Source: Clostridia bacterium (lineage in GTDB: Bacteria > Bacillota > Clostridia > Oscillospirales > Acutalibacteraceae). Taken from it: a DNA stretch of 64,000 nucleotides. Numbering within the stretch: the stretch's first letter is position 1; each line of letters opens with the position of its first letter. This document shows, piece by piece, positions 1 through 64,000 of this stretch. The position numbers were made by a program, and so were the translations under genes. The notes under the pieces were generated by a model. That model did not search any database. It saw nothing but the letters and a program-made list of their open reading frames with translations, and was not told the origin of the DNA. The stretch is from positions 1 to 64,000 of the forward strand of contig JAFVSK010000006.1 in NCBI GenBank assembly GCA_017503785.1. The letters run 5' to 3'.

Positions 1-131
1 CTTAATTGTACCATATCACGACTTATGTTTCAATAATTAAATCGCTATATTTTAGTTCAAATCCTCCCCAAAAGCCGTTTTGCGTGGAGGATATCTATAA
101 AATTCAACTGCGAAAAAACGCAAAGAAGAAG

Positions 132-157
132 TCCGAAACCGCAAAAGCGATTTCGGA
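132..157 (-). terminator. Terminator hairpin next to tRNA-3'-like repeat A
   Basis: Stem TCCGAAA (132-138) / TTTCGGA (151-157), followed on the minus strand by a T-rich tract. It lies just downstream (minus sense) of the tRNA 3'-end-like sequence that starts at 164. The same arrangement occurs at 3077, 3323 and 19529, so it looks like a tRNA terminator carried with each tRNA fragment. Confidence 0.6.
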
Positions 158-163
158 TTTCTT

Positions 164-333
164 TGGTTGCGGGAGATGGATTCGAACCACTGACCAACCC
201 TTTGCGGTGCCCGAAATTTGCTATTCGCCGTTCGGCGAGCAAATTTCGACCGCGGCAGCAGCTTATTGCTCGCTTCCTCTGCCGCAGGCAGCGCTCGCAA
301 ACGCTACAAGTTATTCGCCCTTCGGGCTCATAA
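164..333 (-). repeat. Structured 170-bp repeat, copy A (tRNA-fMet 3' end plus hairpins)
   Basis: On the minus strand its last ~28 nt are a tRNA T-arm, acceptor strand and CCA (TGG at 164-166), matching the 3' end of the tRNA-fMet at 19567. The rest is a chain of hairpins: arms 212-222/238-248 (11 bp), GCGGCAG 252-258 / CTGCCGC 279-285, and a short GCCC/GGGC stem near 318-326. By eye, copy B at 3111-3280 has the same length and differs at four positions. Protein-like readings through it are spurious. Confidence 0.8.
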
Positions 334-358
334 AGGGTCTGGTTTTTTATCGTCCGTA

Positions 359-387
359 TTTACAATTGATTATTGTGGTGATATAAT
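359..387 (+). promoter_or_regulatory. Putative sigma-A promoter of the rhamnosidase gene
   Basis: TTTACA (359-364), 17-nt spacer, TATAAT (382-387). It leaves a leader of about 70 nt before the start codon at 467. No operator was recognised. Confidence 0.6.
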
Positions 388-466
388 GCTTTAGTACCAT
401 TGAGTATCTTAAACGACCACTTTTGTAACAGTTACTTTTCTTACGAATTAAGAAGGAGATCATACC

Positions 467-3028
467 ATGAAAATTTTAAACTGTAAAGTCAATCACCTTT
501 CCACACCGCTTGGCTTTGCTATGGACAGTGCCTCCGTTTCATGGGTGACCGAAAGCGAAATTTCCAAGAAGCAGACCAAAGCCCGTATCCTGGTAGCACG
601 GGATCACGCTATGACACAGGTCATTTATGACAGCGCGGAAACCAACCTCTCCTGCACCGGGGTTAAGTTACCTCTGACCCTGACACCTCGGACAGCCTAT
701 TACTGGACAGTTCAAGTATGGGGTGATGGCGGTGATACCGCCGTTTCCGCGGTAAACCGCTTTGAAACAGGTAAACTGGATGAGCCTCTGGAGGGTCAAT
801 GGATCACCCCGCCATGGGAAAAGAATCCTTATGTCCGAAAATCTTTTCAAGCGACCGACATCCGAAAGGCACGGTTGTACATTATAGGATTGGGCCTTTA
901 CTATTTGGAGGTTAACGGCAAAAAGGTCGGCAATGATTTTTTTGCTCCCGGCTGCACGCAAATAGACCGCTTGGGTCAGATATATACCTACGACCTGACC
1001 GACTACCTTCGGGATGGCCGCAATGTTCTCGGTCTGATGATGGGCAATGGCTGGTACAAGGCTCCATTCGGTGCTAACGCCGCCCACCGAGAGCAAGCCC
1101 CTTTTATCGATAAGTACCTTCTCAAAGCCGAACTGCGGCTAACTTTGGCTGACGGCACAGAGGAAATCATCCACACCGATGAAAGCTGGCGTTGTGCTCC
1201 CTCTCCCATTGTTGAAGACAGCATCTACGACGGTGAGGTCTACGATGCTCGTCTTGCCATCGCTCACTGGTCCGATCCCGATTTTGACGACAGTGAGTGG
1301 GATACCATGACCCTCGCAGATGCGAACGGGGTTGGCGTATTGACCGATCGTCTGTCTCTTCCCGTTGTCATCAAAGAAACCGTCAATCCCATTGCAATCA
1401 TCCACACCCCCGCCGGGGAGACGGTGCTGGACTTGGGGCAAAATATCGTCGGATGGGTTTCTTTCCGTGTCAACGAGCCTGCAGGCACAGCCATTAACTT
1501 CCAGCACGGCGAGATCCTGCAGGACGGCTGTTTCTACAACGAAAACCTGCGCCGAGCAAAAGCAGAATACACCTACATATCCGACGGCACCGAAGCTACG
1601 GTTTCACCCTATTTCACCTTTTTCGGTTTCCGCTACGTAAAAATATCCGGTAACACGAAGCCTATCGACCTGAATGATTTTTTGGGTTGCGTGGTCTACT
1701 CCGATCTTGACGAAACCGGCTTCTTCACGACATCCGATGCCCGGATCAACCGATTGTACCTCAATGCCAAATGGAGCCAAAAGGATAACTTCCTGGACGT
1801 ACCCACCGACTGTCCTCAGCGGGATGAGCGCATGGGCTGGACCGGCGATGCCCAAATGTTCTGCAAAACCGCTTGCTACAATATGGATACGTATGCCTTC
1901 TACCGCAAGTATTTGAGAGATATTTGGGTCGAGCAGAAAGAATTTGGCGGCCGCGTTGGTCACGTCGCCCCTTCTTTCTTTAAGGATCACAGAAAATTCA
2001 ACGCCTTCTGGCAAGGTGGCTCCTGTGCCTGGGGCGATGCCGCTGTCATCATCCCTTGGACTCTGTACGAGCACTACGGTGATGCCGCTATCTTGGAGGA
2101 ATGCTATCAGAGTATGACCGCTTGGATAGACTGGATTGACCGTACCGTTTTAAACCAAGACGGTCTGTGGGAGCACGGCTTTAAGTTTGGTGACTGGCTG
2201 GCACTGGATGGCGACCCCAACCAAGAGGATGACCGTTACGGCGGTACCGATACCACCTACGTAGCCTCCGCTTACCTCACGTACTCCGCCCGATTGGTGG
2301 CCGAGGCGGCCCGCGTTTTGGGTCGCACAGAGGATGTCGCTTATTATCAATCCATCAGCGACCGCACCAAAGCCGCTATACAGAAGGCCTATTTTGCCGA
2401 AGATGGTGCGATCAGCATCCAAACCCAGACGGCCCACATCCTCGCCTTGTCCTTCGATTTAACAAAGAAAGAGCACCGCCCCGCTGTAGGAAGAGCCCTT
2501 GTGAAGCTTTTGGAACAAAGCAATATGCACTTGCAGACCGGTTTCGTAGGAACTCCCTTCCTGTGCCATACCCTGTCAGAAGCCGACTACGCAGAAGCCG
2601 CCTATACGCTGTTGTTCCAGAATGATTTTCCAAGTTGGCTATATGAGGTGGATATGGGTGCCACCACCATTTGGGAACGTTGGAACTCCGTGCTGCCCGA
2701 TGGTAAAATCTCCGGCACAGGCATGAACTCTCTTAACCATTACACCTACGGCAGTATCGTTCAATGGATGTACGAGCATATCTGTGGTCTGACCTTGATC
2801 TCTCCCGGATTCAAAACCTTCCGGATCCGCCCGGAATTCAGCAATCGTTTTACCTATGTATCTATGAACTACGCCTCTCCCATGGGCACCATCGAGACCG
2901 GCTGGAAACAGCATAACGGTGGCTATCGAGTAACTGTGACAGTGCCATTTGATACAACAGCCGTTTTGGAACTGCCCAATCGACAGCCCTTGACGCTGAC
3001 CCCGGGTCGCCACACCGTCGATATCTGA
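467..3028 (+). CDS. Alpha-L-rhamnosidase (GH78)
   Basis: The 853-residue protein matches bacterial GH78 alpha-L-rhamnosidases, which remove terminal L-rhamnose from plant glycans and glycosides. It has an N-terminal Ig-like domain, a rhamnose-binding beta domain (about residues 100-300, with the GNGWY motif), and an (alpha/alpha)6 catalytic domain with the signature DVPTDCPQRDERMGWTGDAQ near residue 440. That signature holds the general-acid region. A C-terminal beta domain follows. There is no signal peptide, so it is probably cytoplasmic and acts on imported oligosaccharides. The start ATG follows AGAAGGAG. No sugar transporter or regulator lies beside it. It stands alone between two nearly identical 170-bp tRNA-derived repeats, which may mean it arrived as cargo. 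Confidence 0.93.
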   Translation: MKILNCKVNHLSTPLGFAMDSASVSWVTESEISKKQTKARILVARDHAMTQVIYDSAETNLSCTGVKLPLTLTPRTAYYWTVQVWGDGGDTAVSAVNRFETGKLDEPLEGQWITPPWEKNPYVRKSFQATDIRKARLYIIGLGLYYLEVNGKKVGNDFFAPGCTQIDRLGQIYTYDLTDYLRDGRNVLGLMMGNGWYKAPFGANAAHREQAPFIDKYLLKAELRLTLADGTEEIIHTDESWRCAPSPIVEDSIYDGEVYDARLAIAHWSDPDFDDSEWDTMTLADANGVGVLTDRLSLPVVIKETVNPIAIIHTPAGETVLDLGQNIVGWVSFRVNEPAGTAINFQHGEILQDGCFYNENLRRAKAEYTYISDGTEATVSPYFTFFGFRYVKISGNTKPIDLNDFLGCVVYSDLDETGFFTTSDARINRLYLNAKWSQKDNFLDVPTDCPQRDERMGWTGDAQMFCKTACYNMDTYAFYRKYLRDIWVEQKEFGGRVGHVAPSFFKDHRKFNAFWQGGSCAWGDAAVIIPWTLYEHYGDAAILEECYQSMTAWIDWIDRTVLNQDGLWEHGFKFGDWLALDGDPNQEDDRYGGTDTTYVASAYLTYSARLVAEAARVLGRTEDVAYYQSISDRTKAAIQKAYFAEDGAISIQTQTAHILALSFDLTKKEHRPAVGRALVKLLEQSNMHLQTGFVGTPFLCHTLSEADYAEAAYTLLFQNDFPSWLYEVDMGATTIWERWNSVLPDGKISGTGMNSLNHYTYGSIVQWMYEHICGLTLISPGFKTFRIRPEFSNRFTYVSMNYASPMGTIETGWKQHNGGYRVTVTVPFDTTAVLELPNRQPLTLTPGRHTVDI

Positions 3029-3076
3029 TATACAACTAAAAATTGATGATCCAATCGATTTTCATAATCAAAAATG

Positions 3077-3104
3077 AAAAGGACACCCGTTTGGGTGTCC
3101 TTTT
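3077..3104 (-). terminator. Terminator hairpin next to repeat B
   Basis: Stem AAAAGGACACCC (3077-3088) / GGGTGTCCTTTT (3093-3104), flanked by T runs on both strands. It can end the rhamnosidase transcript rightward and any tRNA-fragment transcript leftward. Confidence 0.7.
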
Positions 3105-3110
3105 CGTTTT

Positions 3111-3280
3111 TGGTTGCGGGAGATGGATTCGAACCACCGACCATACCTTTGCGGTGCCCGAAATTTGCTATTCGCCGTTCGGCGAGCAAATTTCGACCGC
3201 GGCAGCAGCTTATTGCTCGCTTCATCTGCCGCAGGCAGCGCTCGCAAACGCTACAAGTTATTCGCCCTTCGGGCTCATAA
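3111..3280 (-). repeat. Structured 170-bp repeat, copy B
   Basis: The second copy of the element at 164-333 (166/170 identical by eye). It again starts with tRNA 3'-end sequence (CCA complement at 3111-3113), followed by the 11-bp and 7-bp hairpins. It ends with GGGCTCATAACCC, the tRNA-Met anticodon arm, but in the opposite orientation to the T-arm. Confidence 0.8.
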
Positions 3281-3322
3281 CCCAAGACAACGGTAGAAAC
3301 CCACGTCTTGTAACAAGCAAAA

Positions 3323-3352
3323 AACAAGGCACACCGTTTGGTGTGCCTTGTT
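3323..3352 (-). terminator. Terminator hairpin next to the left att-like tRNA fragment
   Basis: Stem AACAAGGCACACC (3323-3335) / GGTGTGCCTTGTT (3340-3352) with a T6 run on the plus strand and a T-rich run on the minus strand. It is likely the original terminator of the tRNA whose 3' end now sits at 3358-3405. Confidence 0.7.
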
Positions 3353-3357
3353 TTTTG

Positions 3358-3405
3358 TGGTTGCGGGAGATGGATTCGAACCACCGACCTTCGGGTTATG
3401 AGCCC
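3358..3405 (-). repeat. Left attachment-site candidate: 48-nt tRNA-fMet 3' fragment
   Basis: These 48 nt cover the anticodon arm through CCA of tRNA-fMet and match 19567-19614 at 47/48 positions in the same orientation. The 5' part of the tRNA is missing here; past 3405 the sequence is unrelated. This is the pattern left when an element integrates into a tRNA 3' end and restores the intact gene at its other end. Confidence 0.75.
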
Positions 3406-3416
3406 ATAGGAGATAG

Positions 3417-3590
3417 TCCGTTTTGTCTAGGATAGCGATCACAAGACGGGTGCTTGGCGATTTCTACGCCGACCTCTCGCCGACCAAACCCGAAAAACAG
3501 ACAGTAGCAAAGATGATTCCAATCCGTGCCGGATCCACCGAGAAAAGCGAGGGTATCTCCCCTATCAATTTTATTCGTCCGGAAATGTGA
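3417..3590 (+). pseudogene. Possible C-terminal remnant of an unknown gene
   Basis: An open frame without a start codon runs from the TAG at 3414 to the TGA at 3588-3590. It has protein-like composition (for example GDFYADLSPTKPEKQTVAK) and no ribosome binding site. It begins right after the att-like tRNA fragment, as expected if an integration or deletion cut a gene. The family is not recognised and it may be chance. Confidence 0.25.
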
Positions 3591-3625
3591 TAGAGGTATT
3601 TCTTATATAACCCCGCTCTGTGTAC

Positions 3626-3659
3626 GGGGAATCGGGGAATTTCGGCAAGTGCGCCTGTG
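3626..3659 (+). repeat. 34-nt repeat, left copy (inverted partner at 16525-16558)
   Basis: It matches the reverse complement of 16525-16558 at 30 of 34 positions, starting GGGGAATCGGGG. The surrounding 3591-3870 has no gene I can support; it looks like decayed sequence. Confidence 0.55.
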
Positions 3660-3871
3660 ATAGCGACGATCGTCTTGGCGAAAGATGCGCATCCGTTTCC
3701 CCTAGTTCACGGGAATCTTCCCCTAATCATCAGAGACTCTCCCTACAATTTATCACGCAGGAAACGTGGCTTTGTTGCAAGTTCGTCAGTACATAGAAGA
3801 TCCTATATATGCGCCTCCGCACCTTGTAATTAGTCACGTTAAAAATAAAACCCTGTTAAAACACCCAAAAC

Positions 3872-4105
3872 CTATTTCAATCCCCAAACACCTTTTCCTT
3901 TGCCCTCAACAGAATAAAAAATATCATCACCTTTAAAATTTTCACTATCAGACGAATGATCCTCTATACATTTTCTTATCCCTGCTTTTTGACCGGAAGT
4001 AAGTTTACATTGTGAAATATACTCGTATTCTTGATATATTTCCAAGTACTTTGCTTTTCCTCCTAAATTTTTTAATGATTGAATAATCGTTTCTAATACC
4101 GTCAT
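3872..4105 (-). CDS. Stand-alone winged-helix protein of restriction-system type
   Basis: This 77-residue protein resembles the small winged-helix domain often found at the N-terminus of type IV/HNH restriction enzymes. The visible pattern is a helix with LKNLGGKAKYLEIY, then LTSGQKAGIRKCIEDHSSDS, and a C-terminal strand GKGKGVWGLK. Here the domain is the whole protein, with no nuclease partner on the same strand. The start at 4105 is preferred over an in-frame ATG three codons upstream because the GGAAAGG motif is then about 9 nt away. The role is unknown; DNA binding is inferred from the fold. It is AT-rich cargo at the left end of the island. Confidence 0.6.
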   Translation of the reverse strand: MTVLETIIQSLKNLGGKAKYLEIYQEYEYISQCKLTSGQKAGIRKCIEDHSSDSENFKGDDIFYSVEGKGKGVWGLK

Positions 4106-4293
4106 TATAAACATCCTTTCCCTTACTGAACCAAACTACTAATATGCAAGTTGTATTCAAAAAGCCTTCCGCTATAATTTATGATACCATGAGAACACAA
4201 AAGTCGTCAATCATTTTCAATAGATCACAATATATTGATTAAAATAATTAGTTCTTCGTTTAACGGGCCTACACCACTTTCACAACGTGTGAC

Positions 4294-4322
4294 TTGACGC
4301 AAATGCTTATATAGAGTAAAAT
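4294..4322 (+). promoter_or_regulatory. Putative promoter of the exonuclease-like/helicase genes
   Basis: TTGACG (4294-4299), 17-nt spacer, TAAAAT (4317-4322). It lies about 30 nt before the start at 4354, with SD AGAGGTG. Confidence 0.6.
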
Positions 4323-4353
4323 TAGGTATAAACAATTGTGAGAGGTGCTTGCT

Positions 4354-5400
4354 ATGCGGTGTTTTAACTGTGGTTATGAAACGACTGAATATTTGTGTCC
4401 CGATTGTCGCACTGCGGAAATCTTAGACAAGGTATTTAGTCAGATTCGATTTTATAAAGCAGAAACTTGCGACAACCCCTATCTTGCTGAATATGTCTCC
4501 GGTCTCACAGAAAAATATGCCGAGAGAAATGCAATTCCCGCTATTCTTGACTGTTTTGATGTTGAAACCAATGAGTTTTATTATTGCCAATATTACAGAA
4601 TGCGTAAGGATGATCGGTTCGAGAGCGCTGCGCTTTCTTATTTGGCAACCCATTCATTGGATGAGACAAAAACCCAACGTGTTCTGTATGATTTGATCGA
4701 CAATTACATTCCCAACGATTTTGTGAAACCAAAAAAATGGTGCGAAATTGTTGCCGAAAAAGATGACTTGTGCTGTGAGTTGTATTTGGTGGCAGCAAAA
4801 TACTTTTCTATGATCGGCGAATACGATGTTTCTGACGCGATTGCAAAGAGAGCTATTTCTGCTTGCGGTTCAGGTAATGCGAAGCTTTTATTTTATTCGC
4901 TTGAAGGAATAGTTCCGAAGCTCTATAAACAGCAAGAAGATACGCAACGATATCGGACTAAAATACCATATTGGCCCAATACTGAAGATCGTCGCCGCGC
5001 TGTTGCAATGTTTTATGACGAAAGAGGAATTTCCTATCGGCGTATAGAAAGCAAGCCCGAGAAAACGCCTGAAAACGAATTTACGCCGCCCACCGCATGT
5101 TACGATGCACCAGATAGTTACTGTGCTTTTTGGTGTGCTGCTGCTTTTAGTGTAGCGCAATCTAAGCCAATTTACCAAATTGCTGCCGTAAAAGTTGAAA
5201 ACGGCAAACGAATGGATAGTTTTCAGGAATACATCCGTCCTTGGGATGGTGAGACCGGTCGCAAGTCGGCCGCTAAAGAAGCCGACGTCGATCTTACCGT
5301 TATTGACAGCGCAAGAGATGTGGATCAAGTGATGGTTGATTTTTTGATTTCGTTGGTGATGCGGTACTGTTATCAACCGATGCACTGGGTGGACAAATGA
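4354..5400 (+). CDS. Zinc-ribbon protein with exonuclease-like C-terminal domain (first part of a frameshifted gene)
   Basis: The protein begins with a CxxC...CxxC zinc ribbon (CFNCGY, CPDC), followed by a long helical region. From about residue 250 it has the outline of a DnaQ-like DEDD exonuclease fold (PIYQIAAVKVENGKRMDSFQEYIRP). The usual first catalytic D-x-E is replaced by FWCAAA, so activity is doubtful. At 5340-5346 the sequence is T TTT TTG, a slippery-type heptamer in frame. After it, this frame ends at 5400, while the -1 frame continues the family (FFDFVGDAVLSTDALGG) to 5618. Either programmed -1 frameshifting or an inactivating indel explains this. The ATG at 4354 is preferred over the GTG at 4345 because of the AGAGGTG spacing. 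A UvrD-like helicase follows. Confidence 0.6.
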   Translation: MRCFNCGYETTEYLCPDCRTAEILDKVFSQIRFYKAETCDNPYLAEYVSGLTEKYAERNAIPAILDCFDVETNEFYYCQYYRMRKDDRFESAALSYLATHSLDETKTQRVLYDLIDNYIPNDFVKPKKWCEIVAEKDDLCCELYLVAAKYFSMIGEYDVSDAIAKRAISACGSGNAKLLFYSLEGIVPKLYKQQEDTQRYRTKIPYWPNTEDRRRAVAMFYDERGISYRRIESKPEKTPENEFTPPTACYDAPDSYCAFWCAAAFSVAQSKPIYQIAAVKVENGKRMDSFQEYIRPWDGETGRKSAAKEADVDLTVIDSARDVDQVMVDFLISLVMRYCYQPMHWVDK

Positions 5401-5618
5401 AGCTGCTATGCCGCGCGGCACGGTATGCCGGCAGGAAGCGACTTTCCAACGCGTTGTTTGATCTTTTGGATTTTGCCACCGAAGCACACAGTCATTTTGA
5501 TATGAAAAACCGTGTTCAACTTTTGCAAACACTTGGCATTGACGAAGGAAAAGACTCACTTGGGAAAGCCGAAGCCAACATAACTCTTTATGAGGCTCTA
5601 AGAACTTATACGGCATAA
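5397..5618 (+). CDS. C-terminal part of the exonuclease-like gene (-1 frame)
   Basis: This frame opens before 5347 in the -1 register and gives FDFVGDAVLSTDALGGQM, then a helical stretch with LLDFATEAHSHFDMKNRVQ. That fits the C-terminal half of a DEDDh-type exonuclease domain continuing the preceding gene. The ATG at 5397 overlaps the upstream stop as ATGA, so coupled re-initiation as a 73-residue protein is also possible. On its own this piece lacks the start of the fold, so I read it as the second part of one protein made by frameshifting, or of a broken gene. Confidence 0.5.
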   Translation: MKLLCRAARYAGRKRLSNALFDLLDFATEAHSHFDMKNRVQLLQTLGIDEGKDSLGKAEANITLYEALRTYTA

Positions 5619-5665
5619 ACCGAGGAAACAACGCAAACTATTCCATTGATTCATAAGGGGTATTT

Positions 5666-7750
5666 ATGAAACTTACCGATGAACAATTGAAAGCCATTAA
5701 CCATATTGACGGTCATTTGCAAATTATCGCTTGTGCCGGTTCAGGGAAAACAACCGTTATCTCCAAGCGGATTGCGAATATTCTTAAACAAAAGCCAGAA
5801 ATCGACCCACATAATATCGTCGCGTTCACCTTTACCGAAAAAGCGGCAGTTTCTTTGAAAAGACATATTGAAGATGCAGTTGGAAGAACGTTGCCGACTA
5901 TGTATATCGGTACGATTCATGCTTTTTGCAAACACCTTCTCGATAAATACGCATTCGATTTTGCAGATTTCACGGTGCTTGACACGGTAAAAAATCATTT
6001 GTTTGTAACCCGGTATGCTGATAAGTGTGGTATGTCATTATTGAATTTGAAACCGTGTTTGCTGAACAATACGCTGTTTTGTGAATGCGTGGAGAAACTT
6101 ATTGACGATTATGAGAATCGCCCCCAGTGGACCGACACACAACGCGCGGTATTGGAACAATATACCAGATGTTTATATGAACATCAATATATTGACTTCT
6201 CTTTGTTGATATCCGAAGCATTACGGCAGATTTCCAAAAACGCTTCTGTACAGGCGTATTTGCAACAAATCAAATATCTGGTGGTGGATGAATATCAAGA
6301 TGTAAATGACCTACAAGAAAAGCTCGTTCGCAGTATTGCTCATTTTGGTGCGAACGTATGCGTGGTTGGCGATGACGACCAGACAATCTATCAATTCCGC
6401 GGAAGCGACGCCGACCATATGATAGCATTTTCTACCCTTTATCCAAACGTGACGAAAGTAAATTTAGGGGAAAACTTTCGCTGCCAAGCAGAAATTCTTG
6501 ACGTAGCAAGTAAGGTTATTGCTCACAATGAGCATCGTCTGCAAAAACAAATGAAAGCACACAAGACAAAATCTGATGGTGTTGTTCGAGCAGAGGGATA
6601 TGCTGACGATCAGCAGGAATTCGAAGCTATTTCAACAACCATCACAGAGTTGCACGAAAAAGGGTTGCCATATCGTGATATGGCAATTTTGGTTCGCAAA
6701 GGTAAGTTCATCCCACAAATCGCAAAAGCGTTGGAAGAGAAAGGCGTTCCGTATACGGCCGACAGTGCGGAATCGTTCTTTGAAAGTCCGTATTTTAATC
6801 GATTGGTTAGAACTTTACAAATACTGGTTGACATCAACAAGTCGGCGCTTTACGAGCAGTGGGAAGGCATAGCAAATCACACAAACTTTACAGCGGGATT
6901 TAGGTATTTGCGAAGTTGTTCCATCGGAGGGAATCACCGTCTAAGTGAAATTCTATGCAGATTTTGCGATGCCATTGGCTTTTTGGATAAGTCAGTTCCG
7001 GACCTATCTATACGGACAGAAGATTTGGAGGGTCTGTGCACTATCTTAAATGATTACGACGAGATATATGGCGATTATCAATTATCTGCGCGCATTACCG
7101 GTGTACTGAAATTTTTAGATACGCAAGTACGTTTGGAATATAAATATCACAATTTCCGAACAACTACAACCAATGAAGATGCCGTGCAGCTGATGACTGT
7201 ACACAAGTCAAAGGGGTTAGAATTTCACACCGTATTTTTGCCCTGCCTTAACAAACGTGAATTCCCAGTATTGGCAAAGGGCGGCAGAAAGTATTATCAT
7301 GTGTTAGGAAACCCGTTTAACGAAAACAAAGCCAAATACGAATCCGATATTGAAGATGAGCGCAAGTTGTTTTACGTAGCAGTTACCCGCGCAGAACACA
7401 ATCTGTACTTGAGTTACACACTCGCAAACGCATCTGTTTCAGAGTTTGTTGCAGAAGCAGCCGAATCCAGCTATTTGGGAATGGATCGGAACGACCTGCA
7501 TTATCAACCTCCCAGAGCGACAAAAAGAAGTGCAAAGACAGCCGATAAAGACTTTGAAGAATTATGTGCAAACTGGGAGCGGGAACAGCAAGAAAAAGCT
7601 GAATACTGGGAAGCGGTTCGATATGCGCGGGAAGCGCTTTATAATTACTACCATGTCGGCAATCATTTTTGTCCGGGTATGATTATGGAATATTCGGATA
7701 TTTGCAAGCAGGGGCCTGAGGCCATACTTGAAGCAGCATGTAGGCTATAA
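5666..7750 (+). CDS. UvrD/Rep-family superfamily 1 helicase
   Basis: This 694-residue SF1A helicase should translocate 3'-5' on single-stranded DNA using ATP. All main motifs are visible: Walker A AGSGKTT (24-30), motif Ia/Ib region FTEKAA, motif II VVDEYQD (about 206-212), motif III GDDDQTIYQFRG (235-246), motif V MTVHKSKGLEF, and motif VI VAVTRAEHNLYLSYT. It is shorter than AddA and lacks a nuclease domain. It starts after AAGGGG, 47 nt downstream of the zinc-ribbon/exonuclease-like gene, so the two are probably co-transcribed. In a mobile element such a pair suggests DNA processing or defence, but no named system is claimed. Confidence 0.88.
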   Translation: MKLTDEQLKAINHIDGHLQIIACAGSGKTTVISKRIANILKQKPEIDPHNIVAFTFTEKAAVSLKRHIEDAVGRTLPTMYIGTIHAFCKHLLDKYAFDFADFTVLDTVKNHLFVTRYADKCGMSLLNLKPCLLNNTLFCECVEKLIDDYENRPQWTDTQRAVLEQYTRCLYEHQYIDFSLLISEALRQISKNASVQAYLQQIKYLVVDEYQDVNDLQEKLVRSIAHFGANVCVVGDDDQTIYQFRGSDADHMIAFSTLYPNVTKVNLGENFRCQAEILDVASKVIAHNEHRLQKQMKAHKTKSDGVVRAEGYADDQQEFEAISTTITELHEKGLPYRDMAILVRKGKFIPQIAKALEEKGVPYTADSAESFFESPYFNRLVRTLQILVDINKSALYEQWEGIANHTNFTAGFRYLRSCSIGGNHRLSEILCRFCDAIGFLDKSVPDLSIRTEDLEGLCTILNDYDEIYGDYQLSARITGVLKFLDTQVRLEYKYHNFRTTTTNEDAVQLMTVHKSKGLEFHTVFLPCLNKREFPVLAKGGRKYYHVLGNPFNENKAKYESDIEDERKLFYVAVTRAEHNLYLSYTLANASVSEFVAEAAESSYLGMDRNDLHYQPPRATKRSAKTADKDFEELCANWEREQQEKAEYWEAVRYAREALYNYYHVGNHFCPGMIMEYSDICKQGPEAILEAACRL

Positions 7751-7975
7751 CACTGAACCTTTCGCTGCAAAGTTTCGATCGGATTCGTGATACAGTTTAT
7801 AGCACTATTTGATAAGATGCAGCATCGCTTGGCATGACAATAATCTTTATCGTAATCCAGCGAGTACCCAGCGAATGAATCTAGAATAGCGAGATCACTG
7901 AGATGCATGACCGCGTTAACTTGAGCGGCGTGATGTATTTTGCTAATTAAGAAAAACTTAGGAGCGTGACTATTT

Positions 7976-10027
7976 ATGAGCAAAATAAATTCGATGACCC
8001 TTGAACGTTCGTTTGAATACCGTATATTCCGTGGAAATGTAATAATTGAGAAATTTAAGGGCTACGAGACGGAAGTTGTCGTCCCTGCGACGCTGGGTGG
8101 GTATCCCGTGACCGTGATTGACCGCAATGCTTTTCATTTTTGTAAGAAACTTCGGTCGGTAACGATCCCAAACAGTGTGACCGAAATTAGAGATGGCGCT
8201 TTTTCCTGTTGCTTCGAGCTTACGTCGGTGACGATTCCCAATAGCGTAACCGAGATTGAACATGATGCTTTTGCCAGTTGCTTCAAACTTACATCGGTGA
8301 CGATTCCTGATGGCGTGACTTTAATCGGGTACAATATGTTTGAACGTTGCTTCAAACTTGCGTCGGTGACGATTCCCAATAGCGTAACCGAGATTGAACA
8401 TGATGCTTTTGCCGGTTGTACCGGGCTGACCTCGGTGACAATTCCTGATAGCGTGACCGAGATTGGAGACAGCGTTTTTGCCGGTTGTACCGGGCTGACC
8501 TCGGTGACAATTCCTGATAGCGTAACCAAGGTTGGAGACAGCGTTTTTGCCGGTTGTACCAGTCTTACATCAGTAACGATTCCCGATAGCATGATCAAAT
8601 TTGGAGACAATGTTTTCACCGGTTGTACCAAGCTTCAAGCAACGCCGATTGTTGCCTCGGCACCGCTGCTGACTATGGAGACACCTGGAGGTTTGTTCGA
8701 GTATCGCGTATTTCACGGAAAAGCGGAAATTACTGATTTTTCTATAGGTAATGAGACGAACATCATCATTCCTGCAATGCTAGGTGGATATCCTGTAACC
8801 TCAATTGGTGAATATGCGTTCCCCGAAGATTCAGGACTAACCTCGGTGACAATTCCCGATGGTGTAACCTCAATTGGGGTCGGTGCGTTTTCCGAGTGCG
8901 CAGAACTAACTTCGGTAACAATTCCGAACAGCGTGACCTCGATTGGGGAAGAGGCGTTTTCCGAGTGCACAAAACTGGCCTCGGTAACAATCCCCGACAG
9001 TGTGACCGAGATTGGAGACTGGGCTTTTGCACATTGTACTGGGCTGACCTCGGTCACGCTCCCCGATAGCGTGACCGAGATTGGGCGCTGGGCATTTTGC
9101 TGGTGCAAATCGCTTACATCGGTGACGATTCCAAGAGGTACAACCTCAATTGGGTCCTCGGCATTTGGAGAATGTGCGGGATTGACATCGATTACAGTGG
9201 CTAAAGGCAATACGGTATATCACAGCGACGGAAATTGCCTGATCGAAACCGCAAAGAAAACACTGATTGTGGGTTGTAGAACAAGCGTTATTCCATCAGA
9301 CGGCAGTGTAACCTCAATTGGGGATAATGCTTTTGAGGGTTGCGATGAGCTTATCTCGGTGACAATCCCGAGTGGTATAACCTCGATTGGGTGGAACGCG
9401 TTTTACAGTTGCAGCAGGCTTCGGTTGGTGAGTATTCCTGATAGTGTAACCCTGATTGGGAATAATGCGTTTTACAGTTGCAGCCAACTTCGGTCAGTGG
9501 CGATTCCCAACAGCGTGACCTCAATTGGGGACTGTGCGTTTTCCGGTTGCGCAAAACTAGCCTCGGTAACAATCCCCAGCAGTGTTATCTCAATTGGGAA
9601 AGGTGCATTTAATGATTGCACGGGATTGACATCAATTACGGTGGACGAACAAAACACCGTATATCACAGCGCTGGAAATTGCCTAATCAAAACCGCAAAA
9701 AAAACACTGGTTGCCGGTTGTAAGACGAGTATTATTCCGTCGGACGGCAGTGTAATCTTGATTGGCGAATATGCGTTTTATGGTTGCGAAGGACTTCAGT
9801 CGTTGACCATTCCCGATGGAGTAGTCTCAATTGAGAAGCGAGCATTCTCCTATTGTACAGATCTGACGTCGGTAACGTTCCCACACAGTCTGATTTCGAT
9901 TGGGTACCAGGCATTTGACGCCTGCAAAATGATAAAAACCGTGTATTTTGCAAGCAAAGAGCAGAAGACGATGCTAGGAGGGGATGAATACTTCGGTTCG
10001 AAGCATGTGAGGTATCTTGTCAAATAA
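7976..10027 (+). CDS. BspA-type leucine-rich repeat protein
   Basis: The 683-residue protein is built almost wholly of ~23-residue BspA-like LRR units of the type SVTIPDSVTEIGDSVFAGC. The 69-nt unit repeats at DNA level, for example at 8411 and 8480. Two short modules (FEYRIFRG near residue 14 and FEYRVFHG near 240, each followed by GGYPVT) start two halves. Residues TVYHSDGNCLIETAKKTL recur between blocks. BspA-like proteins are usually surface adhesins, but this one has no signal peptide, anchor or dockerin, so it may stay inside the cell. Its SD is AGGAG, 11 nt from the ATG. It may be surface-binding or regulatory cargo; the function is not known. Confidence 0.85.
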   Translation: MSKINSMTLERSFEYRIFRGNVIIEKFKGYETEVVVPATLGGYPVTVIDRNAFHFCKKLRSVTIPNSVTEIRDGAFSCCFELTSVTIPNSVTEIEHDAFASCFKLTSVTIPDGVTLIGYNMFERCFKLASVTIPNSVTEIEHDAFAGCTGLTSVTIPDSVTEIGDSVFAGCTGLTSVTIPDSVTKVGDSVFAGCTSLTSVTIPDSMIKFGDNVFTGCTKLQATPIVASAPLLTMETPGGLFEYRVFHGKAEITDFSIGNETNIIIPAMLGGYPVTSIGEYAFPEDSGLTSVTIPDGVTSIGVGAFSECAELTSVTIPNSVTSIGEEAFSECTKLASVTIPDSVTEIGDWAFAHCTGLTSVTLPDSVTEIGRWAFCWCKSLTSVTIPRGTTSIGSSAFGECAGLTSITVAKGNTVYHSDGNCLIETAKKTLIVGCRTSVIPSDGSVTSIGDNAFEGCDELISVTIPSGITSIGWNAFYSCSRLRLVSIPDSVTLIGNNAFYSCSQLRSVAIPNSVTSIGDCAFSGCAKLASVTIPSSVISIGKGAFNDCTGLTSITVDEQNTVYHSAGNCLIKTAKKTLVAGCKTSIIPSDGSVILIGEYAFYGCEGLQSLTIPDGVVSIEKRAFSYCTDLTSVTFPHSLISIGYQAFDACKMIKTVYFASKEQKTMLGGDEYFGSKHVRYLVK

Positions 10028-10244
10028 AGAAGAAGGTGGAACAATTGTGAGAAATCTGCTGTTCAACAGATTAGTTATGAGTTTTGAACACCAGGGTCCC
10101 CCCTGCGGCATTAGTTTGAAATTGCGAAAAACTTGTCTCCCTGTCTTCTTGCGACAAATTCGCAGGAGGTCGCATTTGCAACAAATTTTCATTATAATTG
10201 CTCGACAAGGAACAAAGAAAAATACTTCTGTGTTCCTGAGAAAC

Positions 10245-10277
10245 ACCCTCCCCGCCCGTTGTATGGGCAGGGAGGGT
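10245..10277. terminator. Convergent terminator
   Basis: A 13-position stem (ACCCTCCCCGCCC 10245-10257 / GGGCAGGGAGGGT 10265-10277, one mismatch) is followed by TTTTCTT rightward and a weaker T-rich tract leftward. It separates the BspA-like gene from the leftward operon. The rest of 10028-10285 holds nothing I can identify. Confidence 0.7.
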
Positions 10278-10285
10278 TTTCTTGG

Positions 10286-10879
10286 TTATTCGCCTGTTTC
10301 TTTCTTCTGCTCTTTCTCCTTCGGTTTCTTCTTCGGCTTGGTTTCGGGTTCGACCGCCACCGTAATCAGTTCCTTTACTTTCAAGGGTGAAAGGTTCCAC
10401 CGCCGCACCTGCGGAGACAAGGGATGTTGCAGTCTCCCCTCGCCTTCCTCGTTACACAAGCAGCACAACTTGGATTCGTAAGATTGTAGCGCACGGATCA
10501 CCTGTTCCTGTAAACGCACAAATGTCGTATTCTTGGCTTTACCGGTACCGGGAGCATACACCACCATCTCAGCTTCTTTGGCCGCTTCTACGATAGCTTT
10601 GATATTCTCCTCATCATCGTCACCATAACGCAGATTAAAGTCATTCAAGGTAGCCGAGAGGTTAAGGATCGCTACACTTCCATATCCCAACCTCGACGAA
10701 TTATTGATTACCAACTGTGTAGTGGTATCTAACTGGATCCCATCCGCACCGCCGGCCGCCAACATAACGATTGCCAGTTTCGGTTTGGTAGCATCCCACG
10801 TTTTTCTCAGTAGATACCGCTTTTCCCCATCATCGGAATATACGGCTTCCGTTCTCAGTTCCGTTACCTCGGTTTTCAT
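10286..10879 (-). CDS. DUF1643 domain protein
   Basis: This 197-residue protein matches the DUF1643 family found in clostridial plasmids and integrative elements. Recognisable blocks are TKPKLAIVMLAAGGADG, TTTQLVINNSSRLGYGSV, YAPGTGKAKNTTFVRLQ, LCCLCNEEGEGRLQHPLSP and the ending LSPLKVKEL. The tail after residue ~175 is lysine/glutamate-rich and low in complexity. The biochemical role of the family is unknown. It is the last gene of a leftward operon, and its ATG overlaps the upstream stop as ATGA. Confidence 0.8.
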   Translation of the reverse strand: MKTEVTELRTEAVYSDDGEKRYLLRKTWDATKPKLAIVMLAAGGADGIQLDTTTQLVINNSSRLGYGSVAILNLSATLNDFNLRYGDDDEENIKAIVEAAKEAEMVVYAPGTGKAKNTTFVRLQEQVIRALQSYESKLCCLCNEEGEGRLQHPLSPQVRRWNLSPLKVKELITVAVEPETKPKKKPKEKEQKKETGE

Positions 10880-11232
10880 TTCACATCATCCTCCAGTTCT
10901 TGTAATATAGCGATCGGCATTGCCGATTCAGGTGCGTACAGCAGTATAGAAAAGTCATTGTTTATCACATACAGAACAGATACCCATCCACTCGTTCCTA
11001 TACGGGTTACCCATTCACACGGATGGTTCTTCCCAATACTTACAATCGCCAAACCCGTATCCTCGGCGGTATCGGCAATCAAGGAATAGCCACCCGTGGT
11101 TAAGTAGTCTCTGTTTGCTCCATATTCGGCATCTAAGACGATAACGCCTTGTAACACCTCTACTATTACCCGTTCGGGTATTTGCCCGCTTAAACTTGAT
11201 ATTTCAGCTTCCGTGCCTACTCTGTAAAGCAT
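10876..11232 (-). CDS. Hypothetical mobile-element protein
   Basis: The 118-residue acidic protein starts MLYRVGTEAEI. It has a two-layer look with a beta-rich middle (VIVEVLQGVIVLDAEYG, SLIADTAEDTGLAIVSIG) and no membrane segment or known motif. The start at 11232 follows GAGGAGGAC, which lies inside the upstream gene's last codons. The longer reading from 11274 would overlap that gene. It is translationally coupled to DUF1643 (ATGA) and therefore likely expressed with it. Family not recognised. Confidence 0.65.
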   Translation of the reverse strand: MLYRVGTEAEISSLSGQIPERVIVEVLQGVIVLDAEYGANRDYLTTGGYSLIADTAEDTGLAIVSIGKNHPCEWVTRIGTSGWVSVLYVINNDFSILLYAPESAMPIAILQELEDDVK

Positions 11233-11236
11233 ATGT

Positions 11237-11638
11237 TTAGTCCTCCTCCATCGGCAGAGCAATAATCTCGCCATCCAGCATTACAAACATCTGCGGGTTC
11301 CGGTATAGTGTCAAATACGTTTGCTGTTGTTCCGGTGTCAGAGAAATAAAATCATCATCGCCAAGACCACAAATAAAGAACACGCCCGCTACCACATCGT
11401 AGATATGTCCATCTTCATCATACAGGGCACGGTTTAGTTCTAAACCGTTCAACTTACCTTCCTCGTTACAAACGATACCGACCTCGTCCTCAAAGGGATA
11501 GATCACTTGGATATATCCACCAACGAAGGCTTGCATTGCTTCTAAGGTGTTCTCAATTCGGATAACCCTTGCTTGTTTGCCGGGATAACAAGCGACCACC
11601 GTCATTTCCCGTTCTTTCGTTTTACTTGCCATTTTCAT
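11237..11638 (-). CDS. DUF3846 domain protein
   Basis: The 133-residue protein has the DUF3846 pattern: ENTLEAMQAFVGGYIQVIYPFED, VGIVCNEEGKLNGLELNRAL and DVVAGVFFICGLG. DUF3846 proteins are common accessory genes of clostridial mobile elements and phages; their role is unknown. I start at 11638 (MKMASK) because upstream residues lack support and GGGAT precedes it. It belongs to the leftward operon 12591-10286. Confidence 0.75.
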   Translation of the reverse strand: MKMASKTKEREMTVVACYPGKQARVIRIENTLEAMQAFVGGYIQVIYPFEDEVGIVCNEEGKLNGLELNRALYDEDGHIYDVVAGVFFICGLGDDDFISLTPEQQQTYLTLYRNPQMFVMLDGEIIALPMEED

Positions 11639-11725
11639 AACACATCCCAACAAAAAGTTAAGCGTATGGAGCATTACCGCTCCATACGCTTTCTAAGTTA
11701 GAATATATATTTGTAGTTTTCATTG

Positions 11726-12112
11726 TTACGAAAGGCCGTCAAGCTCACCAAAGAAAGCATCCAAAGCATCCTCATCGTTCCATAGTTCCGTTCCCCTGAA
11801 TCGCAAGCTATACCTTACAATCTCGGATTCTGTCAGCGAGCATAGCTCTCCGTTGCGAACCTTTACAACGTAGAAGGTACCTGCAATTATCTTCCTACCG
11901 ATCTTACGGTTTGGTTTCATCCCATAGAAAATACTATCGGGGACATATAGGACAGCGATATTCTTTTCCAATACAAGTGTATCTACCGAGCATTCGCATT
12001 CCGGCTGAATATCCAACGCATAACGCAGATATTCACTATCACAGCATAACTGCGTAATGCAAGGCTTACGTTCGGGTTCTATCATCAAAGCGGTTACCAG
12101 TTCCATCACCAC
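11726..12112 (-). CDS. Diverged DUF3846-like protein
   Basis: This 128-residue protein parallels the DUF3846 neighbour: IEPERKPCITQL, a central strand NIAVLYVPDSIFYGMKPNRKI, then GRKIIAGTFYVVKVRNGELCSLTE. It lacks the NEEGKL core motif. I read it as a diverged paralogue of the 11237-11638 gene. The stop of the upstream HTH gene is only 1-2 nt away, so the two are coupled. Function unknown. Confidence 0.6.
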   Translation of the reverse strand: MVMELVTALMIEPERKPCITQLCCDSEYLRYALDIQPECECSVDTLVLEKNIAVLYVPDSIFYGMKPNRKIGRKIIAGTFYVVKVRNGELCSLTESEIVRYSLRFRGTELWNDEDALDAFFGELDGLS

Positions 12113-12113
12113 C

Positions 12114-12317
12114 TTAAAAATCCAAAGGAAACAGTTCTCTATCAGGATCGGCCAATATCCTTTCTAACTGTGCGCGTTCCACATAGATACGATTTCCTAC
12201 ACGTTTTGGGGTTAAGTATAACGATACAAACTTACGAGCTTTGCGGCGGCTTATAGGCAGATATCTTTTCGTAATCTCACATATGTCCACCCATGCGGTA
12301 TTTTGTACTTGGTTCAT
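12114..12317 (-). CDS. Small helix-turn-helix protein (excisionase-like)
   Basis: The 67-residue protein has the shape of a MerR/excisionase-type winged helix: DICEITKRYLPISRRKARKFV, then LTPKRVGNRIYVERAQLERILA. It probably binds DNA, perhaps as the operon's own regulator or a recombination directionality factor. AGGAGG sits 6 nt before the ATG. The gene overlaps the end of the upstream gene by 41 nt in another frame. A second protein of this type is encoded at 14929 beside the integrase. Confidence 0.65.
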   Translation of the reverse strand: MNQVQNTAWVDICEITKRYLPISRRKARKFVSLYLTPKRVGNRIYVERAQLERILADPDRELFPLDF

Positions 12318-12591
12318 TCACTTCCTCCTTCGTTTCAATTTCCTCACCTGTAAACAGTTTAGGTATCTGTACACAGTATTGATTCAGCGTTGACCTACAG
12401 ATCATTCGACCGATACGGTTTGCCTCACCTTTGTTAGGCGTAGGTGTAACGGTATAACAATCCTTGTACACGACCACCTTAACATCTTTTCCTGTCATAA
12501 CCGATGTTACGGCTTCGGCAATCACCTTTTCATAGTCACGTAGGTCAACTGTTCTCCTTGCATCACTTGATGACAAGGAATAGCGTCTCAT
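12277..12591 (-). CDS. Hypothetical mobile-element protein, first gene of the leftward operon
   Basis: The 104-residue protein begins MRRYSLSSSDARRTVDLRDYEKVIAEAVTS-like (Ser/Arg-rich, then helical). Its middle strand is VKVVVYKDCYTVTPTPNKGEA and its C-terminal third is acidic. It has no membrane segment. It opens the 12591-10286 operon and diverges from the DUF927 gene. Family not recognised; the operon position is the main support. Confidence 0.55.
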   Translation of the reverse strand: MRRYSLSSSDARRTVDLRDYEKVIAEAVTSVMTGKDVKVVVYKDCYTVTPTPNKGEANRIGRMICRSTLNQYCVQIPKLFTGEEIETKEEVNEPSTKYRMGGHM

Positions 12592-12627
12592 AGCAATTCA
12601 CATCCTTTCGTGTCATTTTATAGGGTA

Positions 12628-12666
12628 AAGGAGCAAACAGGCCACGCTCGTGGCCGTTTGCTCCTT
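12628..12666. terminator. Long hairpin upstream of the leftward operon
   Basis: Arms AAGGAGCAAAC (12628-12638) / GTTTGCTCCTT (12656-12666) enclose GGCCACG / CGTGGCC. Only short T tracts follow, so it may be a terminator or attenuator, or a protein-binding or transfer-related hairpin. The upper part contains an AAGGAG that would be sequestered. Confidence 0.45.
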
Positions 12667-12790
12667 ATAAATTTGTTTGTTTTTTAGTATTCGAAAAAAA
12701 TTTTAAAAACGAGTTCGTCAAATTGCACAAAAGTTTCGGCAAGGACATCGAAGCCAAAACAAAACGCCCTCTGGGATGGCTAGGATAGCC

Positions 12791-12807
12791 TATCAAAGGG
12801 TATCAAA
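12791..12807. repeat. Short direct repeats in the divergent intergenic region
   Basis: TATCAAA occurs at 12791-12797 and 12801-12807, one helical turn apart, next to the small hairpin GGCTAGGATAGCC (12777-12789). This is a candidate binding site for an island-encoded protein. The rest of 12667-12918 shows nothing else. Confidence 0.3.
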
Positions 12808-12918
12808 ATCTTTGTAAATATTGCGAATAGCAATTTTGAAAAAGACGTGGTATTCTTCCTTTACCGCGCTAATGAAGCCGTAAAATTCACGGTCGGGAAG
12901 TGCGGAGAAAGGAGAAAA

Positions 12919-13032
12919 ATGATTACCCCGAAACGGCTAGCAAAGCCTTGGCAAAAGCGGCTCTCACGCGTTTTTGCCAGTCGATGGAGGCTGTTACGTG
13001 GTAACGGCAAGAACCCGACAACTGAATATTAA
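12919..13032 (+). CDS. Possible 37-residue basic peptide before the DUF927 gene
   Basis: The ATG at 12919 follows AAAGGAG at good spacing. It encodes an Arg/Lys/Trp-rich peptide beginning MITPKRLAKPWQKRLSRVF and ending at a TAA 17 nt before the DUF927 start. It could be a leader peptide or a small DNA-binding protein. There is no homology I recognise, and it may not be a gene. Confidence 0.3.
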   Translation: MITPKRLAKPWQKRLSRVFASRWRLLRGNGKNPTTEY

Positions 13033-13049
13033 AAGGAGGCATTTGTAAA

Positions 13050-14918
13050 ATGCAAAATTTCGATGTCAATGGGCTCTATTATGGAGTCTGGAAAACCGCA
13101 GGAAAAAAGGAACGTCAGTTCGTTCCACTTGGAAGAAGGCCAGAAGTGACCGATGTCCTTGAGAGCATCGAAGACGACACCGTTACTTTGAAGCTCGCAA
13201 CCGAGTTCTTCGGCCGTCGCAAGACCGCCTACCTCAGTTGTGCTGACCTCGTAGGTCTCAAAGCCGTTAATGCGCTTTCTGCGCAAGGTTTTGATGTCAC
13301 GATGGGCAAAGCGCAATACTTCCTCGAATCAATCCGTCGATATATGGATTGGTTAGAGAACGACGACACTCCCGTGACACCTTCGTACGAAAACCTTGGC
13401 TGGATTCGTGTTCCGAGTGAAAATCCCGATACCGGCGAGGACGAATATGCGCTATGCTATCGTGCTCACGAGTTGGTCGGTGCTGAGGACAAGGTGCGCT
13501 ATCTCGGTAACCTTGAGATCACTCCCTCGGGCGATTTTGAGATTTGGAAAAGAATGGTGATCGACGATGTCATCCCCCATCCTGCGATGCAATTTGGGCT
13601 CATAGCTTCCTTGTCAGCTGTTGTCATAGGTGCGCTTTCGCTTGTCATCCCCATCGAGAACCCGATCATTCACTTCTGGCTGAAATCAGGAGCAGGTAAG
13701 ACAACACTGGCATACCTAGGAACCAGCGTATACGGCAAGCCTTTCGAAGGCACAATGACTGTCATTGACGAGGATGGCCGTGCTGTTGATAAGCATAGCG
13801 TGATGGGCACATGGGGCGGTACAACCGCTTCGATGACAACTTCCTTGGCCGGTAATCGCGGTGTAGCCACGATCCTTAACGAGCTGGGTAAGAATATCGC
13901 CAAAGATCTAGATCGGCTCCTCTTCGATTTCTCTGAGGGATCTGATCGAAAAAGATTGAGCACCACATTAAAAACCCGCGTGAGCAAGAGTTACGCCACG
14001 ACATTCCTCAGCACCGGCGAATGCAGCTTGCTTGAGAAATGCCAAAATCGCTTAGAAGGTTTAGCCGTTCGCGTGATGGAGATTACCTCTCCTATAACGA
14101 AAGATGCCGCCCACGCCAATCGTGTAAAGCGTATCAGCAGCGAGAATTACGGCTTTGCCGCGCCGATGCTGGCTGAGTACATCATCAAAAACGGCGGTGC
14201 CGAGTATGTTCGCAATCGATATGATTACTGGCGCATAAACCTCCGCCCAAAATTTGGTGATACTCCAAATGTCGACCGCTTCATCGAGAAGTTTGCCGCA
14301 TTGTTCATGGCGACTGCAGAGATTGCTTCTAAAGCACTCAGTATTGGTTTCGATATGACCGGTTTGCTCAACTTCCTCAAAGCATACGATGCGAAGCAAG
14401 GTACCAATCGCAACACCTCGTTGGCGAGCTACGAGCTCCTTTTGGAACACTTCAAAAGGAAGGAACATAGCAATTTTTACATCCGGCACGATAAGAGTTT
14501 CGTATATGGTTCCGGCAGTACTACGGCAGTCGAAACACCCAAGTTTGAGTGCTACGGCCGCATCACAGAAAAAAGCGTTCCTCAACCGGATGGGCGCGTG
14601 CTTGTTCGCGAGTACGAGGTACATCCTTCGGTGGTAGAATCGTTGCTAAGAGCGAATAAATTCTATAGCACCAGTACTTGCGCCGATGCTTGGATTGCCG
14701 CCGGTCTGCTAGACGCTGATTCCGACCATCTGACCAAGAAGCGTAAGATTGGTAGTTCTAATGCTAACGGTCATCACGGACGTGTGTTTGTGTTCAAAGA
14801 GTTCGTAGATGGACTAGAGGCTACCGAGATAATCGATGCCATTGCTAAGAAAAACGCTAGGTTGCAAAAGCTTAGCAGCAGCAGTCAAAAAGCCGCCCTC
14901 CTTTCGGATGAAGAATGA
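13050..14918 (+). CDS. DUF927 domain ATPase (replication-helicase-like)
   Basis: This 622-residue protein is of the DUF927 family of P-loop ATPases encoded by phages, satellites and integrative elements, usually tied to element replication. Walker A SGAGKTT is at residues 213-219, followed by TMTVIDEDGRAVDKHSVMG, NELGKNI and LLFDFSEGSDRKRL, as in the family. The N-terminal 180 residues resemble the non-catalytic domain that precedes DUF927. The C-terminal third is probably a winged-helix or substrate-recognition domain. AAAGGAGG precedes the ATG. It is followed within 10 nt by the excisionase-like gene, then the integrase, forming a replication/recombination module. Confidence 0.8.
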   Translation: MQNFDVNGLYYGVWKTAGKKERQFVPLGRRPEVTDVLESIEDDTVTLKLATEFFGRRKTAYLSCADLVGLKAVNALSAQGFDVTMGKAQYFLESIRRYMDWLENDDTPVTPSYENLGWIRVPSENPDTGEDEYALCYRAHELVGAEDKVRYLGNLEITPSGDFEIWKRMVIDDVIPHPAMQFGLIASLSAVVIGALSLVIPIENPIIHFWLKSGAGKTTLAYLGTSVYGKPFEGTMTVIDEDGRAVDKHSVMGTWGGTTASMTTSLAGNRGVATILNELGKNIAKDLDRLLFDFSEGSDRKRLSTTLKTRVSKSYATTFLSTGECSLLEKCQNRLEGLAVRVMEITSPITKDAAHANRVKRISSENYGFAAPMLAEYIIKNGGAEYVRNRYDYWRINLRPKFGDTPNVDRFIEKFAALFMATAEIASKALSIGFDMTGLLNFLKAYDAKQGTNRNTSLASYELLLEHFKRKEHSNFYIRHDKSFVYGSGSTTAVETPKFECYGRITEKSVPQPDGRVLVREYEVHPSVVESLLRANKFYSTSTCADAWIAAGLLDADSDHLTKKRKIGSSNANGHHGRVFVFKEFVDGLEATEIIDAIAKKNARLQKLSSSSQKAALLSDEE

Positions 14919-14928
14919 GGTGTAGGAA

Positions 14929-15117
14929 ATGTCTATGTTCCTCACACCTCACGATATCGCTGAGATTCTGCATATCAGCTACGAATCGGCCCTTGCTTTC
15001 ATCAAGCAGTCCGGTATCGACTATATTCAGATCGGCAGGCAATATCGCGTGTCACAAGACGCGTTCGAAGCGTTCATCAAACGAAAAGGCCAATGGATCG
15101 TCTCACTTGACGGGTAA
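14929..15117 (+). CDS. Excisionase-family DNA-binding protein
   Basis: The 62-residue protein has the HTH_17/excisionase pattern: FLTPHDIAEILHISYESALAFI, then QIGRQYRVSQDAFEAFI. Such proteins bend DNA at attachment sites and steer the integrase towards excision. It sits 10 nt after the DUF927 gene (SD AGGTGTAGG) and 71 nt before the integrase, the usual position. Confidence 0.8.
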   Translation: MSMFLTPHDIAEILHISYESALAFIKQSGIDYIQIGRQYRVSQDAFEAFIKRKGQWIVSLDG

Positions 15118-15188
15118 CCGTGAAGTCCAGACAGATAGGTATATATAATAAATGTACAGGTCTTAAATGAAAGGAGAAATAAACTATC

Positions 15189-16340
15189 ATGGCTATGGGC
15201 AACATCCGCAAGAGAACTGACAGCAAGGGGCGTGTGAGCTATCAAATCTCGCTTGACCTCGGCAGAGATCCGCTAACCGGTGAGCGCATTCGTCGCTATA
15301 AAACCGTACACGGCTCTAAAAAGCAAGCAGAGGCAGAACTTCAGAAGATGCTGGCATCTCCCACCGAGAATCCCGATGCAATCAAGTCTTCCGTCCGTCT
15401 TAAAGATTGGTTGACAACTTGGCTCGGCGAATATCTACCGGACATCGCGCAGACAACCCGTGATAGCTACCGTGAGAAGATAACCAACCACATAAATCCG
15501 GCTTTAGGGAACATCCCGCTGAACCAGCTCGAGACCACGAGAATCCAGCGTTTTGTCAACGGGATGATCGCGCAAGGATTGTCACCAAAGACCATTCGTA
15601 ACACCTATAACAATCTTAACGCTGCCCTAAACAAGGCTGTTGTGCTGAAGATCTTAGCAAGCAATCCGTGTTTTGGCACAGTGTTACCGAAACTTCAACG
15701 CTATCAAGCGCAGGTATACGGTGTACCCGAAATTCAAAAGGCGTTAGCAGAAGCCAAAGGCGATACGAACCTCGTTCTCATCATTGTGCTTGGTGCAATG
15801 CTTGGCTTACGCCGTGGTGAGATGGCAGCACTCAGATGGGAGCATGTGGATTTCACGAACAAGAGCGTAACCATCTGTGAAAACCGTGTCCAATCCGTAA
15901 GCGGCATCATCAAGAAAGCTCCCAAGAGCAACGCCGGCAAACGCACCATTAGCATCGGTGACGAAGTCCTAGACATCTTACAGCAAGCGAAGAAGCTGTA
16001 CGATGACGATTGCAAGCGCCCGTGGTTCCACGACCTCGGCTACGTCCTTCACAAGGAAAAAGGCGACCCTTACGTGCCTGATTCCATCAGTCAGCTTTGG
16101 GACCGCTTCGTAGCGAGAAAAGGTCTTCCCCGCATTCGTCTTCACGATCTTCGTCACAGTAACGCCACGCTGATGATCGCTAACGGTATATCCGCCAAGA
16201 TCGTCCAGCACCGCCTCGGTCACGCCGATGTGAGTACCACGTTACAACGATATGTTCACGTACAACCCAGCATGGATGCAGCAGCATCCAGTACCCTTGA
16301 CTCGTTGCTTTTCCCGCAACAAACACCAGTGATTATTTGA
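15189..16340 (+). CDS. int: Tyrosine-type site-specific integrase
   Basis: This 383-residue phage/ICE-type integrase should recombine the island with tRNA-fMet. It has an N-terminal AP2-like arm-binding domain (about 5-55), a SAM-like core-binding domain (about 70-155), and a catalytic domain with R208 (GLRRGE), H319 and R322 (LHDLRH), H345 (GHAD) and nucleophile Y355 (QRYVH). All catalytic residues are present, so it is probably active. AAGGAG lies about 12 nt before the ATG. It is encoded 3.2 kb from the right att candidate. The retron/HEPN cargo lies between them, which is unusual because integrases normally abut their att site. Confidence 0.92.
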   Translation: MAMGNIRKRTDSKGRVSYQISLDLGRDPLTGERIRRYKTVHGSKKQAEAELQKMLASPTENPDAIKSSVRLKDWLTTWLGEYLPDIAQTTRDSYREKITNHINPALGNIPLNQLETTRIQRFVNGMIAQGLSPKTIRNTYNNLNAALNKAVVLKILASNPCFGTVLPKLQRYQAQVYGVPEIQKALAEAKGDTNLVLIIVLGAMLGLRRGEMAALRWEHVDFTNKSVTICENRVQSVSGIIKKAPKSNAGKRTISIGDEVLDILQQAKKLYDDDCKRPWFHDLGYVLHKEKGDPYVPDSISQLWDRFVARKGLPRIRLHDLRHSNATLMIANGISAKIVQHRLGHADVSTTLQRYVHVQPSMDAAASSTLDSLLFPQQTPVII

Positions 16341-16380
16341 CCTACTTTACCATCAAAGCCATATAAAATTGACTTCTATG

Positions 16381-16448
16381 AGTGCCGTTTACAGGCGGCA
16401 CTTTTTTTGACAGGCCACACGCTATTTGAAATGCGTGCGGCTATTTTT
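16381..16448 (+). terminator. Tandem terminators after the integrase
   Basis: The first hairpin is AGTGCCG (16381-16387) / CGGCACT (16396-16402) followed by T7. The second is GCCACACGC / GCGTGCGGC (about 16413-16441) followed by TATTTTTTT. The stretch 16449-16590 has no gene; it contains the 34-nt inverted repeat described separately. Confidence 0.7.
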
Positions 16449-16524
16449 TTACCCCTGTAACGGGGAAATCCCCTTGGCAAAAGGGGAACAAACGAAGCGG
16501 CTTTAGCGAACCAAGCTTCACCAC

Positions 16525-16558
16525 CACAGGCATACTTGCAGAAATCCCCCGATTCCCC
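16525..16558 (-). repeat. 34-nt repeat, right copy (inverted partner at 3626-3659)
   Basis: The reverse complement matches 3626-3659 at 30/34 positions. Together the copies enclose all island genes except the HEPN-like/retron cargo. Confidence 0.55.
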
Positions 16559-16590
16559 ACCTTAAGAGAGCAGTTAATAACTATACATGG

Positions 16591-16616
16591 TACGCCGTCG
16601 ATGTATCGACGGCGTA
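16591..16616. repeat. Palindrome with ACGCCGTCG arms, left of the HEPN/retron block
   Basis: Perfect 12-bp arms TACGCCGTCGAT / ATCGACGGCGTA with a 2-nt spacer. A related palindrome with the same ACGCCGTCG...CGACGGCGT core lies at 19392-19415, on the other side of the block. Confidence 0.6.
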
Positions 16617-16691
16617 TACTATTGATAAAAAAACAACTTTGTATTACAATGGGTTTGTAGAACAGAATGAAAAAGCAAAGGAGAAATAAGT

Positions 16692-17411
16692 GTGTGTAAT
16701 GGTATTTATCCAATGGAAGGGCGTTTCAATTTTTTAGCTGGTATGTATTGTGAGATGGCTATGGAAGCATATCATACCATTATAGAACAATATGATATTA
16801 TTTTAAGAAAAAACTCCTGGGTAGATTCCCAAGACGACCAAGACAAATTAGAAAAAGCACTAGTTTCGTGTGTTGTATTTTCTGCAATGAGTATAGAATC
16901 TTATCTAAACAATTACGCGGCAGCTTGCTTGGGTGACTCGGAATTCTATGACAATTTTGACAAGTTATCTGTTATAGGGAAACTTGAATTAATATCAAAA
17001 TTCATCCTGCATGCGCCATTGGACAAAAGTTGTGAAACATATCGCTGCTTAAAGGCGCTACTAAAGGAGCGAAATTTTTTCATACACAACAAAAGTTCTC
17101 GTTCCGAATACCAAGGAAGCACCAAAGAAGAAATAGAGGAAAAAAATAAGCACATAGAAGAATGTGCGTTGTATGAAGAACCGGAGGTAGATTGGATAGC
17201 TATAAAGGAATACTTGAAAGAAGCGGAAAATGCATTAAAAGCTGTTCATGGAATAGCAACCCACTTTGACAAATACGATAAAAGCGCTTACGCAGAGGTG
17301 CATTTGTTTTCACCAGATCATGTATATTTTCTTGCTCCCGGACAAACCAATTACCGCGAAAGAGCTTTTAAATTGTTGAAAATAGAAGTTCCGCAAACCC
17401 CTTTTATATAA
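16692..17411 (+). CDS. HEPN-like domain protein
   Basis: The 239-residue, mostly helical protein has the outline of a HEPN domain: AMSIESYLNNYAA, then KLELISKF, then ERNFFIHNKS. R127 and H132 form the R-x4-H motif of HEPN ribonucleases. Such proteins often act as RNases in toxin-antitoxin and abortive-infection systems. No antitoxin-like partner is adjacent. It starts with GTG after AAAGGAG and converges on the retron reverse transcriptase, sharing a terminator. It is AT-rich relative to the chromosome. Assignment is by motif only; a non-catalytic HEPN scaffold is also possible. Confidence 0.5.
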   Translation: MCNGIYPMEGRFNFLAGMYCEMAMEAYHTIIEQYDIILRKNSWVDSQDDQDKLEKALVSCVVFSAMSIESYLNNYAAACLGDSEFYDNFDKLSVIGKLELISKFILHAPLDKSCETYRCLKALLKERNFFIHNKSSRSEYQGSTKEEIEEKNKHIEECALYEEPEVDWIAIKEYLKEAENALKAVHGIATHFDKYDKSAYAEVHLFSPDHVYFLAPGQTNYRERAFKLLKIEVPQTPFI

Positions 17412-17417
17412 AAGTAA

Positions 17418-17448
17418 AGACAGCGAATGTTAATTACATTCGCTGTCT
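17418..17448. terminator. Bidirectional terminator between the HEPN-like and retron genes
   Basis: 12-bp arms AGACAGCGAATG (17418-17429) / CATTCGCTGTCT (17437-17448) with modest T tracts on both sides. Confidence 0.65.
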
Positions 17449-17453
17449 TCTTG

Positions 17454-19136
17454 TCATTTTACATCTTTACGCTTTTCGGCCATGTCCTCCAACACTAAAT
17501 GGATGGGAATAAACCCTTGGTTTCCGCTAACATCATCATCGTCAAGCGATTGAATACCACCTTTGATAATGCCAACCACCTCGAAACCGGTATTAAGCAC
17601 TAACCCTCCGCTGGCTCCGTGAACAATGCTACCACTAACGGTAAAGAAAGGCGCAGACATGAAAGTTTTTTCACTAGTAATTGCGCAATTTTGAATAAAC
17701 GGTGTATTGCCTATCTGATGATTCGGATAACCAATAATTGTCACATTATTGCCGACACGTAATTTCTTACTATCGCCAATTTTTAGTGCATACTCCCCTA
17801 AGTCTGTTAAAGGCGGGCTAAAAATCGCATAGTCAATTTCCCTGTTGTCTGCAACCCTGTTGAGAGAGAGTCCTATTACCATCGCAGGCTTCGAAGGATA
17901 ATCCATATGCGTATACCCATAAAAGAACTCCCCGCTCTCCACCACGTGATAACTTGTAATCAACCCAATATTTGGAACATAGAAAGCGCTACCTTGATAA
18001 AAACTCTCGCCTTGATTACACTCCAAGACAAAGGTATTCTTTTCCGCTATTGTTTCCAACCGGTTTAACAAAGAAATGTCAAGAATTTCCACTCCGACAA
18101 TCTCGTTCAGTTTTTGTGCAAAAGATAAATATGTCAGGCTCTCTGCGCCTTTAACATTTCGTATATACTCGATTTTCCCTTTTAGCACTGAAATAAACCA
18201 GTCTTCGACACTCCCCCTTGCTTCGTCACATTTATACGTTGCTAAGATAGACGGATTTTTGCAAAACCCCTTCTCAATATAAGTTTTTGCTGTTTGGTGC
18301 ACCCCGTCTCTCTGACAATGATCAAGAATGGCCCGTAAGTTGCGAATATAGCTCCTACGCAGATTTGGAAAGACATTTACTGTCAAACCGGTAACTTCTT
18401 GACGCTCAGTATTTCGTCTTACAGCTACTTTTTCAGGGTTAATCTGAAAACTGTGCTTATCAAAAATATGCTGCAGTTTTGACCCAATACAAAGCTTTTC
18501 GCCATCAAGGTAGACGACTTCCGGATCAAAAGACCTCTTAAAGGTAGATAAGGATATATCATCTGCATAACGTGTATACACACAATCTGTGGCTTTAGCA
18601 AATTTCATCATACTATTATCTAAAGGAACACAAATCATATTAGTGAGAACCGGCGAACACGGTGCTCCTTGGGGTAGCACGCCATTTACACATGCTATTT
18701 GTGCAATAGTTGTAGCCGCCTCTTCCCCAATACCATAAGGCGGGCTCGTTAACAATCCACGAACACGGCCAAAATGGATTTGTGTAAAGAAATCTTTCAA
18801 ATCAATGTTGAGAACAAGATGGCGCTTTGTATGCTGCCTAGCGTTATCAACAATACTTTTTCCCGGAATAAATCCGTATGCACATATTTTGGGCGCATAT
18901 ACACACGACAGTACATCTGCTAGTTTCCGTTGTATTTCCTTCCACTCTCTGCACGGCACCGAAATTTCACGAGGTTTACCATTTCGTTTTGTAATTGTAA
19001 AGGTCGTGTACAATCGTTCAGGACGACGCTTGAACAAAAAATAACGCAAGCTTCGTTCTTTTATTCCAAGTAGTTCCGCCACATCTTCACGCGTCTTCAA
19101 TTCTAAAAAGGCTTTTTTGACTTCATCTCGGTTCAT
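17454..19136 (-). CDS. Retron-type reverse transcriptase fused to a trypsin-like protease
   Basis: The N-terminal ~330 residues are a retron-type reverse transcriptase. Numbered from the GTG at 19142, visible features are the NAxxH motif (N100-H104), the catalytic YADD (192-195), APCSPVLTNM, and the VTG motif (250-252) typical of retron RTs. Residues ~365-545 form a trypsin-like serine protease domain with a complete triad: H399 (SYHV), D437 (EIDYAIF), S511 (GASGG). The likely product is an RT that makes multicopy single-stranded DNA and carries its own effector protease, as in defence retrons. I prefer the ATG at 19136 because GAGGTG is 5 nt upstream; the GTG start would overlap that SD. A retron-like ncRNA and promoter lie immediately upstream. 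Confidence 0.85.
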   Translation of the reverse strand: MNRDEVKKAFLELKTREDVAELLGIKERSLRYFLFKRRPERLYTTFTITKRNGKPREISVPCREWKEIQRKLADVLSCVYAPKICAYGFIPGKSIVDNARQHTKRHLVLNIDLKDFFTQIHFGRVRGLLTSPPYGIGEEAATTIAQIACVNGVLPQGAPCSPVLTNMICVPLDNSMMKFAKATDCVYTRYADDISLSTFKRSFDPEVVYLDGEKLCIGSKLQHIFDKHSFQINPEKVAVRRNTERQEVTGLTVNVFPNLRRSYIRNLRAILDHCQRDGVHQTAKTYIEKGFCKNPSILATYKCDEARGSVEDWFISVLKGKIEYIRNVKGAESLTYLSFAQKLNEIVGVEILDISLLNRLETIAEKNTFVLECNQGESFYQGSAFYVPNIGLITSYHVVESGEFFYGYTHMDYPSKPAMVIGLSLNRVADNREIDYAIFSPPLTDLGEYALKIGDSKKLRVGNNVTIIGYPNHQIGNTPFIQNCAITSEKTFMSAPFFTVSGSIVHGASGGLVLNTGFEVVGIIKGGIQSLDDDDVSGNQGFIPIHLVLEDMAEKRKDVK

Positions 19137-19152
19137 TTCCACACCTCATAAG

Positions 19153-19310
19153 GAAGAACCTAGGGGGACTCTACCTTCTGACACTGCACTTTATACGATA
19201 AAATCATAATCAGTAATAGGTTTACATAGGTCACATGCAGGAATATCCTCTACACGTTGAAATACGACGTTGCGGTAACGCTAACGAAAAACAATTCCCC
19301 TAGGTTCTTC
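19153..19310 (-). ncRNA. Retron msr-msd-like ncRNA
   Basis: A perfect 14-bp inverted repeat, GAAGAACCTAGGGG (minus strand, 19310-19297) and its complement at 19166-19153, frames ~158 nt directly before the RT gene. That is where retron a1/a2 repeats lie. Inside, 19286-19268 folds into a bulged stem (CGTT-A-GCG / CGCAACG) like an msr hairpin, and an AGGA/TCCT mini-hairpin follows. A promoter at 19317-19346 would start transcription at about 19310, exactly at the first repeat. I could not draw a convincing long msd stem by eye, so the internal fold is unproven. Confidence 0.72.
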
Positions 19311-19316
19311 GCTAAA

Positions 19317-19346
19317 ATTATAACAAAAATCTCTACAATATGTCAA
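19317..19346 (-). promoter_or_regulatory. Promoter of the retron ncRNA-RT unit
   Basis: On the minus strand: TTGACA (19346-19341), 18-nt spacer, TATAAT (19322-19317), both consensus. The expected start, about 7 nt downstream, coincides with the beginning of the inverted repeat at 19310. Confidence 0.75.
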
Positions 19347-19391
19347 TATACTCCATTAAAGAGTATGAAGTCATACATGGATGTTGAAACC

Positions 19392-19415
19392 ACGCCGTCG
19401 GCGCGCCGACGGCGT
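19392..19415. repeat. 24-bp perfect palindrome, right of the HEPN/retron block
   Basis: ACGCCGTCGGCG followed by CGCCGACGGCGT, with no spacer. It shares its ACGCCGTCG / CGACGGCGT arms with the palindrome at 16591-16616. Confidence 0.6.
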
Positions 19416-19528
19416 ACTATTATATCATCGTTTATTCCGTGCCGACATCGTGCCGACCAAATAGACCGGATTACATCCACTAAAACCGAATACTTACGAA
19501 TAGATCCCAATCGTAAAAATGGGCAAAA

Positions 19529-19560
19529 AAAGACTGCTAAACCGGTGTTTAGCAGTCTTT
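19529..19560 (-). terminator. Terminator of tRNA-fMet
   Basis: 14-bp stem (19529-19542 / 19547-19560) followed on the minus strand by TTTTTTT. It lies 6 nt beyond the tRNA CCA end. Confidence 0.8.
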
Positions 19561-19566
19561 CCTTGA

Positions 19567-19641
<75 letters not shown>

Positions 19642-19668
19642 ATATGTTGCCCTCTTGAGGACAGTTAA

Positions 19669-19697
19669 AGTATAACATATCGGCAATCGGCTGTCAA
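19669..19697 (-). promoter_or_regulatory. Promoter of tRNA-fMet
   Basis: Minus strand TTGACA (19697-19692), 17-nt spacer, TATACT (19674-19669), 28 nt before the tRNA 5' end. Confidence 0.75.
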
Positions 19698-19749
19698 GTG
19701 GGAACACACAAGTTTTTTTAGAAAAAAGCGGGGTTTTACGACAAAATAA

Positions 19750-19780
19750 CACAGCGGCCCCTCTGTGTGGGGCCGCTGTG
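19750..19780 (-). terminator. Terminator of the amino-acid ABC transporter operon
   Basis: Stem CACAGCGGCCCC (19750-19761) / GGGGCCGCTGTG (19769-19780) followed by TTATTTTGT on the minus strand. Confidence 0.8.
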
Positions 19781-19784
19781 AGTT

Positions 19785-20582
19785 TTATAATACCTTGGAC
19801 AAAAATTCCTGCGTGCGCGGATTCTTTGGATTGCCGAACACCTCTTCGGGGGTGCCCTCCTCGCAGATCACGCCTTGGTCGATGAACAAGACACGGCTGG
19901 CGACTTCACGGGCAAAGCCCATTTCGTGAGTGACGATAACCATGGTCATCCCCTCGCGGGCCAGTTCGCGCATAACCTCCAGCACCTCGCCCACCATTTC
20001 GGGATCAAGGGCCGAGGTTGGTTCGTCGAACAGCATAACATCCGGACTCATGGCTAACGCTCGCACAATGGCAACACGCTGCTTTTGACCACCGGATAGC
20101 TTTGAGGGATATTCCCCCGCCTTATCACGCAGGCCGACCTTGTCTAACAAACCGTATGCCTTTTCTTCGGCCTCGGCGCGAATGGCCTGTGCGGTTCGAA
20201 TATCTGCCGCTTCATACGGCTTTCCCAAAAGGCGTAACCACTTGGCTTTACGTGCCTTTTTGGTGGCAACATAAATAGGGGCTAATGTAAGGTTTTCCAG
20301 CACCGTTTTATTGTTAAACAGATTAAAATGCTGGAACACCATGCACATTTTCTGCCGATGCACGTTGATATCAACCTTGAAATCGGTAAGATCGACGCCG
20401 TGGAACAAAACCTGCCCCGAGGTGGGATCCTCCATACAATTAAGGCAGCGCAGCAGCGTACTTTTTCCCGAACCGGACGGCCCGAGAATGACCACGATCT
20501 CGCCTTTTTCAATGCGAAGATTAATGCCGTTTAGGACATTGAGGCTACCAAAGCTCTTGTGGAGATCACATACTTCTATCAC
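19785..20582 (-). CDS. Polar amino-acid ABC transporter, ATP-binding protein
   Basis: This 265-residue GlnQ/ArtP-type ATPase powers amino-acid import. It has Walker [11 protein letters not shown]-loop VFQHFNLF, signature LSGGQKQR, Walker [13 protein letters not shown] and the H-loop in VIVTHEM. An insert of about 40 residues after the Q-loop ([21 protein letters not shown]) is seen in a clostridial subgroup. Its start overlaps the permease end by 17 nt, so translation is coupled. It is the last gene of the operon. Confidence 0.93.
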
Positions 20583-21276
20583 TTTTCCTCAATCTCCTTT
20601 CCATAAGCCGAATGGCCAGCGAAATAATCAGCACCATTACGATATAGATCAGTGCCATTGCCAAATACGGCACCATAAACTCATAGTTATTGGTACCGAT
20701 ATCGTTAAAGGCTTTGTACAGATCGGTGGCACCCACGAAGCTAACGATTGACGTTTCTTTGATGAGCGTGATAAATTCGTTACCCATTGTCGGCAAAATG
20801 TTCTTGACGGCCTGAGGTATAACGATCTTCATCATCGTAGCTGCGAAAGTAAGACCCATTGCACGGCCGCCTTCCATCTGCCCGGAATCGACCGACAAAA
20901 TACCGCCGCGCATGATTTCTGATATGTAAGCACCGCTGTTAAGGCCAAATACAAGCACGGCTACCGTTACCGATTTAATGTTCAAGCCCAGCAGGGGGAA
21001 CAGTACGTAGTAGAACAAAAGCAGCTGCACCACCATGGGTGTGCCGCGAAAGAACGAAACATAGACACTGCAAATACCGTCTAAAACACGCGGCAAGGTC
21101 TTATATTTCGGCATTACACGAACAGCGGCAATGATCGTACCGATCACGGAGCCGATGAGCAAGCCTAAAACGGCGATGATAAGCGTGTTTTGCAAGCCCT
21201 CCAACATTTTGTTGTAGCCGCCTTTGTCGATAAAGGTTTCCAAAAACGCTTCGATTTTTCTTTCAAAATTACCCAT
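20566..21276 (-). CDS. Polar amino-acid ABC transporter, permease
   Basis: The 236-residue HisM/GlnP-type membrane protein has about five membrane helices, starting with [21 protein letters not shown]. The EAA loop is visible as [22 protein letters not shown]. It forms the channel for the substrate-binding protein encoded upstream and the ATPase encoded downstream. ATG after a weak SD; 70 nt from the binding-protein gene. Confidence 0.92.
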
Positions 21277-21346
21277 AACACATGTCCTTTATAGAACAAA
21301 TACTTCACCGTTGCCGGTGAAGTATTTGCCGGATACCGTTTTCGGT

Positions 21347-22210
21347 TTACGCCATAGCGTTGATCGCTTCCGTGATAAACGTGGCAGGAGCGGAGTCAAT
21401 AACAACATAATTGATGTTACCATTGATCATATCCTGCACGGCCAAAGAACCGTTCTTATAGCCAACCGTAGTCACAGCGTAACCATCGAAGCCCCAATCC
21501 GCATCACCTTCGCAGTAGAACTGACCGGTGGTACCGTTTTGAACGCCGATCTTGGTGTTCTTGTCGTAACCCTTCAGAATCGCCTCTACATCGGCTACCG
21601 TGGTGCAAGCATCGAAAGTGGTGTCGTCACCCTTAACGACGATGCGCTGGGAAGCGGTGTAATACGAGGTGGAGAAGTTAACATGCTCTTTTCTGTCTTC
21701 ACGTACAGTCAAGCCGGCCATGGCGATGTCGGCCTTGTGCTGACCAACGCTTAAGCACACAGCATCGAAGTCGATGTTCATGATAACCAGTTCTTTGTTC
21801 AGCTTTTCGGCCAACAAAGCAGCGATTTCCATATCGATGCCGAGATACTTATCACCGTCGGTGTACTCAAACGGTTCAAACGCAGCGTTCGTTGCTACAA
21901 CAAGCTGATCTTTGGTTTCGTCCAACTGAGCAGACGTTACCGGCGTGGGAGTGCCGTCGCCGAAATACTTGTTGCAGATTTCTTCGAATTTGCCGTTGCC
22001 TTTGATCTCGGTAATGAAATCGTTAACCGAGGTAAGCAGTTCGGGCTGATCTTTATCAACACCAAAAGCATACTCTTCTTCGGTCAAGTCGATTTCGATA
22101 ACCTTAGTTGCCGGCGTTTTGGGGGTGTCGTCTTCCTTCTTATCGGCGCCGCAAGCTGCAAACGTGAACAGCATTGCCACAACCAACAGAATTGCTAAAA
22201 ACTTTTTCAT
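21347..22210 (-). CDS. Amino-acid ABC transporter substrate-binding lipoprotein (permuted order)
   Basis: The 287-residue lipoprotein starts at 22210 behind AGGAGG. Its signal is MKKFLAILLVVAMLFTFAAC with a lipobox Cys. It is a family-3 binding protein (LVVATNAAFEPFEY, GIDMEIAALLAEKL, ADIAMAGLTVREDR), but the piece that normally ends the family (AFGVDKDQPELLTSVNDFI...NKYFGDG) lies before the first lobe, near residues 50-85. The protein then stops after the second lobe. This circular-permutation-like order seems to be a real subgroup. It captures amino acids for the permease/ATPase encoded downstream. Confidence 0.9.
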   Translation of the reverse strand: MKKFLAILLVVAMLFTFAACGADKKEDDTPKTPATKVIEIDLTEEEYAFGVDKDQPELLTSVNDFITEIKGNGKFEEICNKYFGDGTPTPVTSAQLDETKDQLVVATNAAFEPFEYTDGDKYLGIDMEIAALLAEKLNKELVIMNIDFDAVCLSVGQHKADIAMAGLTVREDRKEHVNFSTSYYTASQRIVVKGDDTTFDACTTVADVEAILKGYDKNTKIGVQNGTTGQFYCEGDADWGFDGYAVTTVGYKNGSLAVQDMINGNINYVVIDSAPATFITEAINAMA

Positions 22211-22244
22211 AGTGTAAAACCTCCTCAATAAAATTGATACATAC

Positions 22245-22273
22245 ATTATACGCCTCAATTTTCTCAAATGCAA
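22245..22273 (-). promoter_or_regulatory. Promoter of the amino-acid transporter operon
   Basis: Minus strand TTGCAT (22273-22268), 17-nt spacer, TATAAT (22250-22245). Confidence 0.65.
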
Positions 22274-22288
22274 GAGTTTTATGGAAAT

Positions 22289-23137
22289 TTATGCACGTTC
22301 GGCGTATATTACTCGGTCGATTCCCGAGAAATCGGGATAAACGCGAATATTTATCAGCCCCGCTTCGGTAAACAAGCGGCAAACGTCCTCCGCTTGGCCG
22401 ATACCGATCTCTACCGCAACGAAGCCACCTGATCGCAAATGCGGTGTCCACTCCGTGGCGATGGTGCGATAAAATACAAGGCCGTCTTCCCCACCATCCA
22501 GCGCCATGGACGGTTCGTGCTGCACCTCACGCTGCAAGGCAGGCAGGTCAGCGGCAGGAATGTACGGCGGATTGGACACGATCGCATCGAGCTCATCACC
22601 AAAGCGTGCGGCATCGTGCAGTACGTCGGCAACGTGCGGCGTGACGGTCAAATCGGGATATCGTGCTATATTGCGTTTTAAATAGGTAAATGCGGCTTCG
22701 GATTTTTCCAGGCATTCCACCTCGGCGTTGGCGCAAAGCGAGGCAATTCCCAGCCCTACGCAGCCGCTGCCGGCACACAAGTCAAGCACGTGCGGTTGTT
22801 TTAAAGTTTTTAATCTTTCGGCGGCAACCTCACACAGCAGTTCGGTTTCGGGACGCGGTATCAGCACGCCCTCACCCACCTCTAACGTGAGCGACAGAAA
22901 ATCCCACGTGCCGAGCAGATATTGCAGGGGTTCTCCTGCGGCACGGCGATCGGCTGCGCGCAGCAGGCGGCGGCAAACTTCGTCGGAGAGTTCAGCTTCG
23001 GCCATAGCGGGAACACACCCGCGGCCGAGGCCGCCGATATCCTCCAGCAAGCAGCATGCATCAAAAGAGGACGAGTCACACCCGCCCTCTTGCAGCCGTT
23101 TTTCAATTTCCCGTTGAATGTCTTTTACTTTCGGCAT
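22289..23137 (-). CDS. prmC: Peptide chain release factor N5-glutamine methyltransferase
   Basis: PrmC methylates the GGQ glutamine of release factors RF1/RF2 using SAM. The 282-residue protein has the helical N-terminal domain, the SAM site VLDLCAGSGCVGLGIA, and the catalytic NPPY motif (IVSNPPYIP). The start at 23137 is 4 nt after the DUF1385 stop, so translation is coupled; upstream residues would overlap that gene. It is the last gene of the operon from 27634. Confidence 0.9.
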   Translation of the reverse strand: MPKVKDIQREIEKRLQEGGCDSSSFDACCLLEDIGGLGRGCVPAMAEAELSDEVCRRLLRAADRRAAGEPLQYLLGTWDFLSLTLEVGEGVLIPRPETELLCEVAAERLKTLKQPHVLDLCAGSGCVGLGIASLCANAEVECLEKSEAAFTYLKRNIARYPDLTVTPHVADVLHDAARFGDELDAIVSNPPYIPAADLPALQREVQHEPSMALDGGEDGLVFYRTIATEWTPHLRSGGFVAVEIGIGQAEDVCRLFTEAGLINIRVYPDFSGIDRVIYAERA

Positions 23138-23141
23138 ACCA

Positions 23142-24101
23142 TCACCATTGATCGGAGGTGTGATCCTCCGGAATAACGGGGCAAAATGCCGCCAAGGCAC
23201 ATTCGATCATGGAATCGTCGGGCTCCTTGGTGGTGAGCCGCTGGATCCACAGACCGGGTGCCGAAATTAAACGAGTAAACCAATTATCCTTACGACCGGC
23301 CAACTTGATAAGCTCGTAGCCGATGCCCACCGTAAGCGGCAGCAGCGCGATCTTGATAAGCACGCGCAGCCACACCGTTTGCACGCGAATACAAATGGAA
23401 ATGATGATACCAACCAGTAATGTCAAAATCAAAAACGAGGTGCCGCAGCGCGGATGAAAGCGGCTTTGACGGCGCACGTTTTCGACGGTGAGCTCTTCGC
23501 CCTTTTCGTAGCAGAAAATGGTTTTATGTTCGGCGCCGTGGTACATAAACACGCGGCGGATATCCGGCATCAGCGTTACCAGCAGCAAATATGCCAAGAA
23601 CAGAATCAAGCGCAACAAACCTTCGAATACGCCGCGAAGCACGGCATTGTCCATCCAAAAGGTGTTGCCGGCAGCAGTATCCAAAGCACCTGCCAGCAGC
23701 TTATACAGAAACGACGGCAGGAATATAAACAATCCCAGTGCCAGCGCAACGCCCAGCACGGTGCTGACCACCATCATTAAGCTCATCAGCAGCTTTTGCG
23801 CAGCGCCGGTGGGTGCCGCTTCCTGCACGTCATCCTCCAAGCCGGCAAGCACCGCCGAACGCATGAGGCATTTGTAGCCGAATTTCAACGAATCGACCAT
23901 GCTGTACATACCGCGGAAAACGGGAATTTTCCAAAAGCGGGGACGGTCGCTTAAATCGACTTCGTATTCTTCGGTAACGATCTCCCCCGACGTGTGGCGC
24001 ACGGCCATGACTGTTTTTTGCGGACCGCGCATCATAACACCTTCGATCAGCGCCTGACCGCCGATCGAGGTTTTTTTAGCAGGGCATTGCTTTTCCGACA
24101 T
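23142..24101 (-). CDS. DUF1385 membrane protein (YqhQ-like)
   Basis: This 319-residue protein is of the DUF1385 family, often annotated as a predicted metal-dependent enzyme. Recognisable parts are SIGGQALIEGVMMRGP at the N-terminus, MYHGAEHKTIFCYE in the middle and FHPRCGTSFL. About four to five membrane helices lie between. Start at 24101 after AGGAGG. It sits between the histidine kinase and prmC; DUF1385-prmC is a common firmicute gene pair. Function unknown. Confidence 0.88.
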   Translation of the reverse strand: MSEKQCPAKKTSIGGQALIEGVMMRGPQKTVMAVRHTSGEIVTEEYEVDLSDRPRFWKIPVFRGMYSMVDSLKFGYKCLMRSAVLAGLEDDVQEAAPTGAAQKLLMSLMMVVSTVLGVALALGLFIFLPSFLYKLLAGALDTAAGNTFWMDNAVLRGVFEGLLRLILFLAYLLLVTLMPDIRRVFMYHGAEHKTIFCYEKGEELTVENVRRQSRFHPRCGTSFLILTLLVGIIISICIRVQTVWLRVLIKIALLPLTVGIGYELIKLAGRKDNWFTRLISAPGLWIQRLTTKEPDDSMIECALAAFCPVIPEDHTSDQW

Positions 24102-24111
24102 AAGTTCCTCC

Positions 24112-25533
24112 TTATTCGCCATGGACGGGCAAGTTGACGATGACAACCGTTCCCTCGCCCTCGGCGCTTTCGATCTCCAACGTGCCGTGATGCGCGTTGA
24201 TGATCTCCTCCGCTACGGCCAACCCAATGCCCGAGCCGGGCTTGTGGTTATTGGCACGGTAGAATTTTTGCTTCACGTTGGGCAGATCCTTTTTGGAAAT
24301 GCCGATACCGTTATCGCTGATAACGACCTGCACACTATCGGCTACCGTTGCCGCATCAACACGCACGGTACCGTTTTCGCGGGAATACTTCAGTGCGTTG
24401 TCCAAAATGTTCACAAACACCTGGCGCAGGCGAGCACGATCGCCCAACACGGCGGGGAGTTTTTCTTGTTCGATGCATTGCACCGTGATGCCCTCGCGCT
24501 GAGCGCGGTCGCGGAACAGGAATACCGCTTCTTGTACCTCGGCAAACACGTCCAGCTTTTCGAACTGCGCCGAGGGCTTTAATTGACGGATGCGTGAGAA
24601 ATCCAACAAATCCTCGACCATGCCCGACAACCGCTCGGCCTCGCTGCTGATAACGTCGAGTCCTTTGCGCAGTATCTCCTCGTCACGCATGCTTTCGTCG
24701 CGCAGTGTTTCACTCCAGCCCTTAATGGCCGTGAGCGGCGTGCGCAGCTCGTGCGAGATAGAAGAAATAAATTCATTCTGCAAGCGGCCGGCATCGGCAA
24801 TATCGGCAGCCATTTCGTTGATGGTATCGCACAATTCGCCGATCTCGTCGTCGTGCCGTTTTTCAACATGACAGGAATAGTCGCCTTGGGCGATCTTTTT
24901 AGCTGTGGCACCGATCTCGGTGAGCGGCTGTAAAATGCTGCCGACAAAATAGGCACTGGACAGCATCACGAAGAAAATGACCGCCAGTCCAAAAGCGACC
25001 ATAATGGAGATCAGCAGTGTAATTTGAGAGTCGACACGGTCGAGCGCCACCAAATAGCGAATGGCACCGTACACGGTATCGCTGTTATCGGTTACCAGCA
25101 GTGTGATCGCCAGCACCTTTTGCCCCGCCGCGTTTTTGCCTACCCAAACGCCCTTGGGTTCCCCGCTTTGCGTAGCATAGGTCTGTACAGCTGCGCGGTA
25201 ATCCTCCAACGAATCGGATTCGGGGATGAAGCCGGTGGAGCTGGCTAAGATCTCGCCCGTGGCACTGAGAACCTGAAATTCGATTTTCTCTTTATCGGGA
25301 AACTGCTCCATGTAATCACGGGCGCTAGCTTCAAAATCCAGCGGCGATTGCTCGGCATAGGCACCGAGCATATCCGAAAACGAGCGAGCACGCGTGTACA
25401 GACTGTTTTCCGTTTGTTCGTAATAATAAGAACGAATGACCAAAGCAGCTACTACCTCTAAAATAAGCAGCAACACAGCAACAACGCCGAGCCCGTTAAC
25501 GAGCCAGCGACGTGTAACCTTTTTAAACAGCAT
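24112..25533 (-). CDS. Sensor histidine kinase
   Basis: This 473-residue membrane kinase has a first membrane helix at about 12-35, an extracytoplasmic sensor region to about 170, a second helix at about 172-200, HAMP (PLTEIGATAKKIAQGDY), HisKA with the phospho-accepting His in SSISHELRTPLTAIKG, and HATPase with N (NILDNALKY), G1 (DNGIGI) and G2 (GSGIGLAVA) boxes. It probably phosphorylates the response regulator encoded 24 nt upstream. The lipoprotein encoded first in the operon could be a sensory partner (inference). Confidence 0.92.
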   Translation of the reverse strand: MLFKKVTRRWLVNGLGVVAVLLLILEVVAALVIRSYYYEQTENSLYTRARSFSDMLGAYAEQSPLDFEASARDYMEQFPDKEKIEFQVLSATGEILASSTGFIPESDSLEDYRAAVQTYATQSGEPKGVWVGKNAAGQKVLAITLLVTDNSDTVYGAIRYLVALDRVDSQITLLISIMVAFGLAVIFFVMLSSAYFVGSILQPLTEIGATAKKIAQGDYSCHVEKRHDDEIGELCDTINEMAADIADAGRLQNEFISSISHELRTPLTAIKGWSETLRDESMRDEEILRKGLDVISSEAERLSGMVEDLLDFSRIRQLKPSAQFEKLDVFAEVQEAVFLFRDRAQREGITVQCIEQEKLPAVLGDRARLRQVFVNILDNALKYSRENGTVRVDAATVADSVQVVISDNGIGISKKDLPNVKQKFYRANNHKPGSGIGLAVAEEIINAHHGTLEIESAEGEGTVVIVNLPVHGE

Positions 25534-25556
25534 CGTTCTCCCTCCCTACGGATTGA

Positions 25557-26249
25557 TCAGGGATTCCAGCGGTATCCGCTTCCCCACACCGTGATAATAT
25601 GGCGCGGGTTGGACGGATCGTCTTCGATCTTCATACGCAAGCGGCGAATGTTGACATCGACGATTTGGTCTTCTCCGTAATAATCAGCGCCCCAAACACG
25701 ACTTAAAATATCAGTACGGGACAGCGTTTGATCGGTATGGCGCAGGAAAAACTCCATAATTTGAAATTCCACCTGTGTTAATTCTACGGCCGTGCCGTTG
25801 CGATACAGCGTGCGTTCCAACAGATTCAGCGCAAAGCTGCCCGACACCAATTCCTCGCGATAGCCGGTGTCGTCGGTGTTCTTCACGCGGCGTTCCAACG
25901 CTTCCACGCGGGCAATCAACTCTGACGGACTGAAGGGTTTGGTTACGTAATCGTCGGCACCGAGCTTGAGCGCCTTTACCTTTTCTTGCTCCTGCGAGCG
26001 AGCGGTGAGCATTAAAATGCCCATGACCGCATCCTGCTCACGCAAACGGCGGCATAGTTCAAAACCGTCCATTCCCGGAAGCATCAAGTCTAAAATTGCC
26101 AAGCGGACGGAGTCTTTATGCTCGGCATACAGCTCCAGTGCTTCCTCGGCAGTGGCGGCTTCGATGACGTTGAAGCCGCTGCGACGCAAATGAATAACGA
26201 TAAACTCGCGAATAACGGTTTCGTCTTCGCAAAGAAGGATACTTCTCAT
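25557..26249 (-). CDS. OmpR/PhoB-family response regulator
   Basis: The 230-residue regulator has a receiver domain (LLCEDET, phospho-Asp in LAILDLMLPGMDG, Lys in DDYVTKPF) and a C-terminal winged helix (ILSRVWGADYYGEDQIVDVNIRRLR). The start at 26249 overlaps the lipoprotein stop as ATGA, with GGAGG 7 nt upstream. Its cognate kinase follows at 25533. Confidence 0.93.
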   Translation of the reverse strand: MRSILLCEDETVIREFIVIHLRRSGFNVIEAATAEEALELYAEHKDSVRLAILDLMLPGMDGFELCRRLREQDAVMGILMLTARSQEQEKVKALKLGADDYVTKPFSPSELIARVEALERRVKNTDDTGYREELVSGSFALNLLERTLYRNGTAVELTQVEFQIMEFFLRHTDQTLSRTDILSRVWGADYYGEDQIVDVNIRRLRMKIEDDPSNPRHIITVWGSGYRWNP

Positions 26250-27634
26250 TCGGCATCCTCCCCGTCTAACACATAGAAAAGATGGCGGATTTCCTCCAAG
26301 GAAATGGCTTCCGTATCCTCGGCCATAAGAACCGCATAGCAGCGATCCTTCTGCTCGTGGAACAGCACGTAGCCGTCGGGAAGATCGTTTTTCTCGCTCG
26401 CCGCAAAGGTGCCGATACGGAACAGCCACTCACCGCCGTTTTCCTTGCGATACAGCGTTAACGTGCGATTATCCCTGCTGTATGCGGCAGGCAATGTTTG
26501 CCACTCCTCACGTAAGCGGAGCATATAACCGTCTTTCGCGGGCATTAAGCCGAAAAATTCCGTGCGAACTTCGTTGCTCTGCAAATCGTAGCTGCACCAC
26601 TCGGTGTACCACAACGTTTGATTGGGCTCGGTTTCCTCGAAGCCCGGCATGCGCGTGGTAATGGGCCATTCCACCATGCCGTCCCCGTCGATATCGCGGC
26701 AGGACAAGGAAATCTCGCGGGCGGTATGCGTGTTCAACTGCGTGCTTTGATTGCACAGCGGGGCAATCAGCTTTTTATCTTGCCAGCAAAGCAGCTCGGT
26801 AACCATGGCATCCTGCTCTTTATAGCAATCCAAAAACACGCCGTTAAACCGATTGTCGAAAGAAACGGTTATGTGATCGCCAAAGCGGATAATATCGCTG
26901 TCGAGCAGGGCGTGACCGCTGTCGACCACGTTGTCGGTGCGGAAGGAAAACATTTGCGCCGATACCAAGTCGAAGCTGTTGGCAATGGACAGCAACAACA
27001 GATCGTCGGAGCCGTCGGCGGTGATATCGGCCACCACAAGATCAGTGTATGTGGCGCTGAAGGAGCGCATGGTCAGTTTTTCGTCGATGTTATAAATCGC
27101 CAGCCGAGAATCACGCGTGTTGTACAATGACCAGCCGATCAGCAATTCGGGAGTACCGTCGTTATTTAAATCGCCAAATTCCACTTGGTTCACCGATTCG
27201 CCTTTACCTTCAATATCGGCTACCGATCTCCATTGCCCTTCATCGTTGCTTTTCAGCAGATTGATGTGCACCAAGGCGTTTTCATCGTTACGGCGATAAA
27301 AAGCCAGTGCCGATTTGGTTTCGACAGGCTTTTCGGCGGTGGGAACGGCGTTGCCGGCCGTGAGCACCGTGTGCTCTTTTACTTGATCCAGCATAATAAA
27401 TGCCGACAAATACCGTCCGCCCGAGGGATATTTAAGGGTGTAATCGGCACTTTGGCCGTTTTTGGTATGTGTGCCGATATACTCATCCAGCGCCGCGCGG
27501 ATGGCTTTATGCTCGCTGTTGCTTTCGGGAGGCATTAACTGGGTTTCAACGTCGAGACCGATCACGTTACAACCGGTAAGAAGAGTCATGATAAGCAAAC
27601 ACGCAAGCAGCGGCTTTACGGAAAAACGTTTCAT
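26246..27634 (-). CDS. Lipoprotein with VCBS/FG-GAP-like repeats
   Basis: The 462-residue lipoprotein starts behind AGGAGG. Signal MKRFSVKPLLACLLIMTLLTGC ends in a lipobox. Calcium-loop-like repeats are visible: FGDLNNDGTPELLIGW, VADITADGSDDLLLL and CRDIDGDGMVEW, suggesting a beta-propeller-like extracytoplasmic domain. It opens the operon with the two-component system, so it may sense or present a signal to the kinase (inference). The binding target is unknown. Confidence 0.8.
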   Translation of the reverse strand: MKRFSVKPLLACLLIMTLLTGCNVIGLDVETQLMPPESNSEHKAIRAALDEYIGTHTKNGQSADYTLKYPSGGRYLSAFIMLDQVKEHTVLTAGNAVPTAEKPVETKSALAFYRRNDENALVHINLLKSNDEGQWRSVADIEGKGESVNQVEFGDLNNDGTPELLIGWSLYNTRDSRLAIYNIDEKLTMRSFSATYTDLVVADITADGSDDLLLLSIANSFDLVSAQMFSFRTDNVVDSGHALLDSDIIRFGDHITVSFDNRFNGVFLDCYKEQDAMVTELLCWQDKKLIAPLCNQSTQLNTHTAREISLSCRDIDGDGMVEWPITTRMPGFEETEPNQTLWYTEWCSYDLQSNEVRTEFFGLMPAKDGYMLRLREEWQTLPAAYSRDNRTLTLYRKENGGEWLFRIGTFAASEKNDLPDGYVLFHEQKDRCYAVLMAEDTEAISLEEIRHLFYVLDGEDAE

Positions 27635-27673
27635 AGCGGGCACACCTCCTATAAAAAATAAATATACGTATCT

Positions 27674-27702
27674 ATTGTAGTAGAAAACCCACGTAAAGTC
27701 AA
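27674..27702 (-). promoter_or_regulatory. Promoter of the lipoprotein/two-component/prmC operon
   Basis: Minus strand TTGACT (27702-27697), 17-nt spacer, TACAAT (27679-27674). Confidence 0.65.
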
Positions 27703-27709
27703 CCAAAAA

Positions 27710-27739
27710 AAGCAGCGCGGAACTACTGCCGCGCTGCTT
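27710..27739 (-). terminator. Terminator of nadE
   Basis: Stem AAGCAGCGCGG (27710-27720) / CCGCGCTGCTT (27729-27739) followed by TTTTTTGG on the minus strand. It lies next to the promoter of the following operon. Confidence 0.8.
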
Positions 27740-27746
27740 GGATGAT

Positions 27747-29612
27747 TTACAGGGTTTCCGCTTCGTGCAACCACAACGTTACCACCGCATCGGAGGGCAT
27801 TTGCCAACCACCGCGCGGCGACACGCTGATGGAGCCAACGGCGGGGCCGTCGGGCAAGCAATTACGTTTAAACTGTTGCGTGAAGAACCGACGCAGGAAC
27901 ACGCACAGCCAGGTTTTGATCTCCTCCGGTGTGAAGCGGCCCTCAAAAGCGTGGCACGCCAAGCGATACACGCGAGACGGTGCACTGCCCCACCGCAAAA
28001 TGTGGTACAAGAAGAAATCGTGCAGGTCGTAATTGCCGACGATCTGCTCCGTTTTTTGCGCAATATCGCCGTTCTCGGGCGGCAACAACTCGGGGCTGAC
28101 GGGGGTATCTAAAATATCCTTCAGCACCGTATACAGCTCCGTGTTGGTCTGATTACTTTGTGCCACGTGGTTCACCAGCACACGAACCAGGGTTTTGGGA
28201 ATGGAGCCGTTTACGCCGTACATAGACATGTGATCGCCGTTATACGTAGCCCAACCGAGTACCAGCTCGGACAAGTCGCCCGTGCCGATCACCAAGGCAC
28301 CGCTTTGGTTGGCAATGTCCATAAGCACCTGCGTGCGTTCACGCGCTTGTGAGTTTTCATACGTAACGTCGTAGGTGCCGTTGTGACCGATATCCTTAAA
28401 ATGCTGATTAACCGCATCAGCAATGGAAACCTCGCGCAGCGTTGCACCGCACGCCTTGGCCAGCGCACAGGCATTGCGATAGGTGCGGCCGGTGGTGCCG
28501 AAGCACGGCATGGTAACGGCGGTGATATCCGAAAGCGGACGACCCAGCTTTTGATAGGCGCGCACGATGACCAGCAGCGCCAGTGCCGAGTCTAAACCAC
28601 CGGACAAGCCCACCACCGCTTGACTTCCCGTGTGGGACAAGCGCCGCGCCAAGCCTGCCGCCTGAATGGACAGAATCTCCTCGCAGCGGGCTGCGGGGTC
28701 GGTGGGAACGAAGGGGGTAGCGTCGATCGTTCGCGTTAAGGTGATATCCTTTACAGGGAGATCGAACCACACGGAGGCGACCGTTTGGGAAGCCTTGCCC
28801 GCTGTGCGATGATCGTGCAGCAGGTGCTCAAGATCAAGTTCGGTAACGGCAGCACCGTTTGTGTAGGGCTGTGTTTCGCACAGCAGGGTGCCGTTTTCGG
28901 CAATGAGATTGCCGCCGGCATACACGTAATCGGCGGAGGATTCGCCCTCGCCGGCATTAGCCAGCACGTAGGCGCAATGCAAGCGCGCCGACTGCACCGT
29001 GACCAGCGAACGCAAATAGTCGCGGCGTGCCACCAGTTCGCGTTCTGCCGACAGATTGACGATTACCGTAGCCGCCGACGCGAGGTTGGGGTCGGTGTTT
29101 TCAACGCCTGCGATGCCGCCTACCTGAACGATAAAGCTGAACGCTTGCAGTGCTTCGCAGGTGAACACGGTGTTTGCGCAGAAATAGGCGGAACAGCCGG
29201 CAAAGGTTACAAAGGCTTCTTCGGCTGCCGCTCCATCGGCAAACCAGCGGGACTCCTCGGCGGAGAGTGCCGTTTTGGGAACCAAGCCAAGCAGCTCGCC
29301 CTTGAGACACACGGCAGCGCAGTTATAGACCGCCGAGCCGAGCGCAACAGGAAGACCCACAACAACGACCGAGTCGCAGTCTTTCGTTTGGCGGAGCAGA
29401 TAGGTCAGCGCTTCCTCGGCGCCGCGCAGCAGCGCCTCTTGGTGAAACAGATCACCACAGGTACTGCCGGTGAGGCACAGTTCGGGAAAGACGACCAGTG
29501 CCGTATCGGTTGCGTTGTTGATACACTCCGTGATCTGCTGCGCGTTATAGCGACAATCGCCCACGCGCAGTGCCGGTGTGTGCGCCGCAACGCGTAAAAA
29601 TCCGTGTTTCAT
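27747..29612 (-). CDS. nadE: NAD+ synthase with degenerate glutaminase domain
   Basis: The enzyme converts deamido-NAD to NAD with ATP. The 621-residue length and layout fit the glutamine-dependent type: nitrilase-like domain (1-~285) and synthetase domain with PP-loop VVGLSGGLDSALALLV near 325. In the nitrilase domain the Glu (FPELCLTG) and Lys (LVPKTAL) are present. Where the family has VEICEDLW with the nucleophilic Cys, this protein reads VQVGGIAGVENTDP. If that alignment is right, it cannot hydrolyse glutamine and must use ammonia. Monocistronic, with AAAGGGGATG as SD. Confidence 0.88.
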   Translation of the reverse strand: MKHGFLRVAAHTPALRVGDCRYNAQQITECINNATDTALVVFPELCLTGSTCGDLFHQEALLRGAEEALTYLLRQTKDCDSVVVVGLPVALGSAVYNCAAVCLKGELLGLVPKTALSAEESRWFADGAAAEEAFVTFAGCSAYFCANTVFTCEALQAFSFIVQVGGIAGVENTDPNLASAATVIVNLSAERELVARRDYLRSLVTVQSARLHCAYVLANAGEGESSADYVYAGGNLIAENGTLLCETQPYTNGAAVTELDLEHLLHDHRTAGKASQTVASVWFDLPVKDITLTRTIDATPFVPTDPAARCEEILSIQAAGLARRLSHTGSQAVVGLSGGLDSALALLVIVRAYQKLGRPLSDITAVTMPCFGTTGRTYRNACALAKACGATLREVSIADAVNQHFKDIGHNGTYDVTYENSQARERTQVLMDIANQSGALVIGTGDLSELVLGWATYNGDHMSMYGVNGSIPKTLVRVLVNHVAQSNQTNTELYTVLKDILDTPVSPELLPPENGDIAQKTEQIVGNYDLHDFFLYHILRWGSAPSRVYRLACHAFEGRFTPEEIKTWLCVFLRRFFTQQFKRNCLPDGPAVGSISVSPRGGWQMPSDAVVTLWLHEAETL

Positions 29613-29680
29613 AGACTCATCCCCTTTTACGCCTACTAGTATACTCCACTTTTTTCAAAATGAAAAGAGTTTTTTTACTC

Positions 29681-29709
29681 TTGACAAAAATAGTGCAAAA
29701 TGTTACCAT
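29681..29709 (+). promoter_or_regulatory. Promoter of the T-box/thrS unit
   Basis: TTGACA (29681-29686), 17-nt spacer, TACCAT (29704-29709). Confidence 0.65.
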
Positions 29710-29715
29710 AATTCA

Positions 29716-29951
29716 AGGTAAAGCATTGATGGGGACGGCGATTTGCCGCAGTTTTCTTTCAGAGAGCGTTCGGTTGCTGAAAAGAACGCAAGAAAACGCA
29801 GATCGTTACCACCCCTGAGCGCTTCCGGGAGCTGCGGCGAAAGGAAGTCGGTTAGCCTCGTTATCGGCTGCACGAGCGTGGCTTCGGCCACGGAATCAGG
29901 GTGGAACCGCGTGGCAACTATGCCTCGCCCCTTTTTGGGGCGGGGCTTTTT
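29716..29951 (+). promoter_or_regulatory. T-box leader (threonyl-tRNA responsive)
   Basis: The canonical T-box AGGGTGGAACCGCG is at 29898-29911. It is followed by the terminator stem 29922-29931 / 29937-29946 and a T-run. An upstream structured stem I region includes AGAGAGCGTTCGGTTGCTGA, typical of the distal part. Uncharged tRNA-Thr is expected to favour antitermination and thrS expression. I did not assign the specifier loop with certainty. Confidence 0.9.
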
Positions 29952-29981
29952 ATTTTGTTTATTTTGAAAGGAGCGACCTTT

Positions 29982-31913
29982 ATGTTGAATATCACTTTGA
30001 AAGACGGCAGCGTTTGCCAAACCGAGCAAACCACGGTGGAAGCGTTTTGCCGCGAACTGTCCATGGGCTTGTTCCGCAACGCCTGTGCCGCTCGTTTGAA
30101 CGGCGAAGTGGTGGATCTGCGCACGCCTCTCACCGAGGACTGCGCCATTGAGATCCTCACCTTTGACGATCCCGACGGTAAAAAGGCCTACTGGCACACC
30201 ACCTCGCACGTGATGGCACAGGCGGTAAAACGCTTGTGGCCCGACACACTGCTCACCATCGGGCCGTCGATCGACACCGGCTTCTATTATGACTTTGACC
30301 ATCCCGCCGGCTTTACCGCCGAGGATCTGGCTGCCATCGAAGCCGAAATGAAGAAGATCATTAAGGAAGGCTTGCCGATCGAGCGCTTTACGCTTCCCCG
30401 CAACGAAGCGATCGAGCTGATGAAGGAGGAGCCCTACAAGGTGGAGCTGATCGAAGCCCTGCCCGAGGATGCGGAAATTTCGTTCTACCGTCAGGGTGAG
30501 TTTACCGACCTGTGCGCCGGCCCGCATTTGATGGATACCGGCCGCTTGAAGGCGGTTAAGCTGCTGAGTGCCACGGGCGCTTACTGGCGCGGTGATTCCA
30601 ACAACAAGATGCTGCAGCGCTTGTATGGCATTTCCTTCCCCAAGGCTGCGGAACTGGAAGAGCATTTGGCTAAGCTGGAGGAAGCCCGCAAGCGCGACCA
30701 CAACAAGCTCGGCCGCGAGCTGGAGCTGTTTACCACGGTGGACGTTATCGGCCAAGGCTTGCCGGTGCTGCTGCCGAAGGGCGCCCGCATCGTTCAGCTG
30801 CTACAGCGCTGGATCGAGGACGAGGAACAAAAGCGCGGCTATTTGCTGACCAAAACGCCGCTCATGGCAAAAAGCGATCTGTATAAGATCTCGGGTCACT
30901 GGGATCATTATCTCGACGGTATGTTCGTGCTGGGCGATCCCAACGACGAAACCAAAGAATGCTTTGCCATGCGCCCGATGACCTGTCCGTTCCAGTATCA
31001 GGTGTTCTTGAACCGCATGCGCTCTTATCGCGATCTGCCGATGCGCTTGGGTGAGACCTCTACCTTGTTCCGCAACGAGGACAGCGGTGAGATGCACGGC
31101 CTGATCCGCGTGCGCCAGTTCACCATTTCCGAGGGTCACCTCATTCTGCGCCCCGATCAGCTGGAAGAAGAGTTTAAGGGCTGCTTGGAGCTCGCAAAAT
31201 ACGTGTTGGATACCGTGGGTATGCTGGAGGATTGCTCGTTCCGCTTCTCGCAGTGGGATCCCAACAACAGCGACAAATACATCGGCACGCCGGAACAGTG
31301 GGACGAAGCCCAAGGCATTATGGGCAAAATTTTGGACGATCTGGGTGTGGAGTACACCATCGGTATCGACGAAGCTGCGTTCTACGGTCCGAAGTTGGAT
31401 ATTCAGTACAAAAACGTGTTCGGCAAAGAGGATACTATCGTGACCATTCAGGTCGACCAGTTGTTGGCCGAGCAGTTTGATATGTCGTATATTGACCAGA
31501 ACGGTCAAAAGGTGCGTCCGTATATCATTCACCGCACCTCGTTGGGCTGCTACGAGCGTACTCTCGCCTACTTGATTGAAAAGTACGCCGGTGCGTTCCC
31601 GCTGTGGCTGGCCCCCGAACAGGTGCGCGTGTTGCCGTTGTCCGAAAAGATGATGGACAAGGCTGTGGAAATCACCGAAGAACTCAAGAAATACGGCTTA
31701 CGCGCCGAAACGGATATGCGCAACGAGAAGATCGGCTACAAGATCCGCGAAGCACAAATGCAGAAGGTACCGTACATGCTCATCATCGGTGAGCGCGAGG
31801 CCGAAGCCGGCTTGGTGTCGGTGCGTTCCCGCAAGGATGGCGATATCGGCACCATGACCACCGACGAATTTATCGCCAAGGCACTCAAAGAAGTTGCCGA
31901 CAAGGTGCGCTGA
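29982..31913 (+). CDS. thrS: Threonine--tRNA ligase
   Basis: This 643-residue enzyme charges tRNA-Thr. It contains the N-terminal TGS domain (1-~62), the editing/SAD domain with HTTSHVMAQA near residue 70 and the zinc-site Cys/His cluster, the class II catalytic core (motif 2 around FRNEDSGEMHGLIRVRQF, with MTCPFQYQVF before it) and the anticodon-binding domain (from ~540, LPLSEKMMDKA). Start at 29982 after AAAGGAG. Regulated by the T-box leader. Confidence 0.97.
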   Translation: MLNITLKDGSVCQTEQTTVEAFCRELSMGLFRNACAARLNGEVVDLRTPLTEDCAIEILTFDDPDGKKAYWHTTSHVMAQAVKRLWPDTLLTIGPSIDTGFYYDFDHPAGFTAEDLAAIEAEMKKIIKEGLPIERFTLPRNEAIELMKEEPYKVELIEALPEDAEISFYRQGEFTDLCAGPHLMDTGRLKAVKLLSATGAYWRGDSNNKMLQRLYGISFPKAAELEEHLAKLEEARKRDHNKLGRELELFTTVDVIGQGLPVLLPKGARIVQLLQRWIEDEEQKRGYLLTKTPLMAKSDLYKISGHWDHYLDGMFVLGDPNDETKECFAMRPMTCPFQYQVFLNRMRSYRDLPMRLGETSTLFRNEDSGEMHGLIRVRQFTISEGHLILRPDQLEEEFKGCLELAKYVLDTVGMLEDCSFRFSQWDPNNSDKYIGTPEQWDEAQGIMGKILDDLGVEYTIGIDEAAFYGPKLDIQYKNVFGKEDTIVTIQVDQLLAEQFDMSYIDQNGQKVRPYIIHRTSLGCYERTLAYLIEKYAGAFPLWLAPEQVRVLPLSEKMMDKAVEITEELKKYGLRAETDMRNEKIGYKIREAQMQKVPYMLIIGEREAEAGLVSVRSRKDGDIGTMTTDEFIAKALKEVADKVR

Positions 31914-31914
31914 T

Positions 31915-32862
31915 ATGACGATCGCTATGCTCGACACCGCCACGTTAAACGACGACGTGGATCTGTCGATCTTCGACGAATTCGGCACGGTACACCGCTA
32001 TGCGCTGACGAGCGCCGAGGAGGTTGCCGAGCGCAGCAAGGGCTGCGACGTGCTGATCTTAAACAAGGTGAAGATCAACCGCGAAACGCTTCCCGACACG
32101 GGCTGTGTAAAGCTGATCTGCGTTACTGCCACCGGTGTGGATAACGTGGATCTAGGCTACTGCCGCAGCCATGGAATCGGCGTGTGCAACGTGAGCGGCT
32201 ACTCTACCGATTCGGTAGCACAGCTGACCGTGGCGATGGCACTTTCGCTGGCCAACCATTTACCCGCTTTTCAGCGGTTTGTAAACAGCGGCACGTATAC
32301 CGAAAGCGGCATGCCCAATCATTTGGTGCCGCCGTTTTACGAGCTGCGCGGCAAGACCTGGGGCATTTACGGCTACGGCAGTATCGGCTCGCAGGTGGCC
32401 GCCGTGGCCGAGGCGTTGGGCTGCAAGGTGCTGGTGTGCAAGCGTACACCGCTTCCCGACCGCGAGGTTACTGATCTGGATACGCTGTGCGAGCAAGCGG
32501 ACATTCTTTCCGTTCACGTGCCGCTCACCGAAGAAACGCGCGGCAGCATCAGCCGCGAGCGGTTGGCCAAAATGAAGCCGTCGGCTATTGTGATAAACGT
32601 GGCGCGCGGTGCGGTTGCCGATGAACAGGCACTTGCCGAAGCCGTGTTAAACGGTCGCTTGGGCGGCTTGGGTGTGGACGTGTATTCCACCGAGCCGTTC
32701 CCTACCGAGCATCCGTTTCAGCAGCTGCTGGGGCGCGATAATGTGTGTCTTACGCCGCACATGGCGTGGGGGGCCTACGAAGCGCGCGTGCGCTGTTTGG
32801 CCGAGGTTGCGGAAAATATTCGCGCTTTCGCTCGCGGTGAGCGGCGCAGCCGCGTAGATTGA
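31915..32862 (+). CDS. D-isomer-specific 2-hydroxyacid dehydrogenase
   Basis: The 315-residue NAD-dependent dehydrogenase reduces 2-oxoacids or oxidises D-2-hydroxyacids. The NAD site GIYGYGSIGSQVAAVAEAL is near 147-165. Catalytic Arg lies in INVARGAV, Glu in the VYSTEPFP region and His in TPHMAWGAYEAR. The AWG after the catalytic His resembles hydroxypyruvate/glycerate dehydrogenase-like members, so D-glycerate dehydrogenase is possible. It starts 1 nt after thrS, so it is co-transcribed. Confidence 0.88.
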   Translation: MTIAMLDTATLNDDVDLSIFDEFGTVHRYALTSAEEVAERSKGCDVLILNKVKINRETLPDTGCVKLICVTATGVDNVDLGYCRSHGIGVCNVSGYSTDSVAQLTVAMALSLANHLPAFQRFVNSGTYTESGMPNHLVPPFYELRGKTWGIYGYGSIGSQVAAVAEALGCKVLVCKRTPLPDREVTDLDTLCEQADILSVHVPLTEETRGSISRERLAKMKPSAIVINVARGAVADEQALAEAVLNGRLGGLGVDVYSTEPFPTEHPFQQLLGRDNVCLTPHMAWGAYEARVRCLAEVAENIRAFARGERRSRVD

Positions 32863-32866
32863 TAAT

Positions 32867-32898
32867 TAAAGGCCACTTGATACGTTAAGTGGCCTTTA
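32867..32898 (+). terminator. Terminator of thrS operon
   Basis: Stem TAAAGGCCACTT (32867-32878) / AAGTGGCCTTTA (32887-32898), just before the kinase SD; the T-run is weak. Confidence 0.6.
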
Positions 32899-32918
32899 TG
32901 TAAAGAGGTGACCAACGC

Positions 32919-34409
32919 ATGAAGCGTTATATACTGGGTGTCGATCAAGGAACCACCGGTGTGGCAGTCCTGCTGTTTGACGAGCAGTGGCGACAGGTAG
33001 CACGAGGCTATGCGGAAATTCGGCAGATCTACCCGCAAAACGGCTGGGTGGAGCATGATGCCGAAGATCTATGGGAGGCTGTATGCTCCGCCACGGCACA
33101 GGCCATAGAACTGGGAGCTGTTGACCCGCGTGAGATCGTTGGCGTTGGCCTAGACCACGAGGGCGAAAGCGTGGTGTTGTGGGATGCCGAGACCGGCAAA
33201 CCGCTCGGCAATACGTTGGTGTGGCAAGATCGTCGCACCGCTGCAGCCGCCGAAGCCTTAGAGGCTGAACACGGCGCACTGTTTCGTGAGCGCACCGGCC
33301 TTGCCGTTGATTCCTATTTCAGTGCGCTAAAGCTGCAATGGCTGCTCAACAACACGCCGAACGCACGCGAACTGATGGCGAGCGGACGGTTGCGCGCCGG
33401 CACGATGGATGCCTGGCTTGTGTGGAAGTTGACCGGTGGTGCACGGCATATTACCGACGTTTCCACCGCCTCACGCACAATGCTGATGAACGTAAAAACC
33501 GAGGATTGGGACGACGATTTGCTGCAAATACTGGGTATTCCGCGACAGATCCTGCCCACCGTTTGCGACAGCACTTCCCTGTTTGGAAACACTGTTCCCG
33601 AGGCATTTTGCGGTATTGCCGCACCGATCGGCGGTGTGCTGGCCGATCAGCAGGCAGCGCTGCTGGGGCAAGCCTGCTTTACCCCCGGTTCGGTGAAAAC
33701 CACCTACGGAACCGGCTGCTTTTTACTGATGAACACCGGTGATACACCGACACCGTCGAAGCACGGACTGATCTCCACGACCGCTTGGCGCATCGGCGGC
33801 CGTACCACCTACGCGCTGGACGGCGGTGTGTATATTGCGGGTGCTGCAACCGGATGGCTGCGTGATGGGCTTAAGATCATTCGTTCCGCCTCGGAAACCG
33901 AGGAGATGGCCTTGCGCGCCGGCAGCAACGGCGGCGTGTATTTTGTGCCCGCCTTCACCGGCTTGGCGGCGCCGTACTGGGATTCCTATGCACGCGGGAC
34001 GATGCTGGGCATCACCGGAGGGACCACGCGTGAACACATTGTACGCGCCACGCTGGAGGCTACGGCCTATCAGGTTTACGATCTGACGAAGCTGATGGAG
34101 CAAGAGTCTCAAACGCCCATTCAAGTGATGCGTTGCGACGGCGGCGCCGTTGCCAATCGCTTTTTAATGCAATTCCAAGCAGATCTTTTGGGTATTCCGC
34201 TGCATATCCCCACCATTACCGATACCACGGCGCTGGGGGCTGCTTTCGCGGCTGCTATTGGGTTGGGGTGGTACTCATCTCCCGAGGAGCTGACTCCTTT
34301 TTGGCAACTGAGCCACTGCTACGAACCACACATGAGCGCCGACGAGCGCGACAGCTTACTGCACGACTGGCATCGTGCTGTAGAACGAGCGCGAAACTGG
34401 GCCAAGTAA
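32919..34409 (+). CDS. glpK: FGGY-family kinase, glycerol-kinase-like
   Basis: The 496-residue sugar/polyol kinase is closest to glycerol kinase: YILGVDQGTTG at the N-terminus, LVWQDRRTA, YFSALKLQWLLNN, LADQQAALLGQACF and YGTGCFLLMNTG. The substrate motif NQRET (Arg83-Glu84 in the E. coli enzyme) reads HEGES here, so the substrate-binding arginine is replaced by glycine while the Glu stays. It may therefore act on a different polyol. No glpF or glpD is adjacent. SD AAAGAGGTG. Confidence 0.78.
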   Translation: MKRYILGVDQGTTGVAVLLFDEQWRQVARGYAEIRQIYPQNGWVEHDAEDLWEAVCSATAQAIELGAVDPREIVGVGLDHEGESVVLWDAETGKPLGNTLVWQDRRTAAAAEALEAEHGALFRERTGLAVDSYFSALKLQWLLNNTPNARELMASGRLRAGTMDAWLVWKLTGGARHITDVSTASRTMLMNVKTEDWDDDLLQILGIPRQILPTVCDSTSLFGNTVPEAFCGIAAPIGGVLADQQAALLGQACFTPGSVKTTYGTGCFLLMNTGDTPTPSKHGLISTTAWRIGGRTTYALDGGVYIAGAATGWLRDGLKIIRSASETEEMALRAGSNGGVYFVPAFTGLAAPYWDSYARGTMLGITGGTTREHIVRATLEATAYQVYDLTKLMEQESQTPIQVMRCDGGAVANRFLMQFQADLLGIPLHIPTITDTTALGAAFAAAIGLGWYSSPEELTPFWQLSHCYEPHMSADERDSLLHDWHRAVERARNWAK

Positions 34410-34411
34410 GC

Positions 34412-34455
34412 AAACACAGCCGACAAGGGTCTCACCTTGTCGGCTGTGTTTTTAT
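34412..34455. terminator. Bidirectional terminator, kinase/spoIIE
   Basis: 17-bp arms 34412-34428 / 34435-34451 with T-rich tract rightward (TTTTTATTTT). It overlaps the end of spoIIE. Confidence 0.8.
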
Positions 34456-36782
34456 TTTAACCGATGAATTCCCAGCGTGATGACCGTGACATCGTCGCCT
34501 TTTTCGTCGGTTTGGCGGTCGCGCGCCATATCCACGATTAACTGCGCCAAGCCCTGCATACCGCCGGTATCGCGGTCGTAGTCGCGCAGCAGGTCCTCCA
34601 CCCAGTCCACGCCGTCGTTGCTGACACCGTCGCTCATCAGCACCAGCACATCACCGTCTACCAAGCGGTCAGCCGTGCGGGCAAAGGTCAATTCGCGGAG
34701 AATGCCGAGCGGCAACGAGGAGTCGTCCAAACGACTTACACGGCCGTTGCTGTACAACAACGACACACCGGCACCCGCCTTGAGCAGCTCCATGTCGCCG
34801 GTAAACAGATTGATTACCGCAATGTCCAACGTGGCCAAACTCTCGTCTTCAGACTTGGCCATTAAGGCGGTATTTACGAGCTTTAACAGGCTTTCGTAAC
34901 CAAACCCTGCCTTGAGCAAGCGCGCGGCTAAACCGGCCGCCATGGCGCCGTCTACGGCTGCTCGGCCGCCGTTTCCCATACCGTCGCTGAGCACCGCCAG
35001 CTGACGGCCTGTGCCGTCTTGAAAACATTCAAAGGCATCGCCGCACAGAGCTTCACCGTCACTGCGCAGCTGTGCCGTGCCCACCGTAACGCGAAACGCG
35101 TGGCGTTCGGTAAAAGCAATACGTGTGACACGGTCGGCGTATTCGACGATGGGCAGCGAAAACGACCGACCGCAAAGTTCGCCGATGCGGCTGCTGAAAA
35201 CGTTGCGGTTTTGCGTTTGGTATTTGCCGTCGAGCAAGAGCTCGATCTCCATTCGCCCTCGTTCATTGATACGACATACCGTTTGCTTCACACGAACGCC
35301 TTGCTTTTTCAACGCCGCTTCAATACGTGAAGCGGTTTCGGAATCGGTCCATTCCGGCCGTGAGAGGGTGTCGGAAAACTCCTCCAGCAGCTGTGCCGTA
35401 GCGGAGAATTGATCGGTAATCACCCGACGCAGCTCCGTTAAACGACGAAAAGCACTCTCTCGCACGCGGTATTCCCGATGCGCAGCATTGATGCGCGCAC
35501 TGATCTCACGCAAGCGACGGCAGCGCTGCTTCAGCCGCTCGCTGAAATCCTCTTCGGTGATTTCGCCGCGTTCATTCAACAGCGGTGTGAGATGATTGAA
35601 ATCGTCCATGGTATCCGCATACTGCTTTTTCCAGCAATCCATTTTGGATCGACAGGTGCGGCACACCTCCTCGGACACGGTGTGGTAAATACTACCCGGC
35701 TCGGGGGCGCCGAGCCCCGCCAACTGGGCCGACACGGTATCCAGTGTGCCTGCCACTTCTTGCATGGCACGTGCGGCGTGGTCCATTTTGAGTGCAGCTG
35801 CACGGCGAGCGGAATACACCTCCGGCAAGCGGTGCGTGGCGCGAAACAGACGTTCCACCGCACTTTCAGCAATCGGCGGCAATAGTAAAAACAGCACGCA
35901 AGCGGCAGCCGTTTCATACAACGCGAACACTACGGCGGCCTCATCGCCCACCACCACGGTAACGATCCCCACGGCAATCAGCGGCATCATTGCCGTTACC
36001 CATTTGCTTTTTTCGGAAAACAGCCCTGCCAATAATCCGCTCAAGGCGAACGCGGGCGCTAGATAGCTGTGCGAAGGCGTGGACAGCAGCAGTGCCGTTC
36101 CCAGCAAAATGCCCACTACGCTGCCGCCTGCCCATTTACCGCTGCGTGCGGCCAACAAAATGAGCAACACAGAAACAATGCGCGCCGGAGCGATGCCACC
36201 GAAATCCACGGTGAACAGCGCCATCATGGCCACCGCCGCGATCACCACCACACTGACCTCGGCTTCGCGGGTGAACGTGATTTCGCGTTCGATCACCGAC
36301 TCCTTATACACCGTAACGGCAAAGAACGCAAAGCCACCCGCCAACAGCCCCTCCGACAAAATGAGCAGTACCGACAGGGCCGACGGCGAGGCGGTGAGCA
36401 GCAAGGCGCTCCCCGTTATGACCGTTCCCAAAAACGCCGTTACCGATGGGAAGAGTCGCGACTTGGTAATGCTTGTGAAGCCACTCACCGACCAACGGAT
36501 CCCCGCTACCGTGATGAGTGCCGCTAAATAGCGCAAGGAGTCGGTCAGTCCTTGCATGAGATAGCCGGCCAGCGTTGCCAAGTACATAAGCACTGTTCCC
36601 GGGCCGCTGACAGCCGCCGCCAAGCCGATGCCAAAAGGCGCCAAGTCGCCGTAGACTGTGGCTCGCGGTAAAAGGAAGCCCAAGGCTACCCCTACGGCCA
36701 TGTACACGAATTGTCGACGCATTCCCTCGTCGGGAAGGTACCGCTTGGCGGTCGTCCGACCGCTAAAGGTTGTGTTTTTCAT
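34452..36782 (-). CDS. spoIIE: Stage II sporulation protein E
   Basis: SpoIIE is the membrane PP2C phosphatase that dephosphorylates SpoIIAA and activates sigma-F in the forespore; it also acts in asymmetric division. The 776-residue protein has about ten N-terminal membrane helices (to ~310), a central regulatory region with a Cys motif (CRTCRSKMDCWKKQY), and a PP2C domain from ~560 with VLSDGMGNGG, LATLDIAVINL and VLVLMSDGVSNDG metal-binding motifs. Full length, so the host should sporulate. Confidence 0.95.
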   Translation of the reverse strand: MKNTTFSGRTTAKRYLPDEGMRRQFVYMAVGVALGFLLPRATVYGDLAPFGIGLAAAVSGPGTVLMYLATLAGYLMQGLTDSLRYLAALITVAGIRWSVSGFTSITKSRLFPSVTAFLGTVITGSALLLTASPSALSVLLILSEGLLAGGFAFFAVTVYKESVIEREITFTREAEVSVVVIAAVAMMALFTVDFGGIAPARIVSVLLILLAARSGKWAGGSVVGILLGTALLLSTPSHSYLAPAFALSGLLAGLFSEKSKWVTAMMPLIAVGIVTVVVGDEAAVVFALYETAAACVLFLLLPPIAESAVERLFRATHRLPEVYSARRAAALKMDHAARAMQEVAGTLDTVSAQLAGLGAPEPGSIYHTVSEEVCRTCRSKMDCWKKQYADTMDDFNHLTPLLNERGEITEEDFSERLKQRCRRLREISARINAAHREYRVRESAFRRLTELRRVITDQFSATAQLLEEFSDTLSRPEWTDSETASRIEAALKKQGVRVKQTVCRINERGRMEIELLLDGKYQTQNRNVFSSRIGELCGRSFSLPIVEYADRVTRIAFTERHAFRVTVGTAQLRSDGEALCGDAFECFQDGTGRQLAVLSDGMGNGGRAAVDGAMAAGLAARLLKAGFGYESLLKLVNTALMAKSEDESLATLDIAVINLFTGDMELLKAGAGVSLLYSNGRVSRLDDSSLPLGILRELTFARTADRLVDGDVLVLMSDGVSNDGVDWVEDLLRDYDRDTGGMQGLAQLIVDMARDRQTDEKGDDVTVITLGIHRLK

Positions 36783-36950
36783 ATCCCGTCACCACCATAT
36801 CTTGATATTTCCATTATAAAGGTTGTCCATCGTTGTTTCTGTCGCATACCGTAGGCAGATATACAAAGGTTTGCACGAAGAATGGCTAAAAACGCCGACG
36901 GTCTATTTTGTACAGGCTGTGAATATGGTGGTAGAAAGGAGGATGTGACG

Positions 36951-39584
36951 ATGCAGGGTTTACGGGAACACGAGGTTATTCACTCACGCAAGGAGCACGG
37001 CAGCAATCGCTTAACGCAAAAAGCGAGCCGCGGATTTTTTAAGCAGTATTTAGACAGCTTTGGCGATCCGATCATTAAGGTATTGCTGGGAGCACTGGCC
37101 ATTAACGTGGTGTTTTTGTTTCGCGGACACGATTGGTATGAATCGGTAGGCATTGCCATTGCCGTGTTTTTGGCCACATTTGTATCCACGCTGTCGGAGT
37201 ACGGCAGCGAAGCCGCCTTTGAAAAGCTTCAAGAGGAGGCTTCCTCCGTGCGCTGCCGCGTGTGGCGCGACGGCGTGCTGTGTGCGGTAGATATCAACGA
37301 GCTTGTAGTAGGCGATCTGGTGCAGCTGCAAAGCGGTGAGCGTATTGCCGCCGACGGTATTTTAATACAGGGTGCCCTGCGTGTAGATCAATCGGCATTA
37401 AACGGCGAAAGCGGCGAGGTGAAAAAGGTGGCCGCTGAACTCGACGAGGTGTCCCCTACCTCGCCTGCGGGGTTATTGCGCGGAGCGGTGATCTGCTCCG
37501 GCGAAGGCGTGATGCGTGTTACCCGCGTGGGCGACAACACCATTTACGGTTCTCTTGCCATTGAGGTGCAGGAGGAAACGCGCGAAAGCCCCCTCAAGCT
37601 GCGTTTGGAGGGATTGGCCAAAACATTGAGCCGTTTGGGGTTTGCAGCAGCAGGACTGGTGGCGGCGGTGGATCTTTTCCACGCTTTTGTGATGGAAAAT
37701 GCCTATTCCGCTTCGGCCATTCTCGCTTCGTTGGCCGACCCCACGCAGCTCATCGGCAATCTGTTGCACGCTGCCACGCTGGCGCTGACGGTTGTGGTGG
37801 TAGCGGTGCCTGAGGGGTTGCCGATGATGATCACCGTTGTGCTTTCCTCAAATATGCGGCGGATGCTGCGCGATCACGTGCTGGTGCGCAAGCTGGTGGG
37901 CATTGAAACCTCGGGAAGCTTGAATATTCTTTTCACCGACAAGACGGGAACGCTGACACAGGGGCAGCCGTCGGTGGCGTTGGTGGCAGATGCTGAGGGG
38001 CAGTTGTATCGGCATATTGACGAGCTGTACCGCCATAAACCACTGTGGGAGCTGCTTCGGATATCGGGCGCGTATAACACCGAAAGCACACCTGTGGGAC
38101 GCGAGATCTTGGGCGGTAACGCCACGGAGCGGGCGCTGCTGTCTTACGTAATGGGGCGCTCGCCCCTGCCGTCGTATACGGTGCTGAATAAGATCCCCTT
38201 TGACAGCGCACGGAAGTGGTCGGGTGTGGAACTGGGGGGTGATCTGCCGTTCGGCAAGCGCCTTTCGTTTTACAAGGGGGCACCTGAACTGATTTTAGAT
38301 GCATGTGACCGCTATCTCGGTGCCGACGGACAGCTCCACGAGTTTACAAACCGCGACACGGTAAACGTCGTGTGCCGCTCGCTGGAGAACGAGGCCATGC
38401 GGTTGATCGGATTTGCTGTGTGCGAACAACCGCTCGACAAAGGGCCTCGTCATTTGATCTTTGTGGGCGTCGCCGGACTGCGCGACGAACTGCGACCCGA
38501 AGTGCGCAAGGCCGTGCATACGGTACAAAAGGCCGGTATTCAGGTGGTGATGATGACGGGGGATTCTCCCGAAACCGCCACGGCCATTGCGCGTGCTGCA
38601 GGATTGATCGACGGCAAAGCAACGGAGGCGGTCATTACCAGCCGCGAGCTGGCACGCCTGCACGACAATGAATTAAAAGAGCGACTGCCCCGGCTGCGTG
38701 TGATCGCGCGGGCGCTGCCGTCGGATAAGAGCCGTTTGATTCGCTTATCACAAGAATTAGGGCTGGTTACAGGCATGACCGGCGACGGCATCAACGATGC
38801 CCCTGCACTAAAAAAAGCCGACGTGGGCTTTGCCATGGGCAGCGGCACCGAGGTGGCAAAACAGGCGGGCGACATTATTATTGTGGACGATAATTTTTCG
38901 TCCATCGCGCAGGCGGTATTGTACGGTCGCACCATCTTTAAGAGTATTCGGAAATTCATTATTTTTCAGCTGACCATGAATTTGTGTGCCGTGGGGATTT
39001 CGGTGATCGGGCCGCTGCTGGGCTTGGAAACACCTGTTACCGTTATGCAGATGCTGTGGATCAATATCATTATGGATACGCTGGCGGGGCTGGCGTTTGC
39101 CGGTGAGCCGCCGCTTCCCGAATATATGGAGGAGGCACCGAAAAAGCGTGACGAGCCTGTGTTGAACCGTTATATGCTCAATCAGATTATTTGCACGGGA
39201 ACCTTCACAGTGGCGCTGTGCGTGTTCTTTTTAAAATGGGAGCCGCTGCAGGCGCTGTTTCGCTATCAAATTCAGCCGATCTATTGGTTGACCGCGTTCT
39301 TTGCCCTGTTTATCTTCTGCGGCATTTTCAACTGCTTTAACGCTCGCACCAACCGCTTAAACCTACTCGCCTATCTACACCGCAATCCGGCGTTCGTGGG
39401 GATATTAACGCTTATTACGGTGGTACAGATCGGGCTGATCTACTATGGCGGTTCGCTGTTCCGCACGGCCGGATTAACACCGCGCGAGCTCATATACGTG
39501 CTGTTGATGGCGGCGCTGGTCATTCCGTTTGACTTACTGCGCAAGGCGGTGCTGCGGTTCTTTCATCGAAAAGGAACGCTCTAA
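36951..39584 (+). CDS. Calcium-transporting P-type ATPase (PMCA/SERCA-like)
   Basis: This 877-residue P2-type cation pump has phosphorylation site Asp in DKTGTLTQ, TGES-like loop LNGESGEV, the membrane motif VAVPEGLPMMITVV, hinge TGDGINDAPALKKADVGFAMG, and ten membrane helices including the C-terminal cation ATPase domain. It probably exports Ca2+. The start at 36951 has AAAGGAGG 8 nt upstream; the reading from 36882 adds unsupported residues. Divergent from spoIIE. Confidence 0.9.
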   Translation: MQGLREHEVIHSRKEHGSNRLTQKASRGFFKQYLDSFGDPIIKVLLGALAINVVFLFRGHDWYESVGIAIAVFLATFVSTLSEYGSEAAFEKLQEEASSVRCRVWRDGVLCAVDINELVVGDLVQLQSGERIAADGILIQGALRVDQSALNGESGEVKKVAAELDEVSPTSPAGLLRGAVICSGEGVMRVTRVGDNTIYGSLAIEVQEETRESPLKLRLEGLAKTLSRLGFAAAGLVAAVDLFHAFVMENAYSASAILASLADPTQLIGNLLHAATLALTVVVVAVPEGLPMMITVVLSSNMRRMLRDHVLVRKLVGIETSGSLNILFTDKTGTLTQGQPSVALVADAEGQLYRHIDELYRHKPLWELLRISGAYNTESTPVGREILGGNATERALLSYVMGRSPLPSYTVLNKIPFDSARKWSGVELGGDLPFGKRLSFYKGAPELILDACDRYLGADGQLHEFTNRDTVNVVCRSLENEAMRLIGFAVCEQPLDKGPRHLIFVGVAGLRDELRPEVRKAVHTVQKAGIQVVMMTGDSPETATAIARAAGLIDGKATEAVITSRELARLHDNELKERLPRLRVIARALPSDKSRLIRLSQELGLVTGMTGDGINDAPALKKADVGFAMGSGTEVAKQAGDIIIVDDNFSSIAQAVLYGRTIFKSIRKFIIFQLTMNLCAVGISVIGPLLGLETPVTVMQMLWINIIMDTLAGLAFAGEPPLPEYMEEAPKKRDEPVLNRYMLNQIICTGTFTVALCVFFLKWEPLQALFRYQIQPIYWLTAFFALFIFCGIFNCFNARTNRLNLLAYLHRNPAFVGILTLITVVQIGLIYYGGSLFRTAGLTPRELIYVLLMAALVIPFDLLRKAVLRFFHRKGTL

Positions 39585-39617
39585 AACCCAAAAAAACGCC
39601 CATACTATCGGCGGGTG

Positions 39618-40403
39618 ATGCTAATGTTTGTGAAACGTGCAGCGGCAAAAAGCCGTTTAGACGGTGTTTGGAAAGAAGCCATGGCCGTACAAGTGCTGGT
39701 GGCGCTGGCTGATCTTTTTCTGTTTACCGCCGTGTGGTGGCTGCCGGGGCCAACCGTGGCGGTAACCACTTGTGTGCTGTTGATCGACCTGCTGATGATC
39801 TCGCCCTTAAAGGCGGGGCGGGCACTCTATTTTAAACTGTTGGCTGACGGCAAGGCCGTGTCCCCTGCTTTGCTGCTGCGGTATTATCACGGCGGCTACG
39901 CTGCTGCCGTGGGATGGCGGGCGTTGCTTTGGGGCGAGCGGCTGTTGTGGGGAGCGCTGTGTTGTTTTCCTGCCTTAGCCGTGTTTTCGTGCAGTGATAT
40001 GTTAGGAAGCGATACCCCGACGCGCCGTGAGGCCGTGCTTTCCATGGCGCTGTTCGCACTGGGGCTGTTACTGCTGCTTCTGGGGCTGTTGATGGTTGAG
40101 GTGCTGCTGTTCCGACGACTCCCGATTCCCTATTTACTTTCTTCACAGCCGCGTGGATTGCGCGGTGCCATACGATCGGCCAACGCCATCACGCAGGGGC
40201 GGCTGGGAAATTGGGTGTATTTCTACTTGGATCACGCAGGTGGGCTGTTGCTTTGTGTCTTGTTGTTTCCGTGGGTGTATACCTCAACGGTGTTCCAAAC
40301 CGCCAAAGCGGCCACCGTTCTGCAATTTTTGCGGCAAAAACCTGCGAAGAATGCTCCGTATCGCTTGCAACATCAAAAAAAGTGTGGTAGAATGGGCAGG
40401 TAA
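39618..40403 (+). CDS. Hypothetical membrane protein
   Basis: The 261-residue protein has about five hydrophobic segments (near 12-36, 40-60, 95-118, 140-165, 205-225). It also has basic loops, including SSQPRGLRGAIRSANAITQG, a pattern seen in small clostridial membrane proteins of unknown role. The C-terminus is basic (KKCGRMGR). It sits between the Ca2+ pump and the ABC-F gene on the same strand. Not recognised. Confidence 0.65.
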   Translation: MLMFVKRAAAKSRLDGVWKEAMAVQVLVALADLFLFTAVWWLPGPTVAVTTCVLLIDLLMISPLKAGRALYFKLLADGKAVSPALLLRYYHGGYAAAVGWRALLWGERLLWGALCCFPALAVFSCSDMLGSDTPTRREAVLSMALFALGLLLLLLGLLMVEVLLFRRLPIPYLLSSQPRGLRGAIRSANAITQGRLGNWVYFYLDHAGGLLLCVLLFPWVYTSTVFQTAKAATVLQFLRQKPAKNAPYRLQHQKKCGRMGR

Positions 40404-40429
40404 TTTTATCAATAGTTTTCGGAGGACGT

Positions 40430-42031
40430 ATGATTACCGTATCGGATCTTGGAATTAATTTTAGCGGACAAAACCTGTTCACGCACGTAAACCTGCTGTT
40501 TACGCCGGGCAACTGCTACGGTGTGATCGGTGCCAACGGCGCCGGCAAATCCACCTTTTTGCGCATTTTGTCGGGTGATCTGGAGCCGTCGGCCGGTGAA
40601 GTCATCATCGACAAAAACAACCGCATGTCGGTGCTGAAACAGGATCACTATGCCTACGACGAATTCACCGTGCTGGATACCATTTTGCAGGGCAATCCCC
40701 GCTTGTATGAGATCATTCAGCAGAAGGACGCCTTGTATGCCAAGGAGGATTTCTCCGAGGAGGACGGCGTGCTCGCTTCCGAGCTGGAGGGCGAATTTGC
40801 CGAGCTTAACGGCTGGGAGGCCGAAACCGAAGCCGGTCAGATCCTGCAAGGCTTGGGACTGTCGGTGGATATTCTCTATCAGCCGATGAACACCCTGGCC
40901 GACAAGGAAAAGGTGAAGGTGCTGCTGGCGCAGGCGCTGTTTGGGCAGCCCGATATCATCCTGCTCGACGAGCCTACCAACCACTTGGACATTGCGTCGA
41001 TCGCGTGGCTGGAGGATTTCTTGATGGATTATATCGGTACCGTTATCGTGGTATCGCACGACCGTCACTTCCTGAACAACGTGTGCACGCATATTGTGGA
41101 CGTCGACTACAACAAGATCAAGATCTACGTCGGTAACTACGATTTCTGGTACGATTCCAGCCAGCTGATGCAAAAGCTGATGCGCGAGCAGAACAAGAAG
41201 GCCGAGGATAAGATCCGCGAGCTGCAGAACTTTATTCAGCGCTTCTCGGCCAACAAGTCGAAGTCGCGCCAGGCCACCTCGCGTAAGAAGCTGATCGAAA
41301 AGCTGTCGGTGGAGGAAATGCCTGCTTCGTCCCGCCGCTATCCGTTTGTGGGCTTCACGATGGACCGCGAGGCCGGCAAAGAGATCTTGGCGGTGGAGGA
41401 TCTGTCGCTCACGCAGGACGGCGTGAAGGTGCTGGATAACGTGTCCTTCCGCGTGAACAAGGGCGATAAGATCGCCTTTGTGGGCGAAAACGAGTTGGCC
41501 ATTACGGCGCTGTTCCGCGTGCTGATGGAGGAGATCACCCCCGATACCGGTTCCTTTAAATGGGGCGGCACCACCTCGCAGTCGTATTTCCCGAAGGATA
41601 ACTCCGCATTCTTCGACGGCTGTGATCTTAACCTGATCCAGTGGCTGAACCAGTATTCCGCCGACAACACCGAAACCTATCTGCGCGGCTTCCTGGGCAA
41701 GATGCTGTTCTCGGGCGACGATGTGCTGAAGCCTGTGAAGGTGCTGTCGGGTGGCGAAAAGGTGCGCTGCATGCTGTCGCGTATGATGATGTTCGGCGCC
41801 AACGTGCTGCTGCTCGACCAGCCCACCAACCACCTTGATCTGGAATCCATCACCGCCGTGAACGACGGCTTGATCGCCTTCCCCGGCAACGTGATGTTCT
41901 CCTCGTATGACCATCAGTTCATTCAAACGGTGGCCAACCGTATTATTGAGTTTAAAGCGGATGGTACGATCGTGGATAAGATGATGTGCTACGACGATTA
42001 TCTGGAATGGAAAAAAGAACACAACGCATAA
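40430..42031 (+). CDS. ABC-F family ATPase, YbiT-like, with one degenerate ATP site
   Basis: The 533-residue protein has two ABC domains and no membrane part; ABC-F proteins act on the ribosome. Domain 1 has intact Walker A (GANGAGKST) and Walker B/H-loop (DEPTNHLD, SHDRH), but its signature reads LADKEKV. Domain 2 keeps LSGGEKV, but its Walker A is GENELAITAL (Lys lost), the catalytic Glu is Gln (LLDQPTNH) and the switch His is Tyr (SSYDHQF). Site I (A1/B1 with signature 2) looks functional; site II is dead on every motif. SD GGAGG. Confidence 0.9.
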   Translation: MITVSDLGINFSGQNLFTHVNLLFTPGNCYGVIGANGAGKSTFLRILSGDLEPSAGEVIIDKNNRMSVLKQDHYAYDEFTVLDTILQGNPRLYEIIQQKDALYAKEDFSEEDGVLASELEGEFAELNGWEAETEAGQILQGLGLSVDILYQPMNTLADKEKVKVLLAQALFGQPDIILLDEPTNHLDIASIAWLEDFLMDYIGTVIVVSHDRHFLNNVCTHIVDVDYNKIKIYVGNYDFWYDSSQLMQKLMREQNKKAEDKIRELQNFIQRFSANKSKSRQATSRKKLIEKLSVEEMPASSRRYPFVGFTMDREAGKEILAVEDLSLTQDGVKVLDNVSFRVNKGDKIAFVGENELAITALFRVLMEEITPDTGSFKWGGTTSQSYFPKDNSAFFDGCDLNLIQWLNQYSADNTETYLRGFLGKMLFSGDDVLKPVKVLSGGEKVRCMLSRMMMFGANVLLLDQPTNHLDLESITAVNDGLIAFPGNVMFSSYDHQFIQTVANRIIEFKADGTIVDKMMCYDDYLEWKKEHNA

Positions 42032-42041
42032 CAAAAGCAAG

Positions 42042-42080
42042 AACCGCTGTGCAGAAAAATTTCTGCACAGCGGTTTATTT
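42042..42080 (+). terminator. Terminator of the ABC-F gene
   Basis: 16-bp stem AACCGCTGTGCAGAAA (42042-42057) / TTTCTGCACAGCGGTT (42060-42075) followed by TATTTATT. Confidence 0.8.
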
Positions 42081-42081
42081 A

Positions 42082-42109
42082 TTGCAATCTCAAAAAGTTC
42101 TGCTATAAT
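42082..42109 (+). promoter_or_regulatory. Promoter of manA
   Basis: TTGCAA (42082-42087), 16-nt spacer, TATAAT (42104-42109). Confidence 0.6.
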
Positions 42110-42128
42110 TGGTTTAGGTGGTGATACG

Positions 42129-43085
42129 ATGTATCCGTTACTGTTAAAACCCGCCGTAAAGAACTATCCTTGGGGCGGCAGTCGGTTAAAAACCGAATAC
42201 GGCCTGGCTTGCGATACCGAGATCGCCGCTGAGGGGTGGATGCTGTCTTGTCACCCTGACGGACCGAGCATCGTGACAAACGGACCGTATGCGGGCATGA
42301 CACTCCCGCAAGTATTGGAGCGATGCGGTGATGAAGCGCTGGGGAGCCACACGGCGGCATTCCCCTATTTTCCGTTGCTGATCAAGCTGATTGACGCCAA
42401 GCAAAATCTTTCGGTACAGGTTCATCCGAGTGATGAATACGCTCTCAAGCACGAAGGAGAATTCGGCAAAACAGAGCTGTGGTATGTGGTCGATTGTGAA
42501 CCGGGTGCCGAACTGATATACGGCTTTACCGATACCGTTTCCAAAGAGGAGCTTGCGCGCCGTATTCATGATAACACGCTGGCCGAGATCTGTAACCACG
42601 TGTCCGTGCAGGCGGGCGATGTCTTTTTTATTCCCGCGGGTACCCTCCATGCTATCGGTGGCGGCATCTTGATCGCTGAGGTTCAGCAAAATTCCAACAC
42701 AACCTACCGCGTGTACGATTACGGCCGCGTGGGGGCCGACGGAAAGCCGCGACCGCTTCACATTGAGAAAGCATTGGACGTAACGGTGTGCGATAAAACT
42801 ACCATCCCCTACGGACAGATCGGCGAGGTGCACACACACGGCAGGAACGCGGTACGCACCCTTGCGCGTTGCCCCTTGTTTTCGACAGAACTTTTAACGC
42901 TGAACGAAACGTTTTCATTGTGCAATGCGAACAGCTTCGTTTCGCTCGTGTGCCTTAACGGTGAAGCAACCCTTACCTACAGCAGCGAACGCTTGCCCAT
43001 CCAAAAGGGAGACAGTATCTTTATTCCCGCAGGGGTTTCCGTCATAATAGACGGTGCGGCAGAGCTGTTATGCAGTTATCTTTAA
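42129..43085 (+). CDS. manA: Mannose-6-phosphate isomerase, class I
   Basis: Interconverts mannose 6-phosphate and fructose 6-phosphate with zinc. The 318-residue length and motifs fit the short firmicute type: NYPWGG near the start, the metal-ligand block LSVQVHPSDEYA, GKTELWYVV and the second-site PAGTLHAIGGGILIAEVQQNS. The 3' end overlaps the upstream in-frame extension of the next gene, and the glycosidase SD lies just after the stop, so both are co-transcribed. Confidence 0.93.
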   Translation: MYPLLLKPAVKNYPWGGSRLKTEYGLACDTEIAAEGWMLSCHPDGPSIVTNGPYAGMTLPQVLERCGDEALGSHTAAFPYFPLLIKLIDAKQNLSVQVHPSDEYALKHEGEFGKTELWYVVDCEPGAELIYGFTDTVSKEELARRIHDNTLAEICNHVSVQAGDVFFIPAGTLHAIGGGILIAEVQQNSNTTYRVYDYGRVGADGKPRPLHIEKALDVTVCDKTTIPYGQIGEVHTHGRNAVRTLARCPLFSTELLTLNETFSLCNANSFVSLVCLNGEATLTYSSERLPIQKGDSIFIPAGVSVIIDGAAELLCSYL

Positions 43086-43111
43086 ATCATCAAGCAGTGG
43101 AGGAAACGGCC

Positions 43112-44944
43112 ATGAAAGAGTTTTTGCTGGGATGCAATTATTGGTCCTATAACGCCGGAGCAGATATGTGGCGTGATTGGGATGAAGCACAAATTGAAAA
43201 AGACCTCCGCCTTTTACAAGAAAATAAACTAACCACCATTCGCGTGTTTCCCAATTGGCGTGATTTTCAGCCTGTTATCCCTGTTTACGGCATGGCAGGC
43301 ACTCTGCGCGAGTATAGGATGGAGAACGAGCAACCGCCGGAAAACCCCTATTTTCTGAGTGAAACCATGCTTTCGCGCTTTGCGTGGTTTTGCGACAAGG
43401 CGGGACAATATGGAATTCAACTGATCGTCGGTTTGCTGACCGGTTGGATGAGCGGTAAATTGCATATTCCTCAGGCGTTGCACGGAAAAAATTTGTTCAC
43501 CGATCCGTTGGCACTGCGCTTTGAGCACTACTTTATCAAAGGGTTTGTTTCGCGCTTTAAAGCACGTCCTGAAATTTATGCGTGGGATCTCGGAAACGAG
43601 TGCAACTGCATGTCCTCCGCCGCTTCTTCCCACGAAGCCTATGCGTGGAGTGCAGCCATCGCCGATGCGATCCGTGTTGCCGATCCCTCGCGACCGGTTA
43701 TTTCGGGAATGCACGGACTGACGGTGGAAAACGGCAACTGGACCATTCGCGATCAAGCAGAATGTACTGATGTGCTGACTACCCACCCCTACCCTTATTT
43801 CGTTCCCCATTGCTCGAAGGATCCTATGGATTCCATTCGCACGCTGATGCATGCCACCTGCGAAACCTATCTGTATTCGGCAATTGGAAAAAAGCCGTGT
43901 CTGGTGGAAGAGCTGGGAACACTCGGCAACAATCTGTGCGCCGATGCCACTTCGGCCGATTTCATGCGTGTAAATCTGCTTTCCAACTGGGCGCACGGCG
44001 CAGAAGGCGTTTTATGGTGGTGCATGAACGAACAAGGCCACCTAAACAACCCGCCGTATCGCTGGAGTATGCTGGAACGCGGTCTCGGCATGTTTGACAG
44101 CACGCAAAAACCAAAGGCGTTTTTGGACGAAATGCGTGAATTTGCGAACTGGCTTGAAACGGTAAACATTACTGTCGCCGCTCCCAAGACCGATGCAACG
44201 GTGCTGCTGTCCTGCGGGCAGGATCATTGGGGGATTGCGTACATGGCGTTCATTCTCGCAAAGCAGGCCGGTATCACGGTGGATTACGCTGCGCCAAACA
44301 CCGATCTGCCCGACAGTAAGCTGTATTTTGTCCCCTCGGTTCACGGTGATGCCTGGTTGTACAAGCCGTATTATGAGCAGTTAAAGCAACGCGTGCGCGC
44401 CGGTGCGACCGTGTGTATTTCCGATGCCGACGGTTTTTACACCGAGCGCGACGAATTCTTGGGAACGGCGGTGCTCGAAACCGAGCAGGTCAGCGAAAAC
44501 GGAACGTTCCGACTTTTCGATGCGGTCATTCCCTATTCGCGGGAACGCAAACAAAAGCTCGCTCCCATCACGGCCACCGTTTTGGCGGTCGACTCAAACG
44601 GCGATCCGATCGTAACCGTCAACCGTTACGGCAAAGGAACGGTGTATTTCGTCAACTTCCCGCTTGAAGAAACGTTGCTCAACCGATCTCGCGCGTTTGA
44701 TACCGATGCGTACAAGCTGTACGAGTACGTGGTAAAGCAAACGGTTACCGCACCGAACGTGACAAAGGACAACAAGATGGTGGGCATCACGGAAAACGGC
44801 AACATGGTGACACTCATCAACTATTCAGATCAACCGCAAAAAACAGGGCTTGCACTGCACAACGGCAAACAGATCGATCGTGTTTTACGCGGTGATCCCA
44901 ACGTGCTTCCTCCTTGCGATGGCGCGGTGTTTACCATAAAATAA
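43112..44944 (+). CDS. GH5-like glycoside hydrolase (possible beta-mannanase/mannosidase)
   Basis: The 610-residue protein begins GCNYWSYNAGADMW and has a TIM-barrel clan GH-A layout: TTIRVFPNWRDFQP, acid/base Glu in WDLGNECNCMSS, and nucleophile Glu in CLVEELGTLG. A C-terminal region (from ~360) resembles the glutamine-amidotransferase-like and beta domains that follow GH42/GH5-type catalytic domains. No signal peptide, so it acts inside the cell. Neighbouring manA suggests a mannose-releasing enzyme (inference). Start after GGAGG. Confidence 0.82.
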   Translation: MKEFLLGCNYWSYNAGADMWRDWDEAQIEKDLRLLQENKLTTIRVFPNWRDFQPVIPVYGMAGTLREYRMENEQPPENPYFLSETMLSRFAWFCDKAGQYGIQLIVGLLTGWMSGKLHIPQALHGKNLFTDPLALRFEHYFIKGFVSRFKARPEIYAWDLGNECNCMSSAASSHEAYAWSAAIADAIRVADPSRPVISGMHGLTVENGNWTIRDQAECTDVLTTHPYPYFVPHCSKDPMDSIRTLMHATCETYLYSAIGKKPCLVEELGTLGNNLCADATSADFMRVNLLSNWAHGAEGVLWWCMNEQGHLNNPPYRWSMLERGLGMFDSTQKPKAFLDEMREFANWLETVNITVAAPKTDATVLLSCGQDHWGIAYMAFILAKQAGITVDYAAPNTDLPDSKLYFVPSVHGDAWLYKPYYEQLKQRVRAGATVCISDADGFYTERDEFLGTAVLETEQVSENGTFRLFDAVIPYSRERKQKLAPITATVLAVDSNGDPIVTVNRYGKGTVYFVNFPLEETLLNRSRAFDTDAYKLYEYVVKQTVTAPNVTKDNKMVGITENGNMVTLINYSDQPQKTGLALHNGKQIDRVLRGDPNVLPPCDGAVFTIK

Positions 44945-44947
44945 CCG

Positions 44948-44975
44948 AACGGCGGTACCACACGGTACCGCCGTT
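44948..44975. terminator. Bidirectional terminator
   Basis: 12-bp stem AACGGCGGTACC (44948-44959) / GGTACCGCCGTT (44964-44975), T-run rightward. Confidence 0.75.
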
Positions 44976-44986
44976 TTTATTATTAG

Positions 44987-46846
44987 TTATTCGCTCTTAT
45001 ATTTTTCTGCCTGTAATTCAAACATTTCGGCGTACTGGCCGCCCAAGGCCATCAGTTCATCGTGTGTGCCGACCTCCTTCAGTTCGCCCGAAGCAAACAT
45101 ATAAATGCGATCGGCCATACGGGTGGTGGACAGACGATGCGAAATAAAAATAACCGTTTTATCCGCGGCGTAACGCAGAATTGCCTGATTCAACTCGTAC
45201 TCGGCCACAGGGTCCAAGGCGCTGGAGGGCTCGTCCATGATAATCAGCTCGAACGGTTTGGCAAACACACGGGCAATGGCGACCTTTTGCGCTTCGCCGC
45301 CCGACAGATTGATGCCCTCATCGTCGAATTCGCGGGTAAGCACCGTGTCGATGCCGTGCTCCATACGGGACAAGCGTTCCGTAAAGCCGGCGGCATCCAG
45401 CGCTGACAGCACGGTTTCTTTATCCGTTTCCTCATTATACACACCGTGCATCACATTTTCAGCAATACCGGCGGCGAAAATGCGGAAATCCTGAAACACC
45501 GTACCGATACGGTCACGGTAATCCTCCAGCTTGTATTCGCGAATATCGACACCGTTGAGCAATACCTGCCCGTTAGTAGGATCATACAAGCGCATCAGCA
45601 GCTTGATGAGCGTTGTCTTGCCGGCACCGTTATAGCCGACGATGGCGATCTTTTCCCCTCGCTTTAGGGATAGATCAACACCGCGCAACGCCTCGCCGCT
45701 CTTCCCTGCTTTATGTTCATCACTCTGCTCGTGGAACGGATAACGGGGATTATCGGAAAAGTCATAGGTGAACGATACATTGCGCAGCTCCAGCGATTCA
45801 AACGGCGGCACTGCTCGCTCGCCGCTCTTGACACGGGGCTCGTAGGACAAAAAGCCGTAGTATTTTTCCAAAAACAGCGAGGTCTTGGAAAATTTGGATA
45901 AATGCTCCACCAGATTGGCCAACGCCCAGCGCACACTCCAGATCATGCCAAGTGTAGCAGCGAACTCACCGATGAGCACCTCTCCGTTAAGCAGCATGTA
46001 GAACATATAGAACAATATCCCGAAATACGGAATTTGCCGAAGCACGGTATCCAGCAGCCCGCTGAACAACAAATACTTTTTGCCGTATTTTACATTGGTG
46101 CAAACGGTCTGCTCGGTATTCTGATCGAGTTTATCAATAAGAACATCCGCTACGCTGCTCAATCGCATTTCCTTGGCGTATTCGGGCAAATGGAAGATAC
46201 GGTTAACGTAGTCTCTCACGCGGTTAAGTGGCTGCATTTCTTTTTCCTGTTCAAAGGAGATCTTATTGATGTACTGCTCCACAACGATCATCAGTGCCGA
46301 GGTCACCAGCAGCACGAGCGCTACCCAACCGTCAATGGAAAACATCAAGGTAAACAGCGTACCGCCGGATACCGTTCGGTTGATAATACGGCTCACGTCA
46401 CGCATCATATCTGCCGCTTGGTTAGCAGAGCCGTTCATTGACCAAACGAAATCATTATAAAATTCGGGATCATCATAGCAGGCAATATCCATTGTGCGAG
46501 CCTTGGCAAACAACTCCTCGTGCAAGCGAAAATCCATTTTTTTGCGCTGTAGCTGCCACCAATATTCCCAATACCAGGAGTTAAGCGAATAGGCTACCGT
46601 GTAAAAGGCGGCCATTATGCCAATGATCGCAGCCAACTCAGAAAACGCGGCACCAGCATCCAGCGCATTGAACAAGCGCAGTGTAAAAACCGCGCTTACG
46701 GAGTTCATCACACCCCAGAACAACCCTTCAAGGAGCACGCCGACAAAGTAGACAGGGGCTATCCGCGCGATCTTTACCATCATACGAAAGCAATTGCGAA
46801 CAATACGGCCAAGTGGCTGACGAGGCTTTTTTTGACGATTACTCAT
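44987..46846 (-). CDS. ABC exporter, fused permease-ATPase, subunit 2
   Basis: This 619-residue half-transporter has six membrane helices followed by an ATPase domain: Walker A VGYNGAGKTT, signature LSGGEAQK, Walker B LIIMDEPSSALDP, H-loop IFISHRLS. It is likely a heterodimer partner of the protein encoded just upstream; the ATG overlaps that stop as ATGA. Substrate unknown. Such XRE-controlled pairs often export peptides or drugs. Confidence 0.9.
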   Translation of the reverse strand: MSNRQKKPRQPLGRIVRNCFRMMVKIARIAPVYFVGVLLEGLFWGVMNSVSAVFTLRLFNALDAGAAFSELAAIIGIMAAFYTVAYSLNSWYWEYWWQLQRKKMDFRLHEELFAKARTMDIACYDDPEFYNDFVWSMNGSANQAADMMRDVSRIINRTVSGGTLFTLMFSIDGWVALVLLVTSALMIVVEQYINKISFEQEKEMQPLNRVRDYVNRIFHLPEYAKEMRLSSVADVLIDKLDQNTEQTVCTNVKYGKKYLLFSGLLDTVLRQIPYFGILFYMFYMLLNGEVLIGEFAATLGMIWSVRWALANLVEHLSKFSKTSLFLEKYYGFLSYEPRVKSGERAVPPFESLELRNVSFTYDFSDNPRYPFHEQSDEHKAGKSGEALRGVDLSLKRGEKIAIVGYNGAGKTTLIKLLMRLYDPTNGQVLLNGVDIREYKLEDYRDRIGTVFQDFRIFAAGIAENVMHGVYNEETDKETVLSALDAAGFTERLSRMEHGIDTVLTREFDDEGINLSGGEAQKVAIARVFAKPFELIIMDEPSSALDPVAEYELNQAILRYAADKTVIFISHRLSTTRMADRIYMFASGELKEVGTHDELMALGGQYAEMFELQAEKYKSE

Positions 46847-48666
46847 ACACACGCCGCCTCCTTTCCGACGTAGTTTTCCGCCTGGAAACGGAACATTTCG
46901 GCGTATTTACCGTTTTGCTGCATCAGCTCGCGATGGGTGCCTACCTCGGTGATACGGCCGTTTTCCATCAAGTAGATGCGGTCGGCATCCACAGCCGAGG
47001 ACAACCGATGAGAAATACAAATAACACTGCGACCGCGCGCAGCACGCATCATATTTTCAAACATAGTGTGCTCGGCAATGGGGTCCAACGCACTGGACGG
47101 CTCATCCAAAATAACACAGGGAGCTTCCTCTGCAAACACGCGAGCCAGAGAGATCTTTTGTTGTTCACCGATGGAAAGATTCACACCTTTATCGTCAAAT
47201 TCGCGGGTAAGCGTCGCATCAATACCGTGCTCCAATGTCATTACCTTATCGTAAGCACCGCTCTCCCGAAGCGCTTCGGTGACCAACTCGGCATCACCGT
47301 CACGCGCCCTCCGCAGTACGACGTTTTCACGCACTGACAGCGAAAAAACTTTAAAATCCTGAAATACACAACTGAAATTGTTGCGGTACGAGGACAAACG
47401 GTAGTCGCGAGCATCGCGGCCATCCAACAACACGGCACCCGACGTGGGATCGTACAACCGCAACAGCAGTTTAACAAGCGTGGTCTTACCGGATCCGTTT
47501 TGCCCTACCAGGGCGATACGTTCACCCGCCTTGATCTGTAAGGAAATATCATGCAGCACGTCGGCATCGGTGCCGTCGTAGCGGAAGGACACGTTTTTTA
47601 GACAAATATCGCCGCCGCGGGCAAGAGGTGCGTTCTCATCTTCGGCCATTCGTGGCTGATAATCAAGAAATTCGCGCGCATCTTGCAAGAAAAGTGCATG
47701 CTCGTTAAACTCGGCGGCGGTCTGTACCATATTGCTGAGGCAATACGAGATGGTGCCTATGGAATTTAAAATGATAAGACAATCGCCGATGGACATACTG
47801 CCATCTCCTACCGTGCGCCAAACGGCGTACAGCATCGTACCAAGGATGGTAATGACCTCAAGACCGATATTTTGCAGCGCACGTGCCAGAGCGGCCTTTA
47901 AACCGAAGCGGCGCCAGATCACCTTATATTCCTGATACGCCTGCGCTAACTGCGCAAACATTCGCTTGTGCATACCGCCGACCCGCATTTCCTTGGCGAA
48001 ATCCGAAAAATAGAAGGTACGGGTGACGTAATTGATGCGGCGATCGACGGGAGTGCGCACTGCGGCATTGTCGTGATTGATTCGGTTGTGCCAGCGACGG
48101 AGAAACCCGAGCAGCAAAGGAAATAAACCGAACACGATGAGCAACGGATCGATGGCGAACAACAGAAACGAGTTGCACAGTAAGGTAATAACGCGCCAGA
48201 TCAGGTTATTCACCGTGTTCATCACCTGCATCACGCGGTTTTGCGTTTGGTTCATCGCCTTGGCATAGCGATCATAAAACTCCGGATTTTCGTAGCAGGC
48301 CAGTTCGACTGCTGCCGCTTTGCGGAACAGCTTCTTCTGAAGTTCGGCACTCACGCGCGGGATCTGCTTCGGTGAAACAAGATTCCAGTAAAAGCTGCTG
48401 ATAAAATTAACGATGATACTCACAACCGCTATCACGGCGATATACGTAGCGATCACCGAGGCGGGAGTCCCGTTTTCCACACCATTGATGATGAGGCGCA
48501 GCAGATACGAATCCGAGAAAAAGTTCAGCGGTGCGTAAATGAACGTCAGCAAATAGTGCATAATAAAATAGCCGTGGGACGTTTCCCACACCTGTTGCAG
48601 TGCAAAACCGATATTGGCAGCGGTGCGGCCGAAAGGGAGCTTCTTTTTGGGCGCCTTATTGCTCAT
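46843..48666 (-). CDS. ABC exporter, fused permease-ATPase, subunit 1
   Basis: The 607-residue half-transporter has six membrane helices (about 35-335), Walker A VGQNGSGKTT, signature LSIGEQQK (Gly to Ile at the second position), Walker B CVILDEPSSALDP and H-loop ICISHRLS. Start at 48666 after AAAGGAT. First gene of the two-subunit exporter operon, whose promoter overlaps a palindromic operator. Confidence 0.9.
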   Translation of the reverse strand: MSNKAPKKKLPFGRTAANIGFALQQVWETSHGYFIMHYLLTFIYAPLNFFSDSYLLRLIINGVENGTPASVIATYIAVIAVVSIIVNFISSFYWNLVSPKQIPRVSAELQKKLFRKAAAVELACYENPEFYDRYAKAMNQTQNRVMQVMNTVNNLIWRVITLLCNSFLLFAIDPLLIVFGLFPLLLGFLRRWHNRINHDNAAVRTPVDRRINYVTRTFYFSDFAKEMRVGGMHKRMFAQLAQAYQEYKVIWRRFGLKAALARALQNIGLEVITILGTMLYAVWRTVGDGSMSIGDCLIILNSIGTISYCLSNMVQTAAEFNEHALFLQDAREFLDYQPRMAEDENAPLARGGDICLKNVSFRYDGTDADVLHDISLQIKAGERIALVGQNGSGKTTLVKLLLRLYDPTSGAVLLDGRDARDYRLSSYRNNFSCVFQDFKVFSLSVRENVVLRRARDGDAELVTEALRESGAYDKVMTLEHGIDATLTREFDDKGVNLSIGEQQKISLARVFAEEAPCVILDEPSSALDPIAEHTMFENMMRAARGRSVICISHRLSSAVDADRIYLMENGRITEVGTHRELMQQNGKYAEMFRFQAENYVGKEAACV

Positions 48667-48742
48667 TGTACGATCCTTTCTGATAAACAACACTTCATAC
48701 TTTGATTTCCAAAACCATTGTAAAATTAGGCAGCGCCTCGAA

Positions 48743-48761
48743 TTGTCCTGTTTCAGGACAA
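48743..48761. promoter_or_regulatory. Operator 2 of the ABC exporter/XRE region
   Basis: Palindrome TTGTCCT-N5-AGGACAA, lying just downstream of the expected exporter transcription start. Confidence 0.65.
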
Positions 48762-48776
48762 CCGAAACGTGAAAAT

Positions 48777-48805
48777 AGAATATCATAAGAATTGTCCTAT
48801 GTCAA
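48777..48805 (-). promoter_or_regulatory. Promoter of the ABC exporter operon
   Basis: Minus strand TTGACA (48805-48800), 17-nt spacer, TATTCT (48782-48777). The -35 and spacer lie inside operator 1, so a bound repressor would block RNA polymerase. Confidence 0.75.
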
Positions 48806-48818
48806 GACAATTCTTATG
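48784..48818. promoter_or_regulatory. Operator 1 of the ABC exporter/XRE region
   Basis: Perfect 13-bp arms CATAAGAATTGTC / GACAATTCTTATG around 9 nt. The core TTGTC...GACAA is shared with operator 2. It sits between the exporter promoter and the XRE gene. Confidence 0.7.
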
Positions 48819-48836
48819 AATGGATGAGGAACGGTT

Positions 48837-49094
48837 ATGGCAAGAATCGTAGACGGAGCCCGAATGAATCTCATCGGCGACAAAGTGCGGCAGTATCGGC
48901 AGGAGCGAAATATGAGTCAGCAGGCGTTGTCCAACAAGCTGGAGCTGTTGGGCGTGTACGTGTGCCGCGGCTCGATCTCTCGCATTGAGGAGCATTTGCG
49001 CACGGTGACAGACGTGGAGCTATGCGCGATCGCCACTGTTCTCAAGGTGGATATCACGGCATTGCTGGAATCCCCTCTCCCCTTTGCCGATTAA
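48837..49094 (+). CDS. XRE-family transcriptional regulator
   Basis: The 85-residue protein has a Cro/C1-type HTH: IGDKVRQYRQERNMSQQALSNKLE, then CRGSISRIEEHLRTVTDVELCAIATVLKV. It diverges from the ABC exporter; two TTGTC-type palindromes in the intergenic region are its likely operators, controlling the exporter and probably itself. SD GAGGA, 6 nt from the ATG. Confidence 0.88.
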   Translation: MARIVDGARMNLIGDKVRQYRQERNMSQQALSNKLELLGVYVCRGSISRIEEHLRTVTDVELCAIATVLKVDITALLESPLPFAD

Positions 49095-49095
49095 C

Positions 49096-49130
49096 AAAGC
49101 CCCGCTGTAGTTCGGTACAGCGGGGCTTTT
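49096..49130. terminator. Terminator after the XRE gene
   Basis: 14-bp stem (49096-49109 / 49116-49129) with TTTTCTTA rightward. Confidence 0.8.
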
Positions 49131-49131
49131 C

Positions 49132-49545
49132 TTATAATTGTTTATTCAGCCGTTTTTCGACGGAGCGGACGGCGAGATAGACAATGAGCCAGATGATAAA
49201 ATAGCTTACCACGAAAATGACGGTGAAAATCAGCAGTACCATCGGTTTAAACGGAATCCACGTATTCAACAGGTAGCACGCGCTGTGGGCCACGTAGATG
49301 GTGACAAAATGGCACAGCAGGGATTTGGGCACCGACCAGTGCTCAATTTGATTAAACACCGAAGCACCCGCCTGCAAAAACGCCAACAGATACGTGGAAA
49401 CGATTGCCATAAGCACCTCTTTCCCGCTTAATGTAAAGCTCGGCAGCGTTACCGATAACACGAAATAGACGATGCCTGCAACAATGGGGCCGCAGCCGCC
49501 AAACAGTAATCCGCGGTGCAAAAAGTTCTTCACATACACGTTCAT
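49132..49545 (-). CDS. DUF3021 membrane protein
   Basis: The 137-residue protein has four membrane helices (about 12-33, 42-62, 75-95, 105-128), matching DUF3021. These proteins are encoded next to LytTR regulators, as here, and are thought to regulate or accompany them. The start lies 1-2 nt after the LytTR stop, so translation is coupled. Confidence 0.85.
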   Translation of the reverse strand: MNVYVKNFLHRGLLFGGCGPIVAGIVYFVLSVTLPSFTLSGKEVLMAIVSTYLLAFLQAGASVFNQIEHWSVPKSLLCHFVTIYVAHSACYLLNTWIPFKPMVLLIFTVIFVVSYFIIWLIVYLAVRSVEKRLNKQL

Positions 49546-49546
49546 A

Positions 49547-49978
49547 TTACAAACCCAACCTTTCTTTCACTTGCTTCAGCTGCCTGCGGGACACGAAATC
49601 CGTAAAGCCGTTTTTGAGCGTGACCCGCAGCGTACCGGATATTGCGGTGTCAAATCGGCTGATCTTGCCGAGGTTGACCATGCAGGATTGATTGATCCGC
49701 ACAAACGCGTGCGACAGCGTTTCTTCCAGCTGATACAATCGCTGCTTCATGCGCAGTTTTTCGTTTTCGCACACGGCGTACACGCGCTCGTTTTCCACGG
49801 TAAAGCAGTAAATCTCGTCGGGTGACAAGCGGCGGCCCTCGCGTTCGTTATAGCCGACAAGCTCGGCGGCTTCATCGTCGGCAAGGGCTTTTATTGCCTC
49901 CGTAAAACGGCTGTGGCAGTGTGCGTGAACGATCACCTCCTCTTCTCGTTTCGGGTCGATAACGATCGTGCACTTCAT
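49547..49978 (-). CDS. LytTR-family DNA-binding regulator
   Basis: The 143-residue protein has no receiver domain. The C-terminal LytTR domain is visible: IYCFTVENERVYAVCENEKLRMKQ, LYQLEETLSHAFVRINQSCMVNLGKI and FVSRRQLKQVKERLGL. Start at 49978 behind AAGGAGG. With DUF3021 it forms the common two-gene LytTR regulatory system, usually autoregulated; targets are unknown. Confidence 0.88.
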   Translation of the reverse strand: MKCTIVIDPKREEEVIVHAHCHSRFTEAIKALADDEAAELVGYNEREGRRLSPDEIYCFTVENERVYAVCENEKLRMKQRLYQLEETLSHAFVRINQSCMVNLGKISRFDTAISGTLRVTLKNGFTDFVSRRQLKQVKERLGL

Positions 49979-50076
49979 ACTATCGCCTCCTTGTGAGATC
50001 ATGGTACCGCACAATTTCAGGTTTGGCAAGGGTTTGGCGGTATGCGGTTATTTGGCCGCGGTATGTGGTAAAAAAG

Positions 50077-50104
50077 AACCGCCCGTAGTTTTCTACGAGC
50101 GGTT
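50077..50104 (-). terminator. Terminator of rpsB-tsf
   Basis: 12-position stem AACCGCCCGTAG / CTACGAGCGGTT (one mismatch), followed by CTTTTTACC on the minus strand. Confidence 0.75.
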
Positions 50105-50121
50105 TTGCTTATTTACAGTAA

Positions 50122-51039
50122 TTATTTCGCCATCGCAGCGACTTCGGCAGCGAAATCGTCTTCGCGCTTCTCGATGCCTTCACCCATTACGTAGTGGATC
50201 GCATCGACGAAGGTGACGTTGCCGCCCAGTTTCTTGCCGGCATCGGCAATGTAACCGGCGACGTCGCCCTTGAACAGATCGGAGCGAACAAACTCCTGCT
50301 GCAGCAGGCAAGACTCCTTGTAGAAGGCGTTCATCTTACCGGAAGCGATCTTTTCCTTCACGGCGTCGGGCTTGGAAGCCATGTTCGGATCGTTGTTCAT
50401 GAGAGCGATCTGAACCTGCAGTTCCTTTTCGGCATCGGCAGCAGGGATCTGCGACTTATCCCAGTACTTGGGATTCATGGCAGCGATCTGCATAGCCACG
50501 TTCTTGCCGATCTCGGTAGCATCAATGCCACCCTCGACAGCCAGATTTACCAGCACGCCGTGCGTACCACCGGCATGGACATAGGCCACGGAGGTGTTGT
50601 CGGCAAAGCGGGCAAAGCGGCGGATCTGCATGTTCTCACCGATGGACATAACCTTTTCCTGCATGATCTCGGCAACCGTGAGGTTGGACTCCGGATAGGT
50701 GCAGGCCTTCAGCGCCTCGATATCGGCGGGGTTCTGCTGAGCCACGGCCACGGCCAGGTTCTTTACCAGATCCTGGAACGCGTCGGTCTTGGCGGCGAAG
50801 TCGGTTTCGCTGTTGACTTCGATCACAACACCGACACCGTCGACGGAAGCGGCATAGGCAACGCCCATGGCAGCAACGCGATCGGCCTTCTTGGCAGCCT
50901 TGGCCAAGCCCTTTTCGCGCAGCCAGTCGACGGCCTTGTCCATATCGCCGTCGGTTTCCTGGAGAGCCTTTTTGCAGTCCATCATACCGACGTTGGTCAT
51001 TTCGCGCAGTTTCTTAACGTCTAAAGCAGTAAAAGCCAT
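50122..51039 (-). CDS. tsf: Elongation factor Ts
   Basis: EF-Ts recycles EF-Tu-GDP. This 305-residue protein has the N-terminal UBA-like domain with VKKLREMTNVGMMDCKKAL and the TDFVA-type exchange motif (VNSETDFAAKTDAF), then the core and coiled-coil regions. SD AGGAGG. Co-transcribed with rpsB 20 nt upstream. Confidence 0.97.
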   Translation of the reverse strand: MAFTALDVKKLREMTNVGMMDCKKALQETDGDMDKAVDWLREKGLAKAAKKADRVAAMGVAYAASVDGVGVVIEVNSETDFAAKTDAFQDLVKNLAVAVAQQNPADIEALKACTYPESNLTVAEIMQEKVMSIGENMQIRRFARFADNTSVAYVHAGGTHGVLVNLAVEGGIDATEIGKNVAMQIAAMNPKYWDKSQIPAADAEKELQVQIALMNNDPNMASKPDAVKEKIASGKMNAFYKESCLLQQEFVRSDLFKGDVAGYIADAGKKLGGNVTFVDAIHYVMGEGIEKREDDFAAEVAAMAK

Positions 51040-51059
51040 AGCTATATACCTCCTGTTAA

Positions 51060-51809
51060 TTATTCAGCGGCGGGAGCCTCTTCGGCAGCCTCTTCAGCCT
51101 CGGCAGGAGCTTCGGCAGCAGCCTGCTCGCCCTGACGGCCCTCGATGATGGCGCTGGCCATAGCACCGGCGATAAGCTTCACGGCACGGATAGCATCGTC
51201 GTTGCCGGGGATGACGTAATCGACATCGTCGGGATCGCAGTTGGTGTCGACAATAGCAACGATCGGAATACCCAGCTTCTTGGCTTCGGCAACGGCGATC
51301 TTTTCCTTGCGGGGATCGACGATAAACAGAGCACCGGGGATCTTATCCATACCCTTGATACCGCCGAGGAACTTTTCGAGCTTCTCGATCTCGTGGTTCA
51401 GCTTAACGACTTCCTTCTTGGGAAGCAGGTTGAACGTACCGTCTTCGGCCATCGTCTTGAGCTGATTCAAGCGAGCGATGCGGCCGCGGATGGTGCGGAA
51501 GTTGGTGAGCATACCGCCCAGCCAACGAGCGTTAACGAAGTATGCGCCTGCGCGGACAGCCTCTTCGGCGATGGAATCCTGCGCCTGCTTTTTGGTGCCG
51601 ACGAACAGCACCGACTTGCCCTCGGCAGACAGTTCACGGATGAACATGTAAGCTTCTTCGAGCTTGCGCACCGTCTTCTGCAGGTCAATGATATAGATAC
51701 CATTGCGCTCAGTGAAGATGTAGGGCGCCATTTTGGGGTTCCAGCGGCGAGTCTGGTGACCGAAGTGGACACCGGCTTCCAGCAGCTGTTTCATGGATAC
51801 GACTGACAT
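51060..51809 (-). CDS. rpsB: 30S ribosomal protein S2
   Basis: The 249-residue protein has the S2 hallmarks: [51 protein letters not shown] and [14 protein letters not shown]. The last 25 residues are an Ala/Glu-rich tail. First gene of the rpsB-tsf operon; good SD. Confidence 0.98.
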
Positions 51810-51945
51810 ACAATATTTCCTCCCGGTTTTTTACCTCTACGGATGCTACGACCGATTGAAAGTTAGATTTTCGGCCGCATCTCCGGAACCGTTTGAGCGG
51901 CACCGCCGGAGCACAATACACCCGTATGCATAATATTGCCGTAGT

Positions 51946-51974
51946 ATTGTAACATAAAGAATAAAAAAAGGCAA
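51946..51974 (-). promoter_or_regulatory. Promoter of rpsB-tsf
   Basis: Minus strand TTGCCT (51974-51969), 17-nt spacer, TACAAT (51951-51946). A leader of about 130 nt follows; I saw no known regulatory motif in it. Confidence 0.6.
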
Positions 51975-52000
51975 GTCCTTTTTTAAAAAAATTCTTTGAT

Positions 52001-52300
52001 TTATGTGCCGAAAATCCCTTGTAATATCCCGTTTTTTCGGCAATTTTGACCAATGCGCGGCGGCATGGGGTGATTTACCAGAATGGTCTGCTCCCCGATC
52101 ACTTCAATTTCCTTCCAACTGATGACGATATCCTCTTCCCTGCCCAAAATCCCCAGCAGCTTGGAGCGGCCGAAAATAACCAGCGACACCAGCTGTGCGG
52201 TGCAGGTGTCGACCTCGACGTCGTCTACGCAGCCAAGCCGCATACCGTCGCAAATATTGATAACCTCTTTGTCGTGCATATCCGTTATTCTGCAAAACAT
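52001..52300 (-). CDS. YlmC/YmxH-family sporulation-associated PRC-barrel protein
   Basis: The 99-residue protein fits YlmC/YmxH: FCRITDMHDKEVINICDGMRLG, then IFGRSKLLGILGREEDIVISW. It is a short PRC-barrel-like protein often encoded beside sigG or pro-sigma genes in clostridia. Role unclear. GGAGG SD; divergent from sigG. Confidence 0.82.
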   Translation of the reverse strand: MFCRITDMHDKEVINICDGMRLGCVDDVEVDTCTAQLVSLVIFGRSKLLGILGREEDIVISWKEIEVIGEQTILVNHPMPPRIGQNCRKNGILQGIFGT

Positions 52301-52407
52301 ATCTTACACCTCCGTACCGCCAGTATATGCGCCGAAACGGTAAAATATGTTTGTTGATTGCTGCGACGTTTTTGAACCCATACTCCCCGTGTAAGGGAGT
52401 GTGTGCT

Positions 52408-53175
52408 TTGTACAACAAGGTTGAGATCTGCGGTGTAAACACGTCAACGCTGAAGGTGTTGAGCGAAAAAGAAAAAATGCGACTGCTGAAGCTTACAAAG
52501 GAGGGTGACGCCAACGCACGCGAGGAGCTGGTGAACGGCAATCTGCGGCTGGTGCTCAGCGTGATACAGCGCTTTTCACAGCGCGGTGAAAACCCCGACG
52601 ATCTGTTTCAGGTGGGGTGTATCGGGCTTATCAAATCCATTGACAATTTTGACATTACGCAAAACGTGCGGTTTTCCACCTATGCGGTGCCGATGATCAT
52701 TGGCGAGATACGCCGCTATCTGCGCGACAACAACGCCATTCGCATCAGTCGCAGTATGCGCGACACCGCCTACCGTGCCATGCAGGCCAAGGAGGCACTG
52801 ACGGCCAAGCACCTGCGCGAGCCCACGGTGGAAGAAATTGCCGCCGAGCTGGAGCTGCCCCGTGAGGAGGTGGTGCTGGCGCTGGAGGCCATTGTGGAGC
52901 CGGTATCGCTCTACGAGCCTGTGTATGCCGACAGCGGCGATACCATTTACGTGATGGACCAGGTGAGCGACACCAACGACGACTCCACCTGGCTGGATGA
53001 GCTGGCACTAAAAGAAGCGATACGCAATTTAAACGACCGCGAAAAACGCATACTCAATCTGCGCTTTTTTAAGGGGCTGACCCAGATTGAGGTATCGGCG
53101 GAGATCGGGATCTCACAGGCGCAGGTATCGCGCTTGGAAAAAGGGGCGCTGGAAAAGATCAAGGGGCAACTATAA
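52408..53175 (+). CDS. sigG: RNA polymerase sporulation sigma factor G
   Basis: Sigma-G drives late forespore gene expression. The protein starts at a TTG (52408) giving MYNKVEICGVNTS, matching the conserved SigG start; AAGGGAGTG precedes it, and the ATG at 52327 would add foreign residues. Regions seen: 2.2/2.3 DLFQVGCIGLIKSIDNFD, 2.4 FSTYAVPMIIGEIRRYLRDN, region 3, and 4.2 GLTQIEVSAEIGISQAQVSRLE. 255 residues, the usual length. Confidence 0.95.
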   Translation: MYNKVEICGVNTSTLKVLSEKEKMRLLKLTKEGDANAREELVNGNLRLVLSVIQRFSQRGENPDDLFQVGCIGLIKSIDNFDITQNVRFSTYAVPMIIGEIRRYLRDNNAIRISRSMRDTAYRAMQAKEALTAKHLREPTVEEIAAELELPREEVVLALEAIVEPVSLYEPVYADSGDTIYVMDQVSDTNDDSTWLDELALKEAIRNLNDREKRILNLRFFKGLTQIEVSAEIGISQAQVSRLEKGALEKIKGQL

Positions 53176-53202
53176 CGGATTGCAGCAACCGTTAAATAAT
53201 AG

Positions 53203-53231
53203 TTGAAAAATTTCAATTTTGCTGGTAAAAT
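53203..53231 (+). promoter_or_regulatory. Putative promoter of the small lipoprotein
   Basis: TTGAAA (53203-53208), 17-nt spacer, TAAAAT (53226-53231). Confidence 0.5.
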
Positions 53232-53297
53232 AAGTATGTAGGTATTGATCAGCTTACAGCATCTCTTAACCGTGTGATTATTAAGGAGGTATGCACC

Positions 53298-53855
53298 ATG
53301 AAAAAAAGGCTCATCTGTTTCGTTGCCGTTTTATTGTTGCTGTTACCGGTAACCGGTTGCGAAAACAACACCTCTTTATTTGTCGGTTCGCTTGATACAG
53401 AGGGGTTTTCGTTAGATGCGCCGGTGTTCAACGATTTAAACAGCATGGTATCGGCCTCGGAGTTGATCGTGATTGGCAAAACCACAAGCGAAGCGGAAAC
53501 GATCGACGGTGACGTTATGCCAACTACCATCCACACGTTTACCGTTGAGGAAACGTTAAAAGGTGATCCGGTTGAAAGCGTTAAATTTTTCCAATTGGGT
53601 GCGGAAGAATCGGATAATTACGAAACCAAGATCAAAAAGAATAAAACCTACGTGCTGTTTCTAACGAAAAACTACACCCGCGAGACCGAAAGCGGCGAGG
53701 AAATTATTTATAATTCCATTAGCTTTGAGCAAGGTATTTTCGAGGTTAACGATGCGAAAAAATTGATGCCGTGCACCCGCATCGGTGCCGCACCGCAGCT
53801 AAAGGATATGCGTTTAGAGAATCTGCGATCGAAAATTCGGGAGCAAGTCAAGTGA
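53298..53855 (+). CDS. Small lipoprotein of unknown function
   Basis: The 185-residue protein starts after AAGGAGG. It has a lipoprotein signal MKKRLICFVAVLLLLLPVTGC. The mature part is a beta-rich domain resembling extracytoplasmic proteins with the pattern ASELIVIGKTTSEAET, HTFTVEETLKGD and KNKTYVLFL. No enzyme motif. Monocistronic, ending at a strong terminator shared with the leftward peptide gene. Confidence 0.75.
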   Translation: MKKRLICFVAVLLLLLPVTGCENNTSLFVGSLDTEGFSLDAPVFNDLNSMVSASELIVIGKTTSEAETIDGDVMPTTIHTFTVEETLKGDPVESVKFFQLGAEESDNYETKIKKNKTYVLFLTKNYTRETESGEEIIYNSISFEQGIFEVNDAKKLMPCTRIGAAPQLKDMRLENLRSKIREQVK

Positions 53856-53867
53856 CACCGTAAAAGT

Positions 53868-53903
53868 AAAAGCACCGCAAGGGAGTTCCCTTGCGGTGCT
53901 TTT
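53868..53903. terminator. Bidirectional terminator (lipoprotein / peptide 1 operon)
   Basis: 17-bp perfect arms 53868-53884 / 53887-53903; it ends both converging units. Confidence 0.85.
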
Positions 53904-53907
53904 CTGT

Positions 53908-54018
53908 TTATACGGAAAGATCGTCATCCTCGACGGTGGGTTCGCTTTGCACCACGGCGGCCAGAGCCTCCTCGGCGACGAGGGTGTGGATTTCAAATTT
54001 CGGTGCTTCGTAAGTCAT
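53908..54018 (-). CDS. Micro-peptide 1 (36 residues), coupled to a DUF4886 protein gene
   Basis: The peptide starts MTYEAPKFEIHTLVAEE and ends ALAAVVQSEPTVEDDDLSV. AAGGAGG is 7 nt before the ATG, and the ATG shares one base with the stop of the large upstream gene (TAATG), so it is translated with it. No signal peptide, no Cys. Its last 19 residues are identical to peptide 2 (59622-59735); 54/57 bases at the 3' end match, while the N-termini differ. Both keep a YExPxxE motif at residues 3-9/4-10. Function unknown; a RiPP-like precursor, signalling or chaperone-like role are all open. Confidence 0.75.
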   Translation of the reverse strand: MTYEAPKFEIHTLVAEEALAAVVQSEPTVEDDDLSV

Positions 54019-56975
54019 TACGCCGCCTCCTTAATTGCATATTCGTCGAACGCAGCAGCGGCGGCCTCGGTTACCAAGGCTTCCATGGTTGCATTGGCCG
54101 TTACCGAGGTGTTAAGCTGATCCAGCGTAACGGTGGGTACGTCTCCGGTGAGCGCCTGATACCACACACGCGCCAGCAGATAGCGGCCCCACGTGTAGCT
54201 GACGTGCGCGTTATCGCGCTGAATGGAGGTTTCGCTGTAGTTACCGGTATTCAGCGCTTCCTGCGCAAACTGGATGGCTTGACCCGACGGAATGAGTGTC
54301 AGACCCGTTTCGGCGGCAGCCGAAGCGTAGGCGGCTTCGACCTTCTCCCACATGGCGGCCATGGTACCACCGGTGTGAGCGGGGCTGTTGGTGTGATTGG
54401 CACTGCCGTCACCGTAGGCCCACGTTTGCTGGAGATAGATCTCGGCATTCGGCTGTTTTTCGCGCAGCACGGTGATCAGATCGTTCAAATACGGCTGGAA
54501 GGTGCTGTAATTGACCGACGACCACGAGGCCTGCTGCAGGGTGATAACGTCGAAGTCGTCACTCTCCAGTACGGCAGCCAGTGATACATAGGTGTCATAA
54601 TCGGTTACGCCGTTCAGCTCGTAGTTATAAATGGCTTCCCCACTCGTCCAGCCCTCGGAATGAGTTTTCAGCGCACAACCGGATTTGTAAAGATTAACGC
54701 ATTTGAAAAGCTTGCCCTCGGCGGCAGCCATGGCCTGCAGGTACTTATGTGCATCCTGTGAGTAGCTGTTGCCGATGGAGAGGATCTTCAGATCGGCATT
54801 GGAGTAATCTTTATCGTCCTCGGGCACGGTGATGGTGGGTGTTTCGGGAACCTCGGGTGTGTTGCCGTCCACGACGTCATCGGAGATCTCGCCGTTCAAG
54901 CGAGCCAGTGCGGTGTTGACATTATCGGTACGTTCGTTTGCGTATAACACGGTTTCCACGCCGCCCTTTTCCAGCACCAAATATCCACGTGCCGTGTAGC
55001 GGCGCTCGTTAAATGCCTCACTCGGTGTTTTGGTGGTCATGGCGATCGTATAATCCAAATAGCCGTCGGTATAATCGGTTAAGTGGAAGGTTTGAGAATC
55101 GGCGGTATAAACGTCGACGTTCCACATACGCTCATCCGCTACGGCGTTGCTGTAGAACGGCAAATTCTCGAGTGTGAGCGGCAGCTCGTTCGCGGCACGC
55201 TTGAGCAGCAAGCCCAACCGCTTTACCGTGTAGCTCTCGCCGTCGTAGGTGAGCGAGAAACCGGATTCCTCGGCATCGAACGCCGTGAGGTTTACACGCG
55301 TAAGGAAGCGGATACCGTCAAGTTCTTCGTTTCCGTTATAACGCACCGAGGTGCCGATGGTGCCCCACGCAAAGTTTTGAGTATCGGTTTCTACAAAATC
55401 AGCCGTAACACGCACGTTATCTTTGGGCATGGCAAACGTAAAGGTATTCCCCTCGCCTTCGCCAAACGTATTGGTGTTTTTATTGAGAACGCGATAGGTT
55501 TTACCGCCCGATGTCGTGTAGCGCAGGCTGCCGGGCACCATTAAGTAGCCGGCTTGCGGGGCAACCGTAATGGTTGCAGTTTTATCAACCATATTTTCGA
55601 TCGTCGTACCGACGGTAGTGCCGTCGCTGAGCGAGAGCGAACCACCCTTGAGCCCCTGTGCAGTGTAGGCTACACCAAGAGGTACCATAGAAACATCGTC
55701 GTAATACACCTCTTTGCCTGAATCCAAACCGCCAAGGTAGAAAATGTAATTTTTATTAAAGGCATTGTTGGAATTTTTGGTAGCTTTAAAAAGAATGGAA
55801 TACTCCTGCCAAGTGGAGGTGGGCGTAATGTACACACGCTCGGCATTACCGTTGGAAGCGGTAGCGATCTGGTAATTCTCGGTGCCAAGCACCGTATAAT
55901 CACCGTACGCTGAATAGCCAAACGTATTACTCAGGCGACCCGTGCCCTTGGCTTTATAAGTGAGCTTGTACCACGTATCTGCTTGCACATTGGACAGCGC
56001 ATAATAGTTGCACGTTTTGGCACCGGTTACCTTCATACACCGGTTATCGGCGTTTTCGGGATCGGTAACAAACGACACATTTGCCGTAGCAGCGGTAAAT
56101 ATCTTCCAGTTGGTGCTTAACGTTTCGGACTCGAAATCACCGTCGACAATCAAATCAACAACAGGTGACGTTTCCACCACCACGGTGCACGTAGCGCTAA
56201 GGCTGCCTGACGTGGCGGTGATGGTGGCCACACCGTCGGCAACGGCGGTAACCACACCCGCAGCGCTCACCGTGGCAACTGCCGTGTTACTGCTGGTGTA
56301 GGTAACGTCGGCAGGCACCTCGGCTCCATCGGGCTGCGCCACCAGCGACAGTGCTTCGGTTTCACCCTGCTCGAGTGATACGGATTGACTGACGAAAGAA
56401 ATGCTTTCTGTTTCGATCACTTCCGTTAACTGAACATCGTCTACAAGCACCGTACCCGCCGACGCTTTGTGTCCGATGGCGATTATAAAGTTCTTGTTGA
56501 TACTGGCAGCGGTAGTAAATTCGCGCGTGAACGTTTTCCACTCCGTTGAATCGGCAATTGTGGGAGCGCCTTTACCAGCCGTGCAGTAGGTGCTATGGAA
56601 ATACAAGCGAAGACCGCTGCCCTTATAACGCAGGGTCAGCCGATACGTCTTTGAAGCAGCCACGTTGAGGCTGTAAAAATAGCGGTCGTATTGCTTCGAT
56701 GCACCGCTTTCCACCAATTCGGGGATCTCTAAGCAGTGGTTCCCATCGGCTTCCTCGACAACCGTCATGGGGCTGTTACCATCGGAAATAATGGCATATT
56801 TCGCAATGTTGCTTGCAGACGCTCCCGTCCATGACCATTGCTTGGACAGTGTACCTTCGAAGTCACCGTCGCCGAGCAGGTCGGTTGCGGCCGAGGCCGG
56901 CAGGACAAGGCCTGCCAAACAGCAGGTCAACAGCATTGCTGCACACAGCATGAGTGCGATCCAAGATTTACGCAA
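54018..56975 (-). CDS. Large secreted protein: CBM-like, Ig-like and DUF4886 (SGNH-like) domains
   Basis: The 985-residue exported protein starts at a TTG behind AAAGGA; the signal peptide ends near LPASAA. Order: jelly-roll CBM-like domain (~35-190, GDGDFEG...WSW), BIG_2-type Ig domain (~195-270, AVATVSAAGVVTAVADGVAT), second CBM-like domain (~275-430), a bacterial-repeat region (~440-530), a beta-rich domain (~535-730), and C-terminal DUF4886 (~755-975) with block I SIGNSYSQDA and the Asp/His block RDNAHVSYTWG of SGNH-type hydrolases. A polysaccharide deacylase/esterase role is inferred. Transcribed away from AraC regulator 1 and coupled to micro-peptide 1. No anchor or dockerin seen. Confidence 0.85.
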   Translation of the reverse strand: MRKSWIALMLCAAMLLTCCLAGLVLPASAATDLLGDGDFEGTLSKQWSWTGASASNIAKYAIISDGNSPMTVVEEADGNHCLEIPELVESGASKQYDRYFYSLNVAASKTYRLTLRYKGSGLRLYFHSTYCTAGKGAPTIADSTEWKTFTREFTTAASINKNFIIAIGHKASAGTVLVDDVQLTEVIETESISFVSQSVSLEQGETEALSLVAQPDGAEVPADVTYTSSNTAVATVSAAGVVTAVADGVATITATSGSLSATCTVVVETSPVVDLIVDGDFESETLSTNWKIFTAATANVSFVTDPENADNRCMKVTGAKTCNYYALSNVQADTWYKLTYKAKGTGRLSNTFGYSAYGDYTVLGTENYQIATASNGNAERVYITPTSTWQEYSILFKATKNSNNAFNKNYIFYLGGLDSGKEVYYDDVSMVPLGVAYTAQGLKGGSLSLSDGTTVGTTIENMVDKTATITVAPQAGYLMVPGSLRYTTSGGKTYRVLNKNTNTFGEGEGNTFTFAMPKDNVRVTADFVETDTQNFAWGTIGTSVRYNGNEELDGIRFLTRVNLTAFDAEESGFSLTYDGESYTVKRLGLLLKRAANELPLTLENLPFYSNAVADERMWNVDVYTADSQTFHLTDYTDGYLDYTIAMTTKTPSEAFNERRYTARGYLVLEKGGVETVLYANERTDNVNTALARLNGEISDDVVDGNTPEVPETPTITVPEDDKDYSNADLKILSIGNSYSQDAHKYLQAMAAAEGKLFKCVNLYKSGCALKTHSEGWTSGEAIYNYELNGVTDYDTYVSLAAVLESDDFDVITLQQASWSSVNYSTFQPYLNDLITVLREKQPNAEIYLQQTWAYGDGSANHTNSPAHTGGTMAAMWEKVEAAYASAAAETGLTLIPSGQAIQFAQEALNTGNYSETSIQRDNAHVSYTWGRYLLARVWYQALTGDVPTVTLDQLNTSVTANATMEALVTEAAAAAFDEYAIKEAA

Positions 56976-57078
56976 GCTTCATCATCCTTTACCTATTTTC
57001 TTATCTATATCATAGCAAGTTTACACCGGGATAGCGATACAAAAAAGTAATTTAAATATTACAAAAAATAACATTATA

Positions 57079-57107
57079 TTGACGAAACAATATTTTTGTA
57101 GGATAAT
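57079..57107 (+). promoter_or_regulatory. Promoter of AraC regulator 1
   Basis: TTGACG (57079-57084), 17-nt spacer, GATAAT (57102-57107). Confidence 0.6.
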
Positions 57108-57125
57108 ACCCTTGAGGTGAGTAGT

Positions 57126-58460
57126 ATGTTTCGGTATAACGACAGATTCGGCACAAAATACATTGACCGATTTCTGCGCGGCGTGCACGTGGAACCCTGC
57201 ACAGATTACATACTTTCCTTTGAGTCGCTGGGCGGTGCCGTGGGGGTTTGGGTGAACCATTGCTTTGCCGTAGCGGTGCAACCGGCCTCATACTTTGATC
57301 GCTGCAACGAGTGGACGAAGCACGCTGTAACGTTCACCACCACGGCAAAGCTTGAAAGGCAAGCCGCCTTTGAAAACTGGGGGATTTCTTTTTTTAAAAA
57401 AATCAACAGCTTATATATTACCGGACTTGAGGACACGTATATTGATAACGTTCGTCTGACACGCGCAGATGCACCGCAAACCAACCTTTTGGTCGGCGGC
57501 GATTTTGAAGCACCCGAACAGGATGCGGTGTATGACAACAACTGGCGTGGTATGTTTTTGGGAGAATCGGGAAAGGCATTCCGGATCACTCTTACCGAGG
57601 ATCCTTTGAACCCTCGCAATCATTGCTTACTGCTGCCTAAGCTAACCGCCTCACCGCAATATCCCGCATCGTTGACGGTGCGCACAAGCGCGTTTGGCTT
57701 TTACAAGGATATCACGCCGATAACCATCCACTACAGGGACACGCTGGGAACACCGGAGCATTTGCTGCTGTTCGTGGAGCGCGGGAACGTGCAAGTGTGT
57801 GACGAGCAGTCCTTTTCCGTAGCGGCCGGCAGTGGGCTGCTGCTGCCCAAAGGCACCCCTACCCACTTCACCATGGAGCACGGCAAGGGTACCTCGTATT
57901 ATTGGCTATACTTTAGCGGCGACGAGATCGACACGCTGGTTACGGAATTTTCACAAGGGCACGTCACATCGTTTACGCCAAAGAACATCAGCTTTTTAAC
58001 CGCTTATATCGACCGCATGCTGCAGTTTCCCGACGATAATCCGTTTTACCCTTATGCGGTCAGCGGATATTTGCAAGTGTTGCTGGCCGAGCTGAGCCGC
58101 TTTACCACGGCCGCGGAGACGGTGAACGATCGCGAGATGCTGCTGGAGCGTGTGGCTGAACGACTGCGCGAGCAGCCCGAGATCACCGTGAGCAATGAGG
58201 AGCTTGCTAACAGCTGCGGCTTTAGCGTGGGACACTTTATTCGGCTGTTTAGGCAGTACAAGGGCTGCACACCGCATCAATACCAAATTCAAACGATCAT
58301 GCAAAAGGCTGCAACGCTCCTGCGGGAAACCGCATTGCCTGTGCGGGAAATTGCGTTCAGTTTGGGCATGGACAACGCGTTATATTTCAGCAACGCGTTT
58401 CGCCGTTTTTACGGGGTAGCGCCCACAGAATATCGCAAACAAAAAAGAGAGGTCACGTGA
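57126..58460 (+). CDS. AraC-family regulator with N-terminal carbohydrate-binding-like domain
   Basis: The 444-residue regulator has three parts. Residues ~1-160 look like a CBM-type jelly roll (FESLGGAVGVWVN, NEWTKHAVTFTT, DTYIDNVRLTR, then LLVGGDFEAPEQ), the same pattern as in the large secreted protein encoded divergently. Residues ~190-270 are an AraC cupin (SGLLLPKGTPTHFTMEHG). The C-terminus has two HTHs (ITVSNEELANSCGFSVGHFIRLF and VREIAFSLGMDNALYFSNAFRRF). It has no signal, so it probably senses an imported glycan and controls the divergent operon. Start ATG 57126 after GAGGTG. Confidence 0.87.
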   Translation: MFRYNDRFGTKYIDRFLRGVHVEPCTDYILSFESLGGAVGVWVNHCFAVAVQPASYFDRCNEWTKHAVTFTTTAKLERQAAFENWGISFFKKINSLYITGLEDTYIDNVRLTRADAPQTNLLVGGDFEAPEQDAVYDNNWRGMFLGESGKAFRITLTEDPLNPRNHCLLLPKLTASPQYPASLTVRTSAFGFYKDITPITIHYRDTLGTPEHLLLFVERGNVQVCDEQSFSVAAGSGLLLPKGTPTHFTMEHGKGTSYYWLYFSGDEIDTLVTEFSQGHVTSFTPKNISFLTAYIDRMLQFPDDNPFYPYAVSGYLQVLLAELSRFTTAAETVNDREMLLERVAERLREQPEITVSNEELANSCGFSVGHFIRLFRQYKGCTPHQYQIQTIMQKAATLLRETALPVREIAFSLGMDNALYFSNAFRRFYGVAPTEYRKQKREVT

Positions 58461-58472
58461 CCTCTCTTTTTT
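58441..58472. terminator. Bidirectional terminator (AraC 1 / DUF4886 lipoprotein)
   Basis: A perfect 32-bp palindrome, A6 GAGAGGTCAC / GTGACCTCTC T6, overlaps the AraC stop codon. Confidence 0.85.
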
Positions 58473-58474
58473 AC

Positions 58475-59530
58475 TTACCGTGTGGGATAGTAGGCTTTCA
58501 CGGCGTCCATCGCCGTGTTGTAAATCATGGCACGCACGGTATCATCGGGAATGTAGAATCCATCAAACGCATCGAAGGTGTTGGAGGGGGTATCCCCCGT
58601 GATGGTTTTATACCATACCAGTGCCAAAAGATAGCGCCCCCACGACTCGCTGGCGTGTGAGCCGTCGCGCTGGATGCTCTCCCCCAGCCCACGTTTGTTA
58701 AACGCCTGCTGTGCGTTGAACATGGCCAGCCCCGACGGAATGAGCGGGAGCCCTGTTTCGCGAGAGGCTTGGTCGTAGTTAGCTTGGATCTTGGCCCACA
58801 TAGCGGCCATGCTACCACCGGTTGTCGAGTTGTGAGCACTATAGCCGTCGCCATAGGCCCAGGTTTGGTGCAAATAGATCTTGGCCTCGGGGGCGTATTG
58901 CGTTATCACGCCGAGCAAGGTATCCAGATAGGGCTGCATGCTGTCGTTCGCGCAGCTGTCGTATGAGCTTTCCTGCAGGGTGATAACGTCCCACTTTTCG
59001 GTGGGAAGAATATCCAAAAGGCTGACGTGGCTGTTCCAGTCGATCTTGCCGTTCACCTCGTATTGGTAGGCGGTTTCGTTATTTTTGTAGAAGTCACAAT
59101 GCTTTTTGAGCGAGCAGCCGCTATGATACAGATTGACGGTGCGCAGCTCGCGGCCCTCGTGGGCAGCCAGTGCCGACAAGAAGTGGTGTGCATCCATGGA
59201 ATAGCTGTTACCGATGGATAAGACGCGCAGCATCGGCTTTTGCGGCTTCGTTGTGGTGGTAACCTTAGTGGTAACTTTGGTGGTGGTTACGGTGGTGGTT
59301 GTTTTTGTGATGGTGACCCTAGGCTTCACCGTGGTGCGCGTGGTGGTGCCTTTTACAACCTCCGTAACGGTTGTGGTGGATATCGACGGTACCGTGGTGG
59401 TAGTGAGCTGTTCGGTAACGGTGGTGGTTTGCGTTGCTGTGGTGGTAGCGGTGCTACCGCCGTTTTGCGGCGCACAGGCCGAAGTAAACAGCAAACAGAC
59501 CAATAGCACTGCAGCCAGGATGCGTTTCAT
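58475..59530 (-). CDS. DUF4886 (SGNH-like) lipoprotein with Thr-rich linker
   Basis: The 351-residue lipoprotein (signal MKRILAAVLLVCLLFTSAC) has an extreme Thr/Val/Lys linker at ~25-95 (TTTTVTTTKVTTKVTTTT), typical of wall-spanning spacers. Then one DUF4886 domain with SIGNSYSMDA, a central LHQTWAYGDG block and RDGSHASESWG. The domain is close to that of the large protein at 54018-56975. Start at 59530 after AAAGGGG. Separated from the upstream peptide 2 operon by a terminator, so it has its own promoter. Likely a membrane-anchored glycan esterase (inference). Confidence 0.85.
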   Translation of the reverse strand: MKRILAAVLLVCLLFTSACAPQNGGSTATTTATQTTTVTEQLTTTTVPSISTTTVTEVVKGTTTRTTVKPRVTITKTTTTVTTTKVTTKVTTTTKPQKPMLRVLSIGNSYSMDAHHFLSALAAHEGRELRTVNLYHSGCSLKKHCDFYKNNETAYQYEVNGKIDWNSHVSLLDILPTEKWDVITLQESSYDSCANDSMQPYLDTLLGVITQYAPEAKIYLHQTWAYGDGYSAHNSTTGGSMAAMWAKIQANYDQASRETGLPLIPSGLAMFNAQQAFNKRGLGESIQRDGSHASESWGRYLLALVWYKTITGDTPSNTFDAFDGFYIPDDTVRAMIYNTAMDAVKAYYPTR

Positions 59531-59587
59531 GATTTCCACCCCTTTCCTGCTCACTATACCACAGTTTTTGCCGAATGGCAAGAAAAA

Positions 59588-59615
59588 ACAGCCGCGTGAC
59601 TGTTCACGCGGCTGT
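59588..59615 (-). terminator. Terminator of the peptide 2 operon
   Basis: 12-bp stem ACAGCCGCGTGA (59588-59599) / TCACGCGGCTGT (59604-59615) followed by TTTTTTCT on the minus strand. Confidence 0.8.
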
Positions 59616-59621
59616 TGGATA

Positions 59622-59735
59622 TTAAACGGAGAGATCGTCGTCCTCGACGGTGGGTTCGCTTTGCACCACGGCGGCCAGTGCCGTATCGACGGTGCAGTGC
59701 AGCACCTCTAACGTGGGAGATTCATACGCTTTCAT
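59622..59735 (-). CDS. Micro-peptide 2 (37 residues), downstream of a DUF4886 protein gene
   Basis: The peptide begins MKAYESPTLEVLHCTVDT and ends ALAAVVQSEPTVEDDDLSV, the last 19 residues being identical to micro-peptide 1. AAAGGAGG lies 8 nt before the ATG, and the gene is 14 nt after the large protein gene, so it is the last gene of that operon. One Cys; no signal peptide. The same gene order in both paralogous modules supports a real, conserved gene too short for most gene callers. Confidence 0.78.
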   Translation of the reverse strand: MKAYESPTLEVLHCTVDTALAAVVQSEPTVEDDDLSV

Positions 59736-59749
59736 GATTAGATCCTCCT

Positions 59750-62700
59750 TTAGCCTGCATAGGCCGCTACCGCCGCTTGGGCGATCTCGTGCACCTTGGC
59801 GCGGATAACGGGATCGTCGGTGTAGGCGGAATCGAACGCGGTGAAATCGTCGTTCGGCACCTCACCCGTTAACGTTTGATACCACACCAGCGCCAGTAAA
59901 TACCAGCCCCATGTGTTGTCAGCGTGGCTGTCATCCGTTTGATAGAACGACAGCGTGGGTTCGTTTGCTTCAAACCAGTCTTCCAGCGCCATGGCCGCCG
60001 TACCGGCAGGAATAATCGGCAAATTCATCGACGTGGCGATCGTCTTGGAGGTGGGCTCGACTTTCGCCCACATTTCAGCGCGGCTGTAACCCGTGTCGGC
60101 GGTGAGATGGGCATAATCGTCACCGAACGCCCACGTCTGCATGAAGTATACCTTAGCTGTGGGACAATACTTGCGAATAGCGGCGAGCAGGCCCGACAAG
60201 AACTCTTCATAATTACCCGTGGCGCTCTCGGCCGGGCCGGGATATGCGGTAACGATATCCCAATCATCGCTAGCAAGCGCCGCTTTCAACGTAACGGCCG
60301 AGTTCCAATCAATAACGCCGTTGAGCTCGTACCAGTATTGTGGCAGATTGTTTTTATAGCCGTTGTAATGTTGCTCAAGCGAGCAGCCGCTCTTGAACAG
60401 ATTAACACACTTGAAGGTCTTGCCGTTGGCGGCAGCCACGTCGGCAAGATAGCTGGTGGCATTGTGGCCCCAGCTGTTACCGATATTGAGGATCTTGAGG
60501 TCGGCGTCACCGAGATCGTCCTCAGGAATGGGTGTGGACGGATCGACCGTTATGCCACCGTCGGGCAGCGCTGTTTCATCGTCGGACAAAAGGCCTTCGG
60601 CGCGTGCCATCGTGGTATCCACACTGTCGGTACGTTCATTGCCGTAGATCACCGTTTTGACCCCCTCTTTTTCCAACACAACGTAACTGCGCGCCGTATA
60701 CAGGCGCTCACAAAAAGCGGCATCGGGATTGCTCGTGATCAGCGCAATGGAGAAATCGATATAACTATCGGTGTAGTCGACGGCGCGGAACGTGTTCGTT
60801 GCGGCATCATACGCTTTGATGCCCCACATTTTGACCGCATCCGAGCCTGCGTCGTGCGTGAGTTGATCGTAGGTCTCAAGATCAAGCGAGTAGTTCAGCG
60901 TACTGCGTTTAAGTAACAAACCGGCTTCCGCAAGCGTGTACGTTTCGCCGTTATAGCGGATCGTATACGCTTGCGCTTCGTCGTCAAACGACGTAAATTG
61001 CACACGGTTAAGGAAACGAATACCGTCCTCGACACCCTGACCGTTCAGGTGAACGGCCGTGCCCACCGTGCCGAAAGCAAAATCGGTATCGGTGGTGCTG
61101 ACGAAATCGGCCGTTAGCCGAATGTTTTCGTTGGGGGCTTCAAACGCAAAGGTGTTGCCCGCTCCCTCGCCGAAAACAGCGCTGTCTTTATTAAGGATGC
61201 GTTTGGTGATGCCCTCGCTCGTCGTGTAACGCAGACTGCCCGGCACCAGTAAATAGCCGCTCTTCGGCGTGACGGTAACGGTGACGGTTTTGTCGGTGAC
61301 GCCCGACAGAAGCGTATCTGTGGTTTCATCGACCGTCATCGTAAGCTCGCCGCCAACCAAGCCGTCCTGCGCATAGGCGTTGCCGAGCGCAACCAGCGAG
61401 ATGTCGTCCATGTACATCGTCGCGTTGTCGGTATAACTGCCGAAAGAAACGTTGAAGTTGGCATTAGTCGCCTGCAACGTAAAGACGATGGCACAATCCG
61501 TCCATTCGGTGTCACTCGTCGTGTCGATATAGACGTATTTACCCGAGACGCTACTCTTCCCGGCGGGCAGGCCGGATACCTTCATCGAATTTTCCACGCC
61601 CGTATGGAAATAAAATACTGAGCGGCCGTTGCCGCGCACCTTGAGGCTGAGTTTATATGTCCCGCCTGCCACCATTGCGGACAATTCTTTGACGTACGGC
61701 CACGCTTTGCCGCTGAATGCCCAGCAGTTGCCGCCGTTTACCGTATCGGTGACACGGGACACCTTCGCATTGGCCAGATAATCGGACCACTGGGAGGCCA
61801 GCCCCTCGGACTCAAGATCACCGTCAAGAATCAGATTGTCGAAGGGCGAAACCTCCTGCAAGTACACGTCGTCCACATAAGCCGTACCGCTCGAGCCGTC
61901 GTGACGAAAGGCCAGCGTGAAGTTAACGTTCGTCGGTGATTTGGCCGTAAACGTTCGTGTAAAAGTCGTCCATACATCGGTCGTCGTGAGCGCATACGCA
62001 CCCGCGCCGGTGGACACACCGTTGCTCATCAAGTAAAGTGAACCGCCGCTGCCCTTGTATTTCAGCGTAACACGGTAGGTCTTACCCGCTTCGACAGGTG
62101 CACCCAGATAAATGCGATAGTACACACTGCCGGTTGACGGGAGCTTTAGGCAGTTGTTACCGCTTTCTTCTGTATGTACGGACATGGGGCTGGCGTTGTT
62201 GATAATACCGTAGCTCGCATTCTCCCACGTCCAGCCGCTTGAAAGCGTACCTTCAAAATCACCGAGCAGCATCGGTGCATAGCGATCCACCGTGACGGTG
62301 CAGGAGGTGGTAAAGCCGTCTGCCGTGGCATAAACGTGCGCAACACCGGGCGAAACCGCGGTGACAACACCGTTCGCATCCACCGTTACGGCGGCAGTAT
62401 TATCGCTTTGATACGTAACTGCGCCCGAGATGATGGCCCCGTCGGGTTTGGCGACAAGGGTCAGCGGCTTTTTCTCACCCTTCGCGAGCGTAAGCGACGA
62501 GCCCTCCGCAAAGTCGATACCTTCGGTCTCCACGACCTCTGTCAGGTAAACATCGTCGATACACACGTCGCTACCGCCCGTTTTGTTCCAGAAAATAAGC
62601 TGATAGCTGGCACCGACAGTAATCGGATCAGCCATCGTAAAAACGTGCTGATAGGCGGTCCATTCCGTGGTAGCGGGAAGCCAGTGGAGACCGCCACCCA

Positions 62701-63046
62701 CCGTGCAAGACTGGTACGCAAGGCCAAGCCCGTTTCCTTTGTACCGCAGACGCAGGCAGTACGTCTTTCCCGCTTCAACGGGAGAGTTATAATAATAGCG
62801 GGCATAGTTTTTATCGCCCGTCGGCATCAACAGATAATGGTTGCCGTTTTCTTCCTCCACCGAAGCCGGCGTGCCGGTGTTGCCCAGCATACCGTAGGTG
62901 GCGTTTTCCCACCAAAAGCCGTTGTAGACCTCATTTTCAAAATTGCTGAGCAAGCCTGTGCCTTCCGCTTTCAGCATAACCGTTCCTGTTAAACACAGCG
63001 AAATAAGCAACGCCAAGCACAGCACACCCGCTAACATGCGTTTCAT
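59750..63046 (-). CDS. Very large secreted protein: three CBM-like domains, Ig-like and DUF4886 domains
   Basis: The 1098-residue exported protein (signal MKRMLAGVLCLALLISLCLTG) has CBM-like domain 1 (~30-170), a BIG_2-type Ig domain (~172-252), CBM-like domains 2 (~255-395) and 3 (~395-550), a repeat region and beta-rich domain (~555-845), and DUF4886 (~865-1095) with NIGNSWGHNA and the Asp/His block TDDSHADNTWG. It is a paralogue of 54018-56975 with one extra CBM-like domain. It probably binds and deacylates a polysaccharide (inference). AAAGGAGAG SD. Divergent from AraC regulator 2; micro-peptide 2 follows. Confidence 0.85.
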   Translation of the reverse strand: MKRMLAGVLCLALLISLCLTGTVMLKAEGTGLLSNFENEVYNGFWWENATYGMLGNTGTPASVEEENGNHYLLMPTGDKNYARYYYNSPVEAGKTYCLRLRYKGNGLGLAYQSCTVGGGLHWLPATTEWTAYQHVFTMADPITVGASYQLIFWNKTGGSDVCIDDVYLTEVVETEGIDFAEGSSLTLAKGEKKPLTLVAKPDGAIISGAVTYQSDNTAAVTVDANGVVTAVSPGVAHVYATADGFTTSCTVTVDRYAPMLLGDFEGTLSSGWTWENASYGIINNASPMSVHTEESGNNCLKLPSTGSVYYRIYLGAPVEAGKTYRVTLKYKGSGGSLYLMSNGVSTGAGAYALTTTDVWTTFTRTFTAKSPTNVNFTLAFRHDGSSGTAYVDDVYLQEVSPFDNLILDGDLESEGLASQWSDYLANAKVSRVTDTVNGGNCWAFSGKAWPYVKELSAMVAGGTYKLSLKVRGNGRSVFYFHTGVENSMKVSGLPAGKSSVSGKYVYIDTTSDTEWTDCAIVFTLQATNANFNVSFGSYTDNATMYMDDISLVALGNAYAQDGLVGGELTMTVDETTDTLLSGVTDKTVTVTVTPKSGYLLVPGSLRYTTSEGITKRILNKDSAVFGEGAGNTFAFEAPNENIRLTADFVSTTDTDFAFGTVGTAVHLNGQGVEDGIRFLNRVQFTSFDDEAQAYTIRYNGETYTLAEAGLLLKRSTLNYSLDLETYDQLTHDAGSDAVKMWGIKAYDAATNTFRAVDYTDSYIDFSIALITSNPDAAFCERLYTARSYVVLEKEGVKTVIYGNERTDSVDTTMARAEGLLSDDETALPDGGITVDPSTPIPEDDLGDADLKILNIGNSWGHNATSYLADVAAANGKTFKCVNLFKSGCSLEQHYNGYKNNLPQYWYELNGVIDWNSAVTLKAALASDDWDIVTAYPGPAESATGNYEEFLSGLLAAIRKYCPTAKVYFMQTWAFGDDYAHLTADTGYSRAEMWAKVEPTSKTIATSMNLPIIPAGTAAMALEDWFEANEPTLSFYQTDDSHADNTWGWYLLALVWYQTLTGEVPNDDFTAFDSAYTDDPVIRAKVHEIAQAAVAAYAG

Positions 63047-63143
63047 AGAAATCTCTCCTTTCTATATAAGCTTATCTTACCAAATCGTCGCCGTTGGGTA
63101 CAGAACTCTAAAAACAAAAACGTGGACAAAAATACAATTTTCG

Positions 63144-63172
63144 TTGACGGCGATCCTCTGGTTTGATATACT
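63144..63172 (+). promoter_or_regulatory. Promoter of AraC regulator 2
   Basis: TTGACG (63144-63149), 17-nt spacer, TATACT (63167-63172). It has the same -35 as the AraC 1 promoter. Confidence 0.65.
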
Positions 63173-63190
63173 CGTTTCGGAGGGATGCGT

Positions 63191-64000
63191 ATGTTTCAAT
63201 ACTACAGCAGTACGCGCAATCGGCGAACATTTTATTTCAAGGGACTCACACTGAAGCCGCAACGCACCTACCGCTTTTCCATGCTGGTGTTGGGCGGCGC
63301 CGTTAAAGTCTATATCAGCGCCCGCGGTATCCCGCAGGGAAATCGACTGTACATTGCCGGCCCTTATGCGGAATGGACACCGTTTTCTTTCGAATTTACC
63401 ACCGGCGACAGCCCCGAGCTGGCCGAGTTTGCCAAATGGGGTATTTCTTTCATTAAAGACAATCGCCCGCCTTGCGACAGCTCCACCGAGGACACCTATG
63501 TGGATAACGTCACCTTAACAGCGGTGGATGAGCCGACGGAATCGATCATCGTAGGCGGTGATTTTGAGGAGTCACGGCGCAGTGCTGTGTATGAAAAAAA
63601 TTGGAACGACGAATTTTTCAGCACCGCCGGGCGCACGGCCGTCTGCGATATCGTGACCGATCCGCTGTGCCCTACCAACCGCTGCTTACTGCTGACTCGT
63701 GTTAACCCGGAGTTTAGCACCCATCATGCACCTGTGCGCGTGTGGAACTTCAGTCGCTTCACCGACAGCGACACCGCTATTCCTTGTCGCCATCTTGCTA
63801 ACGAGAACATGTGCTTTTTCCTCATGGTGAAACGCGGATGCGTACACCTAACGGCCGACAACGCTCACTTGACAGCCGGAACAGGCGACTTGCTGTACTG
63901 TCCGCCGAGCATAACCGTTTCCTACATGCTGGACGGCGGAGAAAATACCGCGTATTACCGTTTGATCATAACCGGCGAGGAGTCGGAACAACTTTGTAAA
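63191..64000 (+). CDS. AraC-type regulator 2, N-terminal part (cut by window end)
   Basis: The frame is open from the ATG at 63191 (SD GGAGGG) to the end of the window, 270 residues. It parallels AraC regulator 1: LVLGGAVKVYIS, a CBM-like domain ending DTYVDNVTLTAV, then IIVGGDFEESRRSAVYEKNW and NRCLLL, and the start of a cupin (TAGTGDLLYCPPSITVSYML). The HTH part should lie beyond 64000. It is divergent from the 1098-residue protein, as AraC 1 is from its own target. Confidence 0.82.
   Translation, partial: MFQYYSSTRNRRTFYFKGLTLKPQRTYRFSMLVLGGAVKVYISARGIPQGNRLYIAGPYAEWTPFSFEFTTGDSPELAEFAKWGISFIKDNRPPCDSSTEDTYVDNVTLTAVDEPTESIIVGGDFEESRRSAVYEKNWNDEFFSTAGRTAVCDIVTDPLCPTNRCLLLTRVNPEFSTHHAPVRVWNFSRFTDSDTAIPCRHLANENMCFFLMVKRGCVHLTADNAHLTAGTGDLLYCPPSITVSYMLDGGENTAYYRLIITGEESEQLCK

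Follow-up and report, generated by a model that had tools for sequence, protein, structure and literature searches.

The 64-kb stretch of DNA analyzed in this study (hereafter the window) carries what is probably a complete type XI retron, whose trypsin-like protease would be restrained by msDNA and freed on phage infection, and would then cut proteins and halt growth. Present in the sequence are a promoter-like site, a non-coding RNA (ncRNA) recognized by homology and by part of its structure, the motifs of a reverse transcriptase (RT) and of a protease, and a mobile-element context. Retron types were reportedly classified by Mestre et al. in 2020. Among the papers listed in a literature search, no title or abstract opening gave an account of the mechanism of a retron protease. 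Since PADLOC names the class and the available part of one retron study mentions retron RTs fused to proteases (PMC12405507), the locus represents a new and distant member of a class that is already known.

A single gene encodes the reverse transcriptase and the protease

The fusion gene, assigned with PADLOC and modelled with AlphaFold2, lies on the minus strand (17454..19142, counted from a GTG start); the ATG at 19136 is the likelier start, because GAGG (19147-19144) sits 7 nt ahead of it. As the original prediction had described, a Shine-Dalgarno sequence followed by one open reading frame with an RT and a trypsin fold can be read directly, and both Pfam domains exceed their cut-offs: RVT_1 at residues 50-255 (18378..18995, minus strand; E 3.9e-22) and Trypsin_2 at residues 384-525 (17568..17993, minus strand; E 1.8e-12). 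The protein matched the PADLOC family RT-Protease_XI almost from end to end (residues 12-554 of 562; E 1.2e-159), and the locus was therefore assigned to the type XI retrons. The next families, RT-TIR_XII as second best and RT-Toprim_I-C, matched the RT part only.

Homologues were drawn from 194 loci with tblastn matches, 61 of which were kept as type XI (bits > 190 and a match beyond residue 400); this set includes the window itself (L001) as well as near-copies such as L062/L203 and L132/L140, and a second copy of the window (L031) was dropped. Retron RTs carry motifs named NAxxH, YADD and VTG, and all three are found in the window protein together with His399, Asp437 and Ser511 (GTG numbering). 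Across the set, the motif positions noted earlier are kept in 57-61 of the 61 homologues (N100, H104, Y192, D194, D195, V250 and T251 in all 61, A193 in 59 and G252 in 58). His399 and Asp437 are likewise kept in 61/61 and Ser511 in 59/61, where the choice of homologues by a match past residue 400 favours His399; the Ser511 exceptions are L101, in which Pfam found no protease domain, and L065, whose sequence stops short of the serine. Judged from this alignment, the predicted His/Asp/Ser triad of the window protein is intact, as had been proposed. L065 is located on a Phaeobacter inhibens plasmid, where two IS3 transposase genes (both WP_260102314.1) flank the type XI gene; the second overlaps the gene end, and the encoded protein lacks the catalytic serine.

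An AlphaFold2 model of the protein, based on the window sequence and 34 relatives (alignment A5), reached a mean pLDDT of 91.8 and places three helices (306-331, 336-349 and 357-369) between RT and protease. In a Foldseek comparison with the PDB, retron Eco2 (Ec67; 9lm3, 9i2f) ranked first for the RT, and further matches included protease folds of the DegQ, DegS and DegP type; a sequence profile search of the PDB likewise gave Eco2 for the RT and matched the C-terminus to HtrA-type and Spl proteases. Eco2 (type I-C, RT-Toprim) is the closest solved RT by sequence and fold, and its effector is also C-terminal. In Eco2 this position is taken by an RNase-active Toprim domain, according to the accessible part of the Eco2 report (PMC12405507), whereas a protease occupies it here. 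Type XII retrons differ in the same way, their effector being a TIR domain, while the trees place the RTs of relatives with a fused TIR close to type XI.

The model also bears on a different role for the protease, namely that it cleaves its own chain and thereby releases or destroys the RT complex, regulating the msDNA level instead of killing. While the three linker helices could expose a cleavage site, the fused effectors of neighbouring types are Toprim and TIR domains, and Toprim is toxic in Eco2 as far as the available text goes (PMC12405507). We consider such self-cleavage improbable.

Relatives and phylogeny of the type XI protein

Single-sequence scans of the genome_contigs and viral_contigs collections returned no relatives; an alignment of the window protein with five plasmid-borne homologues (A1) then recovered relatives in both, and the best 80 of at least 542 (genome_contigs) and the best 80 of 314 (viral_contigs) were kept. 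Type XI retrons (PADLOC RT-Protease_XI, PDLC02959/PDLC02960) likewise consist of a single gene with the RT followed by a trypsin-like protease, and most relatives are about 29-38% identical to the window protein. The closest among those kept (best 80 of at least 542) are L069 from an Oscillospiraceae MAG (58%) and L070 from a Lachnoclostridium MAG (47%), which group with the window in a supported clade (100/98, 100/99). RT-Protease_XI matched nearly end to end in seven relatives (L069, L070, L074, L111, L113, L114 and L165) and partially in L101.

Within 200 genomes of the window's family, a protein search gave matches in 61; among the matches listed, those other than the window's own were RT-only or protease-only. 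Counting PADLOC matches as a census of type XI was discarded: 393 of 398 phylum genomes and 12 of 14 controls match, and since the RT and protease domains that make up the model are common ones, the tally is uninformative.

In the RT trees, rows labelled XI are scattered among other RTs, requiring at least 9 changes over 101 rows and 6 changes over 38 rows. An AU test did not reject a single type XI clade (p 0.29), and of seven rows labelled as other that were scanned for an effector, three carry TIR and four no recognized domain. Because one clade is not rejected and the scan covered these seven rows, we do not claim a repeated origin of the protease fusion. The protease-fused RTs of L111, L113 and L074 lie outside the main proteobacterial type XI clades, with L113 and L074 adjoining rows not labelled XI; effector exchange is possible in these three, going by the trees. 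Four RTs near types XI and XII (L082, L097, L127 and L139) have a long C-terminal part outside any Pfam family and could represent further fused effectors.

An inverted repeat frames a non-coding RNA ahead of the gene

Upstream of the RT, the a1 arm GAAGAACCTAGGGG (19297..19310) and the a2 arm CCCCTAGGTTCTTC (19153..19166), both on the minus strand, form the perfect 14-bp inverted repeat described in the original prediction; it is read directly from the sequence and spans 158 nt. Among perfect inverted repeats of at least 12 bp with arms at most 250 nt apart, a span above 100 nt occurs at two sites of the window, 3271-3405 and a1/a2, and the longest repeat in 20 mononucleotide shuffles of the retron upstream region was 9 bp.

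In order to evaluate the enclosed RNA (19153..19310, minus strand) independently of the window, a covariance model was trained on six other Bacillota type XI loci (L069, L070, L072, L063, L125 and L143). This held-out model matched 19308-19155 with 64.7 bits (E 7e-11, rough calibration) as its sole match in 64 kb up to E 10, and over 200 genomes of the window's family, under stricter filters, it found this locus only. It gave zero matches at E up to 1 in 53 more distant type XI loci, so conservation of the ncRNA at the sequence level is seen in seven Bacillota loci only. Among 13 loci not kept as type XI, few of which were scanned for their effector, nothing fell below E 0.18, and the two weak matches of the model (E 0.18 and 0.47) belong to loci of this kind. 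Rfam contains no family matching the ncRNA, with one chance-level match at E 4.6; PADLOC includes retron msr-msd models, as stated in the accessible part of its description (PMC9252829).

Beyond the seven Bacillota loci, the case for the ncRNA rests on pairing and position. The letters of the repeat vary among relatives, and pairing at that place persists in most of them, which answers the question of whether the repeat is conserved upstream of related RT genes. A perfect stem of at least 8 bp within the span limits was found upstream in 48/61 type XI loci (window included). An imperfect-stem score of at least 28 was reached by 40 of the 61 upstream regions (the window being one of them), compared with 3.6% of 1159 dinucleotide shuffles and 8/160 other places in the same loci; 38/61 regions outscore all their 19 shuffles and 23/61 do not. 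In a seven-row alignment, which includes the window and, being fitted to the model, leans towards the structure, 9 of 18 pairs show two-sided changes. Four of five measures lie above nearly all shuffles, and the count of further pair types is not exceptional (reached by 56/500 shuffles). The suggestion that the RNA is an unusual variant because it is short did not hold up, as the best-repeat span is below 158 nt in 49/60 relatives; in some of these, a perfect repeat other than a1/a2 may be the longest.

With a1 and a2 left out, the RNA folds only slightly more stably than shuffles, at z -1.5 in the window and at a mean of -0.58 across 48 loci. Within it, msr stem 1 (19268..19286, minus strand) was identified by covariation in 15 relatives and by the predicted fold: two-sided changes affect 6/6 pairs, and the covariation score is 0.69 versus 0.30 for shuffles and a maximum of 0.21 for slid positions of the helix, with the helix itself predicted on the same alignment. 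Together with the held-out match, this covariation agrees with the ncRNA proposed earlier. The fold further contains a probable second msr stem (19233..19257, minus strand; -9.2 kcal/mol for the stretch) and a probable msd hairpin (19168..19221, minus strand; -11.7 kcal/mol for the stretch). The msd stem had been described as not obvious; an msd-like hairpin is predicted at 19221-19168, though it is weak and bulged. Adjoining a2, a AAGGTAGAGT box (19168..19177, minus strand) corresponds to AAGGTAGAAT or AGAGGTAGAAT in six Bacillota relatives, and AAGAGAAAA occurs near a2 in six of the nine other rows of alignment A3. In alignments A3 and A4, none of the Gs between a1 and stem 1 is invariant; by analogy, G19297 at the edge of a1 is a candidate for the branching guanosine, which in retrons primes through a 2'-5' linkage. 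In the Ec67 RNA, a1, a short linker and the msr stem follow one another, and the window RNA has the same order.

Promoter and transcription unit

On the minus strand, the predicted consensus sigma-70 promoter is present at 19317..19346 (TTGACA-18-TATAAT, 12/12 match, with an 18-nt spacer and TG ahead of the -10 box), 6 nt before a1. A promoter match of at least 8/12 was found in 39 of 51 loci examined, near-copies being included among the 39; in 19/39 the -10 box ends 5-9 nt ahead of a1, compared with 0-3 of 15-38 at six displaced control positions, and in 20/39 the best match is placed elsewhere. This spacing suggests that transcription starts at a1 across much of the family, and in the window as well the transcript would start there. 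At the 3' end of the retron, a terminator-like hairpin was predicted (17416..17450, minus strand) that would serve both the retron and a convergent gene. A perfect GC-rich palindrome of 24 bp with 12-bp arms (19392-19415) precedes the -35 box of the retron promoter by about 45 bp and is located between this promoter and tRNA-Met.

Could the inverted repeat be a product of chance or a regulatory hairpin, with no retron RNA involved? The region as a whole contains 7 promoter-like sites against 5.9 expected, although only that at 19346-19317 reaches 12/12, and perfect repeats of at least 12 bp are no rarity in the window when the span is short. The held-out model match speaks strongly against this explanation, and the compensatory changes and the promoter spacing in relatives also count against it; we regard it as extremely improbable. 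Based on three window-independent lines of sequence evidence (held-out model, kept pairing and promoter spacing), we conclude that the ncRNA at 19153-19310 is real. The PADLOC match and the covariation of stem 1 add to these lines, and the original identification of the locus as a retron with an a1/a2-framed RNA and a fused protease is borne out.

The retron as cargo of an element integrated at tRNA-Met

As a best estimate from repeat comparison, the retron unit is cargo of a 16.2-kb element (3358..19566) integrated at tRNA-Met, its limits being likewise best estimates set by 48-bp att repeats. The 3' part of tRNA-Met (19567..19641, minus strand), taken from tRNA annotation and repeat comparison, forms the att site: 3358-3405 and 19567-19614 are identical at 47/48 positions. 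In a congener (G023), the sequence leading into tRNA-Met is collinear with window positions 3107-3405 at 73% identity, and the locus can be read as a site that lacks the 16.2 kb between 3358 and 19566. The element encodes a tyrosine integrase (15189..16340, plus strand; Pfam Phage_integrase E 5.7e-23, PHROG 1), a DUF927/Cch-like primase-helicase, a UvrD-like helicase, and DUF3846 and DUF1643 proteins, with the retron placed at its tRNA-proximal end. A PHROGs scan of ten open reading frames named no capsid or tail family. The UvrD helicase of the element matches GajB models.

Shorter att-like copies are found at 3111 and 164, and about 38 bases adjoining tRNA-Met in G023 resemble window positions 125-163 (94% over 125-195); this site has therefore probably undergone earlier insertions or duplications. 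A 172-bp repeat (3109-3280, recurring at 162-333 with 98% identity) brackets one alpha-L-rhamnosidase gene (467-3028), which gives the impression that a smaller unit was likewise inserted or duplicated at the att site.

The convergent gene at 16692-17411 (plus strand), which shares the terminator hairpin, has no match in Pfam, PADLOC or PHROGs. Its product contains an RNFFIH (Rx4H) motif that we take to resemble HEPN domains, and the gene may be another defence or toxin determinant of the element.

Its location on an integrated element, and an ncRNA confined to its own genome among 200 of the family, would also be expected if the unit were an inactive relic or served the mobile element only, for example in its maintenance. 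The promoter, ncRNA, RT motifs, triad and terminator all look intact, and we give little credence to this possibility compared with an active retron.

A different view of the effector is that the protease is not itself the killer and activates another genome-encoded protein by specific cleavage. Trypsin-like proteases accompany the defence enzymes of the Hachiman, AVAST, Lamassu and DRT nuclease-protease pairs, as in the retron described here, and act by activating cleavage in such systems, according to the available part of the source (PMC12799240). In these pairs, again within the part accessible, the nuclease gene lies immediately upstream and the protease is N-terminal (PMC12799240), whereas the window protease is C-terminal on a retron RT and adjoins no MBL nuclease; no MBL domain was detected in the 13 other window proteins scanned. 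A search for a shared partner gene (open reading frames of at least 80 aa in the fetched flanks, E 1e-8) yielded no neighbour family common to more than 3/61 type XI loci, and this candidate was dropped. The different layout and the lack of a partner in these scans make activation of a partner nuclease less likely, and we rate partner activation as rather unlikely overall. The neighbour result fits a self-contained unit of one gene and its RNA.

Proposed mechanism and implications

In the mechanism that we favour, the promoter at 19346-19317 would drive a transcript from a1 that carries the ncRNA ahead of the RT-protease message. The RT would copy the msd part of the ncRNA, very likely yielding msDNA, and the resulting msDNA-RNA hybrid would stay bound to the RT domain. 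Bound in this way, the complex would keep the C-terminal trypsin-like protease inactive, as proposed for the Toprim domain of Eco2. The accessible part of the Eco2 study describes a self-inhibited assembly built by msDNA, which is proposed to occlude the site of the fused Toprim domain, and implicates the phage protein DenB as trigger (PMC12405507). By analogy, and in line with the restraint suggested in the original prediction, phage infection would damage or titrate the msDNA and free the protease, which would cut proteins so that growth stops before phage release and the infection is aborted. Restraint, release, killing and an anti-phage function are inferred from this comparison.

On a broader level, we tentatively put forward, as an idea with somewhat less than even prospects, that the protease is gated by a DNA-RNA hybrid: loss of msDNA would unleash a trypsin-like protease to kill the infected cell, in a nucleic-acid-sensed analogue of death by caspase or granzyme, and such proteases may have been joined to retron RTs more than once. 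With its intact triad, consensus promoter and evolutionarily supported ncRNA, the locus opens the substrate and the trigger of a retron protease to direct testing.
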